From contig DAIDKF010000004.1 in assembly GCA_027450185.1 (NCBI GenBank), positions 78,044 through 137,865 of the forward strand: 59,822 nt of DNA, read 5' to 3'. Origin of the DNA: Granulicella sp. (GTDB lineage Bacteria; Acidobacteriota; Terriglobia; Terriglobales; Acidobacteriaceae). Both the position numbers and the translations under genes were made by a program. Every line of letters starts with the position of its first letter. The stretch's first letter is position 1. Below are positions 1 to 59,822 of the stretch, one piece after another. A model generated the notes under the pieces. The model searched no databases. It had not been told where the DNA came from and saw only the letters and a program-made list of their open reading frames with translations.

Positions 1-58
1 GGAGGCTGGAAAAGTTTTGCTGGGCGGACATCTTCTTGTGGAATTCCGCATCATATTA

Positions 59-79
59 GTTGACAGTAAGTCACTCACA
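59..79 (+). promoter_or_regulatory. HAIR-like operator overlapping a probable dnaK -35 box
   Basis: A TTGACA hexamer at 60-65 is a good -35 candidate for dnaK, but a matching -10 is not obvious. The same bases form the left half of an inverted repeat: GTTGACA, seven bases, ACTCACA. The HspR operator HAIR is CTTGAGT-N7-ACTCAAG; the site matches it at 9 of 14 half-site positions (TTGA and ACTCA) with exactly the right spacing. A MerR/HspR-like gene lies about 6 kb downstream, so repression of dnaK through this site is plausible. The match is partial and the call is inference. Confidence 0.4.
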
Positions 80-163
80 TGCGACTCTAGTGAGGGTTGG
101 ACAAAAGTTTTGAGCCGATGAGCTTGTTTTTAGGGCTATGGCTATAAAAGGTGAGGTCAGGAT

Positions 164-2080
164 ATGGGAAAGATTATTGGAATTGATCTGGGAACGACGA
201 ATAGCTGCGTGGCGGTGATGGAGGGCGGAGAGCCCAAGGTGATTCCCAACGAAGAGGGAGGACGGACGACGCCGTCGATCGTTGCGTTTACCAAGGGCGG
301 CGAACGGTTGGTGGGCATGGTGGCGAAGCGGCAGGCAATTACCAATCCGGAGAATACAGTGTATTCGATCAAGCGCTTCATGGGCCGCCGGCTGAACGAA
401 GTGGGCGACGAGATGAAGATGGTGCCGTACAAGGTTGTGGCCAAGGGCGACAACGTGGCGGTGGTGGCGCAGGGCAAGGAGTACACGGCGCCTGAGGTCT
501 CGGCGATGATCCTGCAGAAGCTGAAGAAAGCCGCCGAGGACTACCTGGGACAGAGTGTGACCGAGGCCGTGATTACGGTTCCGGCGTACTTCAATGACGC
601 GCAGCGGCAGGCGACGAAGGATGCAGGCAAGATCGCCGGATTGGACGTGAAGCGCATTGTGAATGAGCCGACGGCGGCTGCGCTGGCGTACGGGCTCGAC
701 AAGAAGAAGGACGAGACGATTGCCGTGTATGACTTTGGCGGCGGAACGTTCGATATTTCGATCCTTGAGGTTGGCGATGGCGTGATTGAGGTGAAGTCGA
801 CCAATGGGGACACGCACCTTGGCGGCGACAATCTGGACCAGAGGATTGTGGATTGGCTGATCTCGGAGTTCAAGAACGAGACCGGGCTGGATCTGCACTC
901 GAAGGGAAACGAGATGGCGCTGCAGCGGCTGAAGGATGCAGCGGAGCGCGCGAAGATCGAGCTCTCGACGGCACAGGAGACGGAGATCAATCTGCCGTTT
1001 ATTACGGCGGACGCGAGCGGGCCGAAGCACCTGGTGCGGACGCTGAGTCGCGCGAAGCTGGAGCAGTTGGTTGCCGATCTGCTGGAGAAGTCAGTTGGTC
1101 CCTGTAAGCAGGCGATGAAGGATGCGGGAGTTGACGCGAGCAAGATCGACGAGGTCGTGCTGGTTGGCGGACAGACTCGTATGCCGGCGATTCAGGATCT
1201 AGTGAAGAAGCTGTTTGGGAAAGAACCACACAAGGGAGTGAACCCGGATGAAGTTGTGGCTATCGGCGCTGCGGTGCAGGCCGGTGTGCTGTCGGGCGAT
1301 GTGAAGGATCTGCTGCTGCTGGATGTGACGCCGCTGACGCTGTCGATTGAGACGATGGGCGGAGTCGCAACGAGCATGATCCCACGCAACACGACGATTC
1401 CGACGAAGAAGTCGGAGACGTTCTCGACGGCTGCGGATAACCAGAGCGAGGTTGAGGTTCACGTGATGCAGGGTGAGCGGCCGATGGCTGCACAGAACCG
1501 GACGCTGGGCAAGTTCAAGCTGGGTGGCATCATGCCGGCTCCGCGGGGAGTGCCACAGATCGAGGTGACGTTCGACATCGATGCGAATGGCATTCTAAAT
1601 GTTCATGCGAAGGACAATGCGACGGGCAAGGACGCGAAGATTACGATTACGAGTTCTTCGGGTCTGAGCAAGGAAGAGGTCGAGCGCATGGCGAAGGATG
1701 CAGAGGCGCACGCTGCCGAAGACAAGGAAGCCAAGGAGAAGATCGAGGCACGGAACCAGCTCGATTCCATGGTGTACAACGTCGAGAAGATGCTGAAGGA
1801 CGGTGGCGAAAAGGTTGCAGCTTCTGACAAGAGCGAGGTTGAGAGTGCGCTTGCAGAGGCCAAAACTGCGCTGACCGGCGAGTCGGAGACGAGTGAACTG
1901 AACGCGGCTCGCGAGAAGCTGACGACGGCGAGCCACAAGCTGGCGGAGGCTGTGTACAAGGCCAATGCAGCGGCTCCGGCGGAAGGTGCTCCGGCGGATG
2001 GAACCGCGGCGGGAAGCAGCGAAGAAGCCAAGAAGGATGAGGGCGTCATCGACGCGGAGTACGTGGATGCTGAGAAGTAA
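164..2080 (+). CDS. dnaK: Chaperone protein DnaK (Hsp70)
   Basis: Cytoplasmic ATP-dependent Hsp70 chaperone that binds exposed hydrophobic peptides and works with DnaJ and GrpE. The 638-residue length is typical. The N-terminus carries the Hsp70 signature [17 protein letters not shown] (residues 5-21), followed by the [10 protein letters not shown] segment; the second phosphate loop reads [14 protein letters not shown] (around 189-202). The substrate-binding domain follows from about residue 390 (linker [11 protein letters not shown]) and the helical lid ends in the characteristic acidic tail [11 protein letters not shown]. The start is the ATG opening [10 protein letters not shown]. The gene comes first in a loose heat-shock group (small gene, dnaJ, HspR-like regulator), but grpE is not in the window. 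A HAIR-like site lies about 90 bases upstream, suggesting HspR-type control. Confidence 0.98.
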
Positions 2081-2101
2081 GAAGGCAGCAGGCGTAGAAC
2101 T

Positions 2102-2127
2102 TGAGGAGGGGCTTCGGCTCCTCCTCA
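2102..2127 (+). terminator. UUCG-capped hairpin behind dnaK
   Basis: Just after the dnaK stop, TGAGGAGGGGC and GCTCCTCCTCA form an 11-pair stem (one G-U) closed by a TTCG tetraloop. No T-run follows, so it may be a weak terminator, a read-through attenuator or a 3'-end stabiliser that separates high dnaK expression from the downstream small gene and dnaJ. The structure is seen directly; the function is inferred. Confidence 0.6.
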
Positions 2128-2204
2128 GTCGTATAGACGGCTGGCGGTGAATGTGCCGCGTCGTTTAGGTGAGGGTAGTGTTTGAAGGATCAGGAGGTGG
2201 TGCC

Positions 2205-2462
2205 ATGACAGACAGTCGAGCAGGCGGTGAAAGGGAGGACCAGGCGTGGCCCGGAATGGTGCGCTGGGAGTTGGGCGGGGCGAGCGCCCACGCGCGAGAG
2301 ACGCTGTGGCAGTGCGATGCCGTACGCGCAGGACGGCTGTATCAGCGGAGCTTATTTGGGACGCGCGAGGAGGCAGAGGCTTTCGTCGCGAAGATGCGGC
2401 AAATGGAGCCGGACCATATGTTCAGCGTGGAGAGGATCAAGGCGAGTGCGGTGTGGAATTGA
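2205..2462 (+). CDS. Small hypothetical protein between dnaK and dnaJ
   Basis: Predicted 85-residue soluble protein, not recognised as a known family. The start is set at the ATG opening MTDSRAGGER because a near-perfect Shine-Dalgarno (AGGAGGT) sits seven bases before it; an upstream in-frame start has none. The protein has no signal peptide or membrane segment. The middle part (WQCDAVRAGRLYQRSLFG, then TREEAEAFVAKM) looks like a small compact domain with a tryptophan near the start and a helical AEAFVAKM stretch. Its place between dnaK and dnaJ, on the same strand, suggests co-expression with the chaperones, but nothing shows a chaperone role. Confidence 0.7.
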   Translation: MTDSRAGGEREDQAWPGMVRWELGGASAHARETLWQCDAVRAGRLYQRSLFGTREEAEAFVAKMRQMEPDHMFSVERIKASAVWN

Positions 2463-2644
2463 GGAGAGATGCATTGGCAAACTGTCCATTTGTACCGGCT
2501 GATGTCCGATTACAGAAGGGGCTACAGGTTGACTATGATCTGGATGTAGCGATGGATCCGCTCGAGCAGACGATTGACCAAGACGTTCATTCGCTGCCGA
2601 TGGACGAAGCAACAGGTTCTCTGAAAGTGGCTTAGTACAAGACG

Positions 2645-3904
2645 ATGGCGACGAAGACGAAGGATTATTACGGCACGCTAGGCGTGAAGAAGACGGCGAC
2701 GGCGGAAGAGATTCGCAAGGCGTTCCGGAAGCTGGCGCGGAAGTATCACCCGGATGTGAATCCCGGCGATAAGAAGGCTGAGGAGAAGTTCAAAGAACTC
2801 TCCGAGGCAAACGACGTGCTGAGCGACGACAAGAAGCGAAAGATCTACGACCAGGTGGGTTTCTACTCCGACAACATTGATGCCGCGACGGCGGAGGCGT
2901 ATGCGCGTAGCGGTGGTGCGCCAGGTGGTGGCGGCTATGGTGCGGCAGGATATGGCGGAGGGGGCCCTGTGAGCGGACGCGGGCAGGGTGTTCCGTTTGA
3001 TTTTCAGGGTTTCGATTTTTCAGGGTTTCAGGGCGGAGGAAAGACTGCTTCGCGCGGAGCTGGGAGCGAGGGGTTTGGGGCGAGCTTCAAGGATGTATTT
3101 TCAGGGATGTTTGGCGGTGGCGGGCGGCAGGCTCGCGGACCGCAACCTGGGACAGACTTGGAATATCAAGTCGAGATCGATTTCTGGACGGCGATTCGCG
3201 GAGGTGTAACTCGTCTGGAGATCCACAGGCAGGAGCAGTGTCCGACGTGCAAGGGCAAGGCGGTGCTGGGTGGGAGCATGGAGTGCCCGGAGTGCCATGG
3301 CTCGGGACAGGTGACGCAGATGGGCGGGCGTATGAAGTTCAATATCCAGTGCCCGCGATGCGGTGGCAGCGGCAAGGTGCAGAATGCTTGTCCTACGTGC
3401 GAGGGAGCAGGCGTGGTGACAAAGCGCGAGCCGCTGTCGTTCAACATCAAGGCAGGGACACGCGATGGGCAGAGGATTCGGCTGGCGGGTAAGGGCAATG
3501 CAGGAACCGAGGGCGCACCGGCTGGGGACCTCTATCTGATCATCAAGGTGGCGGGGCATAAGCTGTTTCATCGGGTGGGCGATGATATTCATATCAGCGT
3601 GCCGGTGACGGTGATGGAGGCTGTGCTGGGAGCGAAGATTGATGTGCCGACGGTGGATGGAGTGGGTACGGAGTCGGGGCGTGCGCAGTTGAAGATTCCG
3701 CCGGGGACGCAGACCGGACAGAAGCTGCGGATGCGCGAGAAGGGCGTGGTGAGTGCTACGCGGGAGGGGCATCGCGGAGACCAGATTGTTGAGGTGAAGA
3801 TTGTGATGCCGAAGGTGCAGGATGAGCGGTCAAAGGAGATTTTGCGAGAACTGCAGAAGCTGAATCCGGAGGATCCGCGGGCGGAGTTGCTGGCGGAGGT
3901 CTGA
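2645..3904 (+). CDS. dnaJ: Chaperone protein DnaJ (Hsp40, type I)
   Basis: Co-chaperone that stimulates DnaK ATPase and delivers substrates. Domains in order: J domain (residues about 6-72) with the HPD motif at 35-37; a long Gly/Phe-rich linker (about 88-165, many GGG and GF); a zinc-finger region (about 199-255) with four CxxCxGxG-type repeats, of which the first (CPTCKGKA) departs from consensus at its last position; and the C-terminal substrate-binding domains ending about residue 410. At 419 residues it is longer than the roughly 376 of E. coli DnaJ, mostly because of the Gly-rich linker. There is no clear Shine-Dalgarno before the ATG. The gene lies about 180 bases behind the small gene that follows dnaK. 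Confidence 0.95.
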
Positions 3905-3931
3905 GCGGGCGGCCTGATGGACGTGCGGTGG

Positions 3932-4951
3932 CTAGGCGCTTTGGGTGGGGGATTTGGGGAGTATGTGGTGGTTGGTGAGGGCGTTGGCGTATTGGAGGAG
4001 TTCGGGGCAGAGGGGGGCCAAGCGGGCGGCTAACCAGGCCTGGGGGGAGATTGTGATTTCGGAACGGCCGCGGGCTACGGCGTGATAGATGCGATTGGCG
4101 GCGTAGCTGGCTGATACGGCGATGCCGGGGGTTTGGGCGGCGAAGTTGAACCAGCGGCGTTCGGCATCCTGGTTGCCGAGGAAGTGGGCGTGTGATTCTC
4201 CTCCGGTGCGCATGAGGCCTGGGCAGACGGTGGTGACGCGGATGCCCTTGTGGCGTAGTTCGGCGTGGAGGCCTTCTGAGAAGCCTACGAGGGCGAACTT
4301 GGCTGCGGTGTAGGGGAGCATGTGGGGGGTGGCGATCTTGCCGCCGATGCTGGCGATGTTGACCACGGAGGCTCGGCGGCTGCCGGAGAGTGGTTGCTGC
4401 TGGCGCATGTGGGGGAGGGCGGCCCAGGTGGTGTAGAGAGCGGCGAAGAAGTTGATCTGCATGGTGCGCTCGAAGTTTTCGAGGGTCTGAGATTCAATGG
4501 GGCCGACGTCGATGATGGCGGCGTTGTTGATGAGGACGTCGATACGGTGGAATCGGGAGATGGTCTCGGAGATGAGGCGCTGGCACTGCTCGGGCTGGGA
4601 GAGGTCGGCGGCGACGAGGTGAAAGTCTTGTGGGCGAAGGTGAGGGGAGTGGGTGAGGAGCGAGGCCTGGGCCTGCTGGAGTTCGGCGAGGCTGCGCGAG
4701 GCGAGGACAAGGCGGACAGGGGTGCGGGCGAAGCGGGTGGCGATGGCCAGGCCGAGGCCGCGGGAGCCTCCGGTGACGACGATGACGGGGCTGGGGCCGT
4801 TGGCGGGGGCAAGGCGTTTGGAGCGGAGGGCGCGGACAACCAGGACGGCTGCTCCGGTGGCGGCAACGGCGGTGGCAACGGACGCGACGGCTGCTCCGGT
4901 GACGGTGACGGTGGCTGCGGCGGCGAGAGTGGCGAGGTTGAGACGGCTCAT
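3932..4951 (-). CDS. Short-chain dehydrogenase/reductase (SDR) with N-terminal membrane segment
   Basis: NAD(P)-dependent oxidoreductase of the classical SDR family; substrate unknown. From the chosen ATG (MSRLNLATLA) the protein is 339 residues. An Ala/Val-rich hydrophobic stretch (about 5-40) looks like a membrane anchor, followed by the Rossmann motif TGGSRGLGLAIA, the NNAA motif (LINNAAI), the catalytic Ser in NIASIGG and the YTAAK catalytic Tyr-Lys pair. The PG motif after strand 6 reads TVCPGLMRTGGE. An upstream start would add 24 residues without an obvious benefit; no good Shine-Dalgarno favours either. It is convergent with dnaJ with only 27 bases between the stops and has no clear functional link to it. 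Confidence 0.85.
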   Translation of the reverse strand: MSRLNLATLAAAATVTVTGAAVASVATAVAATGAAVLVVRALRSKRLAPANGPSPVIVVTGGSRGLGLAIATRFARTPVRLVLASRSLAELQQAQASLLTHSPHLRPQDFHLVAADLSQPEQCQRLISETISRFHRIDVLINNAAIIDVGPIESQTLENFERTMQINFFAALYTTWAALPHMRQQQPLSGSRRASVVNIASIGGKIATPHMLPYTAAKFALVGFSEGLHAELRHKGIRVTTVCPGLMRTGGESHAHFLGNQDAERRWFNFAAQTPGIAVSASYAANRIYHAVARGRSEITISPQAWLAARLAPLCPELLQYANALTNHHILPKSPTQSA

Positions 4952-5087
4952 ATGGGGATTATGATGCGAAACGGTTGCGTTGTGGTAGTAAAAGAATGAG
5001 AAAACCCTAGTGCTAGCAATCACATCATCGAATGTCCATCCACGCTAAACTGAAGGCCCTGTAAAACGAAAGGATTGCAAGACACCC

Positions 5088-5885
5088 ATGGGTTCAGGAC
5101 TTATTTTCTTTTGGGCAGGAGTCATAGGGTTTATTGTTTTCATTTCCTTCATTGTTTACCGTGGGCGACACAACGATCGGCATGACGATTCCACCACCCC
5201 GATCATGCCTCCTCAGCCTATCGGCAAAGCTGAGCATGTACTCCAGGAGATTGAGGAATCACTCCAAGAGATAGAAGACATAATCCGCGAGACAACGGAA
5301 CAACCAGAGCCGGAACCGGAACCATCCAGGACACTCGGGGAGTTGCTTCCACCACAATTCGTAGTATTCGATCTTGAGACGACTGGCCTGCACCCAGCTT
5401 CAGAGGAAATAATCGAGATCGGTGCCATGAAAGTCACCCTCGACACTTCGATACAACCGGCCTGGCATACGCTCATCAAGCCAAGAAAGAAGATCCCCAA
5501 AGCAGCCACGCGCGTAAATGGCATCACCGATGCAATGGTTGAGGCGGATGGTATTCCGCTCGATGAGGGCCTGCGCCAGTTTCTTGAGTTCGTTGGCGAC
5601 CTTCCGCTCGTCTCATTCAATGCGGCTTTCGATATTGCTTTTCTTAAGGCGGCGGCGGAACGATGTGGGATGCGACTCGCCCACAAGTACACCTGCGCCC
5701 TCAAACGCGCCCGGAGGGCATGGCCGGAGTTGGAGAGCCATAGACTTTCCTACTTGGCGGAGGTCTTCAAGCTAGACAGGGAAGACGAACACCGGGCACT
5801 CGGCGACTGCAAGCGTGCAGCATGGGTGTTTCTTGCCGCGACATCTGCCCTCCAGATGAAAGTTCGCTGGTCAATCATCGAATAG
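5088..5885 (+). CDS. Membrane-anchored DEDDh 3'-5' exonuclease (PolC/epsilon-like)
   Basis: Exonuclease of the DnaQ/DEDDh fold, 265 residues. Residues 5-23 form a single transmembrane segment (IFFWAGVIGFIVFISFIVY), then comes an acidic Gln/Glu/Pro-rich linker (about 45-80), then the nuclease domain. The catalytic motifs are visible: ExoI FDLETTG (D and E), ExoII SFNAAFDIAFL (D) and ExoIII HRALGDC (H and D). That is a complete DEDDh set. Anchoring the nuclease in the membrane is unusual for DnaQ paralogues and hints at a processing role other than replicative proofreading. An AAAGGA sequence lies about 14 bases before the ATG. The gene lies between an SDR on the other strand and the HspR-like gene. 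Confidence 0.85.
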   Translation: MGSGLIFFWAGVIGFIVFISFIVYRGRHNDRHDDSTTPIMPPQPIGKAEHVLQEIEESLQEIEDIIRETTEQPEPEPEPSRTLGELLPPQFVVFDLETTGLHPASEEIIEIGAMKVTLDTSIQPAWHTLIKPRKKIPKAATRVNGITDAMVEADGIPLDEGLRQFLEFVGDLPLVSFNAAFDIAFLKAAAERCGMRLAHKYTCALKRARRAWPELESHRLSYLAEVFKLDREDEHRALGDCKRAAWVFLAATSALQMKVRWSIIE

Positions 5886-5996
5886 TTAACTAGAGGCCAG
5901 CACCAGTAAACGCCACGGCTTCACAACCGGGGATGATCTTGTTGATCGAGTGAGTGCACTAGTCGGGCAGAATGGGGGTATTCTTCTTTCTGGAGG

Positions 5997-6383
5997 ATGG
6001 CTACGAAACGCATGGCTACCAGGCGAAAGTCCAAAGGCGCTTATATGATCTCGGCGGTGGCGGAGATGTATGAGATTCATCCGCAGACGTTGAGGCTGTA
6101 TGAACGTGAAGGGTTGCTGCGGCCTTCGCGATCGGATGGAAATACGCGGTTATATACAGATGAAGATCTGGAACGGCTGGAGTTTATTTTGAGCCTCGCG
6201 CGCGATATGGGCGTGAATATGGCCGGGATCGCGATTGTTCTGCAGATGCGGGAGCGGATGGAGGAGATGAATCGGCAGATGCAGGGGTTCGTGGATTATG
6301 TACGGACCGAGATGCTGACACGGATACAGCAGACGCCGCAGCAGCCAGGGTTGGTGCCGTTCAAGAGGAAAGGCAGAGTGTAA
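5997..6383 (+). CDS. hspR: MerR-family regulator, HspR-like heat-shock repressor
   Basis: A 128-residue DNA-binding protein. The winged-helix N-terminal part reads ISAVAEMYEIHPQTLRLYER, then EGLLRPSRSDGNTRLYTDED, which fits the MerR/HspR subgroup (HspR typically has VAEL..VHPQTLR.YER.GL..P.R). A coiled-coil stretch follows (about 75-110, MRERMEEMNRQMQGF). HspR represses dnaK operons through HAIR sites, working with DnaK as co-repressor; the nearby dnaK has a HAIR-like site. Here the gene is not in the classical dnaK-grpE-dnaJ-hspR order but some 2 kb behind dnaJ. The Shine-Dalgarno GGAGG abuts the first ATG, and a second in-frame ATG at 6012 lies 15 bases past it, so the start is uncertain by five codons. 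The symbol is a tentative family assignment. Confidence 0.75.
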   Translation: MATKRMATRRKSKGAYMISAVAEMYEIHPQTLRLYEREGLLRPSRSDGNTRLYTDEDLERLEFILSLARDMGVNMAGIAIVLQMRERMEEMNRQMQGFVDYVRTEMLTRIQQTPQQPGLVPFKRKGRV

Positions 6384-6509
6384 AGAGGGCAGAGAGTGGG
6401 TATCGCGTAGACTTGGGGTGGTGCTGGCTGCGGTGGGTGGGGGCCAATTTTCTGTATGGCATAGCACTATGCCAATTAGAATTGGCTATCTTGTTTTCGG
6501 TTCGGTGCG

Positions 6510-7694
6510 ATGAAGGTTTTAGTTCAGGTTGTGTTCTGGGTGGCGGCGGTGGGGTCGGTCACCTCTTCGATTTACTGCGGGATGGTGCTGGCGGCGGCGG
6601 CGCGGTTTGGACTGAGGAAGCGGCGGGAGCAGAGCGCGGTAGCGGATTTTCTGCCGCCGGTAAGTATGCTAAAGCCGTTGCACGGGACCGAGACTGGGAT
6701 GGAGCGGAATATTGCGTCGTTCTTTGAGCAAGAGTATCCGGGAGAGTGGGAGTTGCTGTTCTGCGCACGGCAGGAGACCGATGAGGGACTGAAGCTAGCA
6801 CAGGTAGTGGGGCAGCGATATCCGCAGGTGAACGCGCGGTATATGACTTGTGGAGAGCCGACGCCGAAGTTCCATAATGCGAAGGTGTACTCGTTGGCAA
6901 AGATGGATTCGGTGGCGAAGAGCGATTTATATGTGACCAGCGATGCAGATGTGCGGGTGGAGAAGGACTATCTGCTGCGCATGGTGCAGACGTTGAAGGA
7001 CCCGCGGATAGGGTTGGCTAGCTGCATTTATTTGGGGACGGCGCATGAGAATGGAGGGTTTGCGTCACAACTGGATGCAGTGGGAAAGAGCGTGGAGATG
7101 AGCTCAGGCGTGCTGGTGGCGGACATGCTGGAGGGTACGAAGTTTGCGCTGGGCGCGACGATGGCGGTGCGGAAGAAGAGCTTTCAGGATGTGGGAGGGT
7201 TCGACGAACTAGGACAGTTTTATGCCGATGATTTTGTGATTGGAAATCGGCTGGCCGAACAAGGAACGGGCGTGCGGATGGCGACCTATATTATTCGGCT
7301 GATGGTGCAGGATTCGCCTTTCTGGTTGAGTTTCAGGAACCAGCTGCGGTGGATGCAGAGCACGCGGCGGTCTCGGCCGTGGGGACATCTGGGGAGCGGG
7401 CTGACGTTCGCGATGCCGTTTGGATTGCTGGGTCTGATATGGGGATTGCTGAGTGGCCATGCGGCACTGGGTGTGGTTTGGCTGATGGCAATGGTGTTGA
7501 ACCGGTGGCTGCAGGCGGGAGCGATTCTGGGCGTGCTGGGGGACCCGGATATTTTGTATAACGCGATGATCTACCCGCTGCGAGATTTGCTGGGGTGGGT
7601 GCTTTGGGTGGGGAGTTATGGCGGGGATAATTTTTATTATCGAGGAAAGATTTATAAGCTGAAAGACGGCGGGCGGGTGGAGAGTCCGGAGTAG
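6510..7694 (+). CDS. Family 2/21 glycosyltransferase, HpnI-like (hopanoid N-acetylglucosaminyltransferase)
   Basis: A 394-residue membrane glycosyltransferase of the ceramide-glucosyltransferase (GT21)/HpnI group. HpnI transfers GlcNAc to bacteriohopanetetrol in hopanoid side-chain synthesis. An N-terminal membrane helix (about 3-28) precedes the GT-A domain. Visible motifs: PPVSMLKPLHG at the start of the domain, the DxD-type SDADVRV, FYADDFVIGNRL (the D/ED motif), and the QxxRW-type motif QLRWMQSTRRSRP. Hydrophobic helices follow at the C-terminus (about 300-375). These four motifs support family membership strongly; the exact acceptor (hopanoid or ceramide-like lipid) is inferred, and no other hpn gene lies in the window. 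No strong Shine-Dalgarno is visible. Confidence 0.8.
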   Translation: MKVLVQVVFWVAAVGSVTSSIYCGMVLAAAARFGLRKRREQSAVADFLPPVSMLKPLHGTETGMERNIASFFEQEYPGEWELLFCARQETDEGLKLAQVVGQRYPQVNARYMTCGEPTPKFHNAKVYSLAKMDSVAKSDLYVTSDADVRVEKDYLLRMVQTLKDPRIGLASCIYLGTAHENGGFASQLDAVGKSVEMSSGVLVADMLEGTKFALGATMAVRKKSFQDVGGFDELGQFYADDFVIGNRLAEQGTGVRMATYIIRLMVQDSPFWLSFRNQLRWMQSTRRSRPWGHLGSGLTFAMPFGLLGLIWGLLSGHAALGVVWLMAMVLNRWLQAGAILGVLGDPDILYNAMIYPLRDLLGWVLWVGSYGGDNFYYRGKIYKLKDGGRVESPE

Positions 7695-7706
7695 GAGATT
7701 GTCAGG

Positions 7707-7752
7707 TGTCAGTTCTCAGGAGTAAGGGCTCTTCCTTTACTGAGAACTGACA
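7707..7752. terminator. Long inverted repeat between convergent genes (bidirectional terminator)
   Basis: TGTCAGTTCTCAG (7707-7719) and CTGAGAACTGACA (7740-7752) are a perfect 13-base inverted repeat. The 20-base loop can pair further (AGTAAGG with CCTTTACT, one bulge). It lies between the convergent HpnI-like gene and the secreted hypothetical gene, so it probably terminates both. The sequence resembles short dispersed palindromes, so it may also be a mobile repeat unit. Confidence 0.6.
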
Positions 7753-7778
7753 ACCGATCACTGATAACACTTCTATAG

Positions 7779-8474
7779 CTACTGGTTGACCGACCCATTC
7801 ATACCGCTCATGTCCTTCATGCCTTTCATGTGGGGATGTTGTTTTGCGATGGCGAGGGCGAACTCACTTCCTGCAATCAGCTTCATATTGTCTTTTTTGG
7901 TGGATACGAAGACGCCGGAGTTTCGGCTGGAAATCTTGCTGTGAAGGTCAACTCCGGAGAGAGCGTCGATCTGGTCGACGGCCAGGGTGCCATTATTCCA
8001 AGTGTTGGGGACTTCGTCGCCGCGTGGAACGGGATAGTCCTCTGAGCTGACGGTCTCTGGTGCGTAGATTCCAACGATGGTGGCTTTAATGGGCACGACC
8101 TGACCGTCTTTGAGGTTGGCGTGGGTGAAGCGGAGAGCGAGTTTGGATGTGCCATCGATTTTCATATCATCGGTGGAGACTCGGCCTACAAGGACTGTGC
8201 CTTCAGGGAGTTCGGGGCCGTTGTCGAGCTGGACCTTTTTGGCGAGTTTCGCACGGAATTCGTCGCCGGGTTTTACCTTGTTGCTGTCGAGATCGCGGTC
8301 AAGTGCGGCGCGGGCACGTACCATGCGCATGGCCTCACGCATCCCGTGGGGAGGGGTGGTGGCGCTTTGTGCGGTTGGGGTATTCTGCATGGCTCCGGTC
8401 TGGGCGGAGGAGGGAAGCAGAATTACAAGAGAAAGTGCTGCGAGAGGGAGTGAAAAGAACATGTTACGTTTCAT
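7779..8474 (-). CDS. Secreted hypothetical protein with Met/His-rich tail
   Basis: From the ATG at 8474, backed by the Shine-Dalgarno GAGGAG, the protein is 231 residues with a clear signal peptide (MKRNMFFSLPLAALSLVILL, cleavage near SSA). The mature part contains PGDEFRAKL, then LPEGTVLVGRVS, then LALRFTHANL and QVVPIKATIV. This pattern of a 'PG..F.a.L', then 'LP.GT...G.V', then 'L.l.ft' recurs in the BON-domain protein at 19375-20550, suggesting a shared beta-rich envelope domain. The C-terminus is Met/His/Lys-rich (HPHMKGMKDMSGMNG), which could bind metal ions. Function unknown; likely exported to the periplasm or beyond. Confidence 0.75.
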   Translation of the reverse strand: MKRNMFFSLPLAALSLVILLPSSAQTGAMQNTPTAQSATTPPHGMREAMRMVRARAALDRDLDSNKVKPGDEFRAKLAKKVQLDNGPELPEGTVLVGRVSTDDMKIDGTSKLALRFTHANLKDGQVVPIKATIVGIYAPETVSSEDYPVPRGDEVPNTWNNGTLAVDQIDALSGVDLHSKISSRNSGVFVSTKKDNMKLIAGSEFALAIAKQHPHMKGMKDMSGMNGSVNQ

Positions 8475-8606
8475 TCGTTGATCTCCTCGGAACCGCCCTT
8501 GGGTTCGGGTGCGGCAGGCGGCCCAACGGAGGGTTGTGATGACGCCCCGACGCACTGGGGTTGTCCGGCGACGGGGACCGCCTTGGGAGAGCGTGGATTG
8601 CGAGCG

Positions 8607-10835
8607 CTATCTCTGGGTGTACTGGTTGGTGATGATGGTTTTACCTCCGGAAGTCGCGAGGATGTGGACGGGACCGAAGGGGGAGAGGTCGGAGATACGT
8701 GCCTCGGGGCGGTAGGTGAGGAGGAAGATGCGGTGGGGACTGGCCCAGAGATGGTGGAGTTGGGCGTCGTCTGGGAAGATGTTGGGGGCGTCAGGGTAAA
8801 AGCTGCCGAACCAGGGGCCGTTAACGCGGCCGTTGACGAGCAGGATGGGCGCGGCGGTGGGTGGGGTATAGAAGAGCAGTGTGGAGCCGGCGGTGAGCTC
8901 TCCGTCTATGAGGATGAGGTCCTGGGGGCGAAGTTGGGTGTCAATGGCGAGGGCGAGGTCTTTGGATCCGAGAATAGGGTAGAAGCGGACGAGGCCCTCG
9001 TGCGCGGCGAGCAGGACGCCGGTCATGGCGGCGGCGATGAGGAGGTTGGCGGCGAAGGCGCGGTTAGGGTTGGCGGCGGATGCGCGGCGTCGGACGAAGT
9101 ATGCGATGGGGCCTAGGGTGAACATGCAGAGGGCGACGGTAAGAAGTGGGCCGCGGAAGAAGCCCATAGCCTGGCCGGTGAGGTCGAAGACGTGTCCAAG
9201 GGAGAGGTTGTAGAGGGCGGGGTTGGAGCTGAGGACGTCGTTGAGCGTGGCGCCGGGGTGGGGCGTGGGGGAGGTGATGGCGAAGTAGCCGCAGAGGAGG
9301 AAGAGGAGCGTGCCGAGCGGGACCAGAAAGCACAGGCTGCCGCGCAGGGCTTGCTTGATGGCGAGGGTTTTGTTGTTGGTGGTGAGTTGGGCGTCGGCGG
9401 TGGCGAGGAGGGCTCCAACGAGGAGGGCAAGGGCGGGGAGGGCGGGGAGGTGGTAGTACTCCTGACGTGAGGAGAGGGTGAAGAAGGCGAGAATGATGCC
9501 GGCCCAGAGGATGCAGGCAAGCGTGGCTTCGCGGTTGTGGTCGGGGATGGCTGCGCTGGGAGTCGTGGAATCCAAGATGTTGGAGGCGAGATGTGGGGAT
9601 CTCAATTCCTGTGTGGACGGCCAGGGGTGATTGTGTGCGACGTGGGAGAAGTCGACGTCGGAGTCGAAGCGGAGGGTGGCTTCAGGCGTGGAGGTGCGGT
9701 GGGTGCTGCGGAGGGTTCGATAGGCGTTGAGGATGGCGGCAGGAAGGAAGGCTACCCAGGGGAAGATCCAGAGGGCAAGCAGGAACCAAAAAAGTGGAAT
9801 AGGAACCTGGCCGTAGTCGTGGGGGATGCGGCGGCCGAGGAAGCGGGCGATGTGTTCGTTGTAGAGATAGAACCAGGCCCAGCCGGCGCGGGCGGGGAGT
9901 CCGACGCCGGTCGGCATCGGGATGGGTGGATTGCGGACGGCGGCGAGGATGTGCCAGGGAGCGGCGATGGCGAGAAAGACCAGCGTCGAAGGGATGAGAT
10001 AGAGCTTACGAAGGAGATTGAGTTGGTGAGTGAAGGCTAGATAGAGAAGGACGAAGCCTATGGGGAAGACGATGCCGATGAGGCCCTTGGTGAGGAGGTT
10101 GAGGGCGGTGACGGCGGCGAAGACGAGGCACGGGAGGAGGGCGGAGCGATGTGCGGATGGCGGGGGGGAGCTTCGTGTGGTGGCACGGGTTGGACCAGAC
10201 CCCACCCAGGTCGACGATGGTGTGGTCGCCATGAATGGGGTGCCCGAATTTGGTGAGGCTTCGGTCTGACGGACACGGTCGAGGGCGATGAGGAAGAGGT
10301 GGACGGAGAGGGTCATCCAGAGGGCAAGGAGAATGTCCGGGATATAGAAGCGGGTGTAGAGGTAAGGGCCGAGGGAGGTGGCGAGAGCAAGGGCAGCGTA
10401 GAGGCCTGCGCGGTCCTGCGCGGGTGGTGAGAGTTGGGTTTGGGTGGCGGAGGAAAAGACTGCTGTGGCGTAGAAGCGGATGCCCAGGGCGTAGACGGCG
10501 AAGAGGAGGGCGAGGACACCGAGGGCTAGGGGAAGGCGGGCGGCCCAGTCGTGGATGCCGAAGAGGCGCATGGAACCGGCGGCCATCCAGTACATGAGAG
10601 GAGGCTTGTCGAAGAAGCGGATGCCGTCGATGGTGGGGGTGATGAAGTCGTGACGCTGGAGCATCTCGCGGGCGATCTGGATGTAGATGGAGTCAACATC
10701 ATCGAGGAGGCCGGGGGTGAAGAGGCCGCCAAGTTGGAGGATGGCCCAGAAGGTGACGATGAGCGCGAGCGAGGAGGTGCGCCAGCGACGCTGGGGACCG
10801 GTGGGGGGTGTCGGGATGGAATGTGTAGATGTCAC
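8607..10835 (-). CDS. GT39/ArnT-like membrane glycosyltransferase (copy 1)
   Basis: Integral-membrane glycosyltransferase of the PMT/ArnT (GT83/GT39) type, which moves a sugar from a polyprenyl-phosphate donor to an acceptor outside the cytoplasmic membrane. The longest open frame runs upstream into the preceding gene, so the GTG at 10835 (26 bases behind that gene's stop) is the most likely start, giving about 742 residues. The first periplasmic loop has the conserved acidic pair in GLLDDVDS, followed by DGIRFFDKPPLMYW; ten or more hydrophobic helices follow. A Thr/Ser/Pro-rich stretch precedes the C-terminal helices. It follows a paralogue (10862-12970) on the same strand with the same architecture, so the pair looks like a tandem duplication. 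Substrates unknown. Confidence 0.8.
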   Translation of the reverse strand: MTSTHSIPTPPTGPQRRWRTSSLALIVTFWAILQLGGLFTPGLLDDVDSIYIQIAREMLQRHDFITPTIDGIRFFDKPPLMYWMAAGSMRLFGIHDWAARLPLALGVLALLFAVYALGIRFYATAVFSSATQTQLSPPAQDRAGLYAALALATSLGPYLYTRFYIPDILLALWMTLSVHLFLIALDRVRQTEASPNSGTPFMATTPSSTWVGSGPTRATTRSSPPPSAHRSALLPCLVFAAVTALNLLTKGLIGIVFPIGFVLLYLAFTHQLNLLRKLYLIPSTLVFLAIAAPWHILAAVRNPPIPMPTGVGLPARAGWAWFYLYNEHIARFLGRRIPHDYGQVPIPLFWFLLALWIFPWVAFLPAAILNAYRTLRSTHRTSTPEATLRFDSDVDFSHVAHNHPWPSTQELRSPHLASNILDSTTPSAAIPDHNREATLACILWAGIILAFFTLSSRQEYYHLPALPALALLVGALLATADAQLTTNNKTLAIKQALRGSLCFLVPLGTLLFLLCGYFAITSPTPHPGATLNDVLSSNPALYNLSLGHVFDLTGQAMGFFRGPLLTVALCMFTLGPIAYFVRRRASAANPNRAFAANLLIAAAMTGVLLAAHEGLVRFYPILGSKDLALAIDTQLRPQDLILIDGELTAGSTLLFYTPPTAAPILLVNGRVNGPWFGSFYPDAPNIFPDDAQLHHLWASPHRIFLLTYRPEARISDLSPFGPVHILATSGGKTIITNQYTQR

Positions 10836-10861
10836 TTGATCTGAGGGGCTTTCATTGAATG

Positions 10862-12970
10862 TCAGGGCTGGTTGAGGGGGCGGTCGGTGATGAGGGCTTT
10901 GCCCGAAGTTTGCAGGAGGATGATCTGGCGGTGGCTCAAGAGGCGGTCTACGATACCGCGCTGTTCGAGGGGCACGAAGAGGAGTTTGCGGGGGCCGGTG
11001 CCCCATTGGGCGTGGAGATCGGAGGATGTGAGGAAGATGGGCGGGGCGTCGGAGAAGGTGCTGCCGAAGTACATGGAGGTGGTTCGGCCGTCGACCAGAT
11101 CAACACGGCGGTTTAGATAGTATGGGATGGAGGAGCCGAATGCCTGGTCTCCGTAGATGAGGATCTCGCTGTGGGGGGAGATTTTGCCGGAGATCTCGAG
11201 GGACTGGATGGTCTGCGCGAAGTTTGCTGAGGAGAGCATGGGGTTGAATCGGACGAAGGCGATGTGTGCGGCTACGAGGAAGACCGTGTTGGTGAGTGCA
11301 ATGGTGAGGATTGCGGCAAGGGGGCGGCTGCGGGCGTGGAATATCCAGGCGACGGGAGGGCCGATGAGGAAGGCGAGGAGGGCAAGTGCGGAGGGGAGCC
11401 GGAGGGCGGCGAAGGATGAGCCGGTGAGGTCGAAGAAATGCGACATGGAGAGGGTGTAGCCGCCGACGTTGCGGTGGGCGAGGAGGTCGCCGATATCAGC
11501 AACGAAGGGAAGGTTGCGGGCGGACCAGAGTCCGTAGGCCAGGGCGGCAGCGACGGCCTGGCCGAGGGCGGTATTAGCGGCGAAAGCGAAGGTGAGGGAG
11601 CGGCGGAGTATGGGGTCGAGGGGGTGCTGTTCGATCGAGGTGATCGCAGCGGCCAGGAGCATCAGGAGTGGGAGATAAACGGGAAAGGTGTAGTACTCCT
11701 GGTTGGTGGACAGAGAGAAAAAGACGAGGACAAGCGCGGAGAAGATAAACAGGAGAAGGATGGTCTGGTTGCGGAAGTTTGTCTGTCTGGTGGTTGTGTT
11801 GCCGGACGTAGAGAAAGGCAGGCCCAAGGGACGTAAGCCTACGTTCGATACAGGTGTGTCAGGCTCAAGGCTGGAGCTTTGGGATAGCTGATCATTGCTG
11901 GGGCGGACGAGAAGGGTGCTACGTTTGCGCCATGCGAGGATGAGGGCGGTGGGGGCGAAGAGGCTCCAGGGAAAGAGCCAGACGAGGTGCAGGGACCAGT
12001 AGAGATAGCCGGGGAGCTTGTTGTAGTCGCGGGGGATGCGGCGACCGAGGAAGCGGAGGACGTGCTCGTTGATGAAGTAGAACCAGAAGAACCCGTGGCC
12101 GTTGACGCCGCCGGCGTTGCGCAGGCCGGCGAGGATGTGCCACGGCGCCGCGATGGCGAGGAAGAGAAGGAGGCCGGTGACGGGGCGGAGACGTCGCCAG
12201 AGGTGGAGTTGGCGGGTCCAGAAGAGGAAGACTAAGGCGGTTGCGAAGAGAAAGACTATGGCGACGAGACCTTTGGTGAGGACGGCGAGGGCTAAAGCCG
12301 ACCACATCGCGTAGGGCCAGACGCTTTCCGCGAGAACACTGGGAGCCCAGGTTGCAGAAGCGAGATTTGAAGCAACTGGCAGGGGTGGAGTGATGGAGCG
12401 GAGGAGGGCGTAGAGGGCGAAGGCGAGGAAGAGAGAGAGGAGGGCGTCGGGGATGAAGACGCGAGTGAAGAGGAAGACTCCGGCGGAGGTGAGGACAAAG
12501 AGGGCGGTGTAGAGAGGTGCGTGGTGGTTGGCGGAGGAGAAGGCTCGGCGGGACCATGCGTAACCGAGTAGGGTGAGTCCGAGGATGGTGAGGGCGAGAG
12601 GAAGGTGGACGGCGAAGGCCGCGAGATCTTCATCGTGCTGCGTGAGTGGGTAGAGACTTGCGGGAGGGGCGAGGAGACGGAGGCTGAGAGCGGTGATCCA
12701 GTAGGGGAGGGGAGGCTTTTCGAGGTAGCGTACACCGTCGACATGGAGGGTGACCCAGTCGCCGGTGGAGAGCATAGACTGGGCGGCCTGGGCGTGGGTG
12801 GCGTCGGCGTCGTCGAGCAGGGGTGGCGTGAAGGCAGCGGCGACGTAGATGATGAGCCAGAGTCCGAGGATGATGATGACGTGCGCTAGCGGCCAGCGGG
12901 CGTGACGTGAGGATGCAGACCGGGAGAGGGTAGTAAGCGGGGCGAACTGGATGTCAGATGAAGTACTCAT
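10862..12970 (-). CDS. GT39/ArnT-like membrane glycosyltransferase (copy 2)
   Basis: Paralogue of the adjacent downstream gene; 702 residues from the ATG at 12970 (MSTSSDIQFA). The first membrane helix (about 30-48) leads to the loop PPLLDDADATHAQAA with the catalytic acidic pair and VRYLEKPPLPYW, the ArnT/PMT signature. The GWINEHVLRFL-like segment (here FYFINEHVLRFLGRR) is shared nearly word for word with copy 1 (YLYNEHIARFLGRR). Multiple hydrophobic helices fill the rest, and a soluble C-terminal part follows. Likely acts on polyprenyl-phosphate sugars in envelope glycosylation. An upstream in-frame ATG would add 39 residues but lacks support. It is probably transcribed with copy 1 as a two-gene unit. 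Confidence 0.82.
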   Translation of the reverse strand: MSTSSDIQFAPLTTLSRSASSRHARWPLAHVIIILGLWLIIYVAAAFTPPLLDDADATHAQAAQSMLSTGDWVTLHVDGVRYLEKPPLPYWITALSLRLLAPPASLYPLTQHDEDLAAFAVHLPLALTILGLTLLGYAWSRRAFSSANHHAPLYTALFVLTSAGVFLFTRVFIPDALLSLFLAFALYALLRSITPPLPVASNLASATWAPSVLAESVWPYAMWSALALAVLTKGLVAIVFLFATALVFLFWTRQLHLWRRLRPVTGLLLFLAIAAPWHILAGLRNAGGVNGHGFFWFYFINEHVLRFLGRRIPRDYNKLPGYLYWSLHLVWLFPWSLFAPTALILAWRKRSTLLVRPSNDQLSQSSSLEPDTPVSNVGLRPLGLPFSTSGNTTTRQTNFRNQTILLLFIFSALVLVFFSLSTNQEYYTFPVYLPLLMLLAAAITSIEQHPLDPILRRSLTFAFAANTALGQAVAAALAYGLWSARNLPFVADIGDLLAHRNVGGYTLSMSHFFDLTGSSFAALRLPSALALLAFLIGPPVAWIFHARSRPLAAILTIALTNTVFLVAAHIAFVRFNPMLSSANFAQTIQSLEISGKISPHSEILIYGDQAFGSSIPYYLNRRVDLVDGRTTSMYFGSTFSDAPPIFLTSSDLHAQWGTGPRKLLFVPLEQRGIVDRLLSHRQIILLQTSGKALITDRPLNQP

Positions 12971-13131
12971 AAGGGCAGGTTTGGCTTGCAGCGGCGAGGC
13001 CGTTGAAGGGCTCTCTCCCCAGCATAACGAAGCTGAGATGGTTGCGTATTGGGTTGAAGCTGCTCTCGGGAATGTAAGGTCGCGCAAGGACAGGTTGCCG
13101 GCGGGTTTTCCACCGTGCGGGACGTGTAAGG

Positions 13132-14730
13132 ATGCAAGTGACGATGCCTACTTTTGCAGCTATTGATATTGGGTCCAACTCGTGCAGGCTAGCGATTGCT
13201 TCGGTGCAGGGGCATCGGCTAAAGACGCTGTTTGAAGACCGCGAGGTGACGCGACTGGGAGAGAGCGTCTTTGAGACGGGGGTGATCTCGCCGGAAGCAA
13301 TGGCGAATACGATCAAGACGTTAAAGCGGTTTCAGAAGGCAGTGCAGGCGCAGGTGGTGGACAAGGTGCGCGTGGTGGCGACGAGCGCGGTGCGTGATGC
13401 AAGGAACTCGGAGGCGTTTCGGGCGTGGGTGAAGTCGGCGACGGGATGGACGGTGGAGGTGATCTCGGGATTGGAAGAAGGACGTCTGATCCATCTGGGG
13501 ATTGTGACGCACGAGCCGGGAGCGCAGGGGCGGTGCTTGCTTATTGACCTTGGGGGCGGAAGCTGCGAGGTGACAGTGTCGGACCACGGGCGGATTCAGG
13601 AGATGGTGAGTCTGCCACTGGGAGCTGTACGGTTGCAGAGTGAGTTTCTACGGGTCGATCCGCCAGCCAAAGAGGATGTGGCGCGGCTGCGGAAGTTTAT
13701 TGACCGGGAGCTGGGACGCGCGCAGAAGAAACTGGGGCAGCCGAAGGTGGGGTTGGTGATTGCTACGTCGGGGACGGCGGCGGCGCTGGCGGAGGCGAGC
13801 AACTCGCTGGCGCTGGGGTTGGAGAAGAAGAGTGCGAAGACGTCAATTGGGCTGCGTGTGGCGAAGAAGACGGCCGTGAAGCGGGTAAGGATTCTGACAG
13901 CAGAGACGGGCGCAGTACGCAAGATGGCCGACCGCTTGCTGAAGTTGAACAATGCGCAACGGGCCGCGGTGGCGGGGATCGGGCCGAGGCGGTCGGAGAT
14001 TATTGTGGGTGGCGCGCAGGTGTTTGCTGAGTTGCTGGAGCGAATGCGTTTGAAGGGGTATCGCTTCTCGCGGCTGGGGCTGCGGGACGGAGTACTAGCA
14101 CAGATGCTGGCCGACGCGGATGTGCGGACGAGCGCGCACCGCACGATGGAGGCCGAGCGGTGGGAGGGTGTGCTGGAGGTGTGTAGAAGATATGGTGTGG
14201 ACCCGCGCAGGGCTGAGCCAGAGCGGGAACATGTAGTGCAGCTGTTTGATCAGTTGCAGACGGTGCATCAGTTGCCGCCGGAGTACCGGTTGTGGCTGCA
14301 GGCGGCGGCGATGATGCAGGAGGTGGGTAAGTATATGAACCACCAGGGGCATCATCGGCACTCACAGTACATCATTGCGCACTCGGAGATTTTTGGATTT
14401 TCGCCGGTGCAGCGGGCGATCGTCGCTGCAATTGCGCGCTACCTGGGGAAGAGCCGCCCGGAGGCGATGGATCGGCCGATGCGATATGTTCCCGTGGAGG
14501 AGCACACGCATGTGCAGAGTGCTGTGGTGCTGCTGCGGCTGGCTGAGGCGCTGAATCAGGACCGGGCGACGGCGGCGGTGAGGGTGCGGACCAAGGTGTA
14601 TCCGAAGCGGGTGGTGCTGGAGCTAATCCCGGCGCGCGGCGGGGCTGAGTTGGAACAGTGGTCGCTGAAGAAGGAAGCGGGCTACTTTCGCGAAGTCTTT
14701 CGGCGCGAACTCTTGATTGAGGTGGTATAG
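13132..14730 (+). CDS. Ppx/GppA family phosphatase (exopolyphosphatase or pppGpp hydrolase)
   Basis: A 532-residue protein hydrolysing polyphosphate and/or pppGpp. The N-terminal ASKHA-fold half carries the phosphate-1 loop AAIDIGSNSCRLAI and the second loop LLIDLGGGSCEVTV, with EEGRLIHLGI between them. The C-terminal half (about 330-500) is HD-like, with the HQGHHRHSQYIIAHSE segment. The total length resembles E. coli Ppx (513) and GppA (494), which share both halves. A nearby second ATG (13144) has better spacing from an AAGGA sequence, so the true start may be four codons later. The 3' end overlaps the convergent sixA-like gene by 49 bases. Which substrate it prefers cannot be told from sequence. 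Confidence 0.9.
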   Translation: MQVTMPTFAAIDIGSNSCRLAIASVQGHRLKTLFEDREVTRLGESVFETGVISPEAMANTIKTLKRFQKAVQAQVVDKVRVVATSAVRDARNSEAFRAWVKSATGWTVEVISGLEEGRLIHLGIVTHEPGAQGRCLLIDLGGGSCEVTVSDHGRIQEMVSLPLGAVRLQSEFLRVDPPAKEDVARLRKFIDRELGRAQKKLGQPKVGLVIATSGTAAALAEASNSLALGLEKKSAKTSIGLRVAKKTAVKRVRILTAETGAVRKMADRLLKLNNAQRAAVAGIGPRRSEIIVGGAQVFAELLERMRLKGYRFSRLGLRDGVLAQMLADADVRTSAHRTMEAERWEGVLEVCRRYGVDPRRAEPEREHVVQLFDQLQTVHQLPPEYRLWLQAAAMMQEVGKYMNHQGHHRHSQYIIAHSEIFGFSPVQRAIVAAIARYLGKSRPEAMDRPMRYVPVEEHTHVQSAVVLLRLAEALNQDRATAAVRVRTKVYPKRVVLELIPARGGAELEQWSLKKEAGYFREVFRRELLIEVV

Positions 14731-15236
14731 AGGGCACGCACGACGCGGGGATCGAGCAGCGACTGAAGAACTGCGGTGCCGCGCTGCAGGCTGACGCGGG
14801 CGAGGGAGCCTTTGCGTAGGCGGACGCGAGGGGTGGCGATGTCGGCAATGGGGTCGTTGGTGGCCCCGACGCCAAGGAGTTGGCCGAGGAACTGGGTGAG
14901 ATTGGGGTTGTGTCCGACGATGAGGACATTCTCGAAGGCTGAGCACTCACGAAGAAGGCGCTGGAACTGAGCGAAGGTGGCGGCGGGAGCCAGAGCGTTG
15001 GAGATCAGGAGTTTCTGCTCGTAGCCGGTTTCGGTGGCGACAAGCTGGGCGGTCTGTTGGCTGCGCTTGAGCGGGCTGGAGACGACGAGGTCGAAGCTGA
15101 GCTTGAGCGCGTTGAGGACGTGAGCGAGTTGTAGGCACTGGGACTTGCCGTCCTTGTCGAGAGGGCGTTTCACGTCGAGGAGCGGATTTGGACGGCGGAG
15201 GCCGGCGCTGGCGTGGCGGAGAATGAAGAGGTTCAT
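14682..15236 (-). CDS. sixA: SixA-type phosphohistidine phosphatase
   Basis: A 184-residue histidine-phosphatase (phosphoglycerate-mutase-like) enzyme. The catalytic RHG-type motif appears as LFILRHASAG near the N-terminus, a second Arg in SSPLKRSQQTAQL (the SPxxRxxQTA motif) and the second catalytic His in VLIVGHNPNL. In E. coli SixA removes phosphate from the HPt domain of ArcB, and more generally from PTS-type phosphohistidines; the target here is unknown. The last 49 bases overlap the end of ppx/gppA on the other strand. It sits behind a small UbiA-like/methyltransferase operon on the same strand and is separated from it by a short Pro-rich frame. Confidence 0.88.
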   Translation of the reverse strand: MNLFILRHASAGLRRPNPLLDVKRPLDKDGKSQCLQLAHVLNALKLSFDLVVSSPLKRSQQTAQLVATETGYEQKLLISNALAPAATFAQFQRLLRECSAFENVLIVGHNPNLTQFLGQLLGVGATNDPIADIATPRVRLRKGSLARVSLQRGTAVLQSLLDPRVVRALYTTSIKSSRRKTSRK

Positions 15237-15239
15237 TGC

Positions 15240-15398
15240 TTAATGGTTTGATGAGGGCGGTAATGGATCCGATGTTTGTGGTTCGGGAAGTGCGGGGTTG
15301 GGGTGAAAGATGCCGGGGTCGGGGCCGGATAGCGAGGGGACGGCGGGCTCGGGGTCCGACTGCGGATCGTTCACGGGTTGGGTGTGCGGTTGGTTCAT
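15240..15398 (-). CDS. Possible small proline-rich protein (52 residues)
   Basis: An open frame of 52 codons running from ATG at 15398 to TAA at 15240, too short for routine ORF lists. The product is strongly Pro/Asp/Ser-rich (begins MNQPHTQPVNDP, ends PLPPSSNH) and has no signal or membrane segment. It lies 21 bases behind the methyltransferase stop and three bases before the sixA start, so it fills an otherwise empty gap in the operon. No convincing Shine-Dalgarno is seen. It may be a real linker-like peptide or only an untranslated spacer. Confidence 0.3.
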   Translation of the reverse strand: MNQPHTQPVNDPQSDPEPAVPSLSGPDPGIFHPNPALPEPQTSDPLPPSSNH

Positions 15399-15419
15399 GG
15401 AGCGTTCGTATGAATGATT

Positions 15420-16064
15420 TTACCGGCGTTGCCAGATTTCTGTGTAGATAAGTCCGAAGAGGCGGTCATGGCGGGCGATGCGATCGAAGCCGGCGGCCTG
15501 GAGGGAGGTTTGGGGGTTGGGGAGGTGGGTGACACGCAGTCCGGTGAGGATGCGGAAGGCGAGGTAGAGAGAACGGATGTAGAGGGCTGCCAGAAGTCGG
15601 AGGGCTCGGGGACGAGGAGGACCGAAGTCGGAGAGGAGCCAGAGGGTGCCGGGGGTGGTGTGAGTGGCGAGATTGAGGGACAGGGTGTCGAGTTGGGGCT
15701 GAGTGAGGCAATCGAGGAAGAAGTGGGTGATGATGAGGTCGGGGGAGCCGTTTGGCGTGATGGCGAGGGCGGAGGTCTGGAGGGTTTGTAGGCGGTCGGC
15801 GTAAGGACGGCAGCGCTGGCAGAGGAGCTGGAGCATGGTGGCGCTGGTGTCGACGGCGAGGGCATGGAGGTGGGGTTGTCGGGTGAGGAGTCGGACCAGG
15901 AAACGGCCGTCGCCGTCGCCGAGGATGAGGGCGCGGTGGCGCGGGGGAAGCTGCGAGAGAAAGTGATTACGAGTGCGGACGAGGAGCGGACCGAGGGTGA
16001 GGTACTCTGCCCAGCGGTAGAGACGGGCAATGCGGTCGAAGTCCGGCTGAGGTGGGCACGTCAT
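15420..16064 (-). CDS. Class I SAM-dependent methyltransferase
   Basis: A 214-residue soluble protein with the Rossmann methyltransferase fold. Motif I reads ALILGDGDGRFL (SAM-binding glycine loop), motif II contains the acidic residue in ALAVDTSATML, and PDLIITHFFLDCL is the motif IV region. Its ATG overlaps the stop of the upstream UbiA-like gene by four bases (ATGA), so the two are translationally coupled. The pairing of a UbiA-like prenyltransferase with a methyltransferase recalls isoprenoid-quinone chemistry, in which a prenylated ring is methylated, but the sequence does not resemble MenG/UbiE closely. Substrate unknown. Confidence 0.75.
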   Translation of the reverse strand: MTCPPQPDFDRIARLYRWAEYLTLGPLLVRTRNHFLSQLPPRHRALILGDGDGRFLVRLLTRQPHLHALAVDTSATMLQLLCQRCRPYADRLQTLQTSALAITPNGSPDLIITHFFLDCLTQPQLDTLSLNLATHTTPGTLWLLSDFGPPRPRALRLLAALYIRSLYLAFRILTGLRVTHLPNPQTSLQAAGFDRIARHDRLFGLIYTEIWQRR

Positions 16065-17047
16065 CGTGTGAACGGCAAAAGGAGGATGGGTGTGAGAAGG
16101 GCGAGGTCGGCGGCGGCGCGGAGATGGAGGGTGGAGATGCGGTAACGGAAGGTGTTGAGCAGCAGGAGGGACGCAGCACTGAGTGCGCAGGCCAGGGCTG
16201 GGAGGCCAGCGGTGAAGGCTTGGTACGGAAGGCAGAGAGCGGCTGCGGCGGCAGAGAGTACGAGGACGAAGAGGGCGATGTGCTTGAGGTGGGCGGTGGC
16301 CCAGCGGGTGGTGCTATGGGCCGTATCATGCAAGGGATGGAGGGTTGCGGCGGGGTGCTCCCAGATGTAGAGGAAGAGACAGTTGAGCGTGCAGACGCAG
16401 GCGAAGAACAGAGCGGCAGGGAGTAGCGTGGGACGGAGCCACGTGACGTTCCAGCCAAGGAGATGAAGAGATGAGGGAGGAGTAGTGTGGGTGAGCGTCG
16501 GGATAAAGACCGCAGCGGGGAAGAAGAGGCCAACGGCAAGCTCTTTGGGGAGGCGGCGAGTGGTGCCGCTGGGTTGCGGGTGGGCGTGAATGAGCAGCAT
16601 CCAGGCAACCAGTAGTGCTGCCAAAAGGATATAGAGGTGGAGGGCGCTGATGTCGAGGTAGTGAAGGAGCGCGGCGAGTGCGGCGGCGCTGAGGACGATT
16701 GCGGTGCGGAAACGTGCGCGGTGGTGGTGGTGAAATTGGTGGCGTGCTTCCAACTCTGGATGCTGCTGGCTCGTGTCGAGGGTGCGGGCGTCGAGTAAAC
16801 GATCTGCGGCGTAGATTATCCAGACGGCGAGGAACATCGCGGCGGGGGCGATCCAAGGAAGGGTGAGGCCGGAGCAGCGGGCGATGAAGAGGGTCCAGAG
16901 CGCGGCCACTGTGGGGGCGTCGAGCGAGAGAAGATGCCAGAGGGCGAGTGGTGAGAGACGGGTGGGGCACTGTGAGACGTGTTGGGGCCTGGGGGGCCAA
17001 TTGGTGGCTGAGCTTAGCTGGCCTGCAAACTCATGTCTCAAAGGCAT
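16061..17047 (-). CDS. UbiA-like membrane prenyltransferase homologue
   Basis: Hydrophobic protein, 328 residues from the ATG at 17047, with eight or nine predicted membrane helices. UbiA enzymes attach a polyprenyl chain to an aromatic acceptor and carry two Asp-rich motifs. The first is recognisable here as YAADRLLDARTLD (about residues 82-94), but the usual NDxxDxxxD pattern is only partly kept. The second motif is not clearly visible (LHDTAHSTTRW region), so catalytic competence is uncertain. A start 21 codons upstream is also open. It overlaps the following methyltransferase by four bases, forming one translational unit. It could be a diverged, non-prenylating member of the superfamily. 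Confidence 0.6.
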   Translation of the reverse strand: MPLRHEFAGQLSSATNWPPRPQHVSQCPTRLSPLALWHLLSLDAPTVAALWTLFIARCSGLTLPWIAPAAMFLAVWIIYAADRLLDARTLDTSQQHPELEARHQFHHHHRARFRTAIVLSAAALAALLHYLDISALHLYILLAALLVAWMLLIHAHPQPSGTTRRLPKELAVGLFFPAAVFIPTLTHTTPPSSLHLLGWNVTWLRPTLLPAALFFACVCTLNCLFLYIWEHPAATLHPLHDTAHSTTRWATAHLKHIALFVLVLSAAAAALCLPYQAFTAGLPALACALSAASLLLLNTFRYRISTLHLRAAADLALLTPILLLPFTR

Positions 17048-17141
17048 GACAGGTGGAACCCGGTTGGGGTGTGGAATATGGGGTGGGTGTTGGGCGGGAA
17101 AAGGATTCATCCTGGTGCGTTGGAGAGGACGGCGGAGCTGC

Positions 17142-19064
17142 TCAGGCAGGGGTGTTGGAGGTAAATTTCTGGAGCTGGGTGAGGGCTGGGTTCTGGTTAC
17201 TGGGAGTGAGCGGTGGGTTGAATGCGGAGATGGTGGGATGATCGATTGGGAGAGGAGCGCAGGTCTTGGGGATGCGGTTGTCGGTCCGGGTTTGGCGGGA
17301 ACCGGCGGCCCAGAGGCTTGGATCGATGTCGAGGAAGATGCTATCGCGGTCTTCGATGGCGGCGAGACGGGCTTCCTGATCCGAGGTGATGGAGAGGTTG
17401 GACTCGAATTGCTGCCAGATGGATTTGAGCTCGTTGAACTGGTCGTGGTGGGTCTCGAAGCGGAGTTCGGCGTAGTCGCGGGCGGCCCCAGTGGTGATGA
17501 GGAACTGCCAGTCGGAGGACTCGAGGAGGAGGAGTTCGCGGCAGAGTTGTTTGATGATGCGTTGGCCGAGAGCTGTATCGCGCCACTTGCCGGTGGTGCA
17601 GGTGTTACGGAGGTAAAGCTCGGCAGGGTAGATGTGGGTGTAGGTCCAGGAGGTATTGGGATTCATCCAGACATGGTTAGTACCCTCGGCGCCCCATGAG
17701 CCCTCGTGCATGGAGATGAATCCGGCGCGGGGGTAGTGGTCGAGATAGCGGGAGCAGGAGGTGAGATGGATGCCGGTGGAATAGTCATGGAGGGTGCGGG
17801 CAACAGCCTCGAGCCAAGCGGGACCTTCAAACCACCAGTGGCCGAAGAGTTCGGCGTCGAAGGGGGAACAGAGGATGGGTGGCACGGAGTCGGTCATGCT
17901 GGCGTTGAGGGCCTCCCATACGAGGTGGACGAAGTGCGAGGCGTGGGCTTTAATACGTTCGGCGGCGAGCTTTGGGTTGTAGGGCTGTTTGTCGGCCATG
18001 TCGACCAGGGAGCCGGTTACGGACCAATAGCGATGACCGCCGGGCCAGCGCTTCTTGTGGAAGTCGAGGTAGTTGCTGTCGCCGGGGTAGCCGAAGTCGC
18101 TGGACCAGACCTGTATGCCGGTGGCGGGGTCGCGGGGGAAGACGGTGGCGGGAGAAGACTTTTCTTCAGCTGCGTAAGGGCCGTCGACGTAGTAGGGCTG
18201 GTAGAGGCGGCGGAAGTCGTTGTGGGGCATCGGCTCGTTGGAATTGCGGACAACATCGCCGCGCTGGAGTTCGTAGGGCGATGCGATGTCTGCGGACTCT
18301 TCGACGAGGTGAGTATCGACGACGAAGAAGTCGATGTCGGATTCGCTGAGGGCCTGCTCAATGCCAATGCGGTTGAAGGCGGGAGCGATGGGCGAGCCGT
18401 CGGGGTTGGAGATGGGGTAATTCCAGAGGCCAGCGGGGCGGTAACCGCACTCGGGTGCCCAGATACCGCGGGGATGCTTGCCGAGGTGGCGCTGGTGAGT
18501 GGTGACGGCAGTGCGGACCTGGGCGCGGACGCTCTCGTCGGTCCCGAGCAGAGGCATATAGCCGTGGGTGGCGCAACAGGTAATGATCTCTATGAGACCC
18601 TTGTCGTTGAAGTGACGAAAACCTTTTACGATGTCGCGGTCGAAGGCTTCGAAGTCGTGGAGGGCGTCGGTGAAGTACTTGTGCCAGAAATGGGCTAGCT
18701 CGGCATAATGTGCTTCGCCGACGGAGAGGAAGTAGGCTTCGTCTTCGCGAGCGGCGACGATCTTACGCTCGACGTAGTGAGGGAAGTCAGCCTTGAAGAC
18801 GGGGTGGGCGAGCTGCTCGAGGAGGATGGGGGAGAGGTTCAGATTACAGTGCAGGGCAATGCCATCGCGCTCGAGATTTGCGAGGACGCGGAGGAGCGGG
18901 AGATAGGTTTCAGCGGCGGCCTCATGCAGCCACTCGATACCGTGGGGCCAGGTGCCGTGGTTGATGACGTAGGGAAGATGGGCGTGCAGGGTGAAGGTAA
19001 GAAACCCGGAAGGACTGGAGTCAGTAGCTTTGGCCTGGGTGACGTCTAGTGTTGGCGCGCTCAA
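17142..19064 (-). CDS. GH57 glycoside hydrolase, probable 1,4-alpha-glucan branching enzyme
   Basis: A 640-residue cytoplasmic GH57 protein. The N-terminal motif TLHAHLPYV (residues 25-33) is the first conserved GH57 block. The nucleophile Glu lies in GIWAPECGYRP (E205), and the acid/base Asp in FDAELFGHWW (D403), the arrangement known from Thermus-type branching enzymes. The C-terminal helical part ends the protein, with a divergent tail of about 30 residues. Branching enzymes introduce alpha-1,6 links into glycogen or similar glucans. The start codon is TTG, with a purine-rich AAGGGGAA about eight bases upstream. No other glycogen gene is adjacent. Other GH57 activities such as 4-alpha-glucanotransferase are less likely given these motifs. 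Confidence 0.85.
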   Translation of the reverse strand: MSAPTLDVTQAKATDSSPSGFLTFTLHAHLPYVINHGTWPHGIEWLHEAAAETYLPLLRVLANLERDGIALHCNLNLSPILLEQLAHPVFKADFPHYVERKIVAAREDEAYFLSVGEAHYAELAHFWHKYFTDALHDFEAFDRDIVKGFRHFNDKGLIEIITCCATHGYMPLLGTDESVRAQVRTAVTTHQRHLGKHPRGIWAPECGYRPAGLWNYPISNPDGSPIAPAFNRIGIEQALSESDIDFFVVDTHLVEESADIASPYELQRGDVVRNSNEPMPHNDFRRLYQPYYVDGPYAAEEKSSPATVFPRDPATGIQVWSSDFGYPGDSNYLDFHKKRWPGGHRYWSVTGSLVDMADKQPYNPKLAAERIKAHASHFVHLVWEALNASMTDSVPPILCSPFDAELFGHWWFEGPAWLEAVARTLHDYSTGIHLTSCSRYLDHYPRAGFISMHEGSWGAEGTNHVWMNPNTSWTYTHIYPAELYLRNTCTTGKWRDTALGQRIIKQLCRELLLLESSDWQFLITTGAARDYAELRFETHHDQFNELKSIWQQFESNLSITSDQEARLAAIEDRDSIFLDIDPSLWAAGSRQTRTDNRIPKTCAPLPIDHPTISAFNPPLTPSNQNPALTQLQKFTSNTPA

Positions 19065-19374
19065 TGCAGGTTCCCCTTCCGTGGTTTGTTGGCGGCGTGG
19101 AATCTGGCCGTGGAAGCTGATTGAGGCGATGGGAGATTCGCGGACAGGCGGCCTTAATCTACAACAGCAACAGCACAGTGGGTTGGATGCGAGGAGTAGT
19201 GAAAATGCTGCACTACGCGATTATTGGAGAGATGCGCGGTGCAGGTGTTGCTATGGATGGACGATGAGAGCCGTGTAAAGGGTTCAGGTGAAACGCAGCA
19301 TGCTTCCTTAAATGTTCGATTTCAGGAAGCATGCTGCGCAGGGATTGCGGATGTCGAATCCGGCGAGGCGGACG
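19065..19374. other. Non-coding gap between the GH57 gene and the BON-domain gene
   Basis: About 310 bases without a credible gene. It should hold the promoter of the GH57 gene near its right-hand end of that gene (around 19065-19200) and the 3' end of the BON-domain gene transcript; the perfect hairpin at 19294-19338 lies here. No clear -35/-10 pair was recognised. Confidence 0.5.
19294..19338 (-). terminator. Perfect 15-bp hairpin behind the BON-domain gene
   Basis: CGCAGCATGCTTCCT (19294-19308) and AGGAAGCATGCTGCG (19324-19338) are exact reverse complements around a 15-base loop. It lies 36 bases past the stop of the BON-domain gene on the minus strand, as a terminator would, although no T-run follows. 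The stem is long and perfect, which makes it stand out. Confidence 0.6.
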
Positions 19375-20550
19375 CTACTGCGGGGGATAGCTCTGGGGTT
19401 GGCTCTGCTGAGGGTAGCCCTGGTTCTGATACCCCTGGGATGGACCTTGTGATGGGTAGCCCTGGTTCTGGTAGCCCTGGGGTTGTGGCTGTCCCTGGTT
19501 CTGATAGCCTTGCGACGGATCGGCAGAGGCCGGATAGTTGGAGGGCTGTTGCGCGGTTCTAATCGTAAGTGGGGAGTTCAGGCGAAAGCGGACGAGCGTT
19601 TCGGATGGAATGCGAACCTGTTGACCGCGGGTGAATCCCTGCCATGCAGCACCGCCGCCGCCGCCAGCCACAGCACCGATGGCCGCCCCACCACCACCAC
19701 CGAAGATGCCGCCGAGGACGGCACCGATAGCCGCGCCACCGCCGATCTTCTCGATGCTGTTTCTGCCGCGGCCCTTGCCAGCTACGCTAAAAACGTCGGT
19801 TGAGAGGGGAACGGCGTTGCCGTGGCGCCGCATGGCGGTGAGTTGGATGGCGAGCAGCGAGCTGCCCTTGAAGTGGGTAGCGTCCTTGGCGTCGACCACG
19901 GTGCCGCGGACGGCGGTGCCCATGGGGATGACAACGTAGCCGTTGGAGACGACCTCGCGGGTGACGACACCGGTGAAGGTGCTGCCTGGGGCCGTGGTCT
20001 CGCTGTCAAGCGTTTCGTTGATGCGAACCGGGATATCCGCGCCGGGTTGGAGCGTGACGTCATGGTAGACGGGTTGAGGTGGAGGAGGAGCGCTCGTCGC
20101 TGGAGGCGTGAGGGTTCCGTTGGTGGCAATCTGCTGCTGTTCCCGCGGGGTGGTTGGGCGGGCGTACTCTGGATTGGAGGGTGATGTGACGGTGGGAGGA
20201 ACGGGCATGCCGGCGACGGCGAGATCGTTGACTACTTCCTTGACGCCCGGAACGCGGGCGGTATCTTCGGCGGCGACGGAGCGGGCTGTGTCGTCGCTGA
20301 CGTTTCCGGTGAGAGAGACGACTCCGGACTGGACTGTCGCCCGAATGGGCTGCTGGCTGATGGCGGGATCGGCGGCGAGAGCGGCCTGGACGTTGGTGGT
20401 GAGTTGGGTGTCGCTGATGACGGCTTTGCGGCAGCCGGCGAGGAGGAACAATGGAACGATGGTCAAAGACATGGCGCGGAAGAAGAAACGAGAGGCGCGC
20501 GAGGAGCGACGTGGCTCAGCGGGAGATGTATCCGAGATGTGGGTGGTCAT
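19375..20550 (-). CDS. BON-domain lipoprotein with glycine-zipper and Gln/Gly-rich repeat tail
   Basis: From the ATG at 20550 (Shine-Dalgarno TGGAG eight bases before) the protein has 391 residues. The N-terminal hydrophobic segment ends in a lipobox-like LLAGC, so it is probably a lipoprotein. A BON domain (phospholipid-binding, OsmY-like) follows (about residues 45-110, DTQLTTNVQAALAADPAI through GVKEVVNDLAV). After a Pro-rich linker comes a beta-rich domain (PVRINETLDSETTAPGSTF, IPMGTAVRGTVV) resembling the secreted protein at 7779-8474. Then a glycine-zipper stretch (IGAVLGGIFGGGGGAAIGAV), typical of membrane-inserting surface proteins, and a tail of GYQNQG-type repeats. The likely location is the outer membrane or periplasm, with a role in envelope integrity. 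Confidence 0.8.
   Translation of the reverse strand: MTTHISDTSPAEPRRSSRASRFFFRAMSLTIVPLFLLAGCRKAVISDTQLTTNVQAALAADPAISQQPIRATVQSGVVSLTGNVSDDTARSVAAEDTARVPGVKEVVNDLAVAGMPVPPTVTSPSNPEYARPTTPREQQQIATNGTLTPPATSAPPPPQPVYHDVTLQPGADIPVRINETLDSETTAPGSTFTGVVTREVVSNGYVVIPMGTAVRGTVVDAKDATHFKGSSLLAIQLTAMRRHGNAVPLSTDVFSVAGKGRGRNSIEKIGGGAAIGAVLGGIFGGGGGAAIGAVAGGGGGAAWQGFTRGQQVRIPSETLVRFRLNSPLTIRTAQQPSNYPASADPSQGYQNQGQPQPQGYQNQGYPSQGPSQGYQNQGYPQQSQPQSYPPQ
19384..19520 (-). repeat. Imperfect tandem repeats encoding GYQNQG(Q/Y) units
   Basis: At least four imperfect copies of a unit built around GGGTAGCCCTGGTTCTGATA (written on the plus strand) encode Tyr-Gln-Asn-Gln-Gly-rich repeats in the C-terminal tail of the BON-domain protein. 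Units vary in length and third base, which suggests repeat expansion with later drift. Such tails are prone to length variation between strains. Confidence 0.65.
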
Positions 20551-20807
20551 GAAAGCTCCAGAGACAATGTTCGGGGCTGCGCAGGGCAACTCCACTTGAA
20601 GGATAACCCTTATCAGGCGAGGGTATCGAAGATTTTGACGGGGACTGGCTGCTAACCGAAAAAGACGGTGACGCAACCCTGGAGTTTTAGGCGGCATCCA
20701 CTTGAAAGAGACAGTACAAGCCGCGATGTGGTGGAGTGAGAGGTTTCAGGAAACCGGGCGGTGAGAGTATTCTGTCGCAAAGAGTTAAGTCGCTCAAGGA
20801 GAGTGGA

Positions 20808-21233
20808 ATGGCAGACAACGAGAGCACAAGCGGATTTGGATGGTTTCTGGCTGGACTTGGTATTGGAGCACTGGTTGGGGTGTTGTATGCGCCGAAGTCG
20901 GGTAAGGAGACTCGGGAAGACCTGGCAGCGAGTGCACGCGATGCGAAAGAACGCGCGGGTAAGATGTACGAGCAGGGCGTTGATCAGGTTGGGCAATATG
21001 CGCAGCAGGGCAAGCAGGTTGCCCGCGAGTATGTCAACAAGAGCCGGCAGGTTGCCGGTGAGTATGTGGACCGCGGCAAGGAATACTACGATAAGGGACG
21101 CACCCAGTGGGCGCAGTATGTGGATAAGGGTAAGGACCTGATCCAAACGCAGACTGAGGCGGCCAAGTCAGCGGTTGAGGCCGGCAAGGAAGCGTATGTT
21201 GCCAAGACTAACGAGTCAACGCCCGTTATATAG
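20808..21233 (+). CDS. YtxH-like protein with LEA-type amphipathic repeats
   Basis: A 141-residue protein starting at the ATG preceded by AAGGAG. The first part is the YtxH (GP13) type signature: a membrane segment (GFGWFLAGLGIGALVGVLYAP, residues 8-28 here shortened) followed by KSGKETREDL. The rest (about 45-140) is a run of charged, Gln- and Tyr-containing units (QGKQVAREYVN, KSRQVAGEYVD, RGKEYYDKG, KGRTQWAQYVD) of roughly 10-11 residues, suggestive of an amphipathic helical rod like LEA proteins. It is probably a membrane-attached stress or envelope protein of unknown exact role. The neighbouring DUF948-like gene on the same strand is a common partner type. Confidence 0.8.
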   Translation: MADNESTSGFGWFLAGLGIGALVGVLYAPKSGKETREDLAASARDAKERAGKMYEQGVDQVGQYAQQGKQVAREYVNKSRQVAGEYVDRGKEYYDKGRTQWAQYVDKGKDLIQTQTEAAKSAVEAGKEAYVAKTNESTPVI

Positions 21234-21284
21234 CATGGCGATGGTGCGAGGTGATCGCATCGGGTTGAGGGCTTTGGGCAAGCG

Positions 21285-21309
21285 AGGGGCCGGTTGACGA
21301 CCGGCCCTT
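21285..21309 (+). terminator. Rho-independent-type terminator behind the YtxH-like gene
   Basis: GGGCCGGT and ACCGGCCC form a perfect 8-bp stem around TGACG, extended by A-T and G-T pairs, and are followed by TTCGTT. The site lies 50 bases past the stop of the YtxH-like gene. The stem is strong, the T-tail short. Confidence 0.7.
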
Positions 21310-21426
21310 CGTTATGCACGACGAGTGAAATGTGGTGGAGTTACTTGCGGAGGGACGCAGGGAGCGCCGAAGATAGAAGGATCAATACTTTGTTGATGGC
21401 GTTGGATATCGAACAGGAGCAAGTTC

Positions 21427-22026
21427 ATGCCGGTTCTTAATGGCGCAGCGGTGGTTCTGCTGCAGGATGCAGCGTTCAGCGGACACGATGTTCATCTGGC
21501 GATGATCTTTCTTTTTGTCATTGCGCTGGTGCTGGTGCTGCAGGCGGTGGCGGTAATGATCGGAGGCGTGATTGCCGCGAAACTGCTGATCCGAATCAAG
21601 GGCGTCGCGGACCGGGTGGAGCGTAAGACCGGGCCGATCCTGGACAAGACGAACCAGATTCTGCAGGACCTTGGGCCTAAGGTTTATGCTATGGCGGACA
21701 AGGCGCAGTCTATTGCGGAACAGGTGCAGAGCCTCACGGAGAATGTGGAGCAGATCAGCGCGACGGTGCGGGTGAAGGTGGATGAACTGGGCGTGACGGT
21801 GAGCGAACTGAATGAGACGGTGCGTGAGATCAATGTGCGCACAACCATGCAGGTGGCGCGTGTGGATGGGATTGTGAGCGATGCGCTGCATACGACCGAA
21901 GAGATCTCGCAGATGGTGCAGCAGGGCATCAGGGGACCTGTGCGGCAGATTGCGGGCATTTTGGCCGGCGTGAAGGCGGGGATTGAGACGTTGGTGGTAC
22001 GGTTACCGTTTGGGGGCAGACGGTAG
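21427..22026 (+). CDS. DUF948-like membrane protein with coiled coil
   Basis: A 199-residue protein with a clear Shine-Dalgarno (AGGAG) nine bases before the ATG. A transmembrane helix (about residues 24-52, MIFLFVIALVLVLQAVAVMIGG onward in part) is followed by a long amphipathic helix rich in heptad-like Val/Leu/Ile with Glu, Asp, Lys (about 60-165: RVERKTGPILDKTNQIL, SIAEQVQSLTENVEQI, ELNETVREINVR). This matches the DUF948/YtxG type often found beside YtxH proteins. The C-terminal part is basic. It is presumably a membrane-anchored coiled-coil protein of envelope stress response; the exact function is unknown. Confidence 0.75.
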   Translation: MPVLNGAAVVLLQDAAFSGHDVHLAMIFLFVIALVLVLQAVAVMIGGVIAAKLLIRIKGVADRVERKTGPILDKTNQILQDLGPKVYAMADKAQSIAEQVQSLTENVEQISATVRVKVDELGVTVSELNETVREINVRTTMQVARVDGIVSDALHTTEEISQMVQQGIRGPVRQIAGILAGVKAGIETLVVRLPFGGRR

Positions 22027-22073
22027 AGGGGTGTGGCAGAGCTTGAGCGGGTGGAGAGGGGATGGCTGGGTGA

Positions 22074-23198
22074 CTAGAGGATCCAGCCACCACCGGCTAC
22101 TTCTTCGCCCTGGTAGAAGACAGCGGATTGCCCGGGGGTGATGGCGCGCTGGGGCTCATCGAAGACGGCCTCGATGCGGTCGGGCGCTGTGAGGCGGAGG
22201 GTTGCGGGGGCGGGTTCGTGGCGGTGGCGGATCTTGATGTTGACGCGGATGGGCTCGGTGGGTGCGGCAATGGAGACCCAGTTGAGGCGGTTGGCGGTGA
22301 GCCGACTGGAGCGCAGTTGATCGTCGGAGCCGACCTCGATACGGTGGGAGTCGGGGTGAATTTTGAGCACGTAGAGCGGGTCGGGGCTGCTGATGCCGAG
22401 ACCCTTGCGCTGTCCGACCGTGAAGCTGTGGATGCCTTCGTGCTGGCCTACAACTTCTCCTGTGGGGGAGACAAGTTCACCGGAGGAGTCGGGGAGTTCT
22501 CGACCCTGCTCGGCGAGATAGGCCTTGAGAAAGTGTGAGTAGCTGCCGCCGGGGATGAAGCATATCTCCTGAGAGTCTGGCTTTTGGGCGAGCGCGAGGC
22601 CGTGACCGGCGGCCAAGTCGCGGACGGTCGGCTTCTGCATTTCGCCCAGTGGAAAAAGCGTGCGGGAGAGTTGGGCCTGGGTGAGGCCGAAGAGGAAGTA
22701 GGTCTGGTCCTTGGATCGGTCAGCGGGACGGGAAAGAATCCAGCGACCGCGGGCATCGTCGTAATGGTTGCGTGCGTAATGGCCTGTGGCGATGCGCTCG
22801 GCACCGATCTGGCGCGCGGTGAGAAGAAGCTGATCAAATTTGAGATGATTGTTGCAGAGGGTGCAGGGGATAGGGGTGCGACCAGCGAGGTATTCGGTGA
22901 CGAAAGGGCGTACGACCTCATCTTCAAAACGGTCTTGCGCGTTAACGAGGTAGTAGGGGATGTTCAGGTGTTCGGCGACGCGGCGGGCATCATAGACATC
23001 GTCGATGGAGCAGCACCGGCCCTGGGGAACGGTTTCGGGCAGACCCTGGTTGGAGTAGTTTGCGGCGAGACGGCGCTGGTTCCACAGTTGGAGGGTGAGG
23101 CCGACAAGGGGATGTCCCTGGGCGTGCAGAAGAGCGGCGACGGTCGACGAATCGACGCCGCCAGACATGGCTACGGCAATGGTGTCCGGTTGAGGCAT
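22074..23198 (-). CDS. mnmA: tRNA 2-thiouridylase MnmA
   Basis: Enzyme that puts sulfur on U34 of Lys, Glu and Gln tRNAs, taking it from a sulfur-relay protein and using ATP. From the ATG at 23198 the protein is 374 residues, the usual size. The PP-loop ATP motif reads AMSGGVDSSTVAALL. The first catalytic Cys lies in TPIPCTLCNNHLKFDQLL and the second in SQEICFIPGG, the paired cysteines that carry the persulfide. The C-terminal beta domain runs to RAITPGQSAVFYQGEEVAGGG. An earlier in-frame start is open but unsupported. The gene is divergent from the MFS transporter. Confidence 0.95.
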   Translation of the reverse strand: MPQPDTIAVAMSGGVDSSTVAALLHAQGHPLVGLTLQLWNQRRLAANYSNQGLPETVPQGRCCSIDDVYDARRVAEHLNIPYYLVNAQDRFEDEVVRPFVTEYLAGRTPIPCTLCNNHLKFDQLLLTARQIGAERIATGHYARNHYDDARGRWILSRPADRSKDQTYFLFGLTQAQLSRTLFPLGEMQKPTVRDLAAGHGLALAQKPDSQEICFIPGGSYSHFLKAYLAEQGRELPDSSGELVSPTGEVVGQHEGIHSFTVGQRKGLGISSPDPLYVLKIHPDSHRIEVGSDDQLRSSRLTANRLNWVSIAAPTEPIRVNIKIRHRHEPAPATLRLTAPDRIEAVFDEPQRAITPGQSAVFYQGEEVAGGGWIL

Positions 23199-23309
23199 AG
23201 AGCAACTAGATATGATGATAGTCGTTGCGATGGTTTGTGCCGAATGTGTTTGATGGATGGAATGGGCGAGAGCGGTTTGGACTGTACGACGGAAAGTTGA
23301 GGTTTTTGA

Positions 23310-24554
23310 TTGGCAGAGCAAGAGCAGAGCACAATGGCGGGACAATGGTCATTGCCGTTTCTGGGCGTGGCGTGTGCCGTTGGCGTGGGATCGATTTACT
23401 ATAATCAGCCGCTGTTGATGGTGATGGGCAGGACGTTTGGGCACGGCGCGCGGTCGATGGAGTGGGTGGCGGTTGCTACACAGTTGGGATATGCGCTGGG
23501 GATTCTGCTGTTTGTGCCGCTAGGGGATGTAGCGGAGCGGCGTGCGCTGATGATGCGGATGTATGCGGGGGTATCGCTGGCACTGCTGCTGGCGGCGATT
23601 GCGCAGGGGCTGGCGTGGATGATTGTGGCCAGCGCTCTGGTGGGACTGCTGGCGGCAGTGACACATGTGGTGTTACCCATGGCCCCAGATCTGGTGGCAC
23701 ATGAGCAGCGAGGCAAGGCAATTGGGACGGTAATGACCGGGCTTCTTCTGGGGATTCTTCTGGCACGGACGTTTGCCGGATGGTTGGCAAATGTGGAGGG
23801 CTGGCGTTCAGTATTTGTAGTGGCCTCAGCGATGAATATGGCGTTTGTGCCGATCATGTATCGGGTGATGCCGAGGATGGAGCCGCGAGCTTCGCTAAGC
23901 TATGGACGGGCGATGGGATCTCTGTGGACGCTGTTTCAGACGGAGCCGCTGCTGCGTGAGGCATGTGTGTTGGGGGCACTGACCTTCGGGTCATTCAGTT
24001 GCTTCTGGACGACACTGGCGTTTCTGCTGAACTCACACTACGGGATGGGACCGGGGGTTGCAGGAACATTTGGGGTGGTGGGTGCTGCGGGTGCGATGAT
24101 TGCACCGTTTGCCGGTTGGCTGGCGGATAGGCAGGGGACTCGGTTCGTGGTGTCGGTGGCGGGCGCGGTGCTGACGGCGTCGTATGTGTGGCTGCTGGTG
24201 ACGGATGGTTGGCACATCTCGACGGCGTGGCACATGGCGGCTCTTGTGGTTGGGGTGGTTGTGCTCGATGTGGGGGCGCAGATGATGCAGGTGGGTAACC
24301 AGACGCGGATCTTCGGGCTGGGAGCCGAGGTGCGTAGCCGGGTGAACACGATCTACATGACGATGTACTTTGCGGGGGGTGCGGTGGGATCGTCGGTGGC
24401 GGGCTGGGCGTGGTGGCGGTGGGGATGGAACGGTGTGTGTGCGCTGGCGCTGGTGCTGATTGGGGCAGCAGGGGTTCGGCATTTGTCGGGATATAGCCGC
24501 ACCCACACCGAGCCGAGAGTGCATGTACCAGCGTCGGAGCGCGAACCTGCATAG
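23310..24554 (+). CDS. Major facilitator superfamily transporter
   Basis: A 414-residue membrane protein with about 12 predicted helices, substrate unknown. Hallmarks: the N-terminal SIYYNQPLL motif seen in a large group of uncharacterised bacterial MFS transporters, and the loop 2-3 motif A variant PLGDVAERRALMM. The second half repeats the pattern in GWLADRQGTRF. A TTG start (23310) has a Shine-Dalgarno-like TGAGG about nine bases upstream; the first ATG lies eight codons later (23334), so the start is slightly uncertain. The gene is divergent from mnmA and not obviously linked to a biosynthetic operon. It could export drugs or metabolites. Confidence 0.85.
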   Translation: MAEQEQSTMAGQWSLPFLGVACAVGVGSIYYNQPLLMVMGRTFGHGARSMEWVAVATQLGYALGILLFVPLGDVAERRALMMRMYAGVSLALLLAAIAQGLAWMIVASALVGLLAAVTHVVLPMAPDLVAHEQRGKAIGTVMTGLLLGILLARTFAGWLANVEGWRSVFVVASAMNMAFVPIMYRVMPRMEPRASLSYGRAMGSLWTLFQTEPLLREACVLGALTFGSFSCFWTTLAFLLNSHYGMGPGVAGTFGVVGAAGAMIAPFAGWLADRQGTRFVVSVAGAVLTASYVWLLVTDGWHISTAWHMAALVVGVVVLDVGAQMMQVGNQTRIFGLGAEVRSRVNTIYMTMYFAGGAVGSSVAGWAWWRWGWNGVCALALVLIGAAGVRHLSGYSRTHTEPRVHVPASEREPA

Positions 24555-24790
24555 TTTGCGTAAGGGGGTACGCTTTCTGGTGCCGTCGGGCTAGTCGTTA
24601 TTGACAGCGATGGCGTACTGAGAGCTCGAGAGAGATGGGCGCAACAGCGCATTGAATGGGATGGGAGGGCGTCTCGGACAGTTGTTTTGTTATGTTTCGG
24701 TTCGTGCCGTTCGCGATAGTACAAGGACTGCGGGGTGTCGGCGGAAGAAGGCAGTCTGGATTTTTGAGTCCATGCTCTATCTCAGCCCTC

Positions 24791-26326
24791 CTATCGTGGC
24801 GTGAGTTTGTACAGTACCAGCGTATGCCGGGTTGTGTCGTCAAACACTTTGTAGCGGGCCACCTCATCAAGCCGATATCGCTTTCCGACCTGCTGGATCG
24901 ACCGATTCTCCCACCCTGGCCAAGCAGCATACCACTGCGGTTTATATCTGCTCAACGTCGCATCCAGGCCATGCACTCCGAGGCTGGCGCATACTGCCGG
25001 AACGCCTGTCCATAAGGTAATGTTGTCACCGCTGTCGGAGAGCAGTACCTGCCTTGCACCATCCTTCTGGGCCCTGCTATCTGCGTGCATGATCGCTGTA
25101 ATCCCCTGCGCCGCCTTCCAGAAGGTGTACTCGGGCTGCAGGACGTATCCGACCGTCTGTGCAGCCATCCCTATCGCCGCCACCACTACCGCTCCAGCCA
25201 GGGCCACCACACCCCACCGTGGGGACATCACACCAGATATAGGCAAACAAAGGACCTCGTGGCTCGCCCAGGACTTGTCCCACAATGTTGCTACACCCAA
25301 CCCGACCACCACTGCGAGCGGCATCGCGGTTACAAGGTAATACCGTGGCTGAAAGTTTGTGTGGTAGCCGATAAAAGCCATCTGCCCCACAATCGCAATC
25401 ACTGCCGACCCAAACAGTGGAATCCTCCACAGCTCGCGCAGCCACACCATCGACAGCACAAAGATGGCCACCGCAACCCAGAATAGTATGGGATTGACCC
25501 ACGCCGCGTCGCGCAGCGTCACCCATGCCATCTTCGGAGCGATGCTCCAATGTACTCGATACTCATTGATCTTGAATAGATACGCGTAGTCTGCCCAGTA
25601 CTGCGGTCTCATTACCAGCCGCCTGTAGCCCTCCCACAGTGCTGCCGCCGTTCCCACCACGACCGCCACCGCGGCTGCGCCACGCCACTGCAGTCCTCGC
25701 CGTTGCCCAGCCCATTTCCATCGCGCACTCATCAGGTAGAGGATCGCAGGGACCAGTGCGATTGCAGTCATCTTTGTTAGCACCAGCAGAAATACCACCA
25801 CACCCAGCAGTCCTTGGCGCAATATATCTTCGCGTCGTGTCTGCCCTGCGAGACACAAGGCCAACATCATCCAAAAAACCGTCACCGGCTCCAGCACGGC
25901 CAGCCGGTCAAAGGCATAGCAGAACGGGTTGATTACCGTAAGCAGGACAACCACGGCTGCCAGCAGTCCCTGCCTTGCATTCCACACCACCCGATACAAC
26001 AGCACCAGGGAGATTCCATAAAGCAGCATGGTCAGAGTTCTTGCCGCGACCATGCCTACCCCAGTCAAGGAAAACCACGCTGCCAGCATCGTTGGCCACG
26101 CGGGCATCGCTACAGCCGGGTTGAATGAGTCCGGCAGATACCAACTTCCTTGAATAAAATGATGAATGGCTGCGCCTCCATACCATCCCTCATCGGTCAT
26201 CTTCGACCAGTCCACCCACGGCGATCCGTTCGGGAAATCCGCTCGTAGATGCACAAAGCCAACGGCATAAAACACCACACTCAGAACAAGCAACACGCTC
26301 ACGAGCCAACGGCAGCTACGCGCCAT
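24791..26326 (-). CDS. ArnT/PMT-like membrane glycosyltransferase (third copy)
   Basis: From the ATG at 26326 (GGAG six bases upstream) the protein has 511 residues. A first helix is followed by a long loop with an acidic pair, DWSKMTDEGWYGGAAIHHF, then FNPAVAMPAWPTMLAAW, which fits the GT39/GT83 dolichyl/polyprenyl-phosphate mannosyl- or arabinosyltransferase architecture. Ten or more hydrophobic helices follow; a soluble C-terminal part ends the protein (SLGVHGLDATLS onward). It differs clearly from the two tandem copies at 8.6-13 kb and belongs to another subgroup. An FAD-dependent oxidoreductase and an epimerase follow on the opposite strand, which hints at surface-polysaccharide or lipid modification. 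Substrate unknown. Confidence 0.72.
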   Translation of the reverse strand: MARSCRWLVSVLLVLSVVFYAVGFVHLRADFPNGSPWVDWSKMTDEGWYGGAAIHHFIQGSWYLPDSFNPAVAMPAWPTMLAAWFSLTGVGMVAARTLTMLLYGISLVLLYRVVWNARQGLLAAVVVLLTVINPFCYAFDRLAVLEPVTVFWMMLALCLAGQTRREDILRQGLLGVVVFLLVLTKMTAIALVPAILYLMSARWKWAGQRRGLQWRGAAAVAVVVGTAAALWEGYRRLVMRPQYWADYAYLFKINEYRVHWSIAPKMAWVTLRDAAWVNPILFWVAVAIFVLSMVWLRELWRIPLFGSAVIAIVGQMAFIGYHTNFQPRYYLVTAMPLAVVVGLGVATLWDKSWASHEVLCLPISGVMSPRWGVVALAGAVVVAAIGMAAQTVGYVLQPEYTFWKAAQGITAIMHADSRAQKDGARQVLLSDSGDNITLWTGVPAVCASLGVHGLDATLSRYKPQWYAAWPGWENRSIQQVGKRYRLDEVARYKVFDDTTRHTLVLYKLTPR

Positions 26327-26498
26327 CTTCTGCTCCGGCAAGTTGAGGTCCATATGCACAAACTGTTGTATCACATACCTGCTAACCCCAGTGAAGACTC
26401 TGACCGCCGAGGCAATCGAGTCCGTCGTTCCAGCGTGAGAGTGCTCGTGTTTCTGACTCTCCTCGGCGATAAATTCTCTGCATCTACCCCAGTTGTGG

Positions 26499-26519
26499 AG
26501 CGTGGCGACTCCACGCTCG
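26499..26519. repeat. Perfect 8-bp hairpin, REP-like
   Basis: GAGCGTGG (26499-26506) and CCACGCTC (26512-26519) flank the loop CGACT. There is no T-run and no adjacent gene end, so a terminator is unlikely; a small repetitive palindrome or an RNA element is more plausible. Confidence 0.4.
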
Positions 26520-26702
26520 AGTGCTACCAGAGCAGGTTGGCGAGCGGGTTAGCTGCGTCGAGATATTCGTGAAATCTCTTGTGCAAGCGTTCCAATTCCT
26601 CCGCTACGTGCGGAACCTGCAAGATGCGTTGGCATGAGCAAGCATCGCCAATTCATTCACTCTAGGAGACATCGTTCGAGTGGAGTAAATGTTATAGGTC
26701 TG

Positions 26703-26719
26703 CGCCTTTAGCAAAGGCG
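26703..26719. repeat. Perfect 7-bp hairpin, possible REP-like unit
   Basis: CGCCTTT (26703-26709), loop AGC, AAAGGCG (26713-26719). It lies in the same large non-coding gap and has no clear relation to a gene end. It may be an isolated dispersed palindrome. Confidence 0.4.
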
Positions 26720-26974
26720 TACAACTCAAAACGGTTCACTTCTATGCCAAGAGCCATCAACACAAAGGCATTTCACTGCACCACTTAGGAGGAGATGGTG
26801 AGACAGTCGGTGCGCTGCATGGGCTCGAACCACGCAGGAGAGAATTCAAGCCTGAGGCCTGGGACGAACGGGTCGATTGCCCTGTACACTCTAGACAAAA
26901 CGAGTAAATACGTTGCAGCGACCGGATGACGAAGAATGAACCGGGCTCAGCGAATCGATGGTCGAGGATATTGA

Positions 26975-28255
26975 ATGGCTCGTGTTGTGGTAATCGGGGC
27001 TGGAGCGATGGGGCTGGCGGCGGCGTATCGCGCTGCGAAGAATGGTCATGAGGTGGATGTGATTGAAGCGTCGTCTGAGCCTGGCGGCATGGCAGGCCAC
27101 TTCGATTTCGGGGGCGTGTCACTGGAGCGTTTTTATCACTTTGTGTGCCGCACGGACCTGCCTACGTTTGCACTAATGGATGAGCTTGGCATCGCCGATA
27201 AGATGCGTTGGCGGAAGACAACGATGGGGTACTTCGATGGTGCGCTCCATCCCTGGGGCGATCCAGTGTCATTGTTGCGCTATCCATCGCTTACACTTCT
27301 GGAAAAGATACGGTACGGGTTGTTTGCATTGATATGTGTTCGACGGAACCGTTGGCCGGCGATTGAGCATGAGTCGGCGAAGGCCTGGATCGTGCGATGG
27401 TGTGGACACTCGATCTATGATCGGTTCTGGAAGCCGCTGTTCGATCATAAGTTTTATGAGTATGCCGATAATATCTCAGCGGCGTGGATATGGACGCGTA
27501 TTCGACGCATTGGCCGCTCACGCAAGAGCATGATGGAGGAGCAACTCGGGTACATCGAGGGTGGTTCGATCACGCTGGTGCGTGCACTGATGGAGGGGAT
27601 CAAAGCACATGGTGGGAGGGTACATCTTGGCACGCCAGCACAACAGGTGATGACAGCAAACGGACGCGTGACGGGCGTACGGGTGGTAGGGCAGATGTTT
27701 GCCGCAGATGCAGTGATCTGTACAACGCCGACGCCATTGGTGAGTGCTATGGTGCCGGACTTGCCAGAGGATTGGAAGCGGCGTTATGAGGCTATTCACA
27801 ATATCGGGGTGATCTGCGTTATGTTCAAACTGGCTCGCGCGGTGACCCCACACTTCTGGGTGAATATTTCTGTGGCCAATATCGAGATTCCGGGGATCAT
27901 CGAGTTCTCCAACCTGCGGAGCGTTGGAGGTGATGCCATTGTGTATGTGCCGTATTACATGCCCGTGACGCATGTGAAGTTTTCCTGGCCCGATGAGCAG
28001 TTGCTCACGGAATCATTTGCCTGTTTGCAGCGGATTAATCCGCAATTGAAGGAGAGCGACGTTCGCGGCACGAAGGTGGCGCGTCTGCGGTATGGGCAAC
28101 CGATCTGCGAGCCCGGCTTCGCGGCGAAGATTCCTCAGGTGCAAACGCCAATTGAGGGGTTGCAGATTGCCGATACCTGCTTTTACTACCCGGAGGATCG
28201 GGGGATAGCGGAGAGTGTGCGACTGGGTGCAGAGATGGCGAGTGCTGTTGAGTGA
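26975..28255 (+). CDS. FAD-dependent oxidoreductase of the amine-oxidase/phytoene-desaturase type
   Basis: A 426-residue flavoprotein. The FAD-binding Rossmann motif is at the very N-terminus: RVVVIGAGAMGLAAAYRAAKNGHEVDVIEAS. The glycines GxGxxG and the Glu that binds the ribose are all visible, and the next block GGMAGHFDFGG is the standard second FAD contact. Close relatives act as protoporphyrinogen- or UDP-galactopyranose-mutase-like enzymes or as desaturases; the sequence alone does not select one. A Trp/Arg-rich middle (WIWTRIRRIGRSRKSMMEEQ) is notable. The gene is followed on the same strand by an NAD-dependent epimerase, so both probably modify a sugar or lipid-linked intermediate. 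Confidence 0.75.
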   Translation: MARVVVIGAGAMGLAAAYRAAKNGHEVDVIEASSEPGGMAGHFDFGGVSLERFYHFVCRTDLPTFALMDELGIADKMRWRKTTMGYFDGALHPWGDPVSLLRYPSLTLLEKIRYGLFALICVRRNRWPAIEHESAKAWIVRWCGHSIYDRFWKPLFDHKFYEYADNISAAWIWTRIRRIGRSRKSMMEEQLGYIEGGSITLVRALMEGIKAHGGRVHLGTPAQQVMTANGRVTGVRVVGQMFAADAVICTTPTPLVSAMVPDLPEDWKRRYEAIHNIGVICVMFKLARAVTPHFWVNISVANIEIPGIIEFSNLRSVGGDAIVYVPYYMPVTHVKFSWPDEQLLTESFACLQRINPQLKESDVRGTKVARLRYGQPICEPGFAAKIPQVQTPIEGLQIADTCFYYPEDRGIAESVRLGAEMASAVE

Positions 28256-28405
28256 GTAATTGAACCAGTCGCGATTGATGGTTGCTGGGCCTGACGGCAT
28301 TGCGTGAATGGGCATACGGTGCAGCGTGAGTGCGAACGGTATGGTTAGATTTAAATAAAGAGCTCGATTCAAGGGCATTGCGCACGTGAATCGAGCGGCT
28401 TGATT

Positions 28406-29350
28406 ATGGAGACTATGTCCACCAGAAAAATTGTAATCACAGGGGCCGCAGGCCTCGTAGGCCAAAACTTGCTCCCGCGATTGAAGCGCAAGGAGTTGGG
28501 TGAGTTGGTGGCTATCGATAAGCATCCGAAGAATACGGCTATCTTGAGACAGTTGCACCCGGGGCTTCGCGTGGTCGAGGCCGATATGGCTGAGGCCGGA
28601 ACGTGGCAGCAGGAACTAGAAGGATGCACGCATCTGGTGATCGGACACGCACAGATTGGTGGATTGTTTCCCGAGGAGTACGTGCGCAATAACATTGCGG
28701 CGACAGAGCGGCTTTTGGACGCTGCGCTACGTTACAAGGTGCCGTATGCGGTGAGCATTTCGTCCTCTGTGGTGAATTCGATGGCGGTGGATGATTACAC
28801 GGAGACCAAGAAGGCGCAGGAGGCGTTAAATGCAGCTTCGGGAATCAAGCAGGTTGTGCTGCGGCCGACGTTGATGTTTGGGTGGTTTGACCGCAAGCAT
28901 GTAGGTTGGCTCGCGCGCTTCATGCAGCGGGTACCAGTGTTTCCTGTTCCTGGCGATGGACGCTTTCTTCGTCAGCCGTTGTATGCTGGCGATTTTGCAG
29001 ACATCATCGCTTCAGCGGTGGAGACGGAGATTACCGGTGCGTATAACATTACGGGTATGGAGCGGATCGATTACATCGATCTCATCCGGTTGCTGAAACA
29101 GGCGACGGGGGCGAAAGCACACATACAGAAGGTGCCGTACCGGTTGTTCTGGCTGCTGCTGAAGACGAATGCGCTGTGGGACAAAAATCCGCCGTTTACG
29201 GCCAGGCAACTGGAGGCACTGGTGACGCCTGACGTCTTCGAGGTGATCGACTGGCCGGGGATCTTTCAGGTTCGCTCTACACCTTTAAGGGATGCATTCT
29301 ACTCGACATTTCGGGATCCGGTGTACTCCAAGGTGACGCTGGAGTTTTAG
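28406..29350 (+). CDS. NAD-dependent epimerase/dehydratase (extended SDR)
   Basis: From the ATG at 28406 (MET MSTRKIV region) the protein has 314 residues. The Rossmann motif of extended SDRs is clear: KIVITGAAGLVGQNL (GxxGxxG form). A later segment YTETKKAQEAL contains the Tyr-xxx-Lys pair in a weakened arrangement (YTETKK), with SSSVVNS giving the Ser. The C-terminal substrate domain follows. Such enzymes epimerise or dehydrate nucleotide sugars or act on related substrates. A second ATG at 28415 lies too close to the purine-rich stretch to use it as Shine-Dalgarno. The upstream FAD-dependent enzyme, 150 bases away, suggests a joint pathway. Confidence 0.78.
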   Translation: METMSTRKIVITGAAGLVGQNLLPRLKRKELGELVAIDKHPKNTAILRQLHPGLRVVEADMAEAGTWQQELEGCTHLVIGHAQIGGLFPEEYVRNNIAATERLLDAALRYKVPYAVSISSSVVNSMAVDDYTETKKAQEALNAASGIKQVVLRPTLMFGWFDRKHVGWLARFMQRVPVFPVPGDGRFLRQPLYAGDFADIIASAVETEITGAYNITGMERIDYIDLIRLLKQATGAKAHIQKVPYRLFWLLLKTNALWDKNPPFTARQLEALVTPDVFEVIDWPGIFQVRSTPLRDAFYSTFRDPVYSKVTLEF

Positions 29351-29402
29351 GTTGACGCAGGTTGTCATCACAGGGCGGGATGGATGTTGGGAGAGCTCGA
29401 AG

Positions 29403-29416
29403 TGAGGATGTCCAGT
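29403..29416. promoter_or_regulatory. Candidate TetR operator O1 (upstream of the tetR-like gene)
   Basis: TGAGGATGTCCAGT matches the ideal palindrome ACTGGATGTCCAGT at 11 of 14 positions, with the right half intact. It is the first of three related sites around the tetR-like gene; its centre lies 40 bases before that of O2. Confidence 0.55.
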
Positions 29417-29442
29417 ACAGAAATCGATGTGTAGTCTTGCAT

Positions 29443-29456
29443 ACTGGATGTTCAGT
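29443..29456. promoter_or_regulatory. Candidate TetR operator O2 (upstream of the tetR-like gene)
   Basis: ACTGGATGTTCAGT is a palindrome with one mismatch (ACTGGA-TG-TTCAGT). It resembles the perfect site at 30292-30305 in core and spacing. It lies about 120 bases before the TTG start of the regulator, consistent with autoregulation. Confidence 0.65.
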
Positions 29457-29578
29457 TTAGAATTAAGAGATTGCCCGTATGGCCGGTGCTATCTCTGCGA
29501 CTCAAGACGGCACATAACGACAAGTTGGACAGAGATCACTTGAGCAGTTGAACTAAGACAGACAGGAGGAACAACCCA

Positions 29579-30268
29579 TTGCAACCGTCGCTTGATGTTT
29601 CATCCAGTCACGAATGGAAGCCGCGTGGCCGACACCGGAGCGCTGAGGCCGAAGCGTCGATATTGAAGGCTGCGCTTTACTTGCTGGAGCGCAAGTCGTT
29701 GCGCCAGGTTACTGCGGATGCAATTGCGCAGCGCGCCGGTGTGAGCAAGGCGACGATCTACAAGTGGTGGCCCAACAAGAGCCTGGTGGCGCTGGACGCG
29801 TATCTGGGAGGCATGACGGAACGCGTTGTGATGCCGGATACCGGATCCGCAGTGATGGACTTCACAATGCAGTTGAAGTCAGTAACGGCTTTCTATAAGT
29901 CTCCTCTCGGGCGATTATTTTGCCAGTTCATCGCGGAGGGGCAGAGTGATCCAAAGCTTCTAGCTCTATTTCGCGAGCGTTTTCTGTTCGCAAGGCGGGA
30001 TGCGGCGCGAGTGATGTGGCGGCGAGGGGTGGAGCGTGGCGAAATTTGTAGCGAGGTTGACTCGGAGATTGTTCTCGACCTGATCTACGGTCCAATGATT
30101 TTTCGCCTGCTTGCCGGACACGGCTCACTGAGTGAGCAGGAATCGGAAGCCATGGTAGAAGCTGTGTTTGCGGGAATCAGGCAGTCAGGGTATCGATGTT
30201 CTGAGAAGTTGAAAAAGAGAACGCCTGCATCGCAGGCTACCCGGAAAATATTCAGGAGTCCTGCATGA
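29579..30268 (+). CDS. TetR-family transcriptional repressor
   Basis: A 229-residue regulator with a TTG start preceded by AGGAGGA at a spacing of about ten bases. The N-terminal helix-turn-helix (about residues 20-65) has the TetR pattern: AEASILKAALYLLERKSLRQ, then VTADAIAQRAGVSKATIYKWW, then PNKSLVALDAYL. The C-terminal ligand-binding domain ends the protein. Placed directly before an RND efflux operon in the same direction, it probably represses that operon and itself. Supporting this, a perfect 14-base palindrome lies between its stop and the operon, and two related sites lie upstream of it. The inducer is unknown but may be a toxic compound. Confidence 0.9.
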   Translation: MQPSLDVSSSHEWKPRGRHRSAEAEASILKAALYLLERKSLRQVTADAIAQRAGVSKATIYKWWPNKSLVALDAYLGGMTERVVMPDTGSAVMDFTMQLKSVTAFYKSPLGRLFCQFIAEGQSDPKLLALFRERFLFARRDAARVMWRRGVERGEICSEVDSEIVLDLIYGPMIFRLLAGHGSLSEQESEAMVEAVFAGIRQSGYRCSEKLKKRTPASQATRKIFRSPA

Positions 30269-30291
30269 GTTGAGCCGCGTATGCGTGCTGA

Positions 30292-30305
30292 ACTAGATGT
30301 CTAGT
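30292..30305. promoter_or_regulatory. Candidate TetR operator O3 in front of the RND operon
   Basis: ACTAGATGTCTAGT is a perfect palindrome (ACTAGA-TG-TCTAGT), 24 bases behind the regulator's stop and about 100 bases before the efflux operon. It shares the core GATGT-C-AGT and the two-base spacing with the sites upstream of the regulator. Confidence 0.7.
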
Positions 30306-30403
30306 ACATATAGTTCACTTGTGCGAGGCTTCGGTGTACTGGAAGAAACGTTGCAAACTTAGCCTAGTAGCACTGAAGTTCTAGAACGGCCAAAGGAGTT
30401 TTG

Positions 30404-33400
30404 ATGTGGATTGTTCGTCTCGCGCTTAGGAGGCCCTACACCTTTGTCGTCCTGTCGCTGTTGCTATTTATTGTCGGTCCGGTGGTGATCTTTCGGACAT
30501 CGGTTGATATCTTTCCGAATATTGATATTCCGGTGGTTTCGGTTGTTTGGAACTATGCAGGGTTGTCGCCGGAACAGCTTGCTAACAGGATTGTCCTGCC
30601 CTACGAGCGAAGTCTGACAACGACAGTCAACGACATTGATCACATTGAGTCACAGACGCTGAATGGTGTGTCGGTAGTGAAGATATTCTTCCAACCGACG
30701 GTCAATATATCGCAGGCAGTGGCGCAAGTGACAGCGATTGCGCAGACCGTTTTGAAGCAGTTTCCACTTGGGACGACGCCGCCGCTAATCATTCAATACA
30801 GCGCTTCGAGCGTACCGATCTTGCAGCTGGGACTATCTGGGAAAGGACTTACCGAGCAGCAACTGAATGACTTTGGCACGAACTTTATACGAACACAGTT
30901 GGCGACAGTGCAAGGGGCAGCAGTGCCGTGGCCTTATGGAGGGAAGCAACGTCAGATCCAGGTGGATATTGACACGCAGAAGTTGCAGGCTTATGGGTTG
31001 TCTGCCTCCGATGTAGTGAATGCTGTCAATGCACAGAACATCATTTTGCCGGCAGGAGACGTGAAGATTGGGCACGTTGACTATGAGGTGGAGACCAACA
31101 GCGCACCGACGTCCATTGCAGGGCTCAATAACATGCCGATCAAGACGGTTAATGGGGCCACAGTTTACATCCACGATATTGGCAATGTTCGTGATGGATT
31201 TCCGCCGCAGACGAATATTGTGCGGGTGGACGGACAGCGAGCTTCGCTGCTGACGGTGATGAAGACCGGCAATTCTTCGACGCTCGATATCATCAAGAAC
31301 GTCCGAGAGCAGTTGCCGTCGATTCTTTCCCAGTTGCCACTCGCATTGCGGATACAGCCGATTGCGGATCAATCGGTGTTTGTACGAGGTGCAATCAGCG
31401 GTGTTGTGCGGGAAGCCGTTATCGCCGCCTGTCTGACGGCCGCAATGATCTTGATCTTTTTGGGAAGTTGGCGTTCGACGCTGATCATTGCGGTATCCAT
31501 TCCTCTGTCCGTGATCTGCTCGCTGCTGGCGCTGGCAGCATTGGGTGAGACGATCAACATCATGACGCTCGGAGGCCTGGCGCTGGCGGTAGGCATTCTG
31601 GTCGACGATGCGACGGTGGAGATCGAAAACATCAATCGCAACCTGGAGGAGGGGAAAGAGGTTGAGCAGGCGATCCTCGACGGTGCAGCGCAGATTGCTG
31701 TTCCTGCCTTCGTCTCCACGATCGCGATCTGCATTGTGTTCGTGCCGATGTTCTTTCTCGGAGGCGTAGCAAAGTATCTTTTCGTTCCCTTGGCAGAAGC
31801 CGTGGTGTTTGCGATGCTGGCATCGTACTTTCTGTCGCGGACGATTGTGCCGACGATGGCCAAGTATCTACTGCGAGGACATGAGCACGACCGAGTAGAT
31901 CAGGCGAAGGTCAGCCGTAATCCGTTTGTCCGGTTTCAGATTACCTTCGAGCACTATTTTGAGAAGCTACGCATCTGGTATCACGGCGTACTAAATATAT
32001 GCCTTGAAAATCGCAGTGTTTTCCTGTTCTCCATTGTAGGATTTTGGGTGCTCTCGATTGGGGTGTTGTATCCGTGGCTGGGCCAGGATTTTTTCCCTTC
32101 CGTCGATAGTGGGCAGTTCAAGCTGCATGTGCGAGCTCACACAGGAATGCGCATTGAAGACACGGCACGTCTGTGCGATCAGATCGAGGGTGTCATTCAC
32201 AGGGAGATTCCGGCGCAGGAACTAGGGACGATCATCGATAATATTGGGATCCCTTACTCGGGGTTGAATCTGTCTTACTCGAATTCTGCACCTGTGGGCA
32301 CAGCGGATGCGGACATTCTGGTAACGCTTGCGGGAAAGCATCGGTCGACGGAGGAATATATGCGCGCGCTGCGCGATAAACTGACGCGGGAGTTTACCGG
32401 TACTGAGTTCTATTATCTTCCCACCGATATGGTGAGTCAGATTTTGAACTTTGGTTTGCCTGCGCAACTCGATGTCCAGGTGATTGGGCAGGCATTGGAT
32501 GCGGATCACGGATTGGCGGAACATATGATGGAGGATATAAGCCAGATCCCCGGCGTTGTCGATCTGCGTATTCAGCAGCCCTTCAATCTTCCGAAGTGGA
32601 CGATCAATGTGGATCGGACGCGGGCGCAAGAGGTTGGATATAGCCAGAGCGCAGTTGCGGGCGATGTGCTGACAAGCCTGAGTGGGAGTTTTCAGACGTC
32701 GCCAACCTTTTATCTGGATCCCGAGAACCTGGTGAGTTACAACATTGCGGTGCAGACGCCACAGTACGACGTGTTGAGCTTGCAGGAGTTGGAAAACTTT
32801 CCGATTGCTACGAGCGGGTCGAATCGACAATCGCAGGTGCTGGGCAATCTTGCATCGATCGTGCGGGGCGCAGAACAGGGCACGGTGAGTCATTACAACG
32901 CACGCCCCGTGATCGATATCTATGGCTCTGTGGAGGGAACGGATCTGGCAAGCGTTGCGACGAAGGTTGAGAAAATTGTGAAGGAGTACGGCAACAAGAA
33001 GCCGCGTGGCACAGAGATTATTGTGCGTGGTCAGATTCAGACCATGCACTCGTCTTTTACAGGATTGGTACTGGGACTGCTGTTCTCGATTGTGCTGGTC
33101 TACGCCCTGATTGTGGTTAATTTCCAGAGCTGGCTGGATCCGTTCATCATCATTGCTGCGCTGCCGGGTGCGCTTGCAGGAATTGTGTGGCTGCTGTTTC
33201 TGACGGGAACACATATTAGCGTTCCAGCGCTGACAGGAGCGATTATGTGCATGGGTGTAGCCACAGCAAACTCGATTCTTGTGGTGAGCTTCGCAAAAGA
33301 GCAGCTGGAACTTGGAATCGGTTCGAAGGAGGCGGCGTTGTCTGCAGGATTTACGCGGTTCCGACCGGTGGTCATGACAGCTCTCGCGATGATCATCGGT

Positions 33401-33595
33401 ATGGTGCCGATGGCCTTGGGATTGGGAGATGGTGGAGAGCAGAATGCGCCGCTAGGGCGCGCGGTGATAGGAGGCTTGCTACTAGCGACCTTCGGTACGT
33501 TGACTTTTGTTCCGGTTTTCTTCTCGTTCATGCATCGTAATGATCCTCCGGTAGATACCCGGCCGGCAGACATGCAGAAGGGAACGCACGCATGA
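30404..33595 (+). CDS. RND-family multidrug efflux permease (HAE1-like)
   Basis: Inner-membrane proton-driven pump, 1063 residues. The start is the ATG at 30404, with AAGGAG five bases before. The N-terminus has the typical helix then VDIFPNIDIPVVSVVWNY. The periplasmic porter domain follows, then the TM4 proton-relay Asp pair in GILVDDATVEIENINRN. The two repeated halves, each with a large periplasmic loop, give the usual RND length. It forms the inner-membrane part of a tripartite pump with the following adaptor and outer-membrane protein. The gene order permease-adaptor-outer membrane protein, all on one strand, shows an operon under the preceding TetR regulator. The substrate is unknown; the family covers drugs, detergents and solvents. 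Confidence 0.93.
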   Translation: MWIVRLALRRPYTFVVLSLLLFIVGPVVIFRTSVDIFPNIDIPVVSVVWNYAGLSPEQLANRIVLPYERSLTTTVNDIDHIESQTLNGVSVVKIFFQPTVNISQAVAQVTAIAQTVLKQFPLGTTPPLIIQYSASSVPILQLGLSGKGLTEQQLNDFGTNFIRTQLATVQGAAVPWPYGGKQRQIQVDIDTQKLQAYGLSASDVVNAVNAQNIILPAGDVKIGHVDYEVETNSAPTSIAGLNNMPIKTVNGATVYIHDIGNVRDGFPPQTNIVRVDGQRASLLTVMKTGNSSTLDIIKNVREQLPSILSQLPLALRIQPIADQSVFVRGAISGVVREAVIAACLTAAMILIFLGSWRSTLIIAVSIPLSVICSLLALAALGETINIMTLGGLALAVGILVDDATVEIENINRNLEEGKEVEQAILDGAAQIAVPAFVSTIAICIVFVPMFFLGGVAKYLFVPLAEAVVFAMLASYFLSRTIVPTMAKYLLRGHEHDRVDQAKVSRNPFVRFQITFEHYFEKLRIWYHGVLNICLENRSVFLFSIVGFWVLSIGVLYPWLGQDFFPSVDSGQFKLHVRAHTGMRIEDTARLCDQIEGVIHREIPAQELGTIIDNIGIPYSGLNLSYSNSAPVGTADADILVTLAGKHRSTEEYMRALRDKLTREFTGTEFYYLPTDMVSQILNFGLPAQLDVQVIGQALDADHGLAEHMMEDISQIPGVVDLRIQQPFNLPKWTINVDRTRAQEVGYSQSAVAGDVLTSLSGSFQTSPTFYLDPENLVSYNIAVQTPQYDVLSLQELENFPIATSGSNRQSQVLGNLASIVRGAEQGTVSHYNARPVIDIYGSVEGTDLASVATKVEKIVKEYGNKKPRGTEIIVRGQIQTMHSSFTGLVLGLLFSIVLVYALIVVNFQSWLDPFIIIAALPGALAGIVWLLFLTGTHISVPALTGAIMCMGVATANSILVVSFAKEQLELGIGSKEAALSAGFTRFRPVVMTALAMIIGMVPMALGLGDGGEQNAPLGRAVIGGLLLATFGTLTFVPVFFSFMHRNDPPVDTRPADMQKGTHA

Positions 33596-33656
33596 GCGAT
33601 TCAATCCTATTTGGCCGAGCGGACACGGCACCAAGGACCTTCAGGGAGCGCGAGCG

Positions 33657-34943
33657 ATGAGCATAGACGAGCACAAGTTTTATGAAATGGATTCCGCAAA
33701 TGCTCCAGCTTCAAAGTACTCAGCTGTTCATGGGTCAGAGCAACTGAAGCAGGAGAACCCGAAGGTCACGCCCAGATCCCTGGTAATGCTCATGGTGGTG
33801 GTGTTGATCGTGTTAGGAGCATTCGCCATTTTGGGAATTCTTCGTAGAATGCAGGCAACGAGGACACTGACGGAGTACACCGATACGGACTCTGCGCCAC
33901 CTGTGTCGATAGAGTTGCCTGTGCTCCAGCAGAGCGCAAATGAGATTGTGCTGCCGGGAAATGTTCAGGCGTACACGATGGCTCCAATCTATGCGCGAAC
34001 GACTGGCTATGTCAGAGCGTGGTACCACGATATTGGAGCTCATGTCCGTAGGGGCGATTTGCTGGCGGTCATTGAGACGCCCGAGCTAGATCAGCAACTC
34101 GATCAGGCGAAGGCAGATCTTGCCACTGCACAAAGTAACGCAGCTATTGCGAAGACGACAGCCGACCGATACAAGGATCTGATAGGCCTCAATGCTGTTT
34201 CTCAGCAAGACACAGATACGATGACGGCACAGGATTTGGCTTCGAGGACACAAGTAAACTCTGCCAAGGCAAATGTGCGCCGACTAGAAGCACTGCAAGG
34301 GTTCGAGCGTATTGTGGCCCCGTTCGATGGCGTGATTACCACGCGCAATATCGATGTGGGGCAGTTCATTACGGCGACCGGGAGCACGATCACAGCAGGA
34401 GCGGGCACGGTCACAGGAAGCAAGGAGATGTTCGATATGTCCGCGATCCGGGTTCTTCGCGTCTATGTCAACGTTCCACAAGTAAGTGCGCCGGATGCGA
34501 AGACTGGTGTGATGGCAACGCTGACGATGCCGCAGTATCCGGGACGGAAGTTTACAGGCAGACTAGTGCGGTCTTCCGACGCTGTTGATCCAGGGACGAG
34601 AACGTTGCTGGTTGAAGTAGATGTCGACAATCGAGACGGTGAATTGTTGCCAGGCAGCTATACGGAGGTACATCTGCATACATCGAATCCAGCGCCTGCA
34701 CTGAATGTTCCCGTTAGCGCATTAATCCTGCAGCCGGATGGGTTGTACGTTGCCACTGTGGACGCGAATGATACCGCGCATCTCGTCCATGTAATAGCGG
34801 GAAGAGATAGGGGATCGTCGATCGAGATAGTGAACGGACTGAAGGAGGGAGAACCCGTCATTGCGAATCCACCGGACTCCTTGACTGATGGGGAGAGGGT
34901 TCGCGTTGTAAACCCAAACATGAGTGCAGGAGCCAGGCGATGA
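33657..34943 (+). CDS. RND efflux periplasmic adaptor (membrane fusion protein)
   Basis: A 428-residue periplasmic adaptor. A single N-terminal anchor helix (SLVMLMVVVLIVLGAFAIL, about residues 41-59) is followed by the lipoyl/barrel part (GYVRAWYHDIGAHVRRGDLLAVIE), a coiled-coil hairpin (LDQAKADLATAQSNAAIAK region) and the beta-barrel. It links the RND permease and the outer-membrane channel. It starts 61 bases after the permease stop and overlaps the next gene by four bases (ATGA). The membrane anchor instead of a lipoprotein signal is a common variant. Confidence 0.92.
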   Translation: MSIDEHKFYEMDSANAPASKYSAVHGSEQLKQENPKVTPRSLVMLMVVVLIVLGAFAILGILRRMQATRTLTEYTDTDSAPPVSIELPVLQQSANEIVLPGNVQAYTMAPIYARTTGYVRAWYHDIGAHVRRGDLLAVIETPELDQQLDQAKADLATAQSNAAIAKTTADRYKDLIGLNAVSQQDTDTMTAQDLASRTQVNSAKANVRRLEALQGFERIVAPFDGVITTRNIDVGQFITATGSTITAGAGTVTGSKEMFDMSAIRVLRVYVNVPQVSAPDAKTGVMATLTMPQYPGRKFTGRLVRSSDAVDPGTRTLLVEVDVDNRDGELLPGSYTEVHLHTSNPAPALNVPVSALILQPDGLYVATVDANDTAHLVHVIAGRDRGSSIEIVNGLKEGEPVIANPPDSLTDGERVRVVNPNMSAGARR

Positions 34944-36379
34944 GGGGTATTTATCCTCATAGGGCAGGAGCATTTTTTACCCTGCTAGCATTGGGTGGGT
35001 GTGCGGTGGGACCAAGCTACAAGGCCCCTACCATGCCCTCTCCGCCAGCCTACAGCGATAACGGCCATAACGGAGATTGGAGTGCCGCCGTTCCCGCTGA
35101 TCAGGAAGACAGGGGAGCCTGGTGGACGGTATACAGGGATGCGGATCTGAACGATCTGGAACTGCGGTGCGCGGCTGCTAATCAGAGTATTGCAGCGGCT
35201 CTGCATGCTTATGAGCAGGCGCATGATCTGGTGCGGGAAAATAAATCGTCGCTGTATCCGACGGTGTCAATTGGAGGCGCGGCAACTCGCAATAAGCTGT
35301 CGCAGCATCAACCGTTTGTTTCACCGAGTACTTTGCTAGACTACTGGGACTTTCTGATTCCGCTGAACATCTCGTGGGAGCCAGACCTGTGGGGGAGCGT
35401 TCGCAGGGAGATTGAGTCCAGTGCTGCAAACGCTCAGGCCACGGCGGCTGACCTAGCAAATACGCGCTTAAGTCTACAGGGAACACTCGCAGTTACATAC
35501 TTTCAGATTCGCGGAATCGATCTGCAGGCACAGTTGCTTCGTTCAACGATCCATGACTATTCGTTGATGCTGCAGCTCACCCTGGATCGGAAAACGTATG
35601 GTTTGGCCTCTGATGTTGATGTAGAAGAAGCGAAGGCACAGTTGGAATCGACGAGAGCACAGTTGATCGATCTTGGAGTTGAGCGGGCTCAATACGAAAA
35701 CGCCGTGGCGGTTCTGATCGGTGTACCCGCAACGGGATTTCATATCTCCGAGAAGCCGCTTGCCGGTGATCCGCCACCCATACCGACGGGGATTCCATCG
35801 CAGTTGCTCGAGCGTCGTCCGGATATTGCGGCTGCTGAACGCCGCGTAGCATCGGCCAATGCACTCATCGGCGTTGCAAGATCCACTTTTTTCCCGACGG
35901 TCATGCTGGGTGCCACAGGAGGTACAAATAGCGAGAGTGCCAGTGAGGCGTTGAGTCCCACTAGTACGATGTGGTCGGCAGGACCCAGCGTCAACGAGAC
36001 AATTTTTGACGCTGGACGACGGAGGGCTGAGGTAGGTTATGCGCGGGCACAACACGAGCAGGCCGTCGCACTCTATAAGGAGCAGGTGCTTTCTGCGTTT
36101 CGTGATGTAGAGGACCAATTGGCAGCGCTGCGTGTGCTGAAGGATGAGGCGACGGTAACAGCGCGTGCCGTGTATGCTGCGAAGAGGACTACTGTACTCT
36201 CGGCAGTCCGGTATAAGCGTGGCCTTGCTCCCTATCTGGAACTACTGACGAATGAATCGATCGAGTTGAACGACGAACGGCTTGCGGCTGCTTTAGTTTC
36301 ACGACGGGTCGTTGCGAGCGCGGAGTTGCAGATGGCGCTTGGCGGAGGGTGGAGTGCTACGCAATTGCCGAAAAATTAG
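34940..36379 (+). CDS. Outer-membrane efflux lipoprotein, NodT/OprM-type
   Basis: A 479-residue channel protein completing the tripartite pump. The N-terminus is a lipoprotein signal with lipobox LGGC (about residues 18-21, sequence ALGGCAVGPSYKAP, typical for this family). The sequence has the two repeated domains of TolC-type channels, including the DLWGSVRREIESSAANAQA and LLERRPDIAAAERRVASANALIGVA segments. These are the standard NodT motifs. The ATG overlaps the adaptor's stop by four bases, so the two are translationally coupled. It is likely the last gene of the operon. Confidence 0.93.
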   Translation: MRGIYPHRAGAFFTLLALGGCAVGPSYKAPTMPSPPAYSDNGHNGDWSAAVPADQEDRGAWWTVYRDADLNDLELRCAAANQSIAAALHAYEQAHDLVRENKSSLYPTVSIGGAATRNKLSQHQPFVSPSTLLDYWDFLIPLNISWEPDLWGSVRREIESSAANAQATAADLANTRLSLQGTLAVTYFQIRGIDLQAQLLRSTIHDYSLMLQLTLDRKTYGLASDVDVEEAKAQLESTRAQLIDLGVERAQYENAVAVLIGVPATGFHISEKPLAGDPPPIPTGIPSQLLERRPDIAAAERRVASANALIGVARSTFFPTVMLGATGGTNSESASEALSPTSTMWSAGPSVNETIFDAGRRRAEVGYARAQHEQAVALYKEQVLSAFRDVEDQLAALRVLKDEATVTARAVYAAKRTTVLSAVRYKRGLAPYLELLTNESIELNDERLAAALVSRRVVASAELQMALGGGWSATQLPKN

Positions 36380-36472
36380 CAAGTGGCCATGTGCGTTCGG
36401 GCGAACAGTCAAACTTATCTGCTCAGCTGAATGTATGCTTAACTGATAGTTTCTTTCCTCCTCCTATGCTCG

Positions 36473-37234
36473 ATGAAATTTGGATGGGATGCCATGAAAA
36501 CGAATTTTTTGATGGGCTTGGAGCCGCCGTCCCGAGCTACGCTGAGTGAGCAGGTTGCAAAACAACTTGCGACGCGGATTGCGGAAGGGGAGTGGAAGCC
36601 GGGCGAGAAACTTCCCTCGGAAGCGGAACTGCGCAAGGCATTCAATGTGGGCCGTTCAAGTCTGCGCGAGGCGCTCGCATCGCTGACGCTGATTGGTATG
36701 ATTCGTGTGCGTGCAGGTGCTGGAAGTTATATTTCTGAACAGCCCGCTGTCTATTTCGCCAGTCCTTGGCTGAGGAGTGGTCGCCTCACTGAAGAGAAGG
36801 AGCTGAGAGAGTTCGCCGAGGCGCGCCTGTCTCTGGAGGCGGAAGTTGCTGGCTTGTGTGCTGAACGAATTACTCCGCGACAGTTGGCCGAAATGGAGCG
36901 GCTGGTTGAGCAGATGAAGGCTTCGATTCACAACGCGGAGGAATTTGCCCAACTCGACTTGTCGTTTCACCTTTGCGTAGGAGCAGCCGCAAACAATGGA
37001 GTTCTCAACAATATCCTATCTGGCATTCGTGAGCAGTCGATGGAGTTGATCACCAAAAGCCTGCTCCTGGAAGGAGGGAAGGAGAATGCTATGCGTGGCC
37101 ACGGTAAGATTCTGGAGGCCATAAGGACGCACAATGTGGTGAAAGCGCGAGAGGCAATGCGAACTCATCTGCAGCTGTTCCAGCGCAGCTATACAGTGCT
37201 ACTTCAGAATCGCCAACCCAAGAATAAAAAATGA
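36473..37234 (+). CDS. FadR-type GntR-family regulator
   Basis: A 253-residue regulator. The N-terminal winged helix carries the GntR pattern (LATRIAEGEWKPGEKLPSEAELRKAFNVGRSSLREAL). The FCD ligand-binding domain follows (about 105-240), with the metal-binding His pattern in LDLSFHLCVG and GHGKILEAIRTHN. Such proteins sense organic acids and control their catabolic genes; the ligand cannot be read from the sequence. Two ATGs within seven codons (36473, 36494) are both possible starts. It lies 94 bases behind the efflux operon and just before an IS graveyard, so its own target operon may have been lost. Confidence 0.85.
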   Translation: MKFGWDAMKTNFLMGLEPPSRATLSEQVAKQLATRIAEGEWKPGEKLPSEAELRKAFNVGRSSLREALASLTLIGMIRVRAGAGSYISEQPAVYFASPWLRSGRLTEEKELREFAEARLSLEAEVAGLCAERITPRQLAEMERLVEQMKASIHNAEEFAQLDLSFHLCVGAAANNGVLNNILSGIREQSMELITKSLLLEGGKENAMRGHGKILEAIRTHNVVKAREAMRTHLQLFQRSYTVLLQNRQPKNKK

Positions 37235-37346
37235 AAGATTGAGTAGGTAGAGTTCTGAAGAAGCTAATGATGAGTGAGCAAGAGCGAGACCTTGGAGTGT
37301 CTGGCTTGAAATGTACCAGTGGAGAAGAGAGACACTGGACAAGGGG

Positions 37347-37511
37347 AACCTAAGGGACGAGGCAAGGAAGTACCAGCCTGAGCAGGTGGTGAGTCTGTTG
37401 CGGCAGATCGAAGTGGCAGTAGCGAACAGGAAGACGACGGCACAGGCAGCGAAGGAAGCCGGGATCGTGGAGCAGACCTACTTTTGTTGGCGCAAGGAGT
37501 ACGGCGGCCTG
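37347..37511 (+). pseudogene. IS3-family OrfA remnant
   Basis: A fragment of the helix-turn-helix protein of IS3-type elements. Visible motif: KYQPEQVVSLLRQIEVAVA, then TTAQAAKEAGIVEQTY and WRKEYGGL, which match the OrfA consensus closely. Homology stops at about 37511, exactly where the minus-strand IS110 fragment begins, so the remaining coiled-coil part of OrfA is gone. No matching orfB follows directly. A dead remnant. Confidence 0.8.
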
Positions 37512-37512
37512 C

Positions 37513-37749
37513 AGGAAGTGTGCCAGCGGACGGTGGTAGTTGCCGATGGCCTCGAAGACGACACGCCCGGGATGCTTCAAGCCATGAAGAAAGTCAGCGA
37601 ACAACCGAAACTCGGCTGCGGTGTTGGGTAAGGATCATGCGCTTGCGGTTCTTCCAGGCCGGCGCTTCGATTAGGACATCGTGACGCAGTTTGGCGATAT
37701 CGATGGCTACCAGAACGGTGACCGGTTGAGTAGGCTGAACAAGGGACAT
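37513..37749 (-). pseudogene. IS110-family transposase N-terminal remnant, frameshifted
   Basis: The first 75-80 residues of an IS110 DEDD-type transposase. The start reads MSLVQPTQPVTVLVAIDIAK with the first catalytic Asp (VAIDIAK) and continues to APAWKNRKRM; then a one-base frameshift near 37627 moves the reading to NTAAEFRLFADFLHGL and VVFEAIGNYHRPLAHFLQA, which contains the second catalytic acid region (FEA.GNYH). Homology ends at about 37513 where the IS3 OrfA fragment begins. Two independent disruptions, a frameshift and a truncation, show it is dead. Confidence 0.8.
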
Positions 37750-37792
37750 GGCTGGTTCTTGGAGTGCCCGATCTTTTGTGCCGTTGGAAGTG

Positions 37793-38158
37793 TTAGTGTA
37801 GCGCAGCTTCTTCTGAGTTCGAGTAGCCGCCGTTGGGGGTGTGGAGAAGAGGGAAGCGTTCTTTGCTTTCCACTTCTCCACACCCCATGTTGGTTGTCAG
37901 CCATGTCTCGGGCGCGGGTGGTCTGTAGCCCCGCGAAGAGTGTGGTCTGACGGTGTTGTAGTGGGCGCGCCAACGTTCGGCCAGCACGCGCAGTTCCTTG
38001 ATTGAGCAGAAGATCTCATCGTTGAGGAACTCGTCTCTCAGCTTGGAGTTGAAGCTTTCGCAGTAGCCGTTCTCCCACGGTGAACCGGGCTCGATGTACA
38101 ACGTCTTTGCTCCTGTGTTTGCAAGCCATTTCCACAAGTCCTTAGCGAGTTCACGGGC
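37793..38158 (-). pseudogene. IS3-family OrfB (integrase) C-terminal remnant, minus strand
   Basis: Reads about AKDLWKWLANTGAKTLYIEP, then GSPWENGYCESFNSKLRDEF, then HYNTVRPHSSRGYRPPAP, which is the C-terminal part of an IS3 DDE integrase including the final catalytic Glu (the E of CESFNSKL). The N-terminal part with both catalytic Asp residues is missing: homology starts abruptly near 38158, head-to-head with a second OrfB fragment on the other strand. The last 45 codons include the hairpin at 37836-37886. Not functional. Confidence 0.8.
37836..37886. repeat. 51-base inverted repeat inside the IS remnant cluster
   Basis: GGGGTGTGGAGAAG (37836-37849) and CTTCTCCACACCCC (37873-37886) are a perfect 14-bp inverted repeat. 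The 23-base loop adds another seven pairs (37851-37857 with 37865-37871, one G-U), after one mismatch. It lies at the C-terminal end of the minus-strand OrfB remnant and may be an IS-end structure, a terminator that shields from outside transcription or an independent palindrome. Confidence 0.6.
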
Positions 38159-38446
38159 CAGATGATGGATCTGTGGGCTTATCGCAACGGGGTGAAGATC
38201 GACTTCTCCCGCCCGGGCAAGCCGACTGACAACGCCTTCTGCGAGTCGTTCAACGGAACGTTCCGAGCAGAGTGTCTGAACACCAACTGGTTCCAGACAC
38301 TCGTCGATGCAAAGCACCTCATCGAGCAGTGGCGGCAAGAATATAATGTGAGTCGTCCTCACAGGGCTCTGGTCGACAGGACACCTGCGGAGTTCGCCAG
38401 TCATATCGCGCTTAAGCGCGATATGACTGAAACAAAAACAGACTGA
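38146..38446 (+). pseudogene. IS3-family OrfB C-terminal remnant, plus strand
   Basis: A second, different IS3 OrfB C-terminal fragment. It reads EFTGQMMDLWAYRNGVKI, DFSRPGKPTDNAFCESFNGT, FRAECLNTNWFQTLVDAKHL and YNVSRPHRALVDRTPAEFAS, with the last catalytic Glu in CESFNGT. The upstream half is missing because the head-to-head minus-strand fragment begins within the first residues. The two OrfB fragments meet at about 38146-38158. This one keeps its true C-terminus and is followed by an IS-end-like sequence. Confidence 0.8.
38398..38429. repeat. Perfect 32-base palindrome
   Basis: The half CAGTCATATCGCGCTT (38398-38413) is followed by its exact reverse complement (38414-38429), with no spacer. 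It lies inside the last 16 codons of the plus-strand OrfB remnant. A palindrome this long and perfect is prone to cruciform extrusion and deletion, so its persistence is notable. Confidence 0.85.
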
Positions 38447-38449
38447 GAA

Positions 38450-38539
38450 CTAACCCTGTAACTGGTATGGAAAAAACAAGCCCTTCAACCGGCTAGAGTC
38501 TAACTCTGAGCTTGGTATAGAAATGCTGGGCCCTTCAAC
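38450..38539 (+). repeat. Tandem pair of related 40-base IS-end sequences
   Basis: The 40-base stretches 38450-38489 and 38500-38539 align from CTAAC to CCCTTCAAC. Both read CTAAC.CTG, then TTGGTAT or CTGGTAT, then GAAA, then GCCCTTCAAC; they differ at about a third of positions, chiefly in the middle. They resemble the right end of IS3-family elements. The first probably belongs to the plus-strand OrfB remnant just before it; the second is a leftover end of a related copy. Confidence 0.6.
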
Positions 38540-38542
38540 GCT

Positions 38543-38617
38543 GCGTTCGGCTAACGCACCCCACGGGAGTTCCGCCGAACGCTCGAAGGGAGAGGGGCTA
38601 TGGCTCCTCTCCCTTCG
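38543..38617. repeat. Two neighbouring inverted repeats before the nuo operon end
   Basis: GCGTTCGGC (38543-38551) pairs perfectly with GCCGAACGC (38574-38582). Next to it, CGAAGGGAGAGG (38584-38595) pairs perfectly with CCTCTCCCTTCG (38606-38617), and the loop adds three further pairs. They are separated by one base. Neither is followed by a T-run on either strand, so terminator function is uncertain. Confidence 0.55.
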
Positions 38618-38715
38618 AAAACCACAACTATCAACAATCGAGAGAATCTCCAGTTATGAATGGCTGGAAGAATGGGGCAGGTCAGCCACCTGGATGGATA
38701 TCGTTGAGAGGGTCA

Positions 38716-38745
38716 CCAAAAGAAAGCCCCCGGCTCTGCCGGAGG
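38716..38745 (-). terminator. Candidate terminator of the nuo operon
   Basis: On the minus strand, CCGGC-AGA-GCCGG with flanking C-G pairs (38727-38745) is followed by CTTTCTTTTGG. It lies 29 bases past the nuoN stop. The stem has one mismatch and the T-tail is interrupted. Confidence 0.6.
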
Positions 38746-38773
38746 ATACTTGCTTTCCTTGACGCCAAGCAAA

Positions 38774-40270
38774 TTAGAGGCCCGATGCATGGATGGCTCG
38801 CACGACCTTCTCCAAGATAAGGTCAGGTGCGCACCCGAGGATGACAACGCTACCGGCAAGAAGTCCTACGATGACTCGAATGAGAAGCGGTGACGTAACA
38901 TTACTAGCTTCAGCAGGTGGGTCTGCAACATATACCTTCTTGAGAATCTTAAGATAGTAGAAGAGAGATACGGCGCTCATGCCTATGGCAAATATGACGA
39001 GCCACAGCAGTAGCTTAGAGCCTGGATCCGCCGCAAGGAGAGCAGAGAACAGCAGGAATTTTGCAAAAAATCCAGACAAGGGTGGTATCCCAGCTAAAGA
39101 CAGCACAAAAACGGCGAGACATAATGACAGAAAGGGAGTTCGCCGGCTGAGACCTGCTAGATCAGAGATTGTATCGTTTCCAAGGTGCTTTTCTGTAACC
39201 GACAGCACACTCAGTACTCCTAGGGTTGCCAACGCATATGTCACTACGTAATAGAGCAGCGCTGCGAGACTCTGCTGCGTGTGTGCTACAAATGCGAGGA
39301 GCATATAGCCTGCATGGGCAATTGCTGAGTAGGCGAGCAAGCGTCTCAGACTAGACTGCGCAATTGCAACAAGATTGCCGAGCAGCATTGAGATGACCGA
39401 GACCACTACAAGAACGGGAATCCAACCAGTTTGAAAGTGCAATAGGCTGGTACTGCCTTCCGCTCCCGCAAAGCCTAGTACCAACACCTGAAAGAAGATG
39501 AAGAAACTAGCAACCTTTGAGCCCGATGCGATAAACGCAGTGCTAGGCAGAGGCGCACCCTGGTATACATCTGGTGCCCAGAAGTGAAAGGGGGCGGCTG
39601 CGATCTTGAATCCAAAGCCGATCACGGTAGTAACGATCGCAATGATCAGAATCGGATTGATTGGTTGGCTATGAATGGCGCTGGCAATGTGTGTAATGTT
39701 GGTTGAGTTTGAAAGGCCATACAGCAAGCTAAAGCCAAACAGCATGAATGCTGCAGACATGCCGCCAAAGAGGAAGTATTTTAGAGCCGCCTCTGAAGAA
39801 CGGGCACTGCTCTTGTCAAATCCTGCAAGAATATAGACAGACAGGCTCAATAGTTCAAGTGAAATAAAGATGACCAGAAGGTCCTGTGAGCTAACCAGGA
39901 ATAGCATTCCGGTAGTTGCCAGTAAGAGAAGGAGAGCAAACTCGCTCACGTGATCTGTGAAGGTCGAGTCTACGGCAAGAAAGAGCGTAACGATAGTGAT
40001 GGCGAGCAGGGCAACTTGCACCAAATGTGTGAGGGGATTCGACAGGAAGATGCCATCGAGAATGCTCCCCTGAGCTGAGGTCAGCAGCAATTTGAGTATG
40101 GCTGCCACACATCCAGCAGACCCGATTGTGGCAGCAGCCAGAAATCGAGCTCGAACTCCATATCTCCGGAAAAAGAGAAGATCAATTGCCACAACGACTA
40201 ATGCCGTAATGGTAAGAATGATCTCCGGCCAAACGAATTGTAACAACTGTCCATAGTTGATCACGTTCAT
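38774..40270 (-). CDS. nuoN: Complex I subunit NuoN (antiporter-like proton pump)
   Basis: A 498-residue membrane protein with about 14 helices, one of the four antiporter-like pumps of this complex I. The TM5 Glu lies in LELLSLSVYIL (E139) and the TM7 Lys in FKIAAAPFHFWAPD (K222); both are in their expected context, so the proton path looks intact. It is the last gene of the operon, overlapping the stop of the second nuoM by one base (its start at 40270). A candidate terminator lies just downstream. Confidence 0.96.
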   Translation of the reverse strand: MNVINYGQLLQFVWPEIILTITALVVVAIDLLFFRRYGVRARFLAAATIGSAGCVAAILKLLLTSAQGSILDGIFLSNPLTHLVQVALLAITIVTLFLAVDSTFTDHVSEFALLLLLATTGMLFLVSSQDLLVIFISLELLSLSVYILAGFDKSSARSSEAALKYFLFGGMSAAFMLFGFSLLYGLSNSTNITHIASAIHSQPINPILIIAIVTTVIGFGFKIAAAPFHFWAPDVYQGAPLPSTAFIASGSKVASFFIFFQVLVLGFAGAEGSTSLLHFQTGWIPVLVVVSVISMLLGNLVAIAQSSLRRLLAYSAIAHAGYMLLAFVAHTQQSLAALLYYVVTYALATLGVLSVLSVTEKHLGNDTISDLAGLSRRTPFLSLCLAVFVLSLAGIPPLSGFFAKFLLFSALLAADPGSKLLLWLVIFAIGMSAVSLFYYLKILKKVYVADPPAEASNVTSPLLIRVIVGLLAGSVVILGCAPDLILEKVVRAIHASGL

Positions 40271-41778
40271 TACCAGCCTCCCTTACGTAGGCCCTGAAAG
40301 AGGGGGGAACTTAAGGCAGGGTGGATGACGTTGAGAAATATCTGTGGGAACGTTCCAACAATCACACTTGCACAAATGAGAATTCCGGCACCAAGACATT
40401 CGGGGAAGGAAATAGGGGGAAGTGGAGGGTGGGATGGTTTCGTATCAACGGCTGTTCCAGTGAAGAACGCCAGTTGCATGGCCCGCCAGATATATGCAAC
40501 ACCCGCTACAAGCCCTAGAGCCACAAAAACAATGAGCGACGGATAGGAGTGCCAAACTCCTACGACGATCATCAATTCTGCCATGAATCCGCTGAAGCCC
40601 GGCAGACCCATACTCGCCATGCCAGCCACCACGAAGGTGAATGCGGCAAAAGGTATGACCTTGCCAAGACGCATCGGACCCAGTTCTGCAAGATCCCTTG
40701 TGTGCGTGCGTGAGTACACCATGCGGCCAACAACTGCGAACAAGAGGCCGGCAAGAATGCCATGGGAGACCATCTGAACAATTGCACCTGAGATTCCAAT
40801 TTGGTTCAGGGTCATCAGTCCGAGCAATATGAAGCCCATGTGGCTAATACTGGAATAGCCGATAACAAATTTGAAGTCTTTCTGCACTAAAGCGACCAGT
40901 GCCCCGTAGAGAATTCCGATGACAGCAAGGACAGCAAAGACATCACGCCACGAGCTCAAACCAAGCACTTGAAAACCCCACGGTGCCAAGCCGAGGGGGA
41001 AGAGGGCCATTGCCACACGGAGACAACCATAGGCTCCGAGTTTCATGACGACGCCGGCTAGCAGCATCGATGCAGCCGTTGGAGCAGCCACATGGCCTGT
41101 CGGGGCCCAGGTGTGAAAGGGCCAAAGGCCGGCTAGGATACCAAAGCCAACGAAGACGAGGGGAAATGCCCACATTTGGAAGTGAGGTGCAAATGGGAAG
41201 CCAGCAAGATCTCCGAGTGAGGTGCTCTTCGAGCCAGCAACGACATACGCTGCAATGAGACCGATGAGGACCATGGCGCTTCCGACAAACGAATAGAGCA
41301 CAAGCTTCATAGCTGCATATTCACGACGGGTTGAGCCCCAGATTGCAATCAGAAAATACTTTGGAATCACAACGATTTCGTAGAAAACAAAAAGAAGAAA
41401 GAGATCGAAGCTGAGAAAGACCCCGTAGACAGATCCAAGCAATACCAAGTAAAAGGCGAAAAATTCCTTGATTCGATCTTCAATATTCCAGGAAAATAGG
41501 ACTCCGCAGACTCCAATTACTCCAGTTAGCAAAAGTAGTGTCAGGCTAATGCCATCTGCTTTTAAGCTAAATTGAATACCAAGCGAGGGTATCCAGGAAT
41601 AGTGAGCCACGGTAAACAGCTCTCCAGTCCGATGCTGGATAAATGCCGTGAGCGCAATTGCAAATGTGGTGATGGTGGTCGCAAGCGCAAGGATGCGTGC
41701 CCAAGCCGCCCTACGACTTGGCAGCAGGAAGAGTGCCAGAGCCCCGAGAAAGGATATGTAGATCGTCCAAGCAAGCAT
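40270..41778 (-). CDS. nuoM: Second complex I subunit NuoM (divergent paralogue, NuoM2)
   Basis: A 502-residue antiporter-like pump, different from the upstream NuoM. The TM5 Glu is present in FVFYEIVVIPKYFLIAIWG (E134). At the TM7 position where canonical NuoM has Lys (seven residues before the His of PFHTW) this protein has Leu: GFGILAGLWPFHTWAPTGH (L215). The next conserved Lys (VVMKLGAYG) and the Glu of the last half-channel (FMAELMIV) are kept. It is thus a divergent pump that may move protons differently. The start lies two bases behind the stop of the other nuoM. Two nuoM genes in one operon is the hallmark of enlarged complex I variants with a fourth pump. Confidence 0.93.
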   Translation of the reverse strand: MLAWTIYISFLGALALFLLPSRRAAWARILALATTITTFAIALTAFIQHRTGELFTVAHYSWIPSLGIQFSLKADGISLTLLLLTGVIGVCGVLFSWNIEDRIKEFFAFYLVLLGSVYGVFLSFDLFLLFVFYEIVVIPKYFLIAIWGSTRREYAAMKLVLYSFVGSAMVLIGLIAAYVVAGSKSTSLGDLAGFPFAPHFQMWAFPLVFVGFGILAGLWPFHTWAPTGHVAAPTAASMLLAGVVMKLGAYGCLRVAMALFPLGLAPWGFQVLGLSSWRDVFAVLAVIGILYGALVALVQKDFKFVIGYSSISHMGFILLGLMTLNQIGISGAIVQMVSHGILAGLLFAVVGRMVYSRTHTRDLAELGPMRLGKVIPFAAFTFVVAGMASMGLPGFSGFMAELMIVVGVWHSYPSLIVFVALGLVAGVAYIWRAMQLAFFTGTAVDTKPSHPPLPPISFPECLGAGILICASVIVGTFPQIFLNVIHPALSSPLFQGLRKGGW

Positions 41779-41780
41779 AA

Positions 41781-43340
41781 TCAGAAGTTCCGCAGTTGTA
41801 GTGCCATCTGGATGGCGGTATGGTTGATGACGCCAAGAATAAACTGGGGGTAGAGTCCCAAAGTAAACATGAGTCCAATGGTTGGAATGAGAGCCAATCG
41901 CTCACTGAGAGTTAGATCGGGAAGATGAGCCCAGTTCTCCTCAAGTGGCCCATAGAAAACGCGTTGCAGGGTGCCGAGGAAAAAGATGGCAGTAATCATC
42001 AGGCCAAGCACTGATAGTGCGGCGGCCCACGTTACGAGTGGGAATGTGCCTTCAAATATTAAGAACTCTCCGATAAACCCGTTTAGACCAGGCAGGCCGA
42101 GCGAAGAGAAAATCGTAATTCCCATTAGCCCTGTAAAGACGGGTATTACTTTACGTAAGCCACCGAAGTCGTTCAAACCACGCAGTCCGCCAGTACGCTG
42201 TTCGAGCATTGCAACAAACCAGAAAAGCGTTGCAGCTGTTAGGCCGTGATTGAACATCTGGAGGAATACGCCGTTCATGGCTGCGTACTTCTGTGCCGTC
42301 AGGGTAGCATCGCCGCCCGTGATTTTGACGACGGCAAAGATGCCGAGCAGACAGTAGCCAAGATGATTGATGGATGAATAAGCGAAGATGCGTTTCAGAT
42401 CAGTCTGAGCAAGCGCGGCATAGGCCGAGAAGATAACCGTTGCGACTGCAAGCCACAGGAGTGGTGTCAGGATCTGTTGCATCTGCGCCCCGAATAGTGG
42501 GAGCAGTATCCGAAGAAAACCGTAGAGCCCCATCTTAGACATGGCACCGGTCAGTAGAATCGTTGTACCGCTTGGTGCTTCAGAGTAAGCGGAAGGCAGC
42601 CACGTGTGAAATGGAAGCAGAGGAACTTTGACGGCAAAGCCAAGGAATGCACCCAGGAAGATCACCATGGCGGTATGGTGTGGCGTGAAGAGATGCCATC
42701 CAAGTTCACCAATCACGGCAGGCATCAACTTATCGTTCTGCGCCAATTGTCCAAGTTCTGTGAGGTCAAAGGTCTTTGTTGCCAAATAGATCGCGAGGAA
42801 AGACATCAGCATCGCGACACTTCCCACCATCGTGTATATCAAGAACTGCATTGCAGCTTTTGCGCTATTTGGTCCACCCCACAACTTGATGAGGAAGAAT
42901 GCAGGAACCAGGCTCAACTCCCAAAAGATGAACCAATGAAAAAAGTTCAAAGCTGTGAACGTACCAAAGAGGCAGGATTGGAGCACCAGCATGAGGGAAA
43001 AGTAAAGGGGTACTCGTTTCTCGATGTGCCAGGATGCAAGCATGCCAATTGGTACGACGATGCAGGAGAGGAGCAGCATGAGCAGGCCCAGACCATCAAT
43101 CCCTACGCGATAATCCACGTTGAGCGACGGGATCCAGCGATGCAATTCCTGAAATTGATACCCATCGGCTACGGTACTAAAGCTGTGCCAGAGAATAAGA
43201 GTCAGAACCAGTGATATGAGGCTGAACAACAACGCAGTCCAACGTGCAAGAACCTTGTTTCTTCCACCAAGAGCTAGCACAGTGAGTGCGCCAAACAATG
43301 GGACTGCGGTCAAGGTTGTGATCCATGGAAAGGTGATCAT
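41781..43340 (-). CDS. nuoM: Complex I subunit NuoM (canonical-like copy, NuoM1)
   Basis: A 519-residue antiporter-like pump with the full set of expected charges: TM5 Glu in FIFWELSLVPAFFL (E141) and TM7 Lys in GFAVKVPLLPFHTWLP (K238), followed by MSKMGLYGFLRI. It is closer to standard NuoM than the next gene. Its ATG overlaps the stop of nuoL by four bases (ATGA). It lies between NuoL and the second NuoM in the gene order and, by analogy to known complexes, probably also in the membrane arm. Confidence 0.96.
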   Translation of the reverse strand: MITFPWITTLTAVPLFGALTVLALGGRNKVLARWTALLFSLISLVLTLILWHSFSTVADGYQFQELHRWIPSLNVDYRVGIDGLGLLMLLLSCIVVPIGMLASWHIEKRVPLYFSLMLVLQSCLFGTFTALNFFHWFIFWELSLVPAFFLIKLWGGPNSAKAAMQFLIYTMVGSVAMLMSFLAIYLATKTFDLTELGQLAQNDKLMPAVIGELGWHLFTPHHTAMVIFLGAFLGFAVKVPLLPFHTWLPSAYSEAPSGTTILLTGAMSKMGLYGFLRILLPLFGAQMQQILTPLLWLAVATVIFSAYAALAQTDLKRIFAYSSINHLGYCLLGIFAVVKITGGDATLTAQKYAAMNGVFLQMFNHGLTAATLFWFVAMLEQRTGGLRGLNDFGGLRKVIPVFTGLMGITIFSSLGLPGLNGFIGEFLIFEGTFPLVTWAAALSVLGLMITAIFFLGTLQRVFYGPLEENWAHLPDLTLSERLALIPTIGLMFTLGLYPQFILGVINHTAIQMALQLRNF

Positions 43341-45448
43341 ATCTTGGCCTTCCAGAGCAGCAATAGGGTGAAGGCAATACCCGCCCCTGCGACAATCTTC
43401 AAATATCCCTGTATTCGGCCGGCCTGTAGGAGTGAAAGGATCTGACCACTACGCGATACACTTTGACATCCTTCATCGAATCCAGAATTAACAACGTGCG
43501 TGTCTAAGAAATTATCCAAGTGAGCCAGTCCAAGCACAATGTTGGTCACCGTCTTGACAGCGCCGTTCCAAATCCATCGGTCAAGCCAATCGGAGATCTT
43601 TGAGAGTTGAGTGTTCAGGTTAATGACGGTGGCTCCATACAGTGCATCCACATAAAACGCATGGCCTAGGAAGGTAAATAGTGGCGGTGATAGCTTGCCT
43701 AAGTTATCTGGAGCCTCCGCACTCTTGATTGGACGGCGACCGTAGATCCACCAGCCTATTCCCAGGCCCAGGAGAACGATGACCGAGGAGGACAGCATTA
43801 CCGGGAGCATGCTCCCCTCTGAGAGAGCGCCGAAGTCAACTGCTAACTGAGTAGCATCGAGAAAAGATTGGAACCAAGGCCATGCGGGAGTCCCAAAGAA
43901 GCCCAGTAACAAAGCAACCGGAGCAAGGAGCATTAGCGGAACCGTCATGACCTTTGGGCTCTCATGTGGAGAGTTCGAGCCATGGTGGCTTGAATGATCT
44001 GGGGACACTGGAGAATGCGAATGGCCCTCACTGCTTTCAGTCAGACGCGACTTACCACCAAATATATAAAACATCTGGCGTGACATGTAGAAGGCCGTGA
44101 GCAAAGCGGCAAAAGCGCCCATATAATACGGTGCCTGGGAGATGTTCCAGGAGTGGGCCGCGTGAAGAATCTCGTCCTTGCTCCAGAATCCAGAAAAGAA
44201 AAAGGGGAATCCGCAGAGCGCGAGCATACCCACGGTATACGTCGCGAAAGTAAAGGGCATCAACTTCCTCAGGCCACCCATGCGCCGAATATCTTGTTCT
44301 CCCGAGCAGCCATGAATAACGGATCCAGCGCCCAGGAACAACAGAGACTTGAAGAATGCATGGGTAATCAGATGAAACATGCCTACAGCCACGCCACCGA
44401 CCCCTAGACCCATCATCATGTAACCTAATTGTGAGACGGTGGAGTACGCGAGAATCCGTTTGATATCGAATTGCGCGACAGCGATGACGGCACCGAATAG
44501 AGCGGTGATCGCACCTATCCATGTCACTGCCTGCAATGCTGTAGACGTCGTTAGTTCTGTTGCGATTCCGGAATGCGCACTCATCAGAGGGTAGACGCGG
44601 GCAACGAGAAATACACCGGCTGCCACCATGGTTGCGGCGTGAATCAACGCGCTTACCGGCGTTGGGCCCTCCATCGCGTCCGGCAGCCAAACATGCAATG
44701 GAAATTGGCCGGACTTGCCGATTGCCCCACAGAAGACCAGCAGTGCGATGCCTGTGGCGGAACAGAATCCGAGGGGGGTTGGCTGGGTCAGGAGATGATT
44801 GATGGAAGTGGATTCAAGGCAGCCGGCCCCGTTATTGTAAAAGAGTAGCGTTCCCGATTGTGCATAGAGCCAGACGATTCCCAGAAAGAAGGGGAGATCT
44901 CCAATGCGAGTCGTAATGAATGCCTTTTTCGATGCAGCAGCGGCACTCGGCTTTTCGTACCAGAAGCCAATGAGAAGATAGGACGTAAGCCCAACAATTT
45001 CCCAGCACATGAAGAGCAGAAGCAGGTTGTTGGCAATGACGACACCAAGCATCGCGCTGGCGAACAGCGCCAGAAAACAAAAGAAGCGCGTGAAGTTGTC
45101 GTCGTGTTCCATGTATCCCACGCTATAAATGAAGATCAGCATGCCGACGAAGGTCACCATAACCAACATCACAGCCGTCAGGGGATTCAAGATCCATCCG
45201 AGTGACAGCCACTCATTGCCGAATTGAAACCAGCGGAAATTGAAGACCTGTTGGGTAGCCTGACCGTTGCTGCGAAGCAAGAGTACATGCGCAAACGCCC
45301 ATACGGAAAGAAGGAAAGAGATTGCCATTGAGCCGATGGCGAGTGACGCAGCCATCGCTCGACTCTTCCGCTTTGCAAGGGCACTTATTCCCGCCGCAAG
45401 GAGCGGCAACACGGGAACCAGCCAGAGATTTCGTACGATCCAGTTCAT
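43337..45448 (-). CDS. nuoL: Complex I subunit NuoL with lengthened lateral helix
   Basis: A 703-residue protein, longer than the about 613 of E. coli NuoL. The TM5 Glu lies in FMCWEIVGLTSYLLIGF (E150) and the TM7 Lys in GAIGKSGQFPLHVWLPDAMEG (K245 shown here within a shortened context). After the 14 core helices comes a His/Ser-rich loop (SEGHSHSPVSPDHSSHHGSN, about 500-525), then the amphipathic lateral helix and a last membrane helix (about 672-700). Between YVDALYG and LLQAGRIQGY there are 79 residues, about 25 more than usual. The extra part repeats the pattern xxLDxxxxNxxx: DWLDRWIWNG (620-629) and NFLDTHVVNS (646-655), 26 residues apart. This fits the lengthened helix expected for a complex with an additional pump subunit. 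Confidence 0.95.
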   Translation of the reverse strand: MNWIVRNLWLVPVLPLLAAGISALAKRKSRAMAASLAIGSMAISFLLSVWAFAHVLLLRSNGQATQQVFNFRWFQFGNEWLSLGWILNPLTAVMLVMVTFVGMLIFIYSVGYMEHDDNFTRFFCFLALFASAMLGVVIANNLLLLFMCWEIVGLTSYLLIGFWYEKPSAAAASKKAFITTRIGDLPFFLGIVWLYAQSGTLLFYNNGAGCLESTSINHLLTQPTPLGFCSATGIALLVFCGAIGKSGQFPLHVWLPDAMEGPTPVSALIHAATMVAAGVFLVARVYPLMSAHSGIATELTTSTALQAVTWIGAITALFGAVIAVAQFDIKRILAYSTVSQLGYMMMGLGVGGVAVGMFHLITHAFFKSLLFLGAGSVIHGCSGEQDIRRMGGLRKLMPFTFATYTVGMLALCGFPFFFSGFWSKDEILHAAHSWNISQAPYYMGAFAALLTAFYMSRQMFYIFGGKSRLTESSEGHSHSPVSPDHSSHHGSNSPHESPKVMTVPLMLLAPVALLLGFFGTPAWPWFQSFLDATQLAVDFGALSEGSMLPVMLSSSVIVLLGLGIGWWIYGRRPIKSAEAPDNLGKLSPPLFTFLGHAFYVDALYGATVINLNTQLSKISDWLDRWIWNGAVKTVTNIVLGLAHLDNFLDTHVVNSGFDEGCQSVSRSGQILSLLQAGRIQGYLKIVAGAGIAFTLLLLWKAKI

Positions 45449-45558
45449 TGAGCGCCAGTAAATCGTTGTAGGTTGATAATAAGACTCTGTTGGTGTTCAA
45501 AATAGGCAGCAAATCTAGAATGGTTGAAGTTGCTACCTAGTAATCTTTTCATCCGCTG

Positions 45559-45870
45559 CTAACCCTTCATCGAGTTCATCTGGTCTAAATCTGTTGTTTT
45601 AGAATGCCGGTAGACGGCGAGGATGATACTCAAACCGACGGCTGCCTCTGCAGCGGCAACACTGATAGAAAAAATAGCGAACATGATACCGGTTAATGCT
45701 TCAGGATGGGGTCCATAGCGCCAAAAGGCTATGAAATTCAAGTTTGCCGCGTTGAGCATCAATTCGATTCCGATGAGCACCAGAATCGCGTTGCGCCGCG
45801 TCAGGGCACCGGCCAGGCCAATGGAGAACAGCAGAGCCGACAAGAGCAGATAGCCTGACATTGGTGTCAT
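45559..45870 (-). CDS. nuoK: Complex I subunit NuoK
   Basis: A 103-residue protein with three membrane helices, part of the E-channel and quinone-side membrane arm. It has the conserved Glu in helix 2 (IGIELMLNAANLNFIAF), and the second conserved Glu in helix 3 region (AAAEAAVGLSIILAV). It overlaps nuoJ by four bases. A 110-base gap separates it from nuoL; nothing recognisable lies there. Confidence 0.95.
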   Translation of the reverse strand: MTPMSGYLLLSALLFSIGLAGALTRRNAILVLIGIELMLNAANLNFIAFWRYGPHPEALTGIMFAIFSISVAAAEAAVGLSIILAVYRHSKTTDLDQMNSMKG

Positions 45871-46367
45871 TTCGTCCTCCGTGTCTCATCCATTGCTAGT
45901 ATGCCCGCTCCAATGAGTGCAGCAGTTAAGAGTAGTCCGATGATTTCCAGTGGCAGAACAAATCGATGCATCAGCGCAACACCGATCTCGTTGACCGGCG
46001 CTTCAGGCTCAGGTCCAAGTACTGCCAGCGCGCCGGTTCCTGACCAGACGGCCCAACCCAGGACTGCAAATACAACCAAAGCGATGAGCGCTCCAGAGAC
46101 ACGAAAAGAGGAGGAGCCGGTCAACACAGCGGGCTCTGCGCTCCTCGTCATCATGATGGCAAATGCAGCTAGAATGGCAACCGCACCGACATACACGAGA
46201 ATCTGCGTGAAGCCAACAAATTGCGCCCCTAGTTGTAAATAGAGAGCGGCTAGACTGACCAAGCCAAGCGTCAGCGCCAGGACGCAATGCACCAGATTTT
46301 TCAGGCTCATCGCCGCGGCGGTTCCGGTGATCGTAGTTGCGGCGAGTAGCAAAAATGTGATTGTCAT
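45867..46367 (-). CDS. nuoJ: Complex I subunit NuoJ
   Basis: A 166-residue protein with five predicted membrane helices. The conserved helix-3 segment reads QILVYVGAVAILAAFAIMM, typical of NuoJ, which contributes the flexible pi-bulge helix that couples quinone reduction to proton pumping. It starts 83 bases behind the nuoH stop; this gap contains a perfect Crp-type palindrome (46430-46449). Thus nuoJKLMMN may have an additional promoter or control point. The downstream end overlaps nuoK by four bases. Confidence 0.93.
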   Translation of the reverse strand: MTITFLLLAATTITGTAAAMSLKNLVHCVLALTLGLVSLAALYLQLGAQFVGFTQILVYVGAVAILAAFAIMMTRSAEPAVLTGSSSFRVSGALIALVVFAVLGWAVWSGTGALAVLGPEPEAPVNEIGVALMHRFVLPLEIIGLLLTAALIGAGILAMDETRRTK

Positions 46368-46429
46368 CTTGATACGATTCCGACCCTGAAAAGTAAGTAG
46401 ATACAGATGAACATACTGGAGACTACAAC

Positions 46430-46449
46430 CCTGTGACGTTCGTCACAGG
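46430..46449. promoter_or_regulatory. Crp/Fnr-type palindrome upstream of nuoJ
   Basis: CCTGTGACG-TT-CGTCACAGG is a perfect palindrome with nine-base arms and contains TGTGA-N6-TCACA, the exact consensus core of E. coli Crp. Its centre lies about 72 bases before the nuoJ start and directly behind nuoH. It could also fold as an 8-bp RNA hairpin with a GTTC or GAAC loop; there is no T-run after it. Confidence 0.6.
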
Positions 46450-46450
46450 T

Positions 46451-47626
46451 CTAGCTCGCGAAGCGATAGGTGCGCACATGAAACGATTTGCCACGCCTTA
46501 TTCCACGGCTCAATAACACACAAGAAACAATGACGAGCAAGCTATCAATCAACCAGCGTGTAAACCCAGCAGGTATCAAGTGCCATACGCCCGCGCCAAC
46601 AATATTAATAATTGATAGGGGCAACATGAACTTCCACGCAAAATTCATCAGTTGATCCATGCGAAGCCGGGGAAGCGTTCCGCGAACCCAGATAAAGGCC
46701 ATGATGATGATGAGTAGCTTTACGAAGAACCACACATAGGATGGAATCCACGTCAGAAAAGAAAATGGAGCGGCCCATCCACCAAGAAATAGCGTAATTG
46801 CCATCGCACTGGTGGCGAACATGCCAAGATATTCGCCAAGAAAGAATAGGGCAAACTTAAAGCCGGAGTATTCAATGTAATAACCTGCAATGATTTCCGA
46901 TTCTCCCTCGGGCATATCGAAGGGACAGCGATTGGATTCCGCCGTTGCTGCAATCATGAAGATAACAAACCCGGTAAGGCCCCACGGGGTAAATACATAC
47001 CAACGTGGCCATATACCCGTGTAACCTGCCTGCATATTTACAATTGCTACAGTAGACAGGGACCCGGCGGCCATGATCACAACGACAGATGCAAGTACCA
47101 ACGGCATTTCATAACTGATCATCTGGGCTATGGCTCGCATCGCCCCGAGCAGGGAATACTTGCTCCGGCTCGACCACCCGGCCATGAAGACCGATAGCTC
47201 TACCATAGAGCCCACAGCAAAAAAGAACAGTACGCCAGCATTCAGATTGGCGAGCACCATATTCTTGCCAATAGGTAGAACGGAATAAACCACGAAGGAA
47301 GCAATGACGAGCATGACTGGTGCGAGGAAGTGAACCACCTGATCTGCCGTACGGGGAATAATATCTTCTTTGGTCAGCGATTTGATGCCGTCCGCCATGG
47401 GTTGCAGAATTCCAAACGGGCCTACACGATTCGGGCCGTACCGGTTCTGCATTCTGCCCAGTCCCTTGCGTTCAAGGACTGTTGTGATCGCAAACAACAG
47501 CGGAAAGGCTACGAGGACAGGCACGACGGAAAGCACCGCAGAGACTATCGGTTGAAGGGCTGCTGGCACGTAAGCCAGGAGCCAGTGCTTCAGCAGCACA
47601 AAGATCTGATCGATCATTTCAGGCAT
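46451..47626 (-). CDS. nuoH: Complex I subunit NuoH
   Basis: A 391-residue membrane subunit at the quinone site, joining the peripheral and membrane arms. Signatures: ERKGLGRMQNRYGPNRVGPFG (first loop, shortened here to RKGLGRMQNRYGPNRVGP), IIPRTADQVVHFLAPV, and the acidic loop AESNRCPFDMPEGESEII with the conserved Glu and Asp residues of the quinone/E-channel entrance. A Cys replaces the more usual Pro after NR. It follows nuoI rather than preceding it, an inversion of the usual H-I order. It starts 54 bases behind nuoI. Confidence 0.96.
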   Translation of the reverse strand: MPEMIDQIFVLLKHWLLAYVPAALQPIVSAVLSVVPVLVAFPLLFAITTVLERKGLGRMQNRYGPNRVGPFGILQPMADGIKSLTKEDIIPRTADQVVHFLAPVMLVIASFVVYSVLPIGKNMVLANLNAGVLFFFAVGSMVELSVFMAGWSSRSKYSLLGAMRAIAQMISYEMPLVLASVVVIMAAGSLSTVAIVNMQAGYTGIWPRWYVFTPWGLTGFVIFMIAATAESNRCPFDMPEGESEIIAGYYIEYSGFKFALFFLGEYLGMFATSAMAITLFLGGWAAPFSFLTWIPSYVWFFVKLLIIIMAFIWVRGTLPRLRMDQLMNFAWKFMLPLSIINIVGAGVWHLIPAGFTRWLIDSLLVIVSCVLLSRGIRRGKSFHVRTYRFAS

Positions 47627-47680
47627 ATGTCCATACCGTCCGCCGTAATATACAGAATCCTTGATTGACCACCGAGCTCA

Positions 47681-48307
47681 TCACTTTGTCTCTCCGGCTT
47701 CAGGAGTGGCCATCGGCGCTGGTGTTGCTGCCTTTGCCTCTGTGGTCTGTCGTGCCTTTGCTTCAGCTTTCGCGCGTTCCTCAGCAAGAGCTGCATCCAC
47801 AGCAGTAGCCTCCGTGGGATGAATCTTGTTGTAGTATTCGTTCGATTTTGCCAACTGTTCCTTGCGCAACAGCAAGCCGCCGAACCGGTCCTCCGAGCTC
47901 ATTTCGAACTCAACATTCATCTTGATGGCGTCAAAGGGACATACCTCCACGCATATCTGGCAACTCATGCAGACCGAGATGTCGATATTGAATGTCGTTG
48001 GATAGAACTGAAGCTTACCCGTGGCGTCAGGCTTTTTATCTTTGCTCTTTTCGATGTAGATGCATTTGGGCGGGCATTCCTTCTCGCAGATCTGGCAGGA
48101 TACACACCGTAAACCTGCTTCCCATTCAGTGCCGTCGTATACCAGAAATGGGAAGTCACGGGTTGCCTCAATTTGCGGTAGACGCTCCTCTGGAAATTGA
48201 ATCGTCGTCAACCGATCCTTGCTTACATAGCTGCCAAGAAAATTGCGCGCAGTCTCGGTCAAGCCCTTCAGGATGCCTTCACCTAGCACAGTTAGCTCCC
48301 CTCGCAT
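47681..48307 (-). CDS. nuoI: Complex I subunit NuoI (2 x [4Fe-4S] ferredoxin-like)
   Basis: A 208-residue peripheral subunit that carries clusters N6a and N6b. Two CxxCxxCxxxCP motifs are clear: CVSCQICEKECPPKC (about residues 78-92) and CMSCQICVEVCPFDA (about 117-131). A charged Ala/Glu/Lys-rich tail of about 40 residues extends past the core. In a complex without NuoEFG it is the outermost Fe-S protein still encoded here and thus a likely docking site for ferredoxin. The gene order places it between nuoD and nuoH. No strong Shine-Dalgarno precedes the ATG; a second ATG lies just upstream. Confidence 0.95.
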   Translation of the reverse strand: MRGELTVLGEGILKGLTETARNFLGSYVSKDRLTTIQFPEERLPQIEATRDFPFLVYDGTEWEAGLRCVSCQICEKECPPKCIYIEKSKDKKPDATGKLQFYPTTFNIDISVCMSCQICVEVCPFDAIKMNVEFEMSSEDRFGGLLLRKEQLAKSNEYYNKIHPTEATAVDAALAEERAKAEAKARQTTEAKAATPAPMATPEAGETK

Positions 48308-48376
48308 TCATGTATGCGGCCATATTCTCTGAAAGGAAAACTCTCAGTGCGGTTCCTTCGAACTGCGTAGTAGAAC

Positions 48377-49537
48377 TCAACGATCCACCTCTCCCAAAAC
48401 AATATCGACGCTTCCAAGAATGATCACGATGTCCGCCACATTCTGGCCTAAACACATATCTTCGAGTAGTGTCAGATTGATCAGACTTGGGGGGCGCACG
48501 CGGTAGCGGTAGGGACTCGCGGTACCATCGCTGATCAGATAGAAGCCGAGCTCACCTTTGGGGCCCTCAATTCGGCCGTATGCTTCACCTGCCTTCGGGC
48601 GGAAGCCGCGAATCTTTGTATTAGGATCCATGATCGGGCCGGCAGGAAGATCCCGCATGGCCTGTTTTAGAATCTCAATCGACTCTCGCATCTCGAGCGC
48701 GCGCAGCATGTACCTGTCATAGACGTCGCCATGTTCTCCTAGCGGTACCCTGAAAGAGAAGCGGTCGTAGATGCCGTACTTATCTACTTTCCGGAGATCA
48801 TAATTCACCCCCGAGGCCCTCGCCATCGGGCCGCTGATGCCGGCATTGATCGCCTGTTCCCGGGTAACCACTCCGACTCCCTGGGTTCGCGCCATCAGAA
48901 TTTCATTGCTCGTCAGCAGGTTTTCAAATTCGTCCAGAAACTGCGGAAACCCATCGATAACCTTTTGTGCCTGCTGCAGCCAATTAGCCGGTACGTCCAC
49001 GCGGCAGCCGCCAAAGCGCATGTAGTTGCACATCATGCGAGCCCCGGTCAGAGCTTCAAACAGGTCCAGAACTTTCTCGCGCTCGCGAAAGGCGTACATC
49101 AAAGGCGTTCCGCTCGCGCCCATATCCTGCATCAGGAATCCCACCAGGCCGGCGTGGTTCTGCAGCCGTGTCAGCTCACCCGTAATTATCCGGAGGTACT
49201 CCGCGCGCTCTGGTACCTGAATGCCCGCTAGCTTTTCTACGGCCAAAGCGTATGCCCAGTTGTTGGTGATCGAGCAGATGTAGTCCAGTCGGTCGGTATA
49301 GGGCATGCATCCGAGATAGCTCTCGGTCTCGGCTATCTTCTCGTGATTGCGATGCAGATAGCCAAACACAGGCTTCAGTTTCACGACCTTCTCGCCGTCC
49401 AGCGTCACGTCCATGCGAAAAACGCCGTGGGTGGAGGGATGCTGTGGCCCCATCGATACTTCAAGCAACTGCCCCTCACTCCGATCGCTGGAGGGTCCCG
49501 GGACCAAATCTATGGGGGTCTCCGTCAAGATGCTCAT
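48377..49537 (-). CDS. nuoD: Complex I subunit NuoD (49-kDa)
   Basis: A 386-residue peripheral subunit related to the large subunit of [NiFe] hydrogenases, forming part of the quinone pocket. The N-terminus carries [20 protein letters not shown], with the loop His residues next to the quinone site, and the C-terminus ends with the typical [12 protein letters not shown]. It overlaps the stop of nuoC by four bases (ATGA). NuoC and NuoD are separate here, unlike the fused NuoCD of E. coli. Confidence 0.96.
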
Positions 49538-50166
49538 AACCCTCCCTCCGCGGCCTGGTGTGCCTGAGCCCGTTTCAGCACCTCATCATGAGCGGTTGGC
49601 TCGTACTCATAATCGTCCGGATCGACATAATCTCTGCGCATCGGATGGTCTTCAAACCCTTCCCACATCAGCAACCGGCGCAGATCAGGGTGCCCGTCGA
49701 AGACAATGCCAAACAGGTCGAATATCTCGCGCTCCTGGTACTCCGCACTCCGCCAGAGCGGCGTCAGCGACGGCAGGTGGACGCGCTCAGTGCGATCCTC
49801 TGTTCGCATCCGCAGAACCAGCGGGCCCTGACGCTGCTCAACCGAGAACAGGTGATAGACCGCTTCCAGATATCCGCCGGTCTGGGTTTTTACGACCTCG
49901 TCAACGTCCTTCTCCATACCATCGACGATCTTCTTCGTCTTGACCTTGGTTGAGATCTCTTTGATGGGCCAATCGATACCCGTGACGTTTGAGCAATAAT
50001 CGAACTGTCGATTCGTTGCATCACGCAAGTAACTCGACACCGCAAATGCATGATCGGCATCGATCAACAGGGAATGCTGACCAGACGGGCTGCCATTGGG
50101 GATGATCTCCAACCGGCAGCCGGGAACGTTCGCCTCGATTTCGGACTTAATTTCTTCCAGATTCAT
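49534..50166 (-). CDS. nuoC: Complex I subunit NuoC (30-kDa)
   Basis: A 210-residue peripheral subunit. From the ATG at 50166 ([14 protein letters not shown]) it has the conserved block [20 protein letters not shown] and the later [22 protein letters not shown] that characterise NuoC. The start overlaps the 3' end of nuoB by 20 bases. A longer frame upstream has no support. A short insert with [18 protein letters not shown] lies in the middle of the protein, which is not part of the usual core. Confidence 0.94.
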
Positions 50167-50788
50167 TCTTGCCTGCAATGGAGATGTTGACCAGGGGAGC
50201 TTTCCACACTTCACTGTTCTGTGTAGGGACAAGATCGTGCGCGCTAAACTCCGGCACGACGAATTCGCTTGGCAAATCAGCGTTCAAGTGACGCGGCCTG
50301 TTGGGTCCGGTCAGATATTGCTCGTCTATCTTCTTCTGCAGCATCAGAAATGCGTCGATCAGCGCCTCCGGACGCGGCGGGCATCCAGGAATGTATACAT
50401 CCACCGGGATATAACGATCGATGCCCTTGAGCACGTTATATCCCTGCTTGAAGGGCCCGCCGGAGATGGCACATGCACCCATGGAGATCACGTACTTGGG
50501 TTCTGGCATCTGGTTATAGAGCCGCACAACCTGCGGCGCCATCTTTTTGGTCACCGTCCCGGCTACAATCATCAGGTCGGCTTGTCGCGGAGAAGGGCGG
50601 AAGACCTCGGCACCGAATCGCGCAAGATCATAGCGTGCCATGGTGGCAGCTATCATCTCAATGGCGCAGCAGGCGAGGCCGAAATTCAACGGCCAGAGGG
50701 AACTTCTGCGGCCCCAGTTGTAGAGCTCCTGAAGAGACGTGGCAACTACTCCTTGACGCCTCAACTCACTCTTTAGCTGTTCATCCAT
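50147..50788 (-). CDS. nuoB: Complex I subunit NuoB (PSST)
   Basis: A 213-residue peripheral subunit carrying cluster N2, which passes electrons to quinone. The Cys ligands are visible in [19 protein letters not shown] (the CC pair), [11 protein letters not shown] and [13 protein letters not shown]. An extended C-terminal tail of about 45 residues (from [10 protein letters not shown] on) is longer than in many NuoB proteins. It overlaps nuoC by 20 bases and is 84 bases behind nuoA. Confidence 0.96.
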
Positions 50789-50872
50789 TCTTCAGACCTT
50801 CAAACGTTCAAAGTTGAATCGGTTGTTGCAGCTGACACACCGATATTGAGAACAATCTGCTTCACGTAAGAA

Positions 50873-51244
50873 CTAACTCCAGGACAGCACGTTCTTCTGG
50901 CAGGCCCAAACCAGACCCTCCACCAGCAGGATCAGAAACACCAGCATGGCGACGGATTCTGCTGCCGTGAATCCACCAAATGCCACGGCGAACGGCAAAA
51001 GGAAGATGGCTTCCACGTCGAAGATCAGAAAGATAATCGCATAGATGTAATAGCCCGGCTTGAATTTGATCCAGGCGTCACCGGTCGACTCCAGTCCGCA
51101 CTCATAGATTGCATTTTTTGTGGGACCAGATTTCTGGGGCGAAAACTTCCGCGCCCAAACCCACGCAAGCGCCAGTGGTCCGACCGCGAAGCCAGCGCCA
51201 CCGAGCAGCAATACGATAACCGGCAGATAAACAGAGTTCGTCAT
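50873..51244 (-). CDS. nuoA: Complex I subunit NuoA
   Basis: A 123-residue membrane subunit with three helices. The conserved loop reads YECGLESTGDAWIKFKPGYY, followed by AIIFLIFDVEAIFLLPFA with the conserved Asp and Glu. The start is the ATG at 51244, backed by AGGAAG; an earlier in-frame start reaches into the nifJ-like gene and is unlikely. It is the first gene of the minus-strand nuo operon and is divergent from the nifJ-like gene. Confidence 0.95.
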   Translation of the reverse strand: MTNSVYLPVIVLLLGGAGFAVGPLALAWVWARKFSPQKSGPTKNAIYECGLESTGDAWIKFKPGYYIYAIIFLIFDVEAIFLLPFAVAFGGFTAAESVAMLVFLILLVEGLVWACQKNVLSWS

Positions 51245-51283
51245 ACGTCTTCCTACAACTTTACCAGACACTGAAATGACTGG

Positions 51284-51303
51284 CTTGTGATAATCGTCAC
51301 AAG
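51284..51303. promoter_or_regulatory. Crp/Fnr-type palindrome between nuoA and the nifJ-like gene
   Basis: CTTGTGA-TAATCG-TCACAAG contains TGTGA-N6-TCACA, the exact Crp core, with perfect seven-base arms. Its centre is about 50 bases before the nuoA start and 60 bases before the GTG start of the nifJ-like gene, so it can act on both divergent promoters. A Crp/Fnr-family regulator would be the simplest binder; none is encoded in the window. Confidence 0.65.
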
Positions 51304-51353
51304 TAATCATCGCACGCAAGCCGAAAATGGTACCGGACAACGAGGAGACCGAA

Positions 51354-54300
51354 GTGGAAGATCAACAAATTGCAATTCTTGACGGTAACGAAGCAGCAGC
51401 ACTGGTGGCCTACCGGCTTGCAGAGGTCATCGCTATTTACCCAATTACGCCGTCCTCGACGATGGCCGAGTGGGCAGACCAGTGGACGGAGGAGGGACGT
51501 AAGAACATCTGGGGCATCGTGCCGTCGGTCGCAGAGATGGAGAGCGAGGGCGGAGCCGCAGGGGCCATGCATGGAGCCCTGCAGGCCGGAGCGTTCGGTA
51601 CCACATTTACTGCGTCGCAAGGTCTGCTGCTGATGATTCCTAATTTGTATAAGATAGCGGGCGAACTCACCTCAAATGTCATCCATGTGACCGCCAGATC
51701 CATTGCCACACACGCGCTGTCCATCTTTGGAGACCACTCCGACGTCATGGCCTGCCGATCAACCGGGTATGCCATGCTCGCCTCCAATTCCGTGCAGGAA
51801 GCAGGCGATATGGCCCTGATCTCCCACATCGCCACGCTTGAGGCGCGTATCCCGTTCATGCATTTCTTTGATGGCTTTCGCACCTCGCACGAGATCAACA
51901 AGGCCGTCGCAATCTCCGACGAAACCATCCTGGCCCTGCTCGATGAGAAGCTGGTGCGTGCCCATCGTGAGCGCGCCCTGAGTCCGGATAATCCGATCCT
52001 GCGTGGTACGGCACAGAATCCAGACGTCTTCTTCCAAGCCCGCGAGGCCTGCAATCCCTTCTACCTCGCGTGTCCGACCATCGTTCAAAACATCATGGAT
52101 AAGTTCGCTCGTCTCACAGGTAGGGCTTACCGCCTGTTTGATTACATTGGGGCGCCAGACGCAGAACACGTGATCATCATGATGGGATCAGGTGCCGGTG
52201 CGGCAGAAGAGGCGATTGCCCGTCTGAATGCACAGGGAGAAAAGCTGGGCCTGCTTAAAGTTCGTCTTTACCGACCCTTCGCCGTCGAAGCATTTCTTGC
52301 TGCCCTCCCGAAGACCGTAAAAACCATCGCCGTGCTCGACCGCACCAAAGAGCCGGGTGCACTAGGCGAACCGCTGTATCAGGATGTTGTCACGGCGTTG
52401 AGCGAGTCATTTTTCACCACCTCGCCGAGGCTGCAGCATCACCCGACCGTGATCGGTGGGCGCTACGGCCTTTCATCTAAAGAGTTCACGCCTGCCATGG
52501 TCAAGGGAGTCTTCGACGAACTAAAGAGGCCACAGCCGAAGAACCACTTCACCATCGGCATTCATGACGACGTGACCCACGCCAGCCTGGACTTTGATCC
52601 CACTTTTTCAACCGAAGATCCACGCACTATCCGCGCGTTGTTCTATGGTCTTGGCTCGGACGGTACCGTTGGCGCCAACAAGAACTCCATCAAGATTATC
52701 GGCTCCGGCACCTCGCATTACGTGCAGGGGTACTTCGTGTATGACTCAAAGAAATCCGGCTCGGTTACCACGTCGCATCTGCGCTTTGGCCCGGAACCCA
52801 TTCGCTCGACCTACCTCATTACAGAGGCTAACTTCGTAGCCTGTCATAATTTTTCGTTCCTGGAGAGAATGGATATTCTTGCCGCAGCGGCTCCGGGTGC
52901 TGTGTTCCTGCTGAACTCGCCGTATGGCCCTGACGAAGTCTGGTCCCATCTGCCCCGCACCACTCAGGAGACGCTCTTGGCCAAGAAGCTCCAGTTCTAC
53001 GTCATCGATGGGTACAGCGTGGCTCGCGATGCCGGGATGGGCAACCGTATTAACACCATCATGCAGACCTGCTTCTTCGCAATCAGCGGTGTGTTGCCGC
53101 GAGACGAAGCGATTGAAGAGATCAAGAAGGCTATCAAGAAGACCTATGGCAAACGTGGTGACGTGGTGCAGAAGAACTTCGACGCCGTAGATGCGGCGCT
53201 CGCCCATCTACATCGCGTAGTGCCTCCAGAGCGGGCCAGCGCGACCTTCGACATTCTTCCTATGTTTCCCAGCAAGGCACCAGCCTTCGTCCGCGACGTC
53301 CTCGGTGAGATGGCCGCAGGCCGCGGCGACCTTCTGCCGGTCAGCGCGCTGACACCCGGTGGAACCTTCCCCACCGCAACCGCGCAGTGGGAGAAGCGCA
53401 ACATCGCCCAGATGATTCCCGTCTGGGACAAGGACCTTTGCATTCAATGCGGAAAATGCGTGCTTGTCTGTCCTCATGCGGTCATCCGCGCCAAGGTCTT
53501 CGACGCAGCACTGCTGAACGGAGCACCCGAGACGTTCAAGAGCACCAAACCCAAATGGCGTGACATGGAGCAGGAACTCTACACCCTGCAAGTTGCGCCA
53601 GAGGACTGCACCGGTTGCCGTATCTGTGTTGAGGCATGCCCGGCTATCAGCAAGAGCGAAGTCAAGCATAAGGCGATCAATATGGAGATGCAGGCGCCAC
53701 TGCGCGAACCCGAGGCCAAGAACTGGAACTTCTTTCAGTCGCTCCCTTACGTCGATCGCAATCGCCTATCACATGGGCAAGTCAAGGATGTTCAACTGCT
53801 CGAACCATTGTTTGAATTCTCTGGAGCTTGCGCTGGCTGTGGTGAAACCCCCTACATCAAGCTGCTCACTCAACTCTTCGGCGATCGGCTCTTTATCGCC
53901 AACGCGACGGGTTGTTCGTCAATCTATGGTGGTAATCTTCCTACCACGCCTTACACTGTGAACCATAGCGGACGCGGGCCTACGTGGTCGAACTCTCTGT
54001 TCGAAGACAATGCAGAATTTGGACTAGGCATGCGGCTGGCACTCGATCAGCAGAAGGAGTATGCCGAGATGTTGCTGCGGCAGTTTGTTCCGGACCTTGG
54101 AGACGATCTGGTCACGGCAATACTCTCCGCCAATCAGTCCACCGAACCGGGCATCGACGCGCAGCGCGAACGAGTGATGCAGATACGCAACAAACTGGCT
54201 GTAGTCGACTCTCTGCAGGCTAGAGCGCTGCTCGCCGTTGCTGACTCCCTGGTGCGCAAAAGTGTCTGGCTCGTGGGTGGCGATGGATGGGCCTACGACA

Positions 54301-54980
54301 TCGGCTTCGGTGGTCTGGACCACGTGCTTGGCTCGGGCAAAAACGTCAAGGTTCTCGTGCTCGACACCGAGACCTACTCCAACACCGGTGGACAGATGTC
54401 CAAGTCGACACCACGCGGAGCCGTGGCCAAGTTCGCCACTGGAGGTAAGCTCACTGGCAAGAAAGATCTTGCGATGGAGGCAGTCAGCTACGGGTCAGTC
54501 TATGTTGCGCGCGTCGCCATGGGCGGGGGCGATATGCAGACCATCAAGGCGTTTCAAGAGGCCGAAGCGTACGACGGTCCCGCGCTGATCATCGCATACA
54601 GCCACTGCATCGCTCACGGTTATGATCTGGCGAACGGCATGCACCAGCAGAAGAAGGCGGTGCTCTCTGGCTACTGGCCACTCATGCGCTACAACCCATC
54701 CCTCCGAGAGCAAGGGAAGAATCCGTTTCAGTTAGACTCCAAGGCGCCTTCAATTCCGCTCAAGGAGTACACCTATAACGAAGCGCGCTACTCCATGCTG
54801 GCACGCAGTCATCCCGATGTTGCAAAGAAGCTTCTCGAAGAAGCGCAGCAGGACGTAGCGCGCGAGTGGGGAGTTTATGCTGACCGAGCAGCCGATTCGG
54901 TACATGTCCCGTCACAACCCGCAGTCACTGAGCCATCGGAAGAGAAGCATGAAGCTCTGGCACTAAAAGGACATGAATGA
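51354..54980 (+). CDS. nifJ: Pyruvate (2-oxoacid):ferredoxin/flavodoxin oxidoreductase, NifJ-type
   Basis: A single-chain enzyme of 1208 residues that oxidatively decarboxylates pyruvate (or a related 2-oxoacid) to acyl-CoA and reduces ferredoxin or flavodoxin. The GTG at 51354 has GAGGAG six bases upstream, so it is preferred over the ATG at 51327. Domains in order: pyrimidine-binding N-terminal part (AIYPITPSSTMAEWADQW), gamma-like middle domain (about 415-600), the two-cluster ferredoxin domain with CIQCGKCVLVCP (around 695) and CTGCRICVEACP (around 751), and the TPP domain with GACAGCGETPY, GDGWAYDIGFGGLDHVL and SNTGGQMSKSTPRGA. All cofactor motifs are present. It is divergent from nuoA and followed by korAB-type genes, which points to ferredoxin as the shared carrier. 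Confidence 0.95.
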   Translation: MEDQQIAILDGNEAAALVAYRLAEVIAIYPITPSSTMAEWADQWTEEGRKNIWGIVPSVAEMESEGGAAGAMHGALQAGAFGTTFTASQGLLLMIPNLYKIAGELTSNVIHVTARSIATHALSIFGDHSDVMACRSTGYAMLASNSVQEAGDMALISHIATLEARIPFMHFFDGFRTSHEINKAVAISDETILALLDEKLVRAHRERALSPDNPILRGTAQNPDVFFQAREACNPFYLACPTIVQNIMDKFARLTGRAYRLFDYIGAPDAEHVIIMMGSGAGAAEEAIARLNAQGEKLGLLKVRLYRPFAVEAFLAALPKTVKTIAVLDRTKEPGALGEPLYQDVVTALSESFFTTSPRLQHHPTVIGGRYGLSSKEFTPAMVKGVFDELKRPQPKNHFTIGIHDDVTHASLDFDPTFSTEDPRTIRALFYGLGSDGTVGANKNSIKIIGSGTSHYVQGYFVYDSKKSGSVTTSHLRFGPEPIRSTYLITEANFVACHNFSFLERMDILAAAAPGAVFLLNSPYGPDEVWSHLPRTTQETLLAKKLQFYVIDGYSVARDAGMGNRINTIMQTCFFAISGVLPRDEAIEEIKKAIKKTYGKRGDVVQKNFDAVDAALAHLHRVVPPERASATFDILPMFPSKAPAFVRDVLGEMAAGRGDLLPVSALTPGGTFPTATAQWEKRNIAQMIPVWDKDLCIQCGKCVLVCPHAVIRAKVFDAALLNGAPETFKSTKPKWRDMEQELYTLQVAPEDCTGCRICVEACPAISKSEVKHKAINMEMQAPLREPEAKNWNFFQSLPYVDRNRLSHGQVKDVQLLEPLFEFSGACAGCGETPYIKLLTQLFGDRLFIANATGCSSIYGGNLPTTPYTVNHSGRGPTWSNSLFEDNAEFGLGMRLALDQQKEYAEMLLRQFVPDLGDDLVTAILSANQSTEPGIDAQRERVMQIRNKLAVVDSLQARALLAVADSLVRKSVWLVGGDGWAYDIGFGGLDHVLGSGKNVKVLVLDTETYSNTGGQMSKSTPRGAVAKFATGGKLTGKKDLAMEAVSYGSVYVARVAMGGGDMQTIKAFQEAEAYDGPALIIAYSHCIAHGYDLANGMHQQKKAVLSGYWPLMRYNPSLREQGKNPFQLDSKAPSIPLKEYTYNEARYSMLARSHPDVAKKLLEEAQQDVAREWGVYADRAADSVHVPSQPAVTEPSEEKHEALALKGHE

Positions 54981-55340
54981 TAATCGCACTGAGTATTAGC
55001 AGCCTCGGTCTGAGCGATAACGACACTCTTGCTTTGCGTCGCTGCCGATCGAACCATCACAAACATGCTTTGAATCGTGCAGATGCGCGTGCTTCACAAG
55101 CGATAACACCTTATCGAGTCGCGTACATATCGACACTGCGGATACGTTTCATGCGTGGTTTACGACCCACATCGGAGCACTACAGTATGGCGAACTGTTA
55201 TGCGGAAGGACTACAATTCCTCTGACATAATGGACGGCCGCTAAACGGCCACGGGAATATTAAAGTGAATTTGTAATTATTTATTTCCCCTGCAACTTTC
55301 GCTAGACGCTATCGACTCACAATGATGGAAGGATTTTTAA
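54981..55340. other. Non-coding gap between nifJ and the korA-like gene
   Basis: About 360 bases. An open frame of 82 codons starts by overlapping the nifJ stop but has no recognisable similarity. A small hairpin (GGCCG-CTAAA-CGGCC, 55236-55250) lies in the middle and an AT-rich tract (around 55260-55295) follows; the korA promoter probably lies in this tract, although no clear -35/-10 pair was recognised. AAGG about ten bases before the korA ATG is the probable ribosome binding site. Confidence 0.5.
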
Positions 55341-57194
55341 ATGGCTATTAGTAATCTCGAAGTTCAGAGCCTGCCCATTGCAGACTCTCCCGTTCACTCG
55401 AAGAAAGTAGTGAACGATTTCTCGATCCAGATCGCAACGGTGAATGGTTCTGGATCACAATCTGCAAACAACATTCTTCTCCGCAGCATCTTCAATATGG
55501 GAATTCCGGTGTCGGGGAAGAATCTCTTTCCTTCCAATATTGCAGGGCTGCCAACATGGTTTGTCATTCGAGTAAGCCGGGAAGGATGGGTGGCACGCAA
55601 GAATGACATCGATCTTCTGATTGCCATGAATCACGAGACTTTTCATGAGGATGTGCGCAGCCTGCCGACCGGTGGATCGGTGATTTTTGACGAGACATTC
55701 AATCTCACCGACCGACGCTCCGATTTAATCTACTATCCAGTTCCCTTTGATCGCTTGGCCGCTGCCACCGGAGCGGAGATGAAAGTACGGAAGCTGATCA
55801 AGAACATGGTCTACGTTGGCGTCGCCGCTCAACTCCTGTCGATCGACATCAAGGGTCTCGAGAGTATTGTTCGCAAACAGTTTGGCAAGAAAGCCGCTGT
55901 GGCCGATGTCAACTGGAAGGCCGTTCAGCTTGGCTTCGACTATGCTGCCAGCACGCTGACCAAGCAGGATACTCTGGTAGTGGAGCCAATGACGGCAACG
56001 CACGGCAAGATCATCATCGATGGCAACTCTGCGTCTGCGATGGGTGCCATGTTTGCAGGGGTCACTGTAGTCGGCTGGTATCCCATTACGCCCTCAACGA
56101 GCATTGTTGAGGACCTCATCAAGTACATGAAGCAATATCGCGTCGAGAAGGATGGTAAGGCAAGCTTTGCTATTGTGCAGGCTGAGGATGAACTGGCAGC
56201 CATCGGCATGGTGCTTGGTGCTGGATGGGCCGGGGCCCGGGCGATGACCGCCACCTCTGGTCCCGGAATCTCCCTGATGGCAGAATTCGCAGGACTTGGC
56301 TACTTCGCTGAGATCCCTGGCGTCATCTTTGACGTCCAGCGTACGGGCCCTTCCACCGGATTACCTACGCGAACCGCACAAGGTGATATCCAGTGCCTCG
56401 CTGGACTCTCCCACGGAGATACCAAGCATGTGCTGCTCATTCCCGGATCTGTCAAAGAATGCTTTGAGATGGGGGTGCAGGCCTTCGACCTCGCTGAGTA
56501 CCTGCAAACACCTGTCTTCGTTCTGTCGGATACTGACCTTGGCATGAATAACTGGATGTCGGAGCCTTTTGAATATCCCGAAAAGCCCATCAATCGCGGC
56601 AAAGTTCTCAACGTCAAACAACTTGATGAACTTGGCGGATTTTCGAGGTACAAGGATGTCGATGGAGATGGAATTACCTATCGCACTCTCCCCGGCACAG
56701 ACCATCCAGCTGCTGCGTACTTCACGCGCGGCACCGGCAAGAATGACAAGGCTCTGTATTCCGAGCGACCGGAGGACTACCAGCGCAATATGGAACGGTT
56801 GGTGCGCAAGTTCGAAACCGCCAGGACACTGGTTCCTAAACCCATTATCGATGGAACAGGCAAGCAGAAGGTCGGCATTATCGCCTATGGCACCAGCGAC
56901 TGCGCCGTTCTCGAGAGCCGTGTGCAGTTGGAGTGTGAATTGAAGTTGGCGACTGATTACCTTCGCGTGCGCGCCTATCCATTTACCCAGCAAGTGGACG
57001 AATTCATTGCACAACACGAGACGGTCTATGTTGTCGAACAGAACCGTGACGGCCAGCTTATGAATCTGTTGAAGACCGACCTAGATCCTACCCAGGTTAC
57101 CAAGCTGCATTCCATCACTCACTACAATGGGTTACCCATTGACGCGCGCTCAGTTACCCAGGCGATCGCCTCACACGAAGGAGCAAATAAGTAA
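55341..57194 (+). CDS. korA: 2-oxoacid:ferredoxin oxidoreductase, fused gamma-alpha subunit (KorA-type)
   Basis: A 617-residue protein in which the gamma domain (about residues 25-200, starting FSIQIATVNGSGSQSANNILL) is fused to the alpha domain (about 225-600). The alpha part contains the TPP-pyrimidine signature GWYPITPSTSIVEDLIKYM (from about 245) and EDELAAIGMVLGAGWAGARA, then TATSGPGISLMAEFAGLGYFAEIP. Such two-subunit enzymes typically oxidise 2-oxoglutarate to succinyl-CoA (KorAB), as in Mycobacterium tuberculosis and Hydrogenobacter, and can work in aerobic cells. Specificity cannot be proven from sequence. The beta subunit gene follows after two bases. Confidence 0.93.
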   Translation: MAISNLEVQSLPIADSPVHSKKVVNDFSIQIATVNGSGSQSANNILLRSIFNMGIPVSGKNLFPSNIAGLPTWFVIRVSREGWVARKNDIDLLIAMNHETFHEDVRSLPTGGSVIFDETFNLTDRRSDLIYYPVPFDRLAAATGAEMKVRKLIKNMVYVGVAAQLLSIDIKGLESIVRKQFGKKAAVADVNWKAVQLGFDYAASTLTKQDTLVVEPMTATHGKIIIDGNSASAMGAMFAGVTVVGWYPITPSTSIVEDLIKYMKQYRVEKDGKASFAIVQAEDELAAIGMVLGAGWAGARAMTATSGPGISLMAEFAGLGYFAEIPGVIFDVQRTGPSTGLPTRTAQGDIQCLAGLSHGDTKHVLLIPGSVKECFEMGVQAFDLAEYLQTPVFVLSDTDLGMNNWMSEPFEYPEKPINRGKVLNVKQLDELGGFSRYKDVDGDGITYRTLPGTDHPAAAYFTRGTGKNDKALYSERPEDYQRNMERLVRKFETARTLVPKPIIDGTGKQKVGIIAYGTSDCAVLESRVQLECELKLATDYLRVRAYPFTQQVDEFIAQHETVYVVEQNRDGQLMNLLKTDLDPTQVTKLHSITHYNGLPIDARSVTQAIASHEGANK

Positions 57195-57196
57195 TT

Positions 57197-58243
57197 ATGT
57201 CGACCACTCCAGTTAGTTCAGCACCCGTCAAGTCCAATAGTATTGGTCTCGAGATCTTGGATTATCGCGGCAGCAAGTCCACTCTTTGCGCGGGCTGCGG
57301 GCACAATGTTGTAGCAGAGCGCATCCTCGAAGCCTATTACGAGATGGGCATTCAGCCGGAAAAAGTCATGAAGATCAGTGGCATTGGCTGTTCATCCAAG
57401 TCGCTGGCCTATTTCATGTCCCGCTCTTTCAGTTTCAACTCCGTGCATGGCCGCATGCCTTCGGTGGCGACCGGAGCTACTCTTGCCAACAAGACGATGC
57501 GTACGATTGGCATCAGCGGTGATGGCGATACGGCCTCGATCGGAATCGGTCAATTTGTCCATCTGCTCCGCCGCAATCTCCCCATCATTTACATCATTGA
57601 AGACAACGGAGTGTACGGGCTGACTAAAGGGCAGTTTTCCGCAACGGCAGACATTGGCTCGAAGCTGAAGACGGGTGTCATTAATGACCTGCCTCCAATC
57701 GATGTCTGCGCTCTTGCTATCCAGATGGGTGCAACGTTTGTTGGCCGCTCGTTCTCCGGGGACAAGAAGCAGCTTTCTACGATGCTGAAGGCGGCCATTG
57801 CTCATAAAGGAACTGTTCTGCTCGACATCATCTCGCCGTGTGTTACCTTCAATGATCACGAAGGATCCACCAAAAGCTACAAGTACATGAAGGAGCATGA
57901 CGAGGCGGTCAATGAGACGGGCTTCATTACGCACTTCGAGGAGATCTCCGTCGAGTACGACCACGACACCACTGTCGACGTTCAGATGCATGATGGCTCT
58001 CACCTTCGCCTCCGAAAGCTGCACGAAGACTACACTCCCACCGACAAGGCCGGCGCTGTGAACTTGCTGATGGAGACACATGAAAAGGGAGAAGTTCTTA
58101 CGGGAATCTTCTATGTGGATACGCACGAGTTAGATTTCGCCTCGCGGCTCAATATGGTTGAGGAGCCCCTAGCGACCTTACCCGAAGAACGCGTTCGCCC
58201 CAGCCGCGAAGTGTTTGCGGAACTCATGCAGGCACATGGCTAG
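57197..58243 (+). CDS. korB: 2-oxoacid:ferredoxin oxidoreductase, beta subunit (KorB-type)
   Basis: A 348-residue TPP-binding subunit. Cluster ligands are visible in STLCAGCGHNVVAERIL (CxxC near residue 31), with further cysteines in SGIGCSSKSLAY and SPCVTFNDHEGSTKSYKY. The TPP-binding motif reads GISGDGDTASIGIGQFVHLL, followed by EDNGVYGLTKGQFSAT. It pairs with the preceding fused gamma-alpha protein to form a complete oxidoreductase. A strong bidirectional terminator lies 15 bases after the stop. Confidence 0.95.
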   Translation: MSTTPVSSAPVKSNSIGLEILDYRGSKSTLCAGCGHNVVAERILEAYYEMGIQPEKVMKISGIGCSSKSLAYFMSRSFSFNSVHGRMPSVATGATLANKTMRTIGISGDGDTASIGIGQFVHLLRRNLPIIYIIEDNGVYGLTKGQFSATADIGSKLKTGVINDLPPIDVCALAIQMGATFVGRSFSGDKKQLSTMLKAAIAHKGTVLLDIISPCVTFNDHEGSTKSYKYMKEHDEAVNETGFITHFEEISVEYDHDTTVDVQMHDGSHLRLRKLHEDYTPTDKAGAVNLLMETHEKGEVLTGIFYVDTHELDFASRLNMVEEPLATLPEERVRPSREVFAELMQAHG

Positions 58244-58257
58244 TTCAATTACCTGGT

Positions 58258-58304
58258 AAAGAAGAATGGCTCTGGCCCTGCTGGGATCAGAGCCATTCTT
58301 CTTT
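58258..58304. terminator. Perfect 17-bp bidirectional terminator
   Basis: AAAGAAGAATGGCTCTG (58258-58274) and CAGAGCCATTCTTCTTT (58288-58304) pair perfectly around a 13-base loop. A-rich on the left and T-rich on the right, the stem can end transcription from both the korAB side and the convergent membrane-protein gene (stop at 58320). Confidence 0.85.
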
Positions 58305-58319
58305 CTTGACACCTCGTCT

Positions 58320-59822
58320 CTAAGCGCCTATCTCAGCAGAATTCTGATTTTTACGATCTTGACCTACTAGCCGCGGCAACAGGAGAAGAGTTGCCGCATA
58401 GAGAAAGAAAGATGCAGCGATGAAAATCAGGTGACCATTGCGTACGTCTTGCAGCAATATCTTCGCTGCCATCAGGACAAGCGTCGTATATGCGAGCCAG
58501 GTCAACTCTCTCCTGTGCCAGCGCGATCCAGCATCTGCCAGACTCAGGGCTATTAAGCACGCAATGAGGGTCTGGATTAGTTCAATAGGGCCCGCATCGA
58601 GCGAGATGCTAAGTGTTCGAAGATGCGTGATGACACGCGACAGAACGAATACGGCCAATGCCGCGCTTGTACCTGCGGCCAAACCTGCAGAGATCAGATT
58701 TGATAGGAACTGTCTCCAGTGCTCCTTTCCGACGCGCCCTCCTAATCGATAGCACAGAAGGGAAGAAGCGAAGATAACCCCGAGGATCCCAGTGGGTGCC
58801 GTTGGCAGGGATCCGATCAGAGATCGATAGTCAAATTCGAGTAATCCCGAGAATAAGGCAGCTGCTGCCAGAAATACGGATCCATGGAACTCCAGTGAAG
58901 ATCGAGTACGTCGAGTTCCAATCCATGTCGCCATGATTGCAAGGAATCCAAACCAAATTACAAGCCATATCCGCGGCAGACATAAGAAACTTCCCACCAG
59001 AAGAAGTGCTGCACTCCAAGCTGTGTAAACGCGGAAGTTGAGCGCGGCAGGTTGATCGCTGAAGCGGGCGAACGCAATTGCATATCCGAAGGCAGACAGG
59101 ACGAAATAAATGGTACCCATTGCTACTTGGTGACCGCTCGAACTGAACATCATGGACCCATAGCTCGCAAGCAGGAACACAACGATGATCTGGACAATTT
59201 CGAAGGCTGTGATCGTCCGCCTCCGCATTGTTGTCTGGAACGTCACGCTTGCAGCATAGATCAAGAACGGAATCGTAATCAGCGCTGTCAACACTGGCAT
59301 GCTGATGGTGCTATATCCGGGGTGGGCAGCTTCCGGCATGGAGTAGATGTAAAGCAGTGCCGATATAGAGGCGTCGACTGCGACTGCAACCAGCGCTCGG
59401 GCATTCAGTTCATGTCCACGGCATGCCGCGAACTCACTTAGGAGTGCGCTAAGCATTATTGCCAACAGAAATGGAGCCAGATCCTTGGTCGTGATCATCA
59501 GAATCAGGGCCGTGAATATTGATGTGCTATAGCCCACCCAAAAGACCGAGGCAAGATTTCGTTTCCATGTCAGCACTACAACCGCAAGCGCAAAGGCTGC
59601 CAGCACAGCAGCGCTCATCGCTGGAGATAAGACATGGAACCGCAGGGTTAACTCCCAGAGCATGGGCGCGAGAATCAACGAAGAAGTCAAGGAATAGCAG
59701 ACACCGGCAAACCACGCTCCGGTGCGCAGCCGTACCGCCCACACAAGCCAGATACTCGCATAGGTGATTGCAAGCAAAACGACAGCTAATTTAGGGAATG
59801 TGCCTGCTTCTGCTATGGCTCG
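58320..59822 (-). CDS. Multi-spanning membrane protein, 5' end outside the window (DUF2339-like)
   Basis: The reading frame has no stop up to the right edge of the window (59822), so the gene is cut there; 500 residues are visible. It has about 14 hydrophobic helices in the visible part with short basic loops (for example WKRNLASVFWVGYSTSIF, MRRRTITAFEIVQIIVVFL, GTRRTRSSLEFHG). No catalytic motif stands out. The pattern resembles large DUF2339-type predicted membrane proteins, which is a weak resemblance only. It is convergent with korB and shares the terminator. Function unknown. Confidence 0.7.
   Translation of the reverse strand, partial: RAIAEAGTFPKLAVVLLAITYASIWLVWAVRLRTGAWFAGVCYSLTSSLILAPMLWELTLRFHVLSPAMSAAVLAAFALAVVVLTWKRNLASVFWVGYSTSIFTALILMITTKDLAPFLLAIMLSALLSEFAACRGHELNARALVAVAVDASISALLYIYSMPEAAHPGYSTISMPVLTALITIPFLIYAASVTFQTTMRRRTITAFEIVQIIVVFLLASYGSMMFSSSGHQVAMGTIYFVLSAFGYAIAFARFSDQPAALNFRVYTAWSAALLLVGSFLCLPRIWLVIWFGFLAIMATWIGTRRTRSSLEFHGSVFLAAAALFSGLLEFDYRSLIGSLPTAPTGILGVIFASSLLCYRLGGRVGKEHWRQFLSNLISAGLAAGTSAALAVFVLSRVITHLRTLSISLDAGPIELIQTLIACLIALSLADAGSRWHRRELTWLAYTTLVLMAAKILLQDVRNGHLIFIAASFFLYAATLLLLPRLVGQDRKNQNSAEIGA

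Follow-up and report, generated by a model that had tools for sequence, protein, structure and literature searches.

Results

Gene content of the nuo operon

The analysed DNA, referred to as the window, is a stretch of 59,822 nucleotides from a MAG of the soil bacterium Granulicella (completeness 54%). Twelve genes for complex I subunits were found on the minus strand between positions 38774 and 51244, in the order nuoA-B-C-D-I-H-J-K-L-M1-M2-N, with nuoE, nuoF and nuoG missing (Table 1). The open reading frames matched NCBIfam models for NuoN, two NuoM, NuoL, K, J, H, I, D and C, and further profile matches were obtained for NuoB and NuoA. A first-pass annotation had proposed this order on a single strand, two different NuoM in tandem and the absence of nuoE, nuoF and nuoG, and all three points were borne out. 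The two NuoM are different proteins, as seen from their TIGR01972 scores of 463 and 410 bits. Matches to NuoE, NuoF or NuoG were also absent from 13 orthologous Granulicella stretches (17-20 kb) and from 80 further loci; at these further loci the sequence available ahead of nuoA was short, with a median of 547 bases at the 36 loci showing the whole order.

Table 1. Positions, strand and supporting evidence for the nuo operon and the adjoining oxidoreductase genes in the window.
Feature	Position	Strand	Evidence and remarks
nuoN	38774..40270	-	TIGR01770, 381 bits
nuoM2 (502 aa)	40270..41778	-	TIGR01972, 410 bits; TM7 Lys replaced by Leu (L215), additional K140 in TM5
nuoM1 (519 aa)	41781..43340	-	TIGR01972, 463 bits; TM7 Lys kept
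nuoL (703 aa)	43337..45448	-	NF005141, 623 bits; lateral-helix region 24 residues longer
nuoK	45559..45870	-	NF004320, 114 bits, above cut-off; both membrane Glu kept
nuoJ	45867..46367	-	NF005168, 106 bits, below cut-off
nuoH	46451..47626	-	NF004741, 337 bits, above cut-off
nuoI	47681..48307	-	TIGR01971, 74 bits, divergent, below family cut-off
nuoD	48377..49537	-	NF004739, 444 bits, above cut-off of 360
nuoC	49534..50166	-	TIGR01961, 109 bits, below cut-off of 122; start codon inferred, ORF opens at 50232
nuoB	50147..50788	-	TIGR01957, 245 bits; four Cys of cluster N2 kept (alignment columns)
nuoA	50873..51244	-	PF00507; start inferred
Divergent intergenic stretch nuoA/PFOR	51245..51326	.	82 bases, with inferred nuoA start
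PFOR, pyruvate:ferredoxin (flavodoxin) oxidoreductase	51327..54980	+	TIGR02176, 1789 bits; proposed electron source
2-oxoacid:acceptor oxidoreductase alpha (KorA type)	55341..57194	+	TIGR03710, 578 bits, above cut-off
2-oxoacid:acceptor oxidoreductase beta (KorB type)	57197..58243	+	TIGR02177, 201 bits, below cut-off of 262; PF02775, PF12367

The lateral helix of NuoL carried a 24-residue insertion, a mark reported for the '2M' complex I. The window thus shows this insertion together with a second 2M feature, a pair of NuoM genes within a single nuo operon. The lateral-helix region comprised 75 residues in 78 of 79 2M NuoL proteins, compared with 51 (seven proteins) or 46 residues (one protein) in the comparators. 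Regions of 75 and 78 residues were also observed in two operons with a single NuoM (L115, L116). The insertion is therefore not exclusive to 2M operons, and its value as proof of four antiporter subunits is weakened.

Of the 24 Granulicella genomes, 16 contained a NuoL of the 2M type. Other Acidobacteriaceae and Verrucomicrobiota were found to carry the operon as well. Since the gene order occurs in two phyla, chance can be excluded as its origin. None of the papers listed by searches of one open-access library described this operon in Granulicella in its title or in the opening of its abstract.

The second NuoM

The lysine of the TM7 ion pair (K234 of E. coli NuoM) was replaced by leucine in all 101 distinct M2 proteins. 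This set consisted of 87 sequences and 14 new ones among 15 found by profile, with leucine in 87/87 and 15/15, respectively. In alignment columns, the same lysine was kept in M1 (81/81 distinct proteins), NuoL (79/79 rows) and NuoN (84/84 rows), and the pump residues of these three subunits were kept. M2 is predicted to have the full NuoM fold of 14 transmembrane helices. Its TM8 Lys and TM12 Glu were present in 87 of 87 distinct proteins and its TM5 Glu in 94 of 94 rows, and the bridging His was also kept. The 101 proteins also shared another lysine on a neighbouring helix, located in TM5 six residues past the TM5 glutamate; in the window M2 this is K140, following E134.

A NuoM without the TM7 lysine was also observed in nine verrucomicrobial proteins (L217, L219, L222, L225, L226, L253, L255, L256 and L248). 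Like M2, they carry leucine at this position, and the five of them included in the tree clustered with M2 (100/99). Unlike M2, each is the sole NuoM of its operon, has threonine at the place of the TM5 lysine and is joined to M2 by a long branch. In view of this threonine, no rule could be established by which K140 would be an obligatory replacement for the TM7 lysine. An origin of M1 and M2 by tandem duplication was rejected, because the tree resolved M1 and M2 as two separate single groups of 27 rows apiece (100/100 for both) and placed M2 with the lysine-less verrucomicrobial NuoM.

The first-pass annotation had described an enzyme with four pumps. A fourth antiporter-like subunit and a matching NuoL extension were indeed found, but M2 is unlike M1 in lacking the TM7 lysine in 101/101 cases, so the claim of four pumps, in which both NuoM are taken as equivalent, has to be qualified. 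Retention of the TM5 Glu, TM8 Lys, bridging His and TM12 Glu makes M2 a probable participant in the proton relay, but its ion pair must be constructed in another way. It is possible, though offered tentatively, that M2 is a re-engineered rather than a duplicated pump, derived from a NuoM lineage already without the TM7 lysine, in which the TM5 lysine was gained when it came to lie beside M1, a normal NuoM; its gate would then rely on another residue pair or operate out of phase with the adjacent subunits.

It seems somewhat unlikely that M2 is incorporated as a spacer or relay and not as a fourth pump, which would give about four protons per two electrons. Such a role would agree with the consistent loss of a lysine that M1, NuoL and NuoN retain, and with the gating function that wave models assign to the ion pairs (PMC9271201, PMC13324432). 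It is opposed by the four kept residues of the relay and by the nine verrucomicrobial proteins serving as the only NuoM of their operons, whose existence implies that loss of the lysine alone need not mean loss of pumping.

A canonical complex I in the same genome

The genome was searched for nuoE, nuoF, nuoG and a second nuo operon, and both were present. The second operon, located on another contig (C22, L002), has the gene order A-C-D-E-F-G-H-J-K-L-M-N; it is canonical, and no NuoF was found in this genome outside it. As nuoE, nuoF and nuoG belong to this second operon, their presence does not speak against the enzyme without an NADH-input module proposed in the first-pass annotation. In 17 of the 20 stretches retrieved, the operon that holds NuoF contained further canonical nuo genes. 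Among named genomes with a 2M operon, a second, canonical-type NuoL was observed in 21 of 22, and NuoF likewise in 21 of 22.

The canonical operon of the window genome is without nuoB and nuoI, and in this 54%-complete genome family level was reached for NuoB and NuoI by the 2M copies only. Among relatives, a separate nuoB was found in eight Granulicella stretches (L083-L090), with no other searched-for gene beside it, and a second NuoI exceeded the cut-off in 23 of 24 genomes of the genus, the exception being G011. In one genome (G017), the 2M nuoB was the only nuoB seen. The idea that both complexes use common NuoB and NuoI subunits was considered and dropped, because relatives hold a separate nuoB and a second NuoI.

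The 2M complex might borrow NuoE, NuoF and NuoG from the canonical operon and act as an NADH enzyme at least at times, as these subunits are encoded in trans and a similar arrangement, in which the 2M complex is served by a separate NuoF, has been raised for Nitrospira (PMC6606698). This appears improbable: the position of NuoF within the canonical operon in 17/20 stretches indicates that it has its own partner complex, and the 2M NuoI diverges from the second NuoI of relatives (74 versus 122-129 bits against the same family).

Neighbouring oxidoreductases and electron input

Linkage with two ferredoxin-reducing oxoacid oxidoreductases, also part of the first-pass annotation, was evident, as PFOR and a KorA/KorB-type pair adjoin the operon. 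As in the window, PFOR/KOR genes were located beside or near the divergent nuoA in 11 of 16 Granulicella genomes bearing the 2M operon. KOR was detected in 14/16 Granulicella genomes with the 2M operon versus 0/8 without it, and PFOR in 10/16 versus 0/8, in association tests that ignore kinship and with counts covering Granulicella and 16 outer relatives. Fragmented KOR genes were noted in three genomes (G007, G011, G013). All 16 outer relatives possess KOR, and 2M-type NuoL was absent from each of them; KOR thus does not require the 2M complex.

Linkage and co-occurrence with PFOR/KOR support a probable function of the enzyme as a ferredoxin:quinone oxidoreductase. This earlier assignment agrees with the missing NuoE, NuoF and NuoG and with the separate canonical complex as well, but it fits less well with Granulicella sp. 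S156 (G010) and G. paludicola DSM 22464 (G016), two named isolates in which a 2M operon and neither PFOR nor KOR was found.

Enzymes of the PFOR/KOR type are reversible, and Granulicella is described as heterotrophic. The reversibility would allow the complex to run mainly in reverse, with the proton-motive force driving the reduction of ferredoxin by quinol so that PFOR and KOR could carboxylate, as proposed for Nitrospira 2M complex I (PMC6606698, PMC7784846, PMC12342949). Such a role seems very doubtful, and the heterotrophic lifestyle speaks against it.

Discussion

Comparison with known enzymes

Both a complex I with a fourth antiporter-like subunit and one without NuoEFG are already known kinds, as the first-pass annotation had noted, and the Granulicella 2M operon is an unusual variant among them. 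The Nitrospira 2M complex I, 'clade 3' of Chadwick et al. 2018 (PMC6606698, PMC9040806, PMC12342949), likewise has a second NuoM, a lateral-helix insertion in NuoL of comparable length (reported as about 26 residues; PMC9040806), separate nuoC and nuoD, a canonical complex I encoded at another locus and ferredoxin as the proposed partner. The N. moscoviensis cluster is described as lacking nuoE, nuoF and nuoH and having an enlarged nuoG, whereas in Granulicella nuoH is present and nuoG absent. Unlike the described Nitrospira loci, the Granulicella operon has PFOR/KOR as neighbours.

In the 2M complex of Chloroflexi (Anaerolinea; PMC7117926), the second NuoM also lies between NuoL and NuoN, but nuoBCDI are described as located apart with a fused nuoCD, in contrast to the single twelve-gene operon with unfused C and D in Granulicella. 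The 11-subunit enzyme of Desulfitobacterium (nuoABCDHIJKLMN), required for growth on lactate or pyruvate, similarly has no NADH module, and PFOR with ferredoxin was proposed as its electron source; it contains one NuoM, compared with two in Granulicella (PMC11238625).

Proposed mechanism and significance

On balance, we lean towards a twelve-subunit 2M-type complex I that transfers electrons from PFOR/KOR-reduced ferredoxin to quinone and has four antiporter-like subunits, NADH being left to the separate canonical complex. Ferredoxin reduced by PFOR and KOR would deliver electrons to NuoI, in which eight Cys for two 4Fe-4S clusters were present in alignment columns. From NuoI, they would pass through the clusters of NuoB to quinone at NuoD/H, a path drawn from known complex I, with the ligands seen in these proteins. 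The energy released would drive the E-channel and the four antiporter-like subunits, probably ordered N-M2-M1-L as suggested by gene order and, judging from the sequence, spanned by the lengthened NuoL lateral helix. M2 would act with a rebuilt ion pair, having a lysine in TM5 instead of TM7, and the expected yield would be about five protons per two electrons.

The coupling of electron flow to distant proton channels in complex I is disputed, and wave models assign a gating role to the Glu-Lys ion pairs in the individual antiporter-like subunits (PMC9271201, PMC13324432). In this widespread complex, a fourth subunit without the TM7 lysine was present in every copy seen, beside three subunits that keep it. 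The H+/e- ratio of an organism with the 2M complex bears on the idea of a fifth proton as well as on whether the ion pair is required. If M2 is a re-engineered pump, the 2M enzymes and the single-NuoM verrucomicrobial enzymes would be natural tests of whether pumping needs this pair. The 2M complex may also offer a view of respiratory ferredoxin use in a soil heterotroph.

Gene order and distribution of the 2M operon

Family profile matches identified all twelve ORFs of the operon with two NuoM proteins (2M; M1 and M2) on one strand, in the order claimed by the first-pass annotation, nuoA-B-C-D-I-H-J-K-L-M1-M2-N. The two oxoacid oxidoreductase neighbours it had described were recovered as well: the gene for pyruvate:ferredoxin oxidoreductase (PFOR) is divergently oriented, beginning 82 bases away from where nuoA is inferred to start, and is followed by a KorA/KorB-type 2-oxoacid oxidoreductase pair (KOR).

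Features located in the window and in fetched loci
Feature	Location	Coordinates	Remarks
GntR/FCD-type regulator	window	36473-37234	flanked by efflux-like genes and the nuo operon
Integrase-core (rve_3) ORF	window	37793-38404	immediately downstream of nuoN; possible insertion-sequence remnant
2M operon	window	38774-51244	minus strand
Small ORF, 82 aa	window	54977-55225	PFOR-KorA interval; no Pfam match
Second nuo operon, A-C-D-E-F-G-H-J-K-L-M-N	L002 (contig C22, window's genome)	4237-18750	
Hydrogenase-4-like membrane complex	L099 (contig C17, window's genome)	3147-10360	
Operon with long NuoL lateral helix	L115 (Acidobacteriota)	14639-18337	single NuoM gene in stretch covered
Operon with long NuoL lateral helix	L116 (Acidobacteriota)	8326-12025	single NuoM gene in stretch covered
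Separate NuoE/F/G-like cluster	L114 (genome G014, contig C62)	5715-10038	no other nuo genes adjoining; NuoF-like ORF of 535 aa
NuoE/F/G-like cluster	genome G005, contig C162		similar in size to L114
KorA homologue	genome G007, contig C1	1476221-1478013	in two pieces, with an in-frame stop

At a criterion of at least 62% identity, 16 of the 24 genomes from the same genus carry 2M-type NuoL, which is split into two pieces in G011, whereas 0 of 16 order or class relatives do. Among 396 Acidobacteriota genomes sampled evenly, one of them that of the window, M2-type NuoM (E 1e-150 or less) was found in 13, all from the window's family. A sample of 288 Verrucomicrobiota genomes yielded 15 M2 at 664 bits or more; M1 adjoined within the 1.5-kb flanks in 13, and the remaining two showed NuoN only.

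A scan of named genomes gave at least 523 confirmed relatives, of which the best 80 loci were analysed, six of them duplicating operons already covered by the fetched Granulicella stretches. The whole 12-gene order was observed in 36 loci, the others mostly being broken off by contig or locus ends, and PFOR adjoined nuoA in 12 of these 36. The claimed absence of nuoE, nuoF and nuoG from the operon extended to these best 80 of at least 523 relatives, with no E, F or G match in any. One verrucomicrobial locus (L162) carries the operon in two halves, H-J-K-L-M1-M2-N then A-B-C-D-I.

Electron input

The electron-path ligands are kept in NuoB and NuoI. In row sets that include some non-2M copies, the four Cys of NuoB were kept in 71/71 rows, and among the eight of NuoI four were kept in 69/71 and the other four in 70/71; the few missing cases are unread bases or gaps.

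For nine of the 16 2M-bearing Granulicella genomes (G001, G003, G005, G013, G014, G019, G020, G021, G023), the fetched stretch has the start of PFOR or KOR next to nuoA; in G004 and G008, coordinates place PFOR/KOR next to nuoA or at most about 2 kb away. PFOR/KOR was not found beside nuoA in G007, G010, G016 and G017; G011 was too fragmented to be scored. KOR was found in 14 of the 16 2M-bearing Granulicella genomes, though fragmented in G007, G011 and G013, versus 0 of 8 without 2M. PFOR was found in 10 of 16 versus 0 of 8, weak matches, including one of 17 bits in G015, being excluded from the count. One-sided Fisher tests of the association with 2M, which ignore kinship, gave 6e-5 for KOR and 0.004 for PFOR. 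The presence of KOR in 16/16 outer relatives, all without 2M-type NuoL, counts against the link. It also counts against the link that neither PFOR nor KOR was found in 2M-bearing G010 and G016; these two genomes correspond to named isolates, Granulicella sp. S156 and Granulicella paludicola DSM 22464, with which they share identical M2 sequences.

The apparently complete Granulicella genome G007, with its KorA homologue in two pieces, retains the 2M operon.

NuoL lateral helix and the fourth antiporter-like subunit

The lateral-helix region of NuoL was measured between two fixed anchors in 79 2M rows, which hold 72 distinct sequences. It was 75 residues long in 78 of them; the one row of 33 residues is probably a copy cut by a contig end. 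Ten comparator NuoL yielded 51 residues in seven cases, 46 in one, and 75 and 78 in two, the latter from L115 and L116. In helical form, 24 residues extend over about 36 Angstrom, close to the span of a single antiporter subunit. For Manganitrophaceae, an excerpt of PMC9040806 describes longer helices without an additional pump.

M2 was aligned to E. coli NuoM, with residue names following excerpts of PMC13324432 and PMC9271201. It retains E144 as E134, K265 as K246, E407 as E401, H322 as H313 and H348 as H339, while the TM7 ion-pair lysine K234 is replaced by L215, and K140 is located six residues past E134. L215 and K140 occurred together in 93/93 M2 rows of the alignment (87 distinct), of which 80 are biased, the source scan's two patterns having contained the K140 motif; a 94th row labelled M2, from L099, was left out as a hydrogenase-like subunit. 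The same state was observed in rows not selected by motif, namely 13 from the window and from Granulicella operons found via NuoL or NuoB, and 15 profile-found verrucomicrobial M2, 14 of them new; over all M2 rows together the count is 101/101 distinct sequences. The TM7 lysine was kept in M1 (81/81 distinct rows, including the single NuoM of L116), NuoL (79/79 rows) and NuoN (84/84 rows).

According to excerpts of PMC9271201, PMC13324432 and PMC13073174, NuoL, NuoM, NuoN and MrpA/MrpD all conserve the ion pair, which opens and closes in the course of a charge wave. The proposal of four pumps is upheld in part: the fourth antiporter-like gene and the longer NuoL helix speak for it, and the missing TM7 lysine of M2 speaks against it.

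Nine single-NuoM verrucomicrobial loci (L217, L219, L222, L225, L226, L248, L253, L255, L256) also have Leu in place of the TM7 lysine, and carry Thr at the TM5 site. At least L217, L219, L222, L225 and L226 are operons of the NADH type, with NuoE, F or G in the vicinity. The L099 complex may lack a NiFe site, since no CxxC pair was seen in its NuoD-like subunit.

Proposed reaction and energy balance

The observations cover which genes are present, the conservation of ligands, the length of the helix, the state of key residues and co-occurrence. The proposed mechanism goes beyond them: M2 would be built into a complex taking electrons from ferredoxin, running in the forward direction and moving five protons. 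The potentials of ferredoxin and menaquinone are about -0.42 V and -0.08 V, so that two electrons passing between them would release about 0.7 eV, which would suffice to move five protons against about 140 mV; with NADH as donor, five protons would be possible only at about 100 mV. This balance is compatible with a ferredoxin donor and is not evidence for one.

We lean slightly towards 2M-type complex I being a ferredoxin-fed quinone oxidoreductase with four antiporter-like subunits, and no further, because both named Granulicella isolates are without PFOR and KOR. Both 2M complex I and complex I without NuoEFG are kinds already published.

NADH module and the canonical complex

In the window's genome (2.17 Mb, 145 contigs, 54% complete), a single NuoF match was obtained, inside the second nuo operon on C22. 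The nearest of the named relatives listed put this genome within or close to Granulicella, Acidobacteriaceae. The first-pass annotation had suggested searching the genome for nuoEFG and a second nuo operon; both are present as one operon, and the contrary case it named, nuoEFG elsewhere without such an operon, was not encountered, as E, F and G of C22 lie within it. Neither nuoB nor nuoI was part of the canonical operon (NADH-type, with NuoE, F and G), whether in the window's genome or in the relatives fetched (L091, L093, L103, L104, L118, L119, L228-L232). A separate nuoB lies away from it in relatives (L083-L090 and others), and a second NuoI exceeded the family cut-off in 23/24 same-genus genomes.

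Among 22 named 2M genomes, a canonical-type second NuoL was found in 21 (all except G452) and NuoF likewise in 21 (all except G445). Around NuoF-like genes, 17 of 20 fetched stretches were canonical nuo operons, and L214, L218 and L221 were other clusters.

Within the genus, canonical-type NuoL was also listed in 14 of the 16 genomes with 2M-type NuoL, the exceptions being G013 and G014. One NuoF match was obtained in 14 of these 16, two in G005 and none in G013, which is 74% complete; that of G014 is located in a different cluster, L114. On these NuoL and NuoF counts, a canonical complex is standard in the genus, with the 2M complex coming in addition to it.
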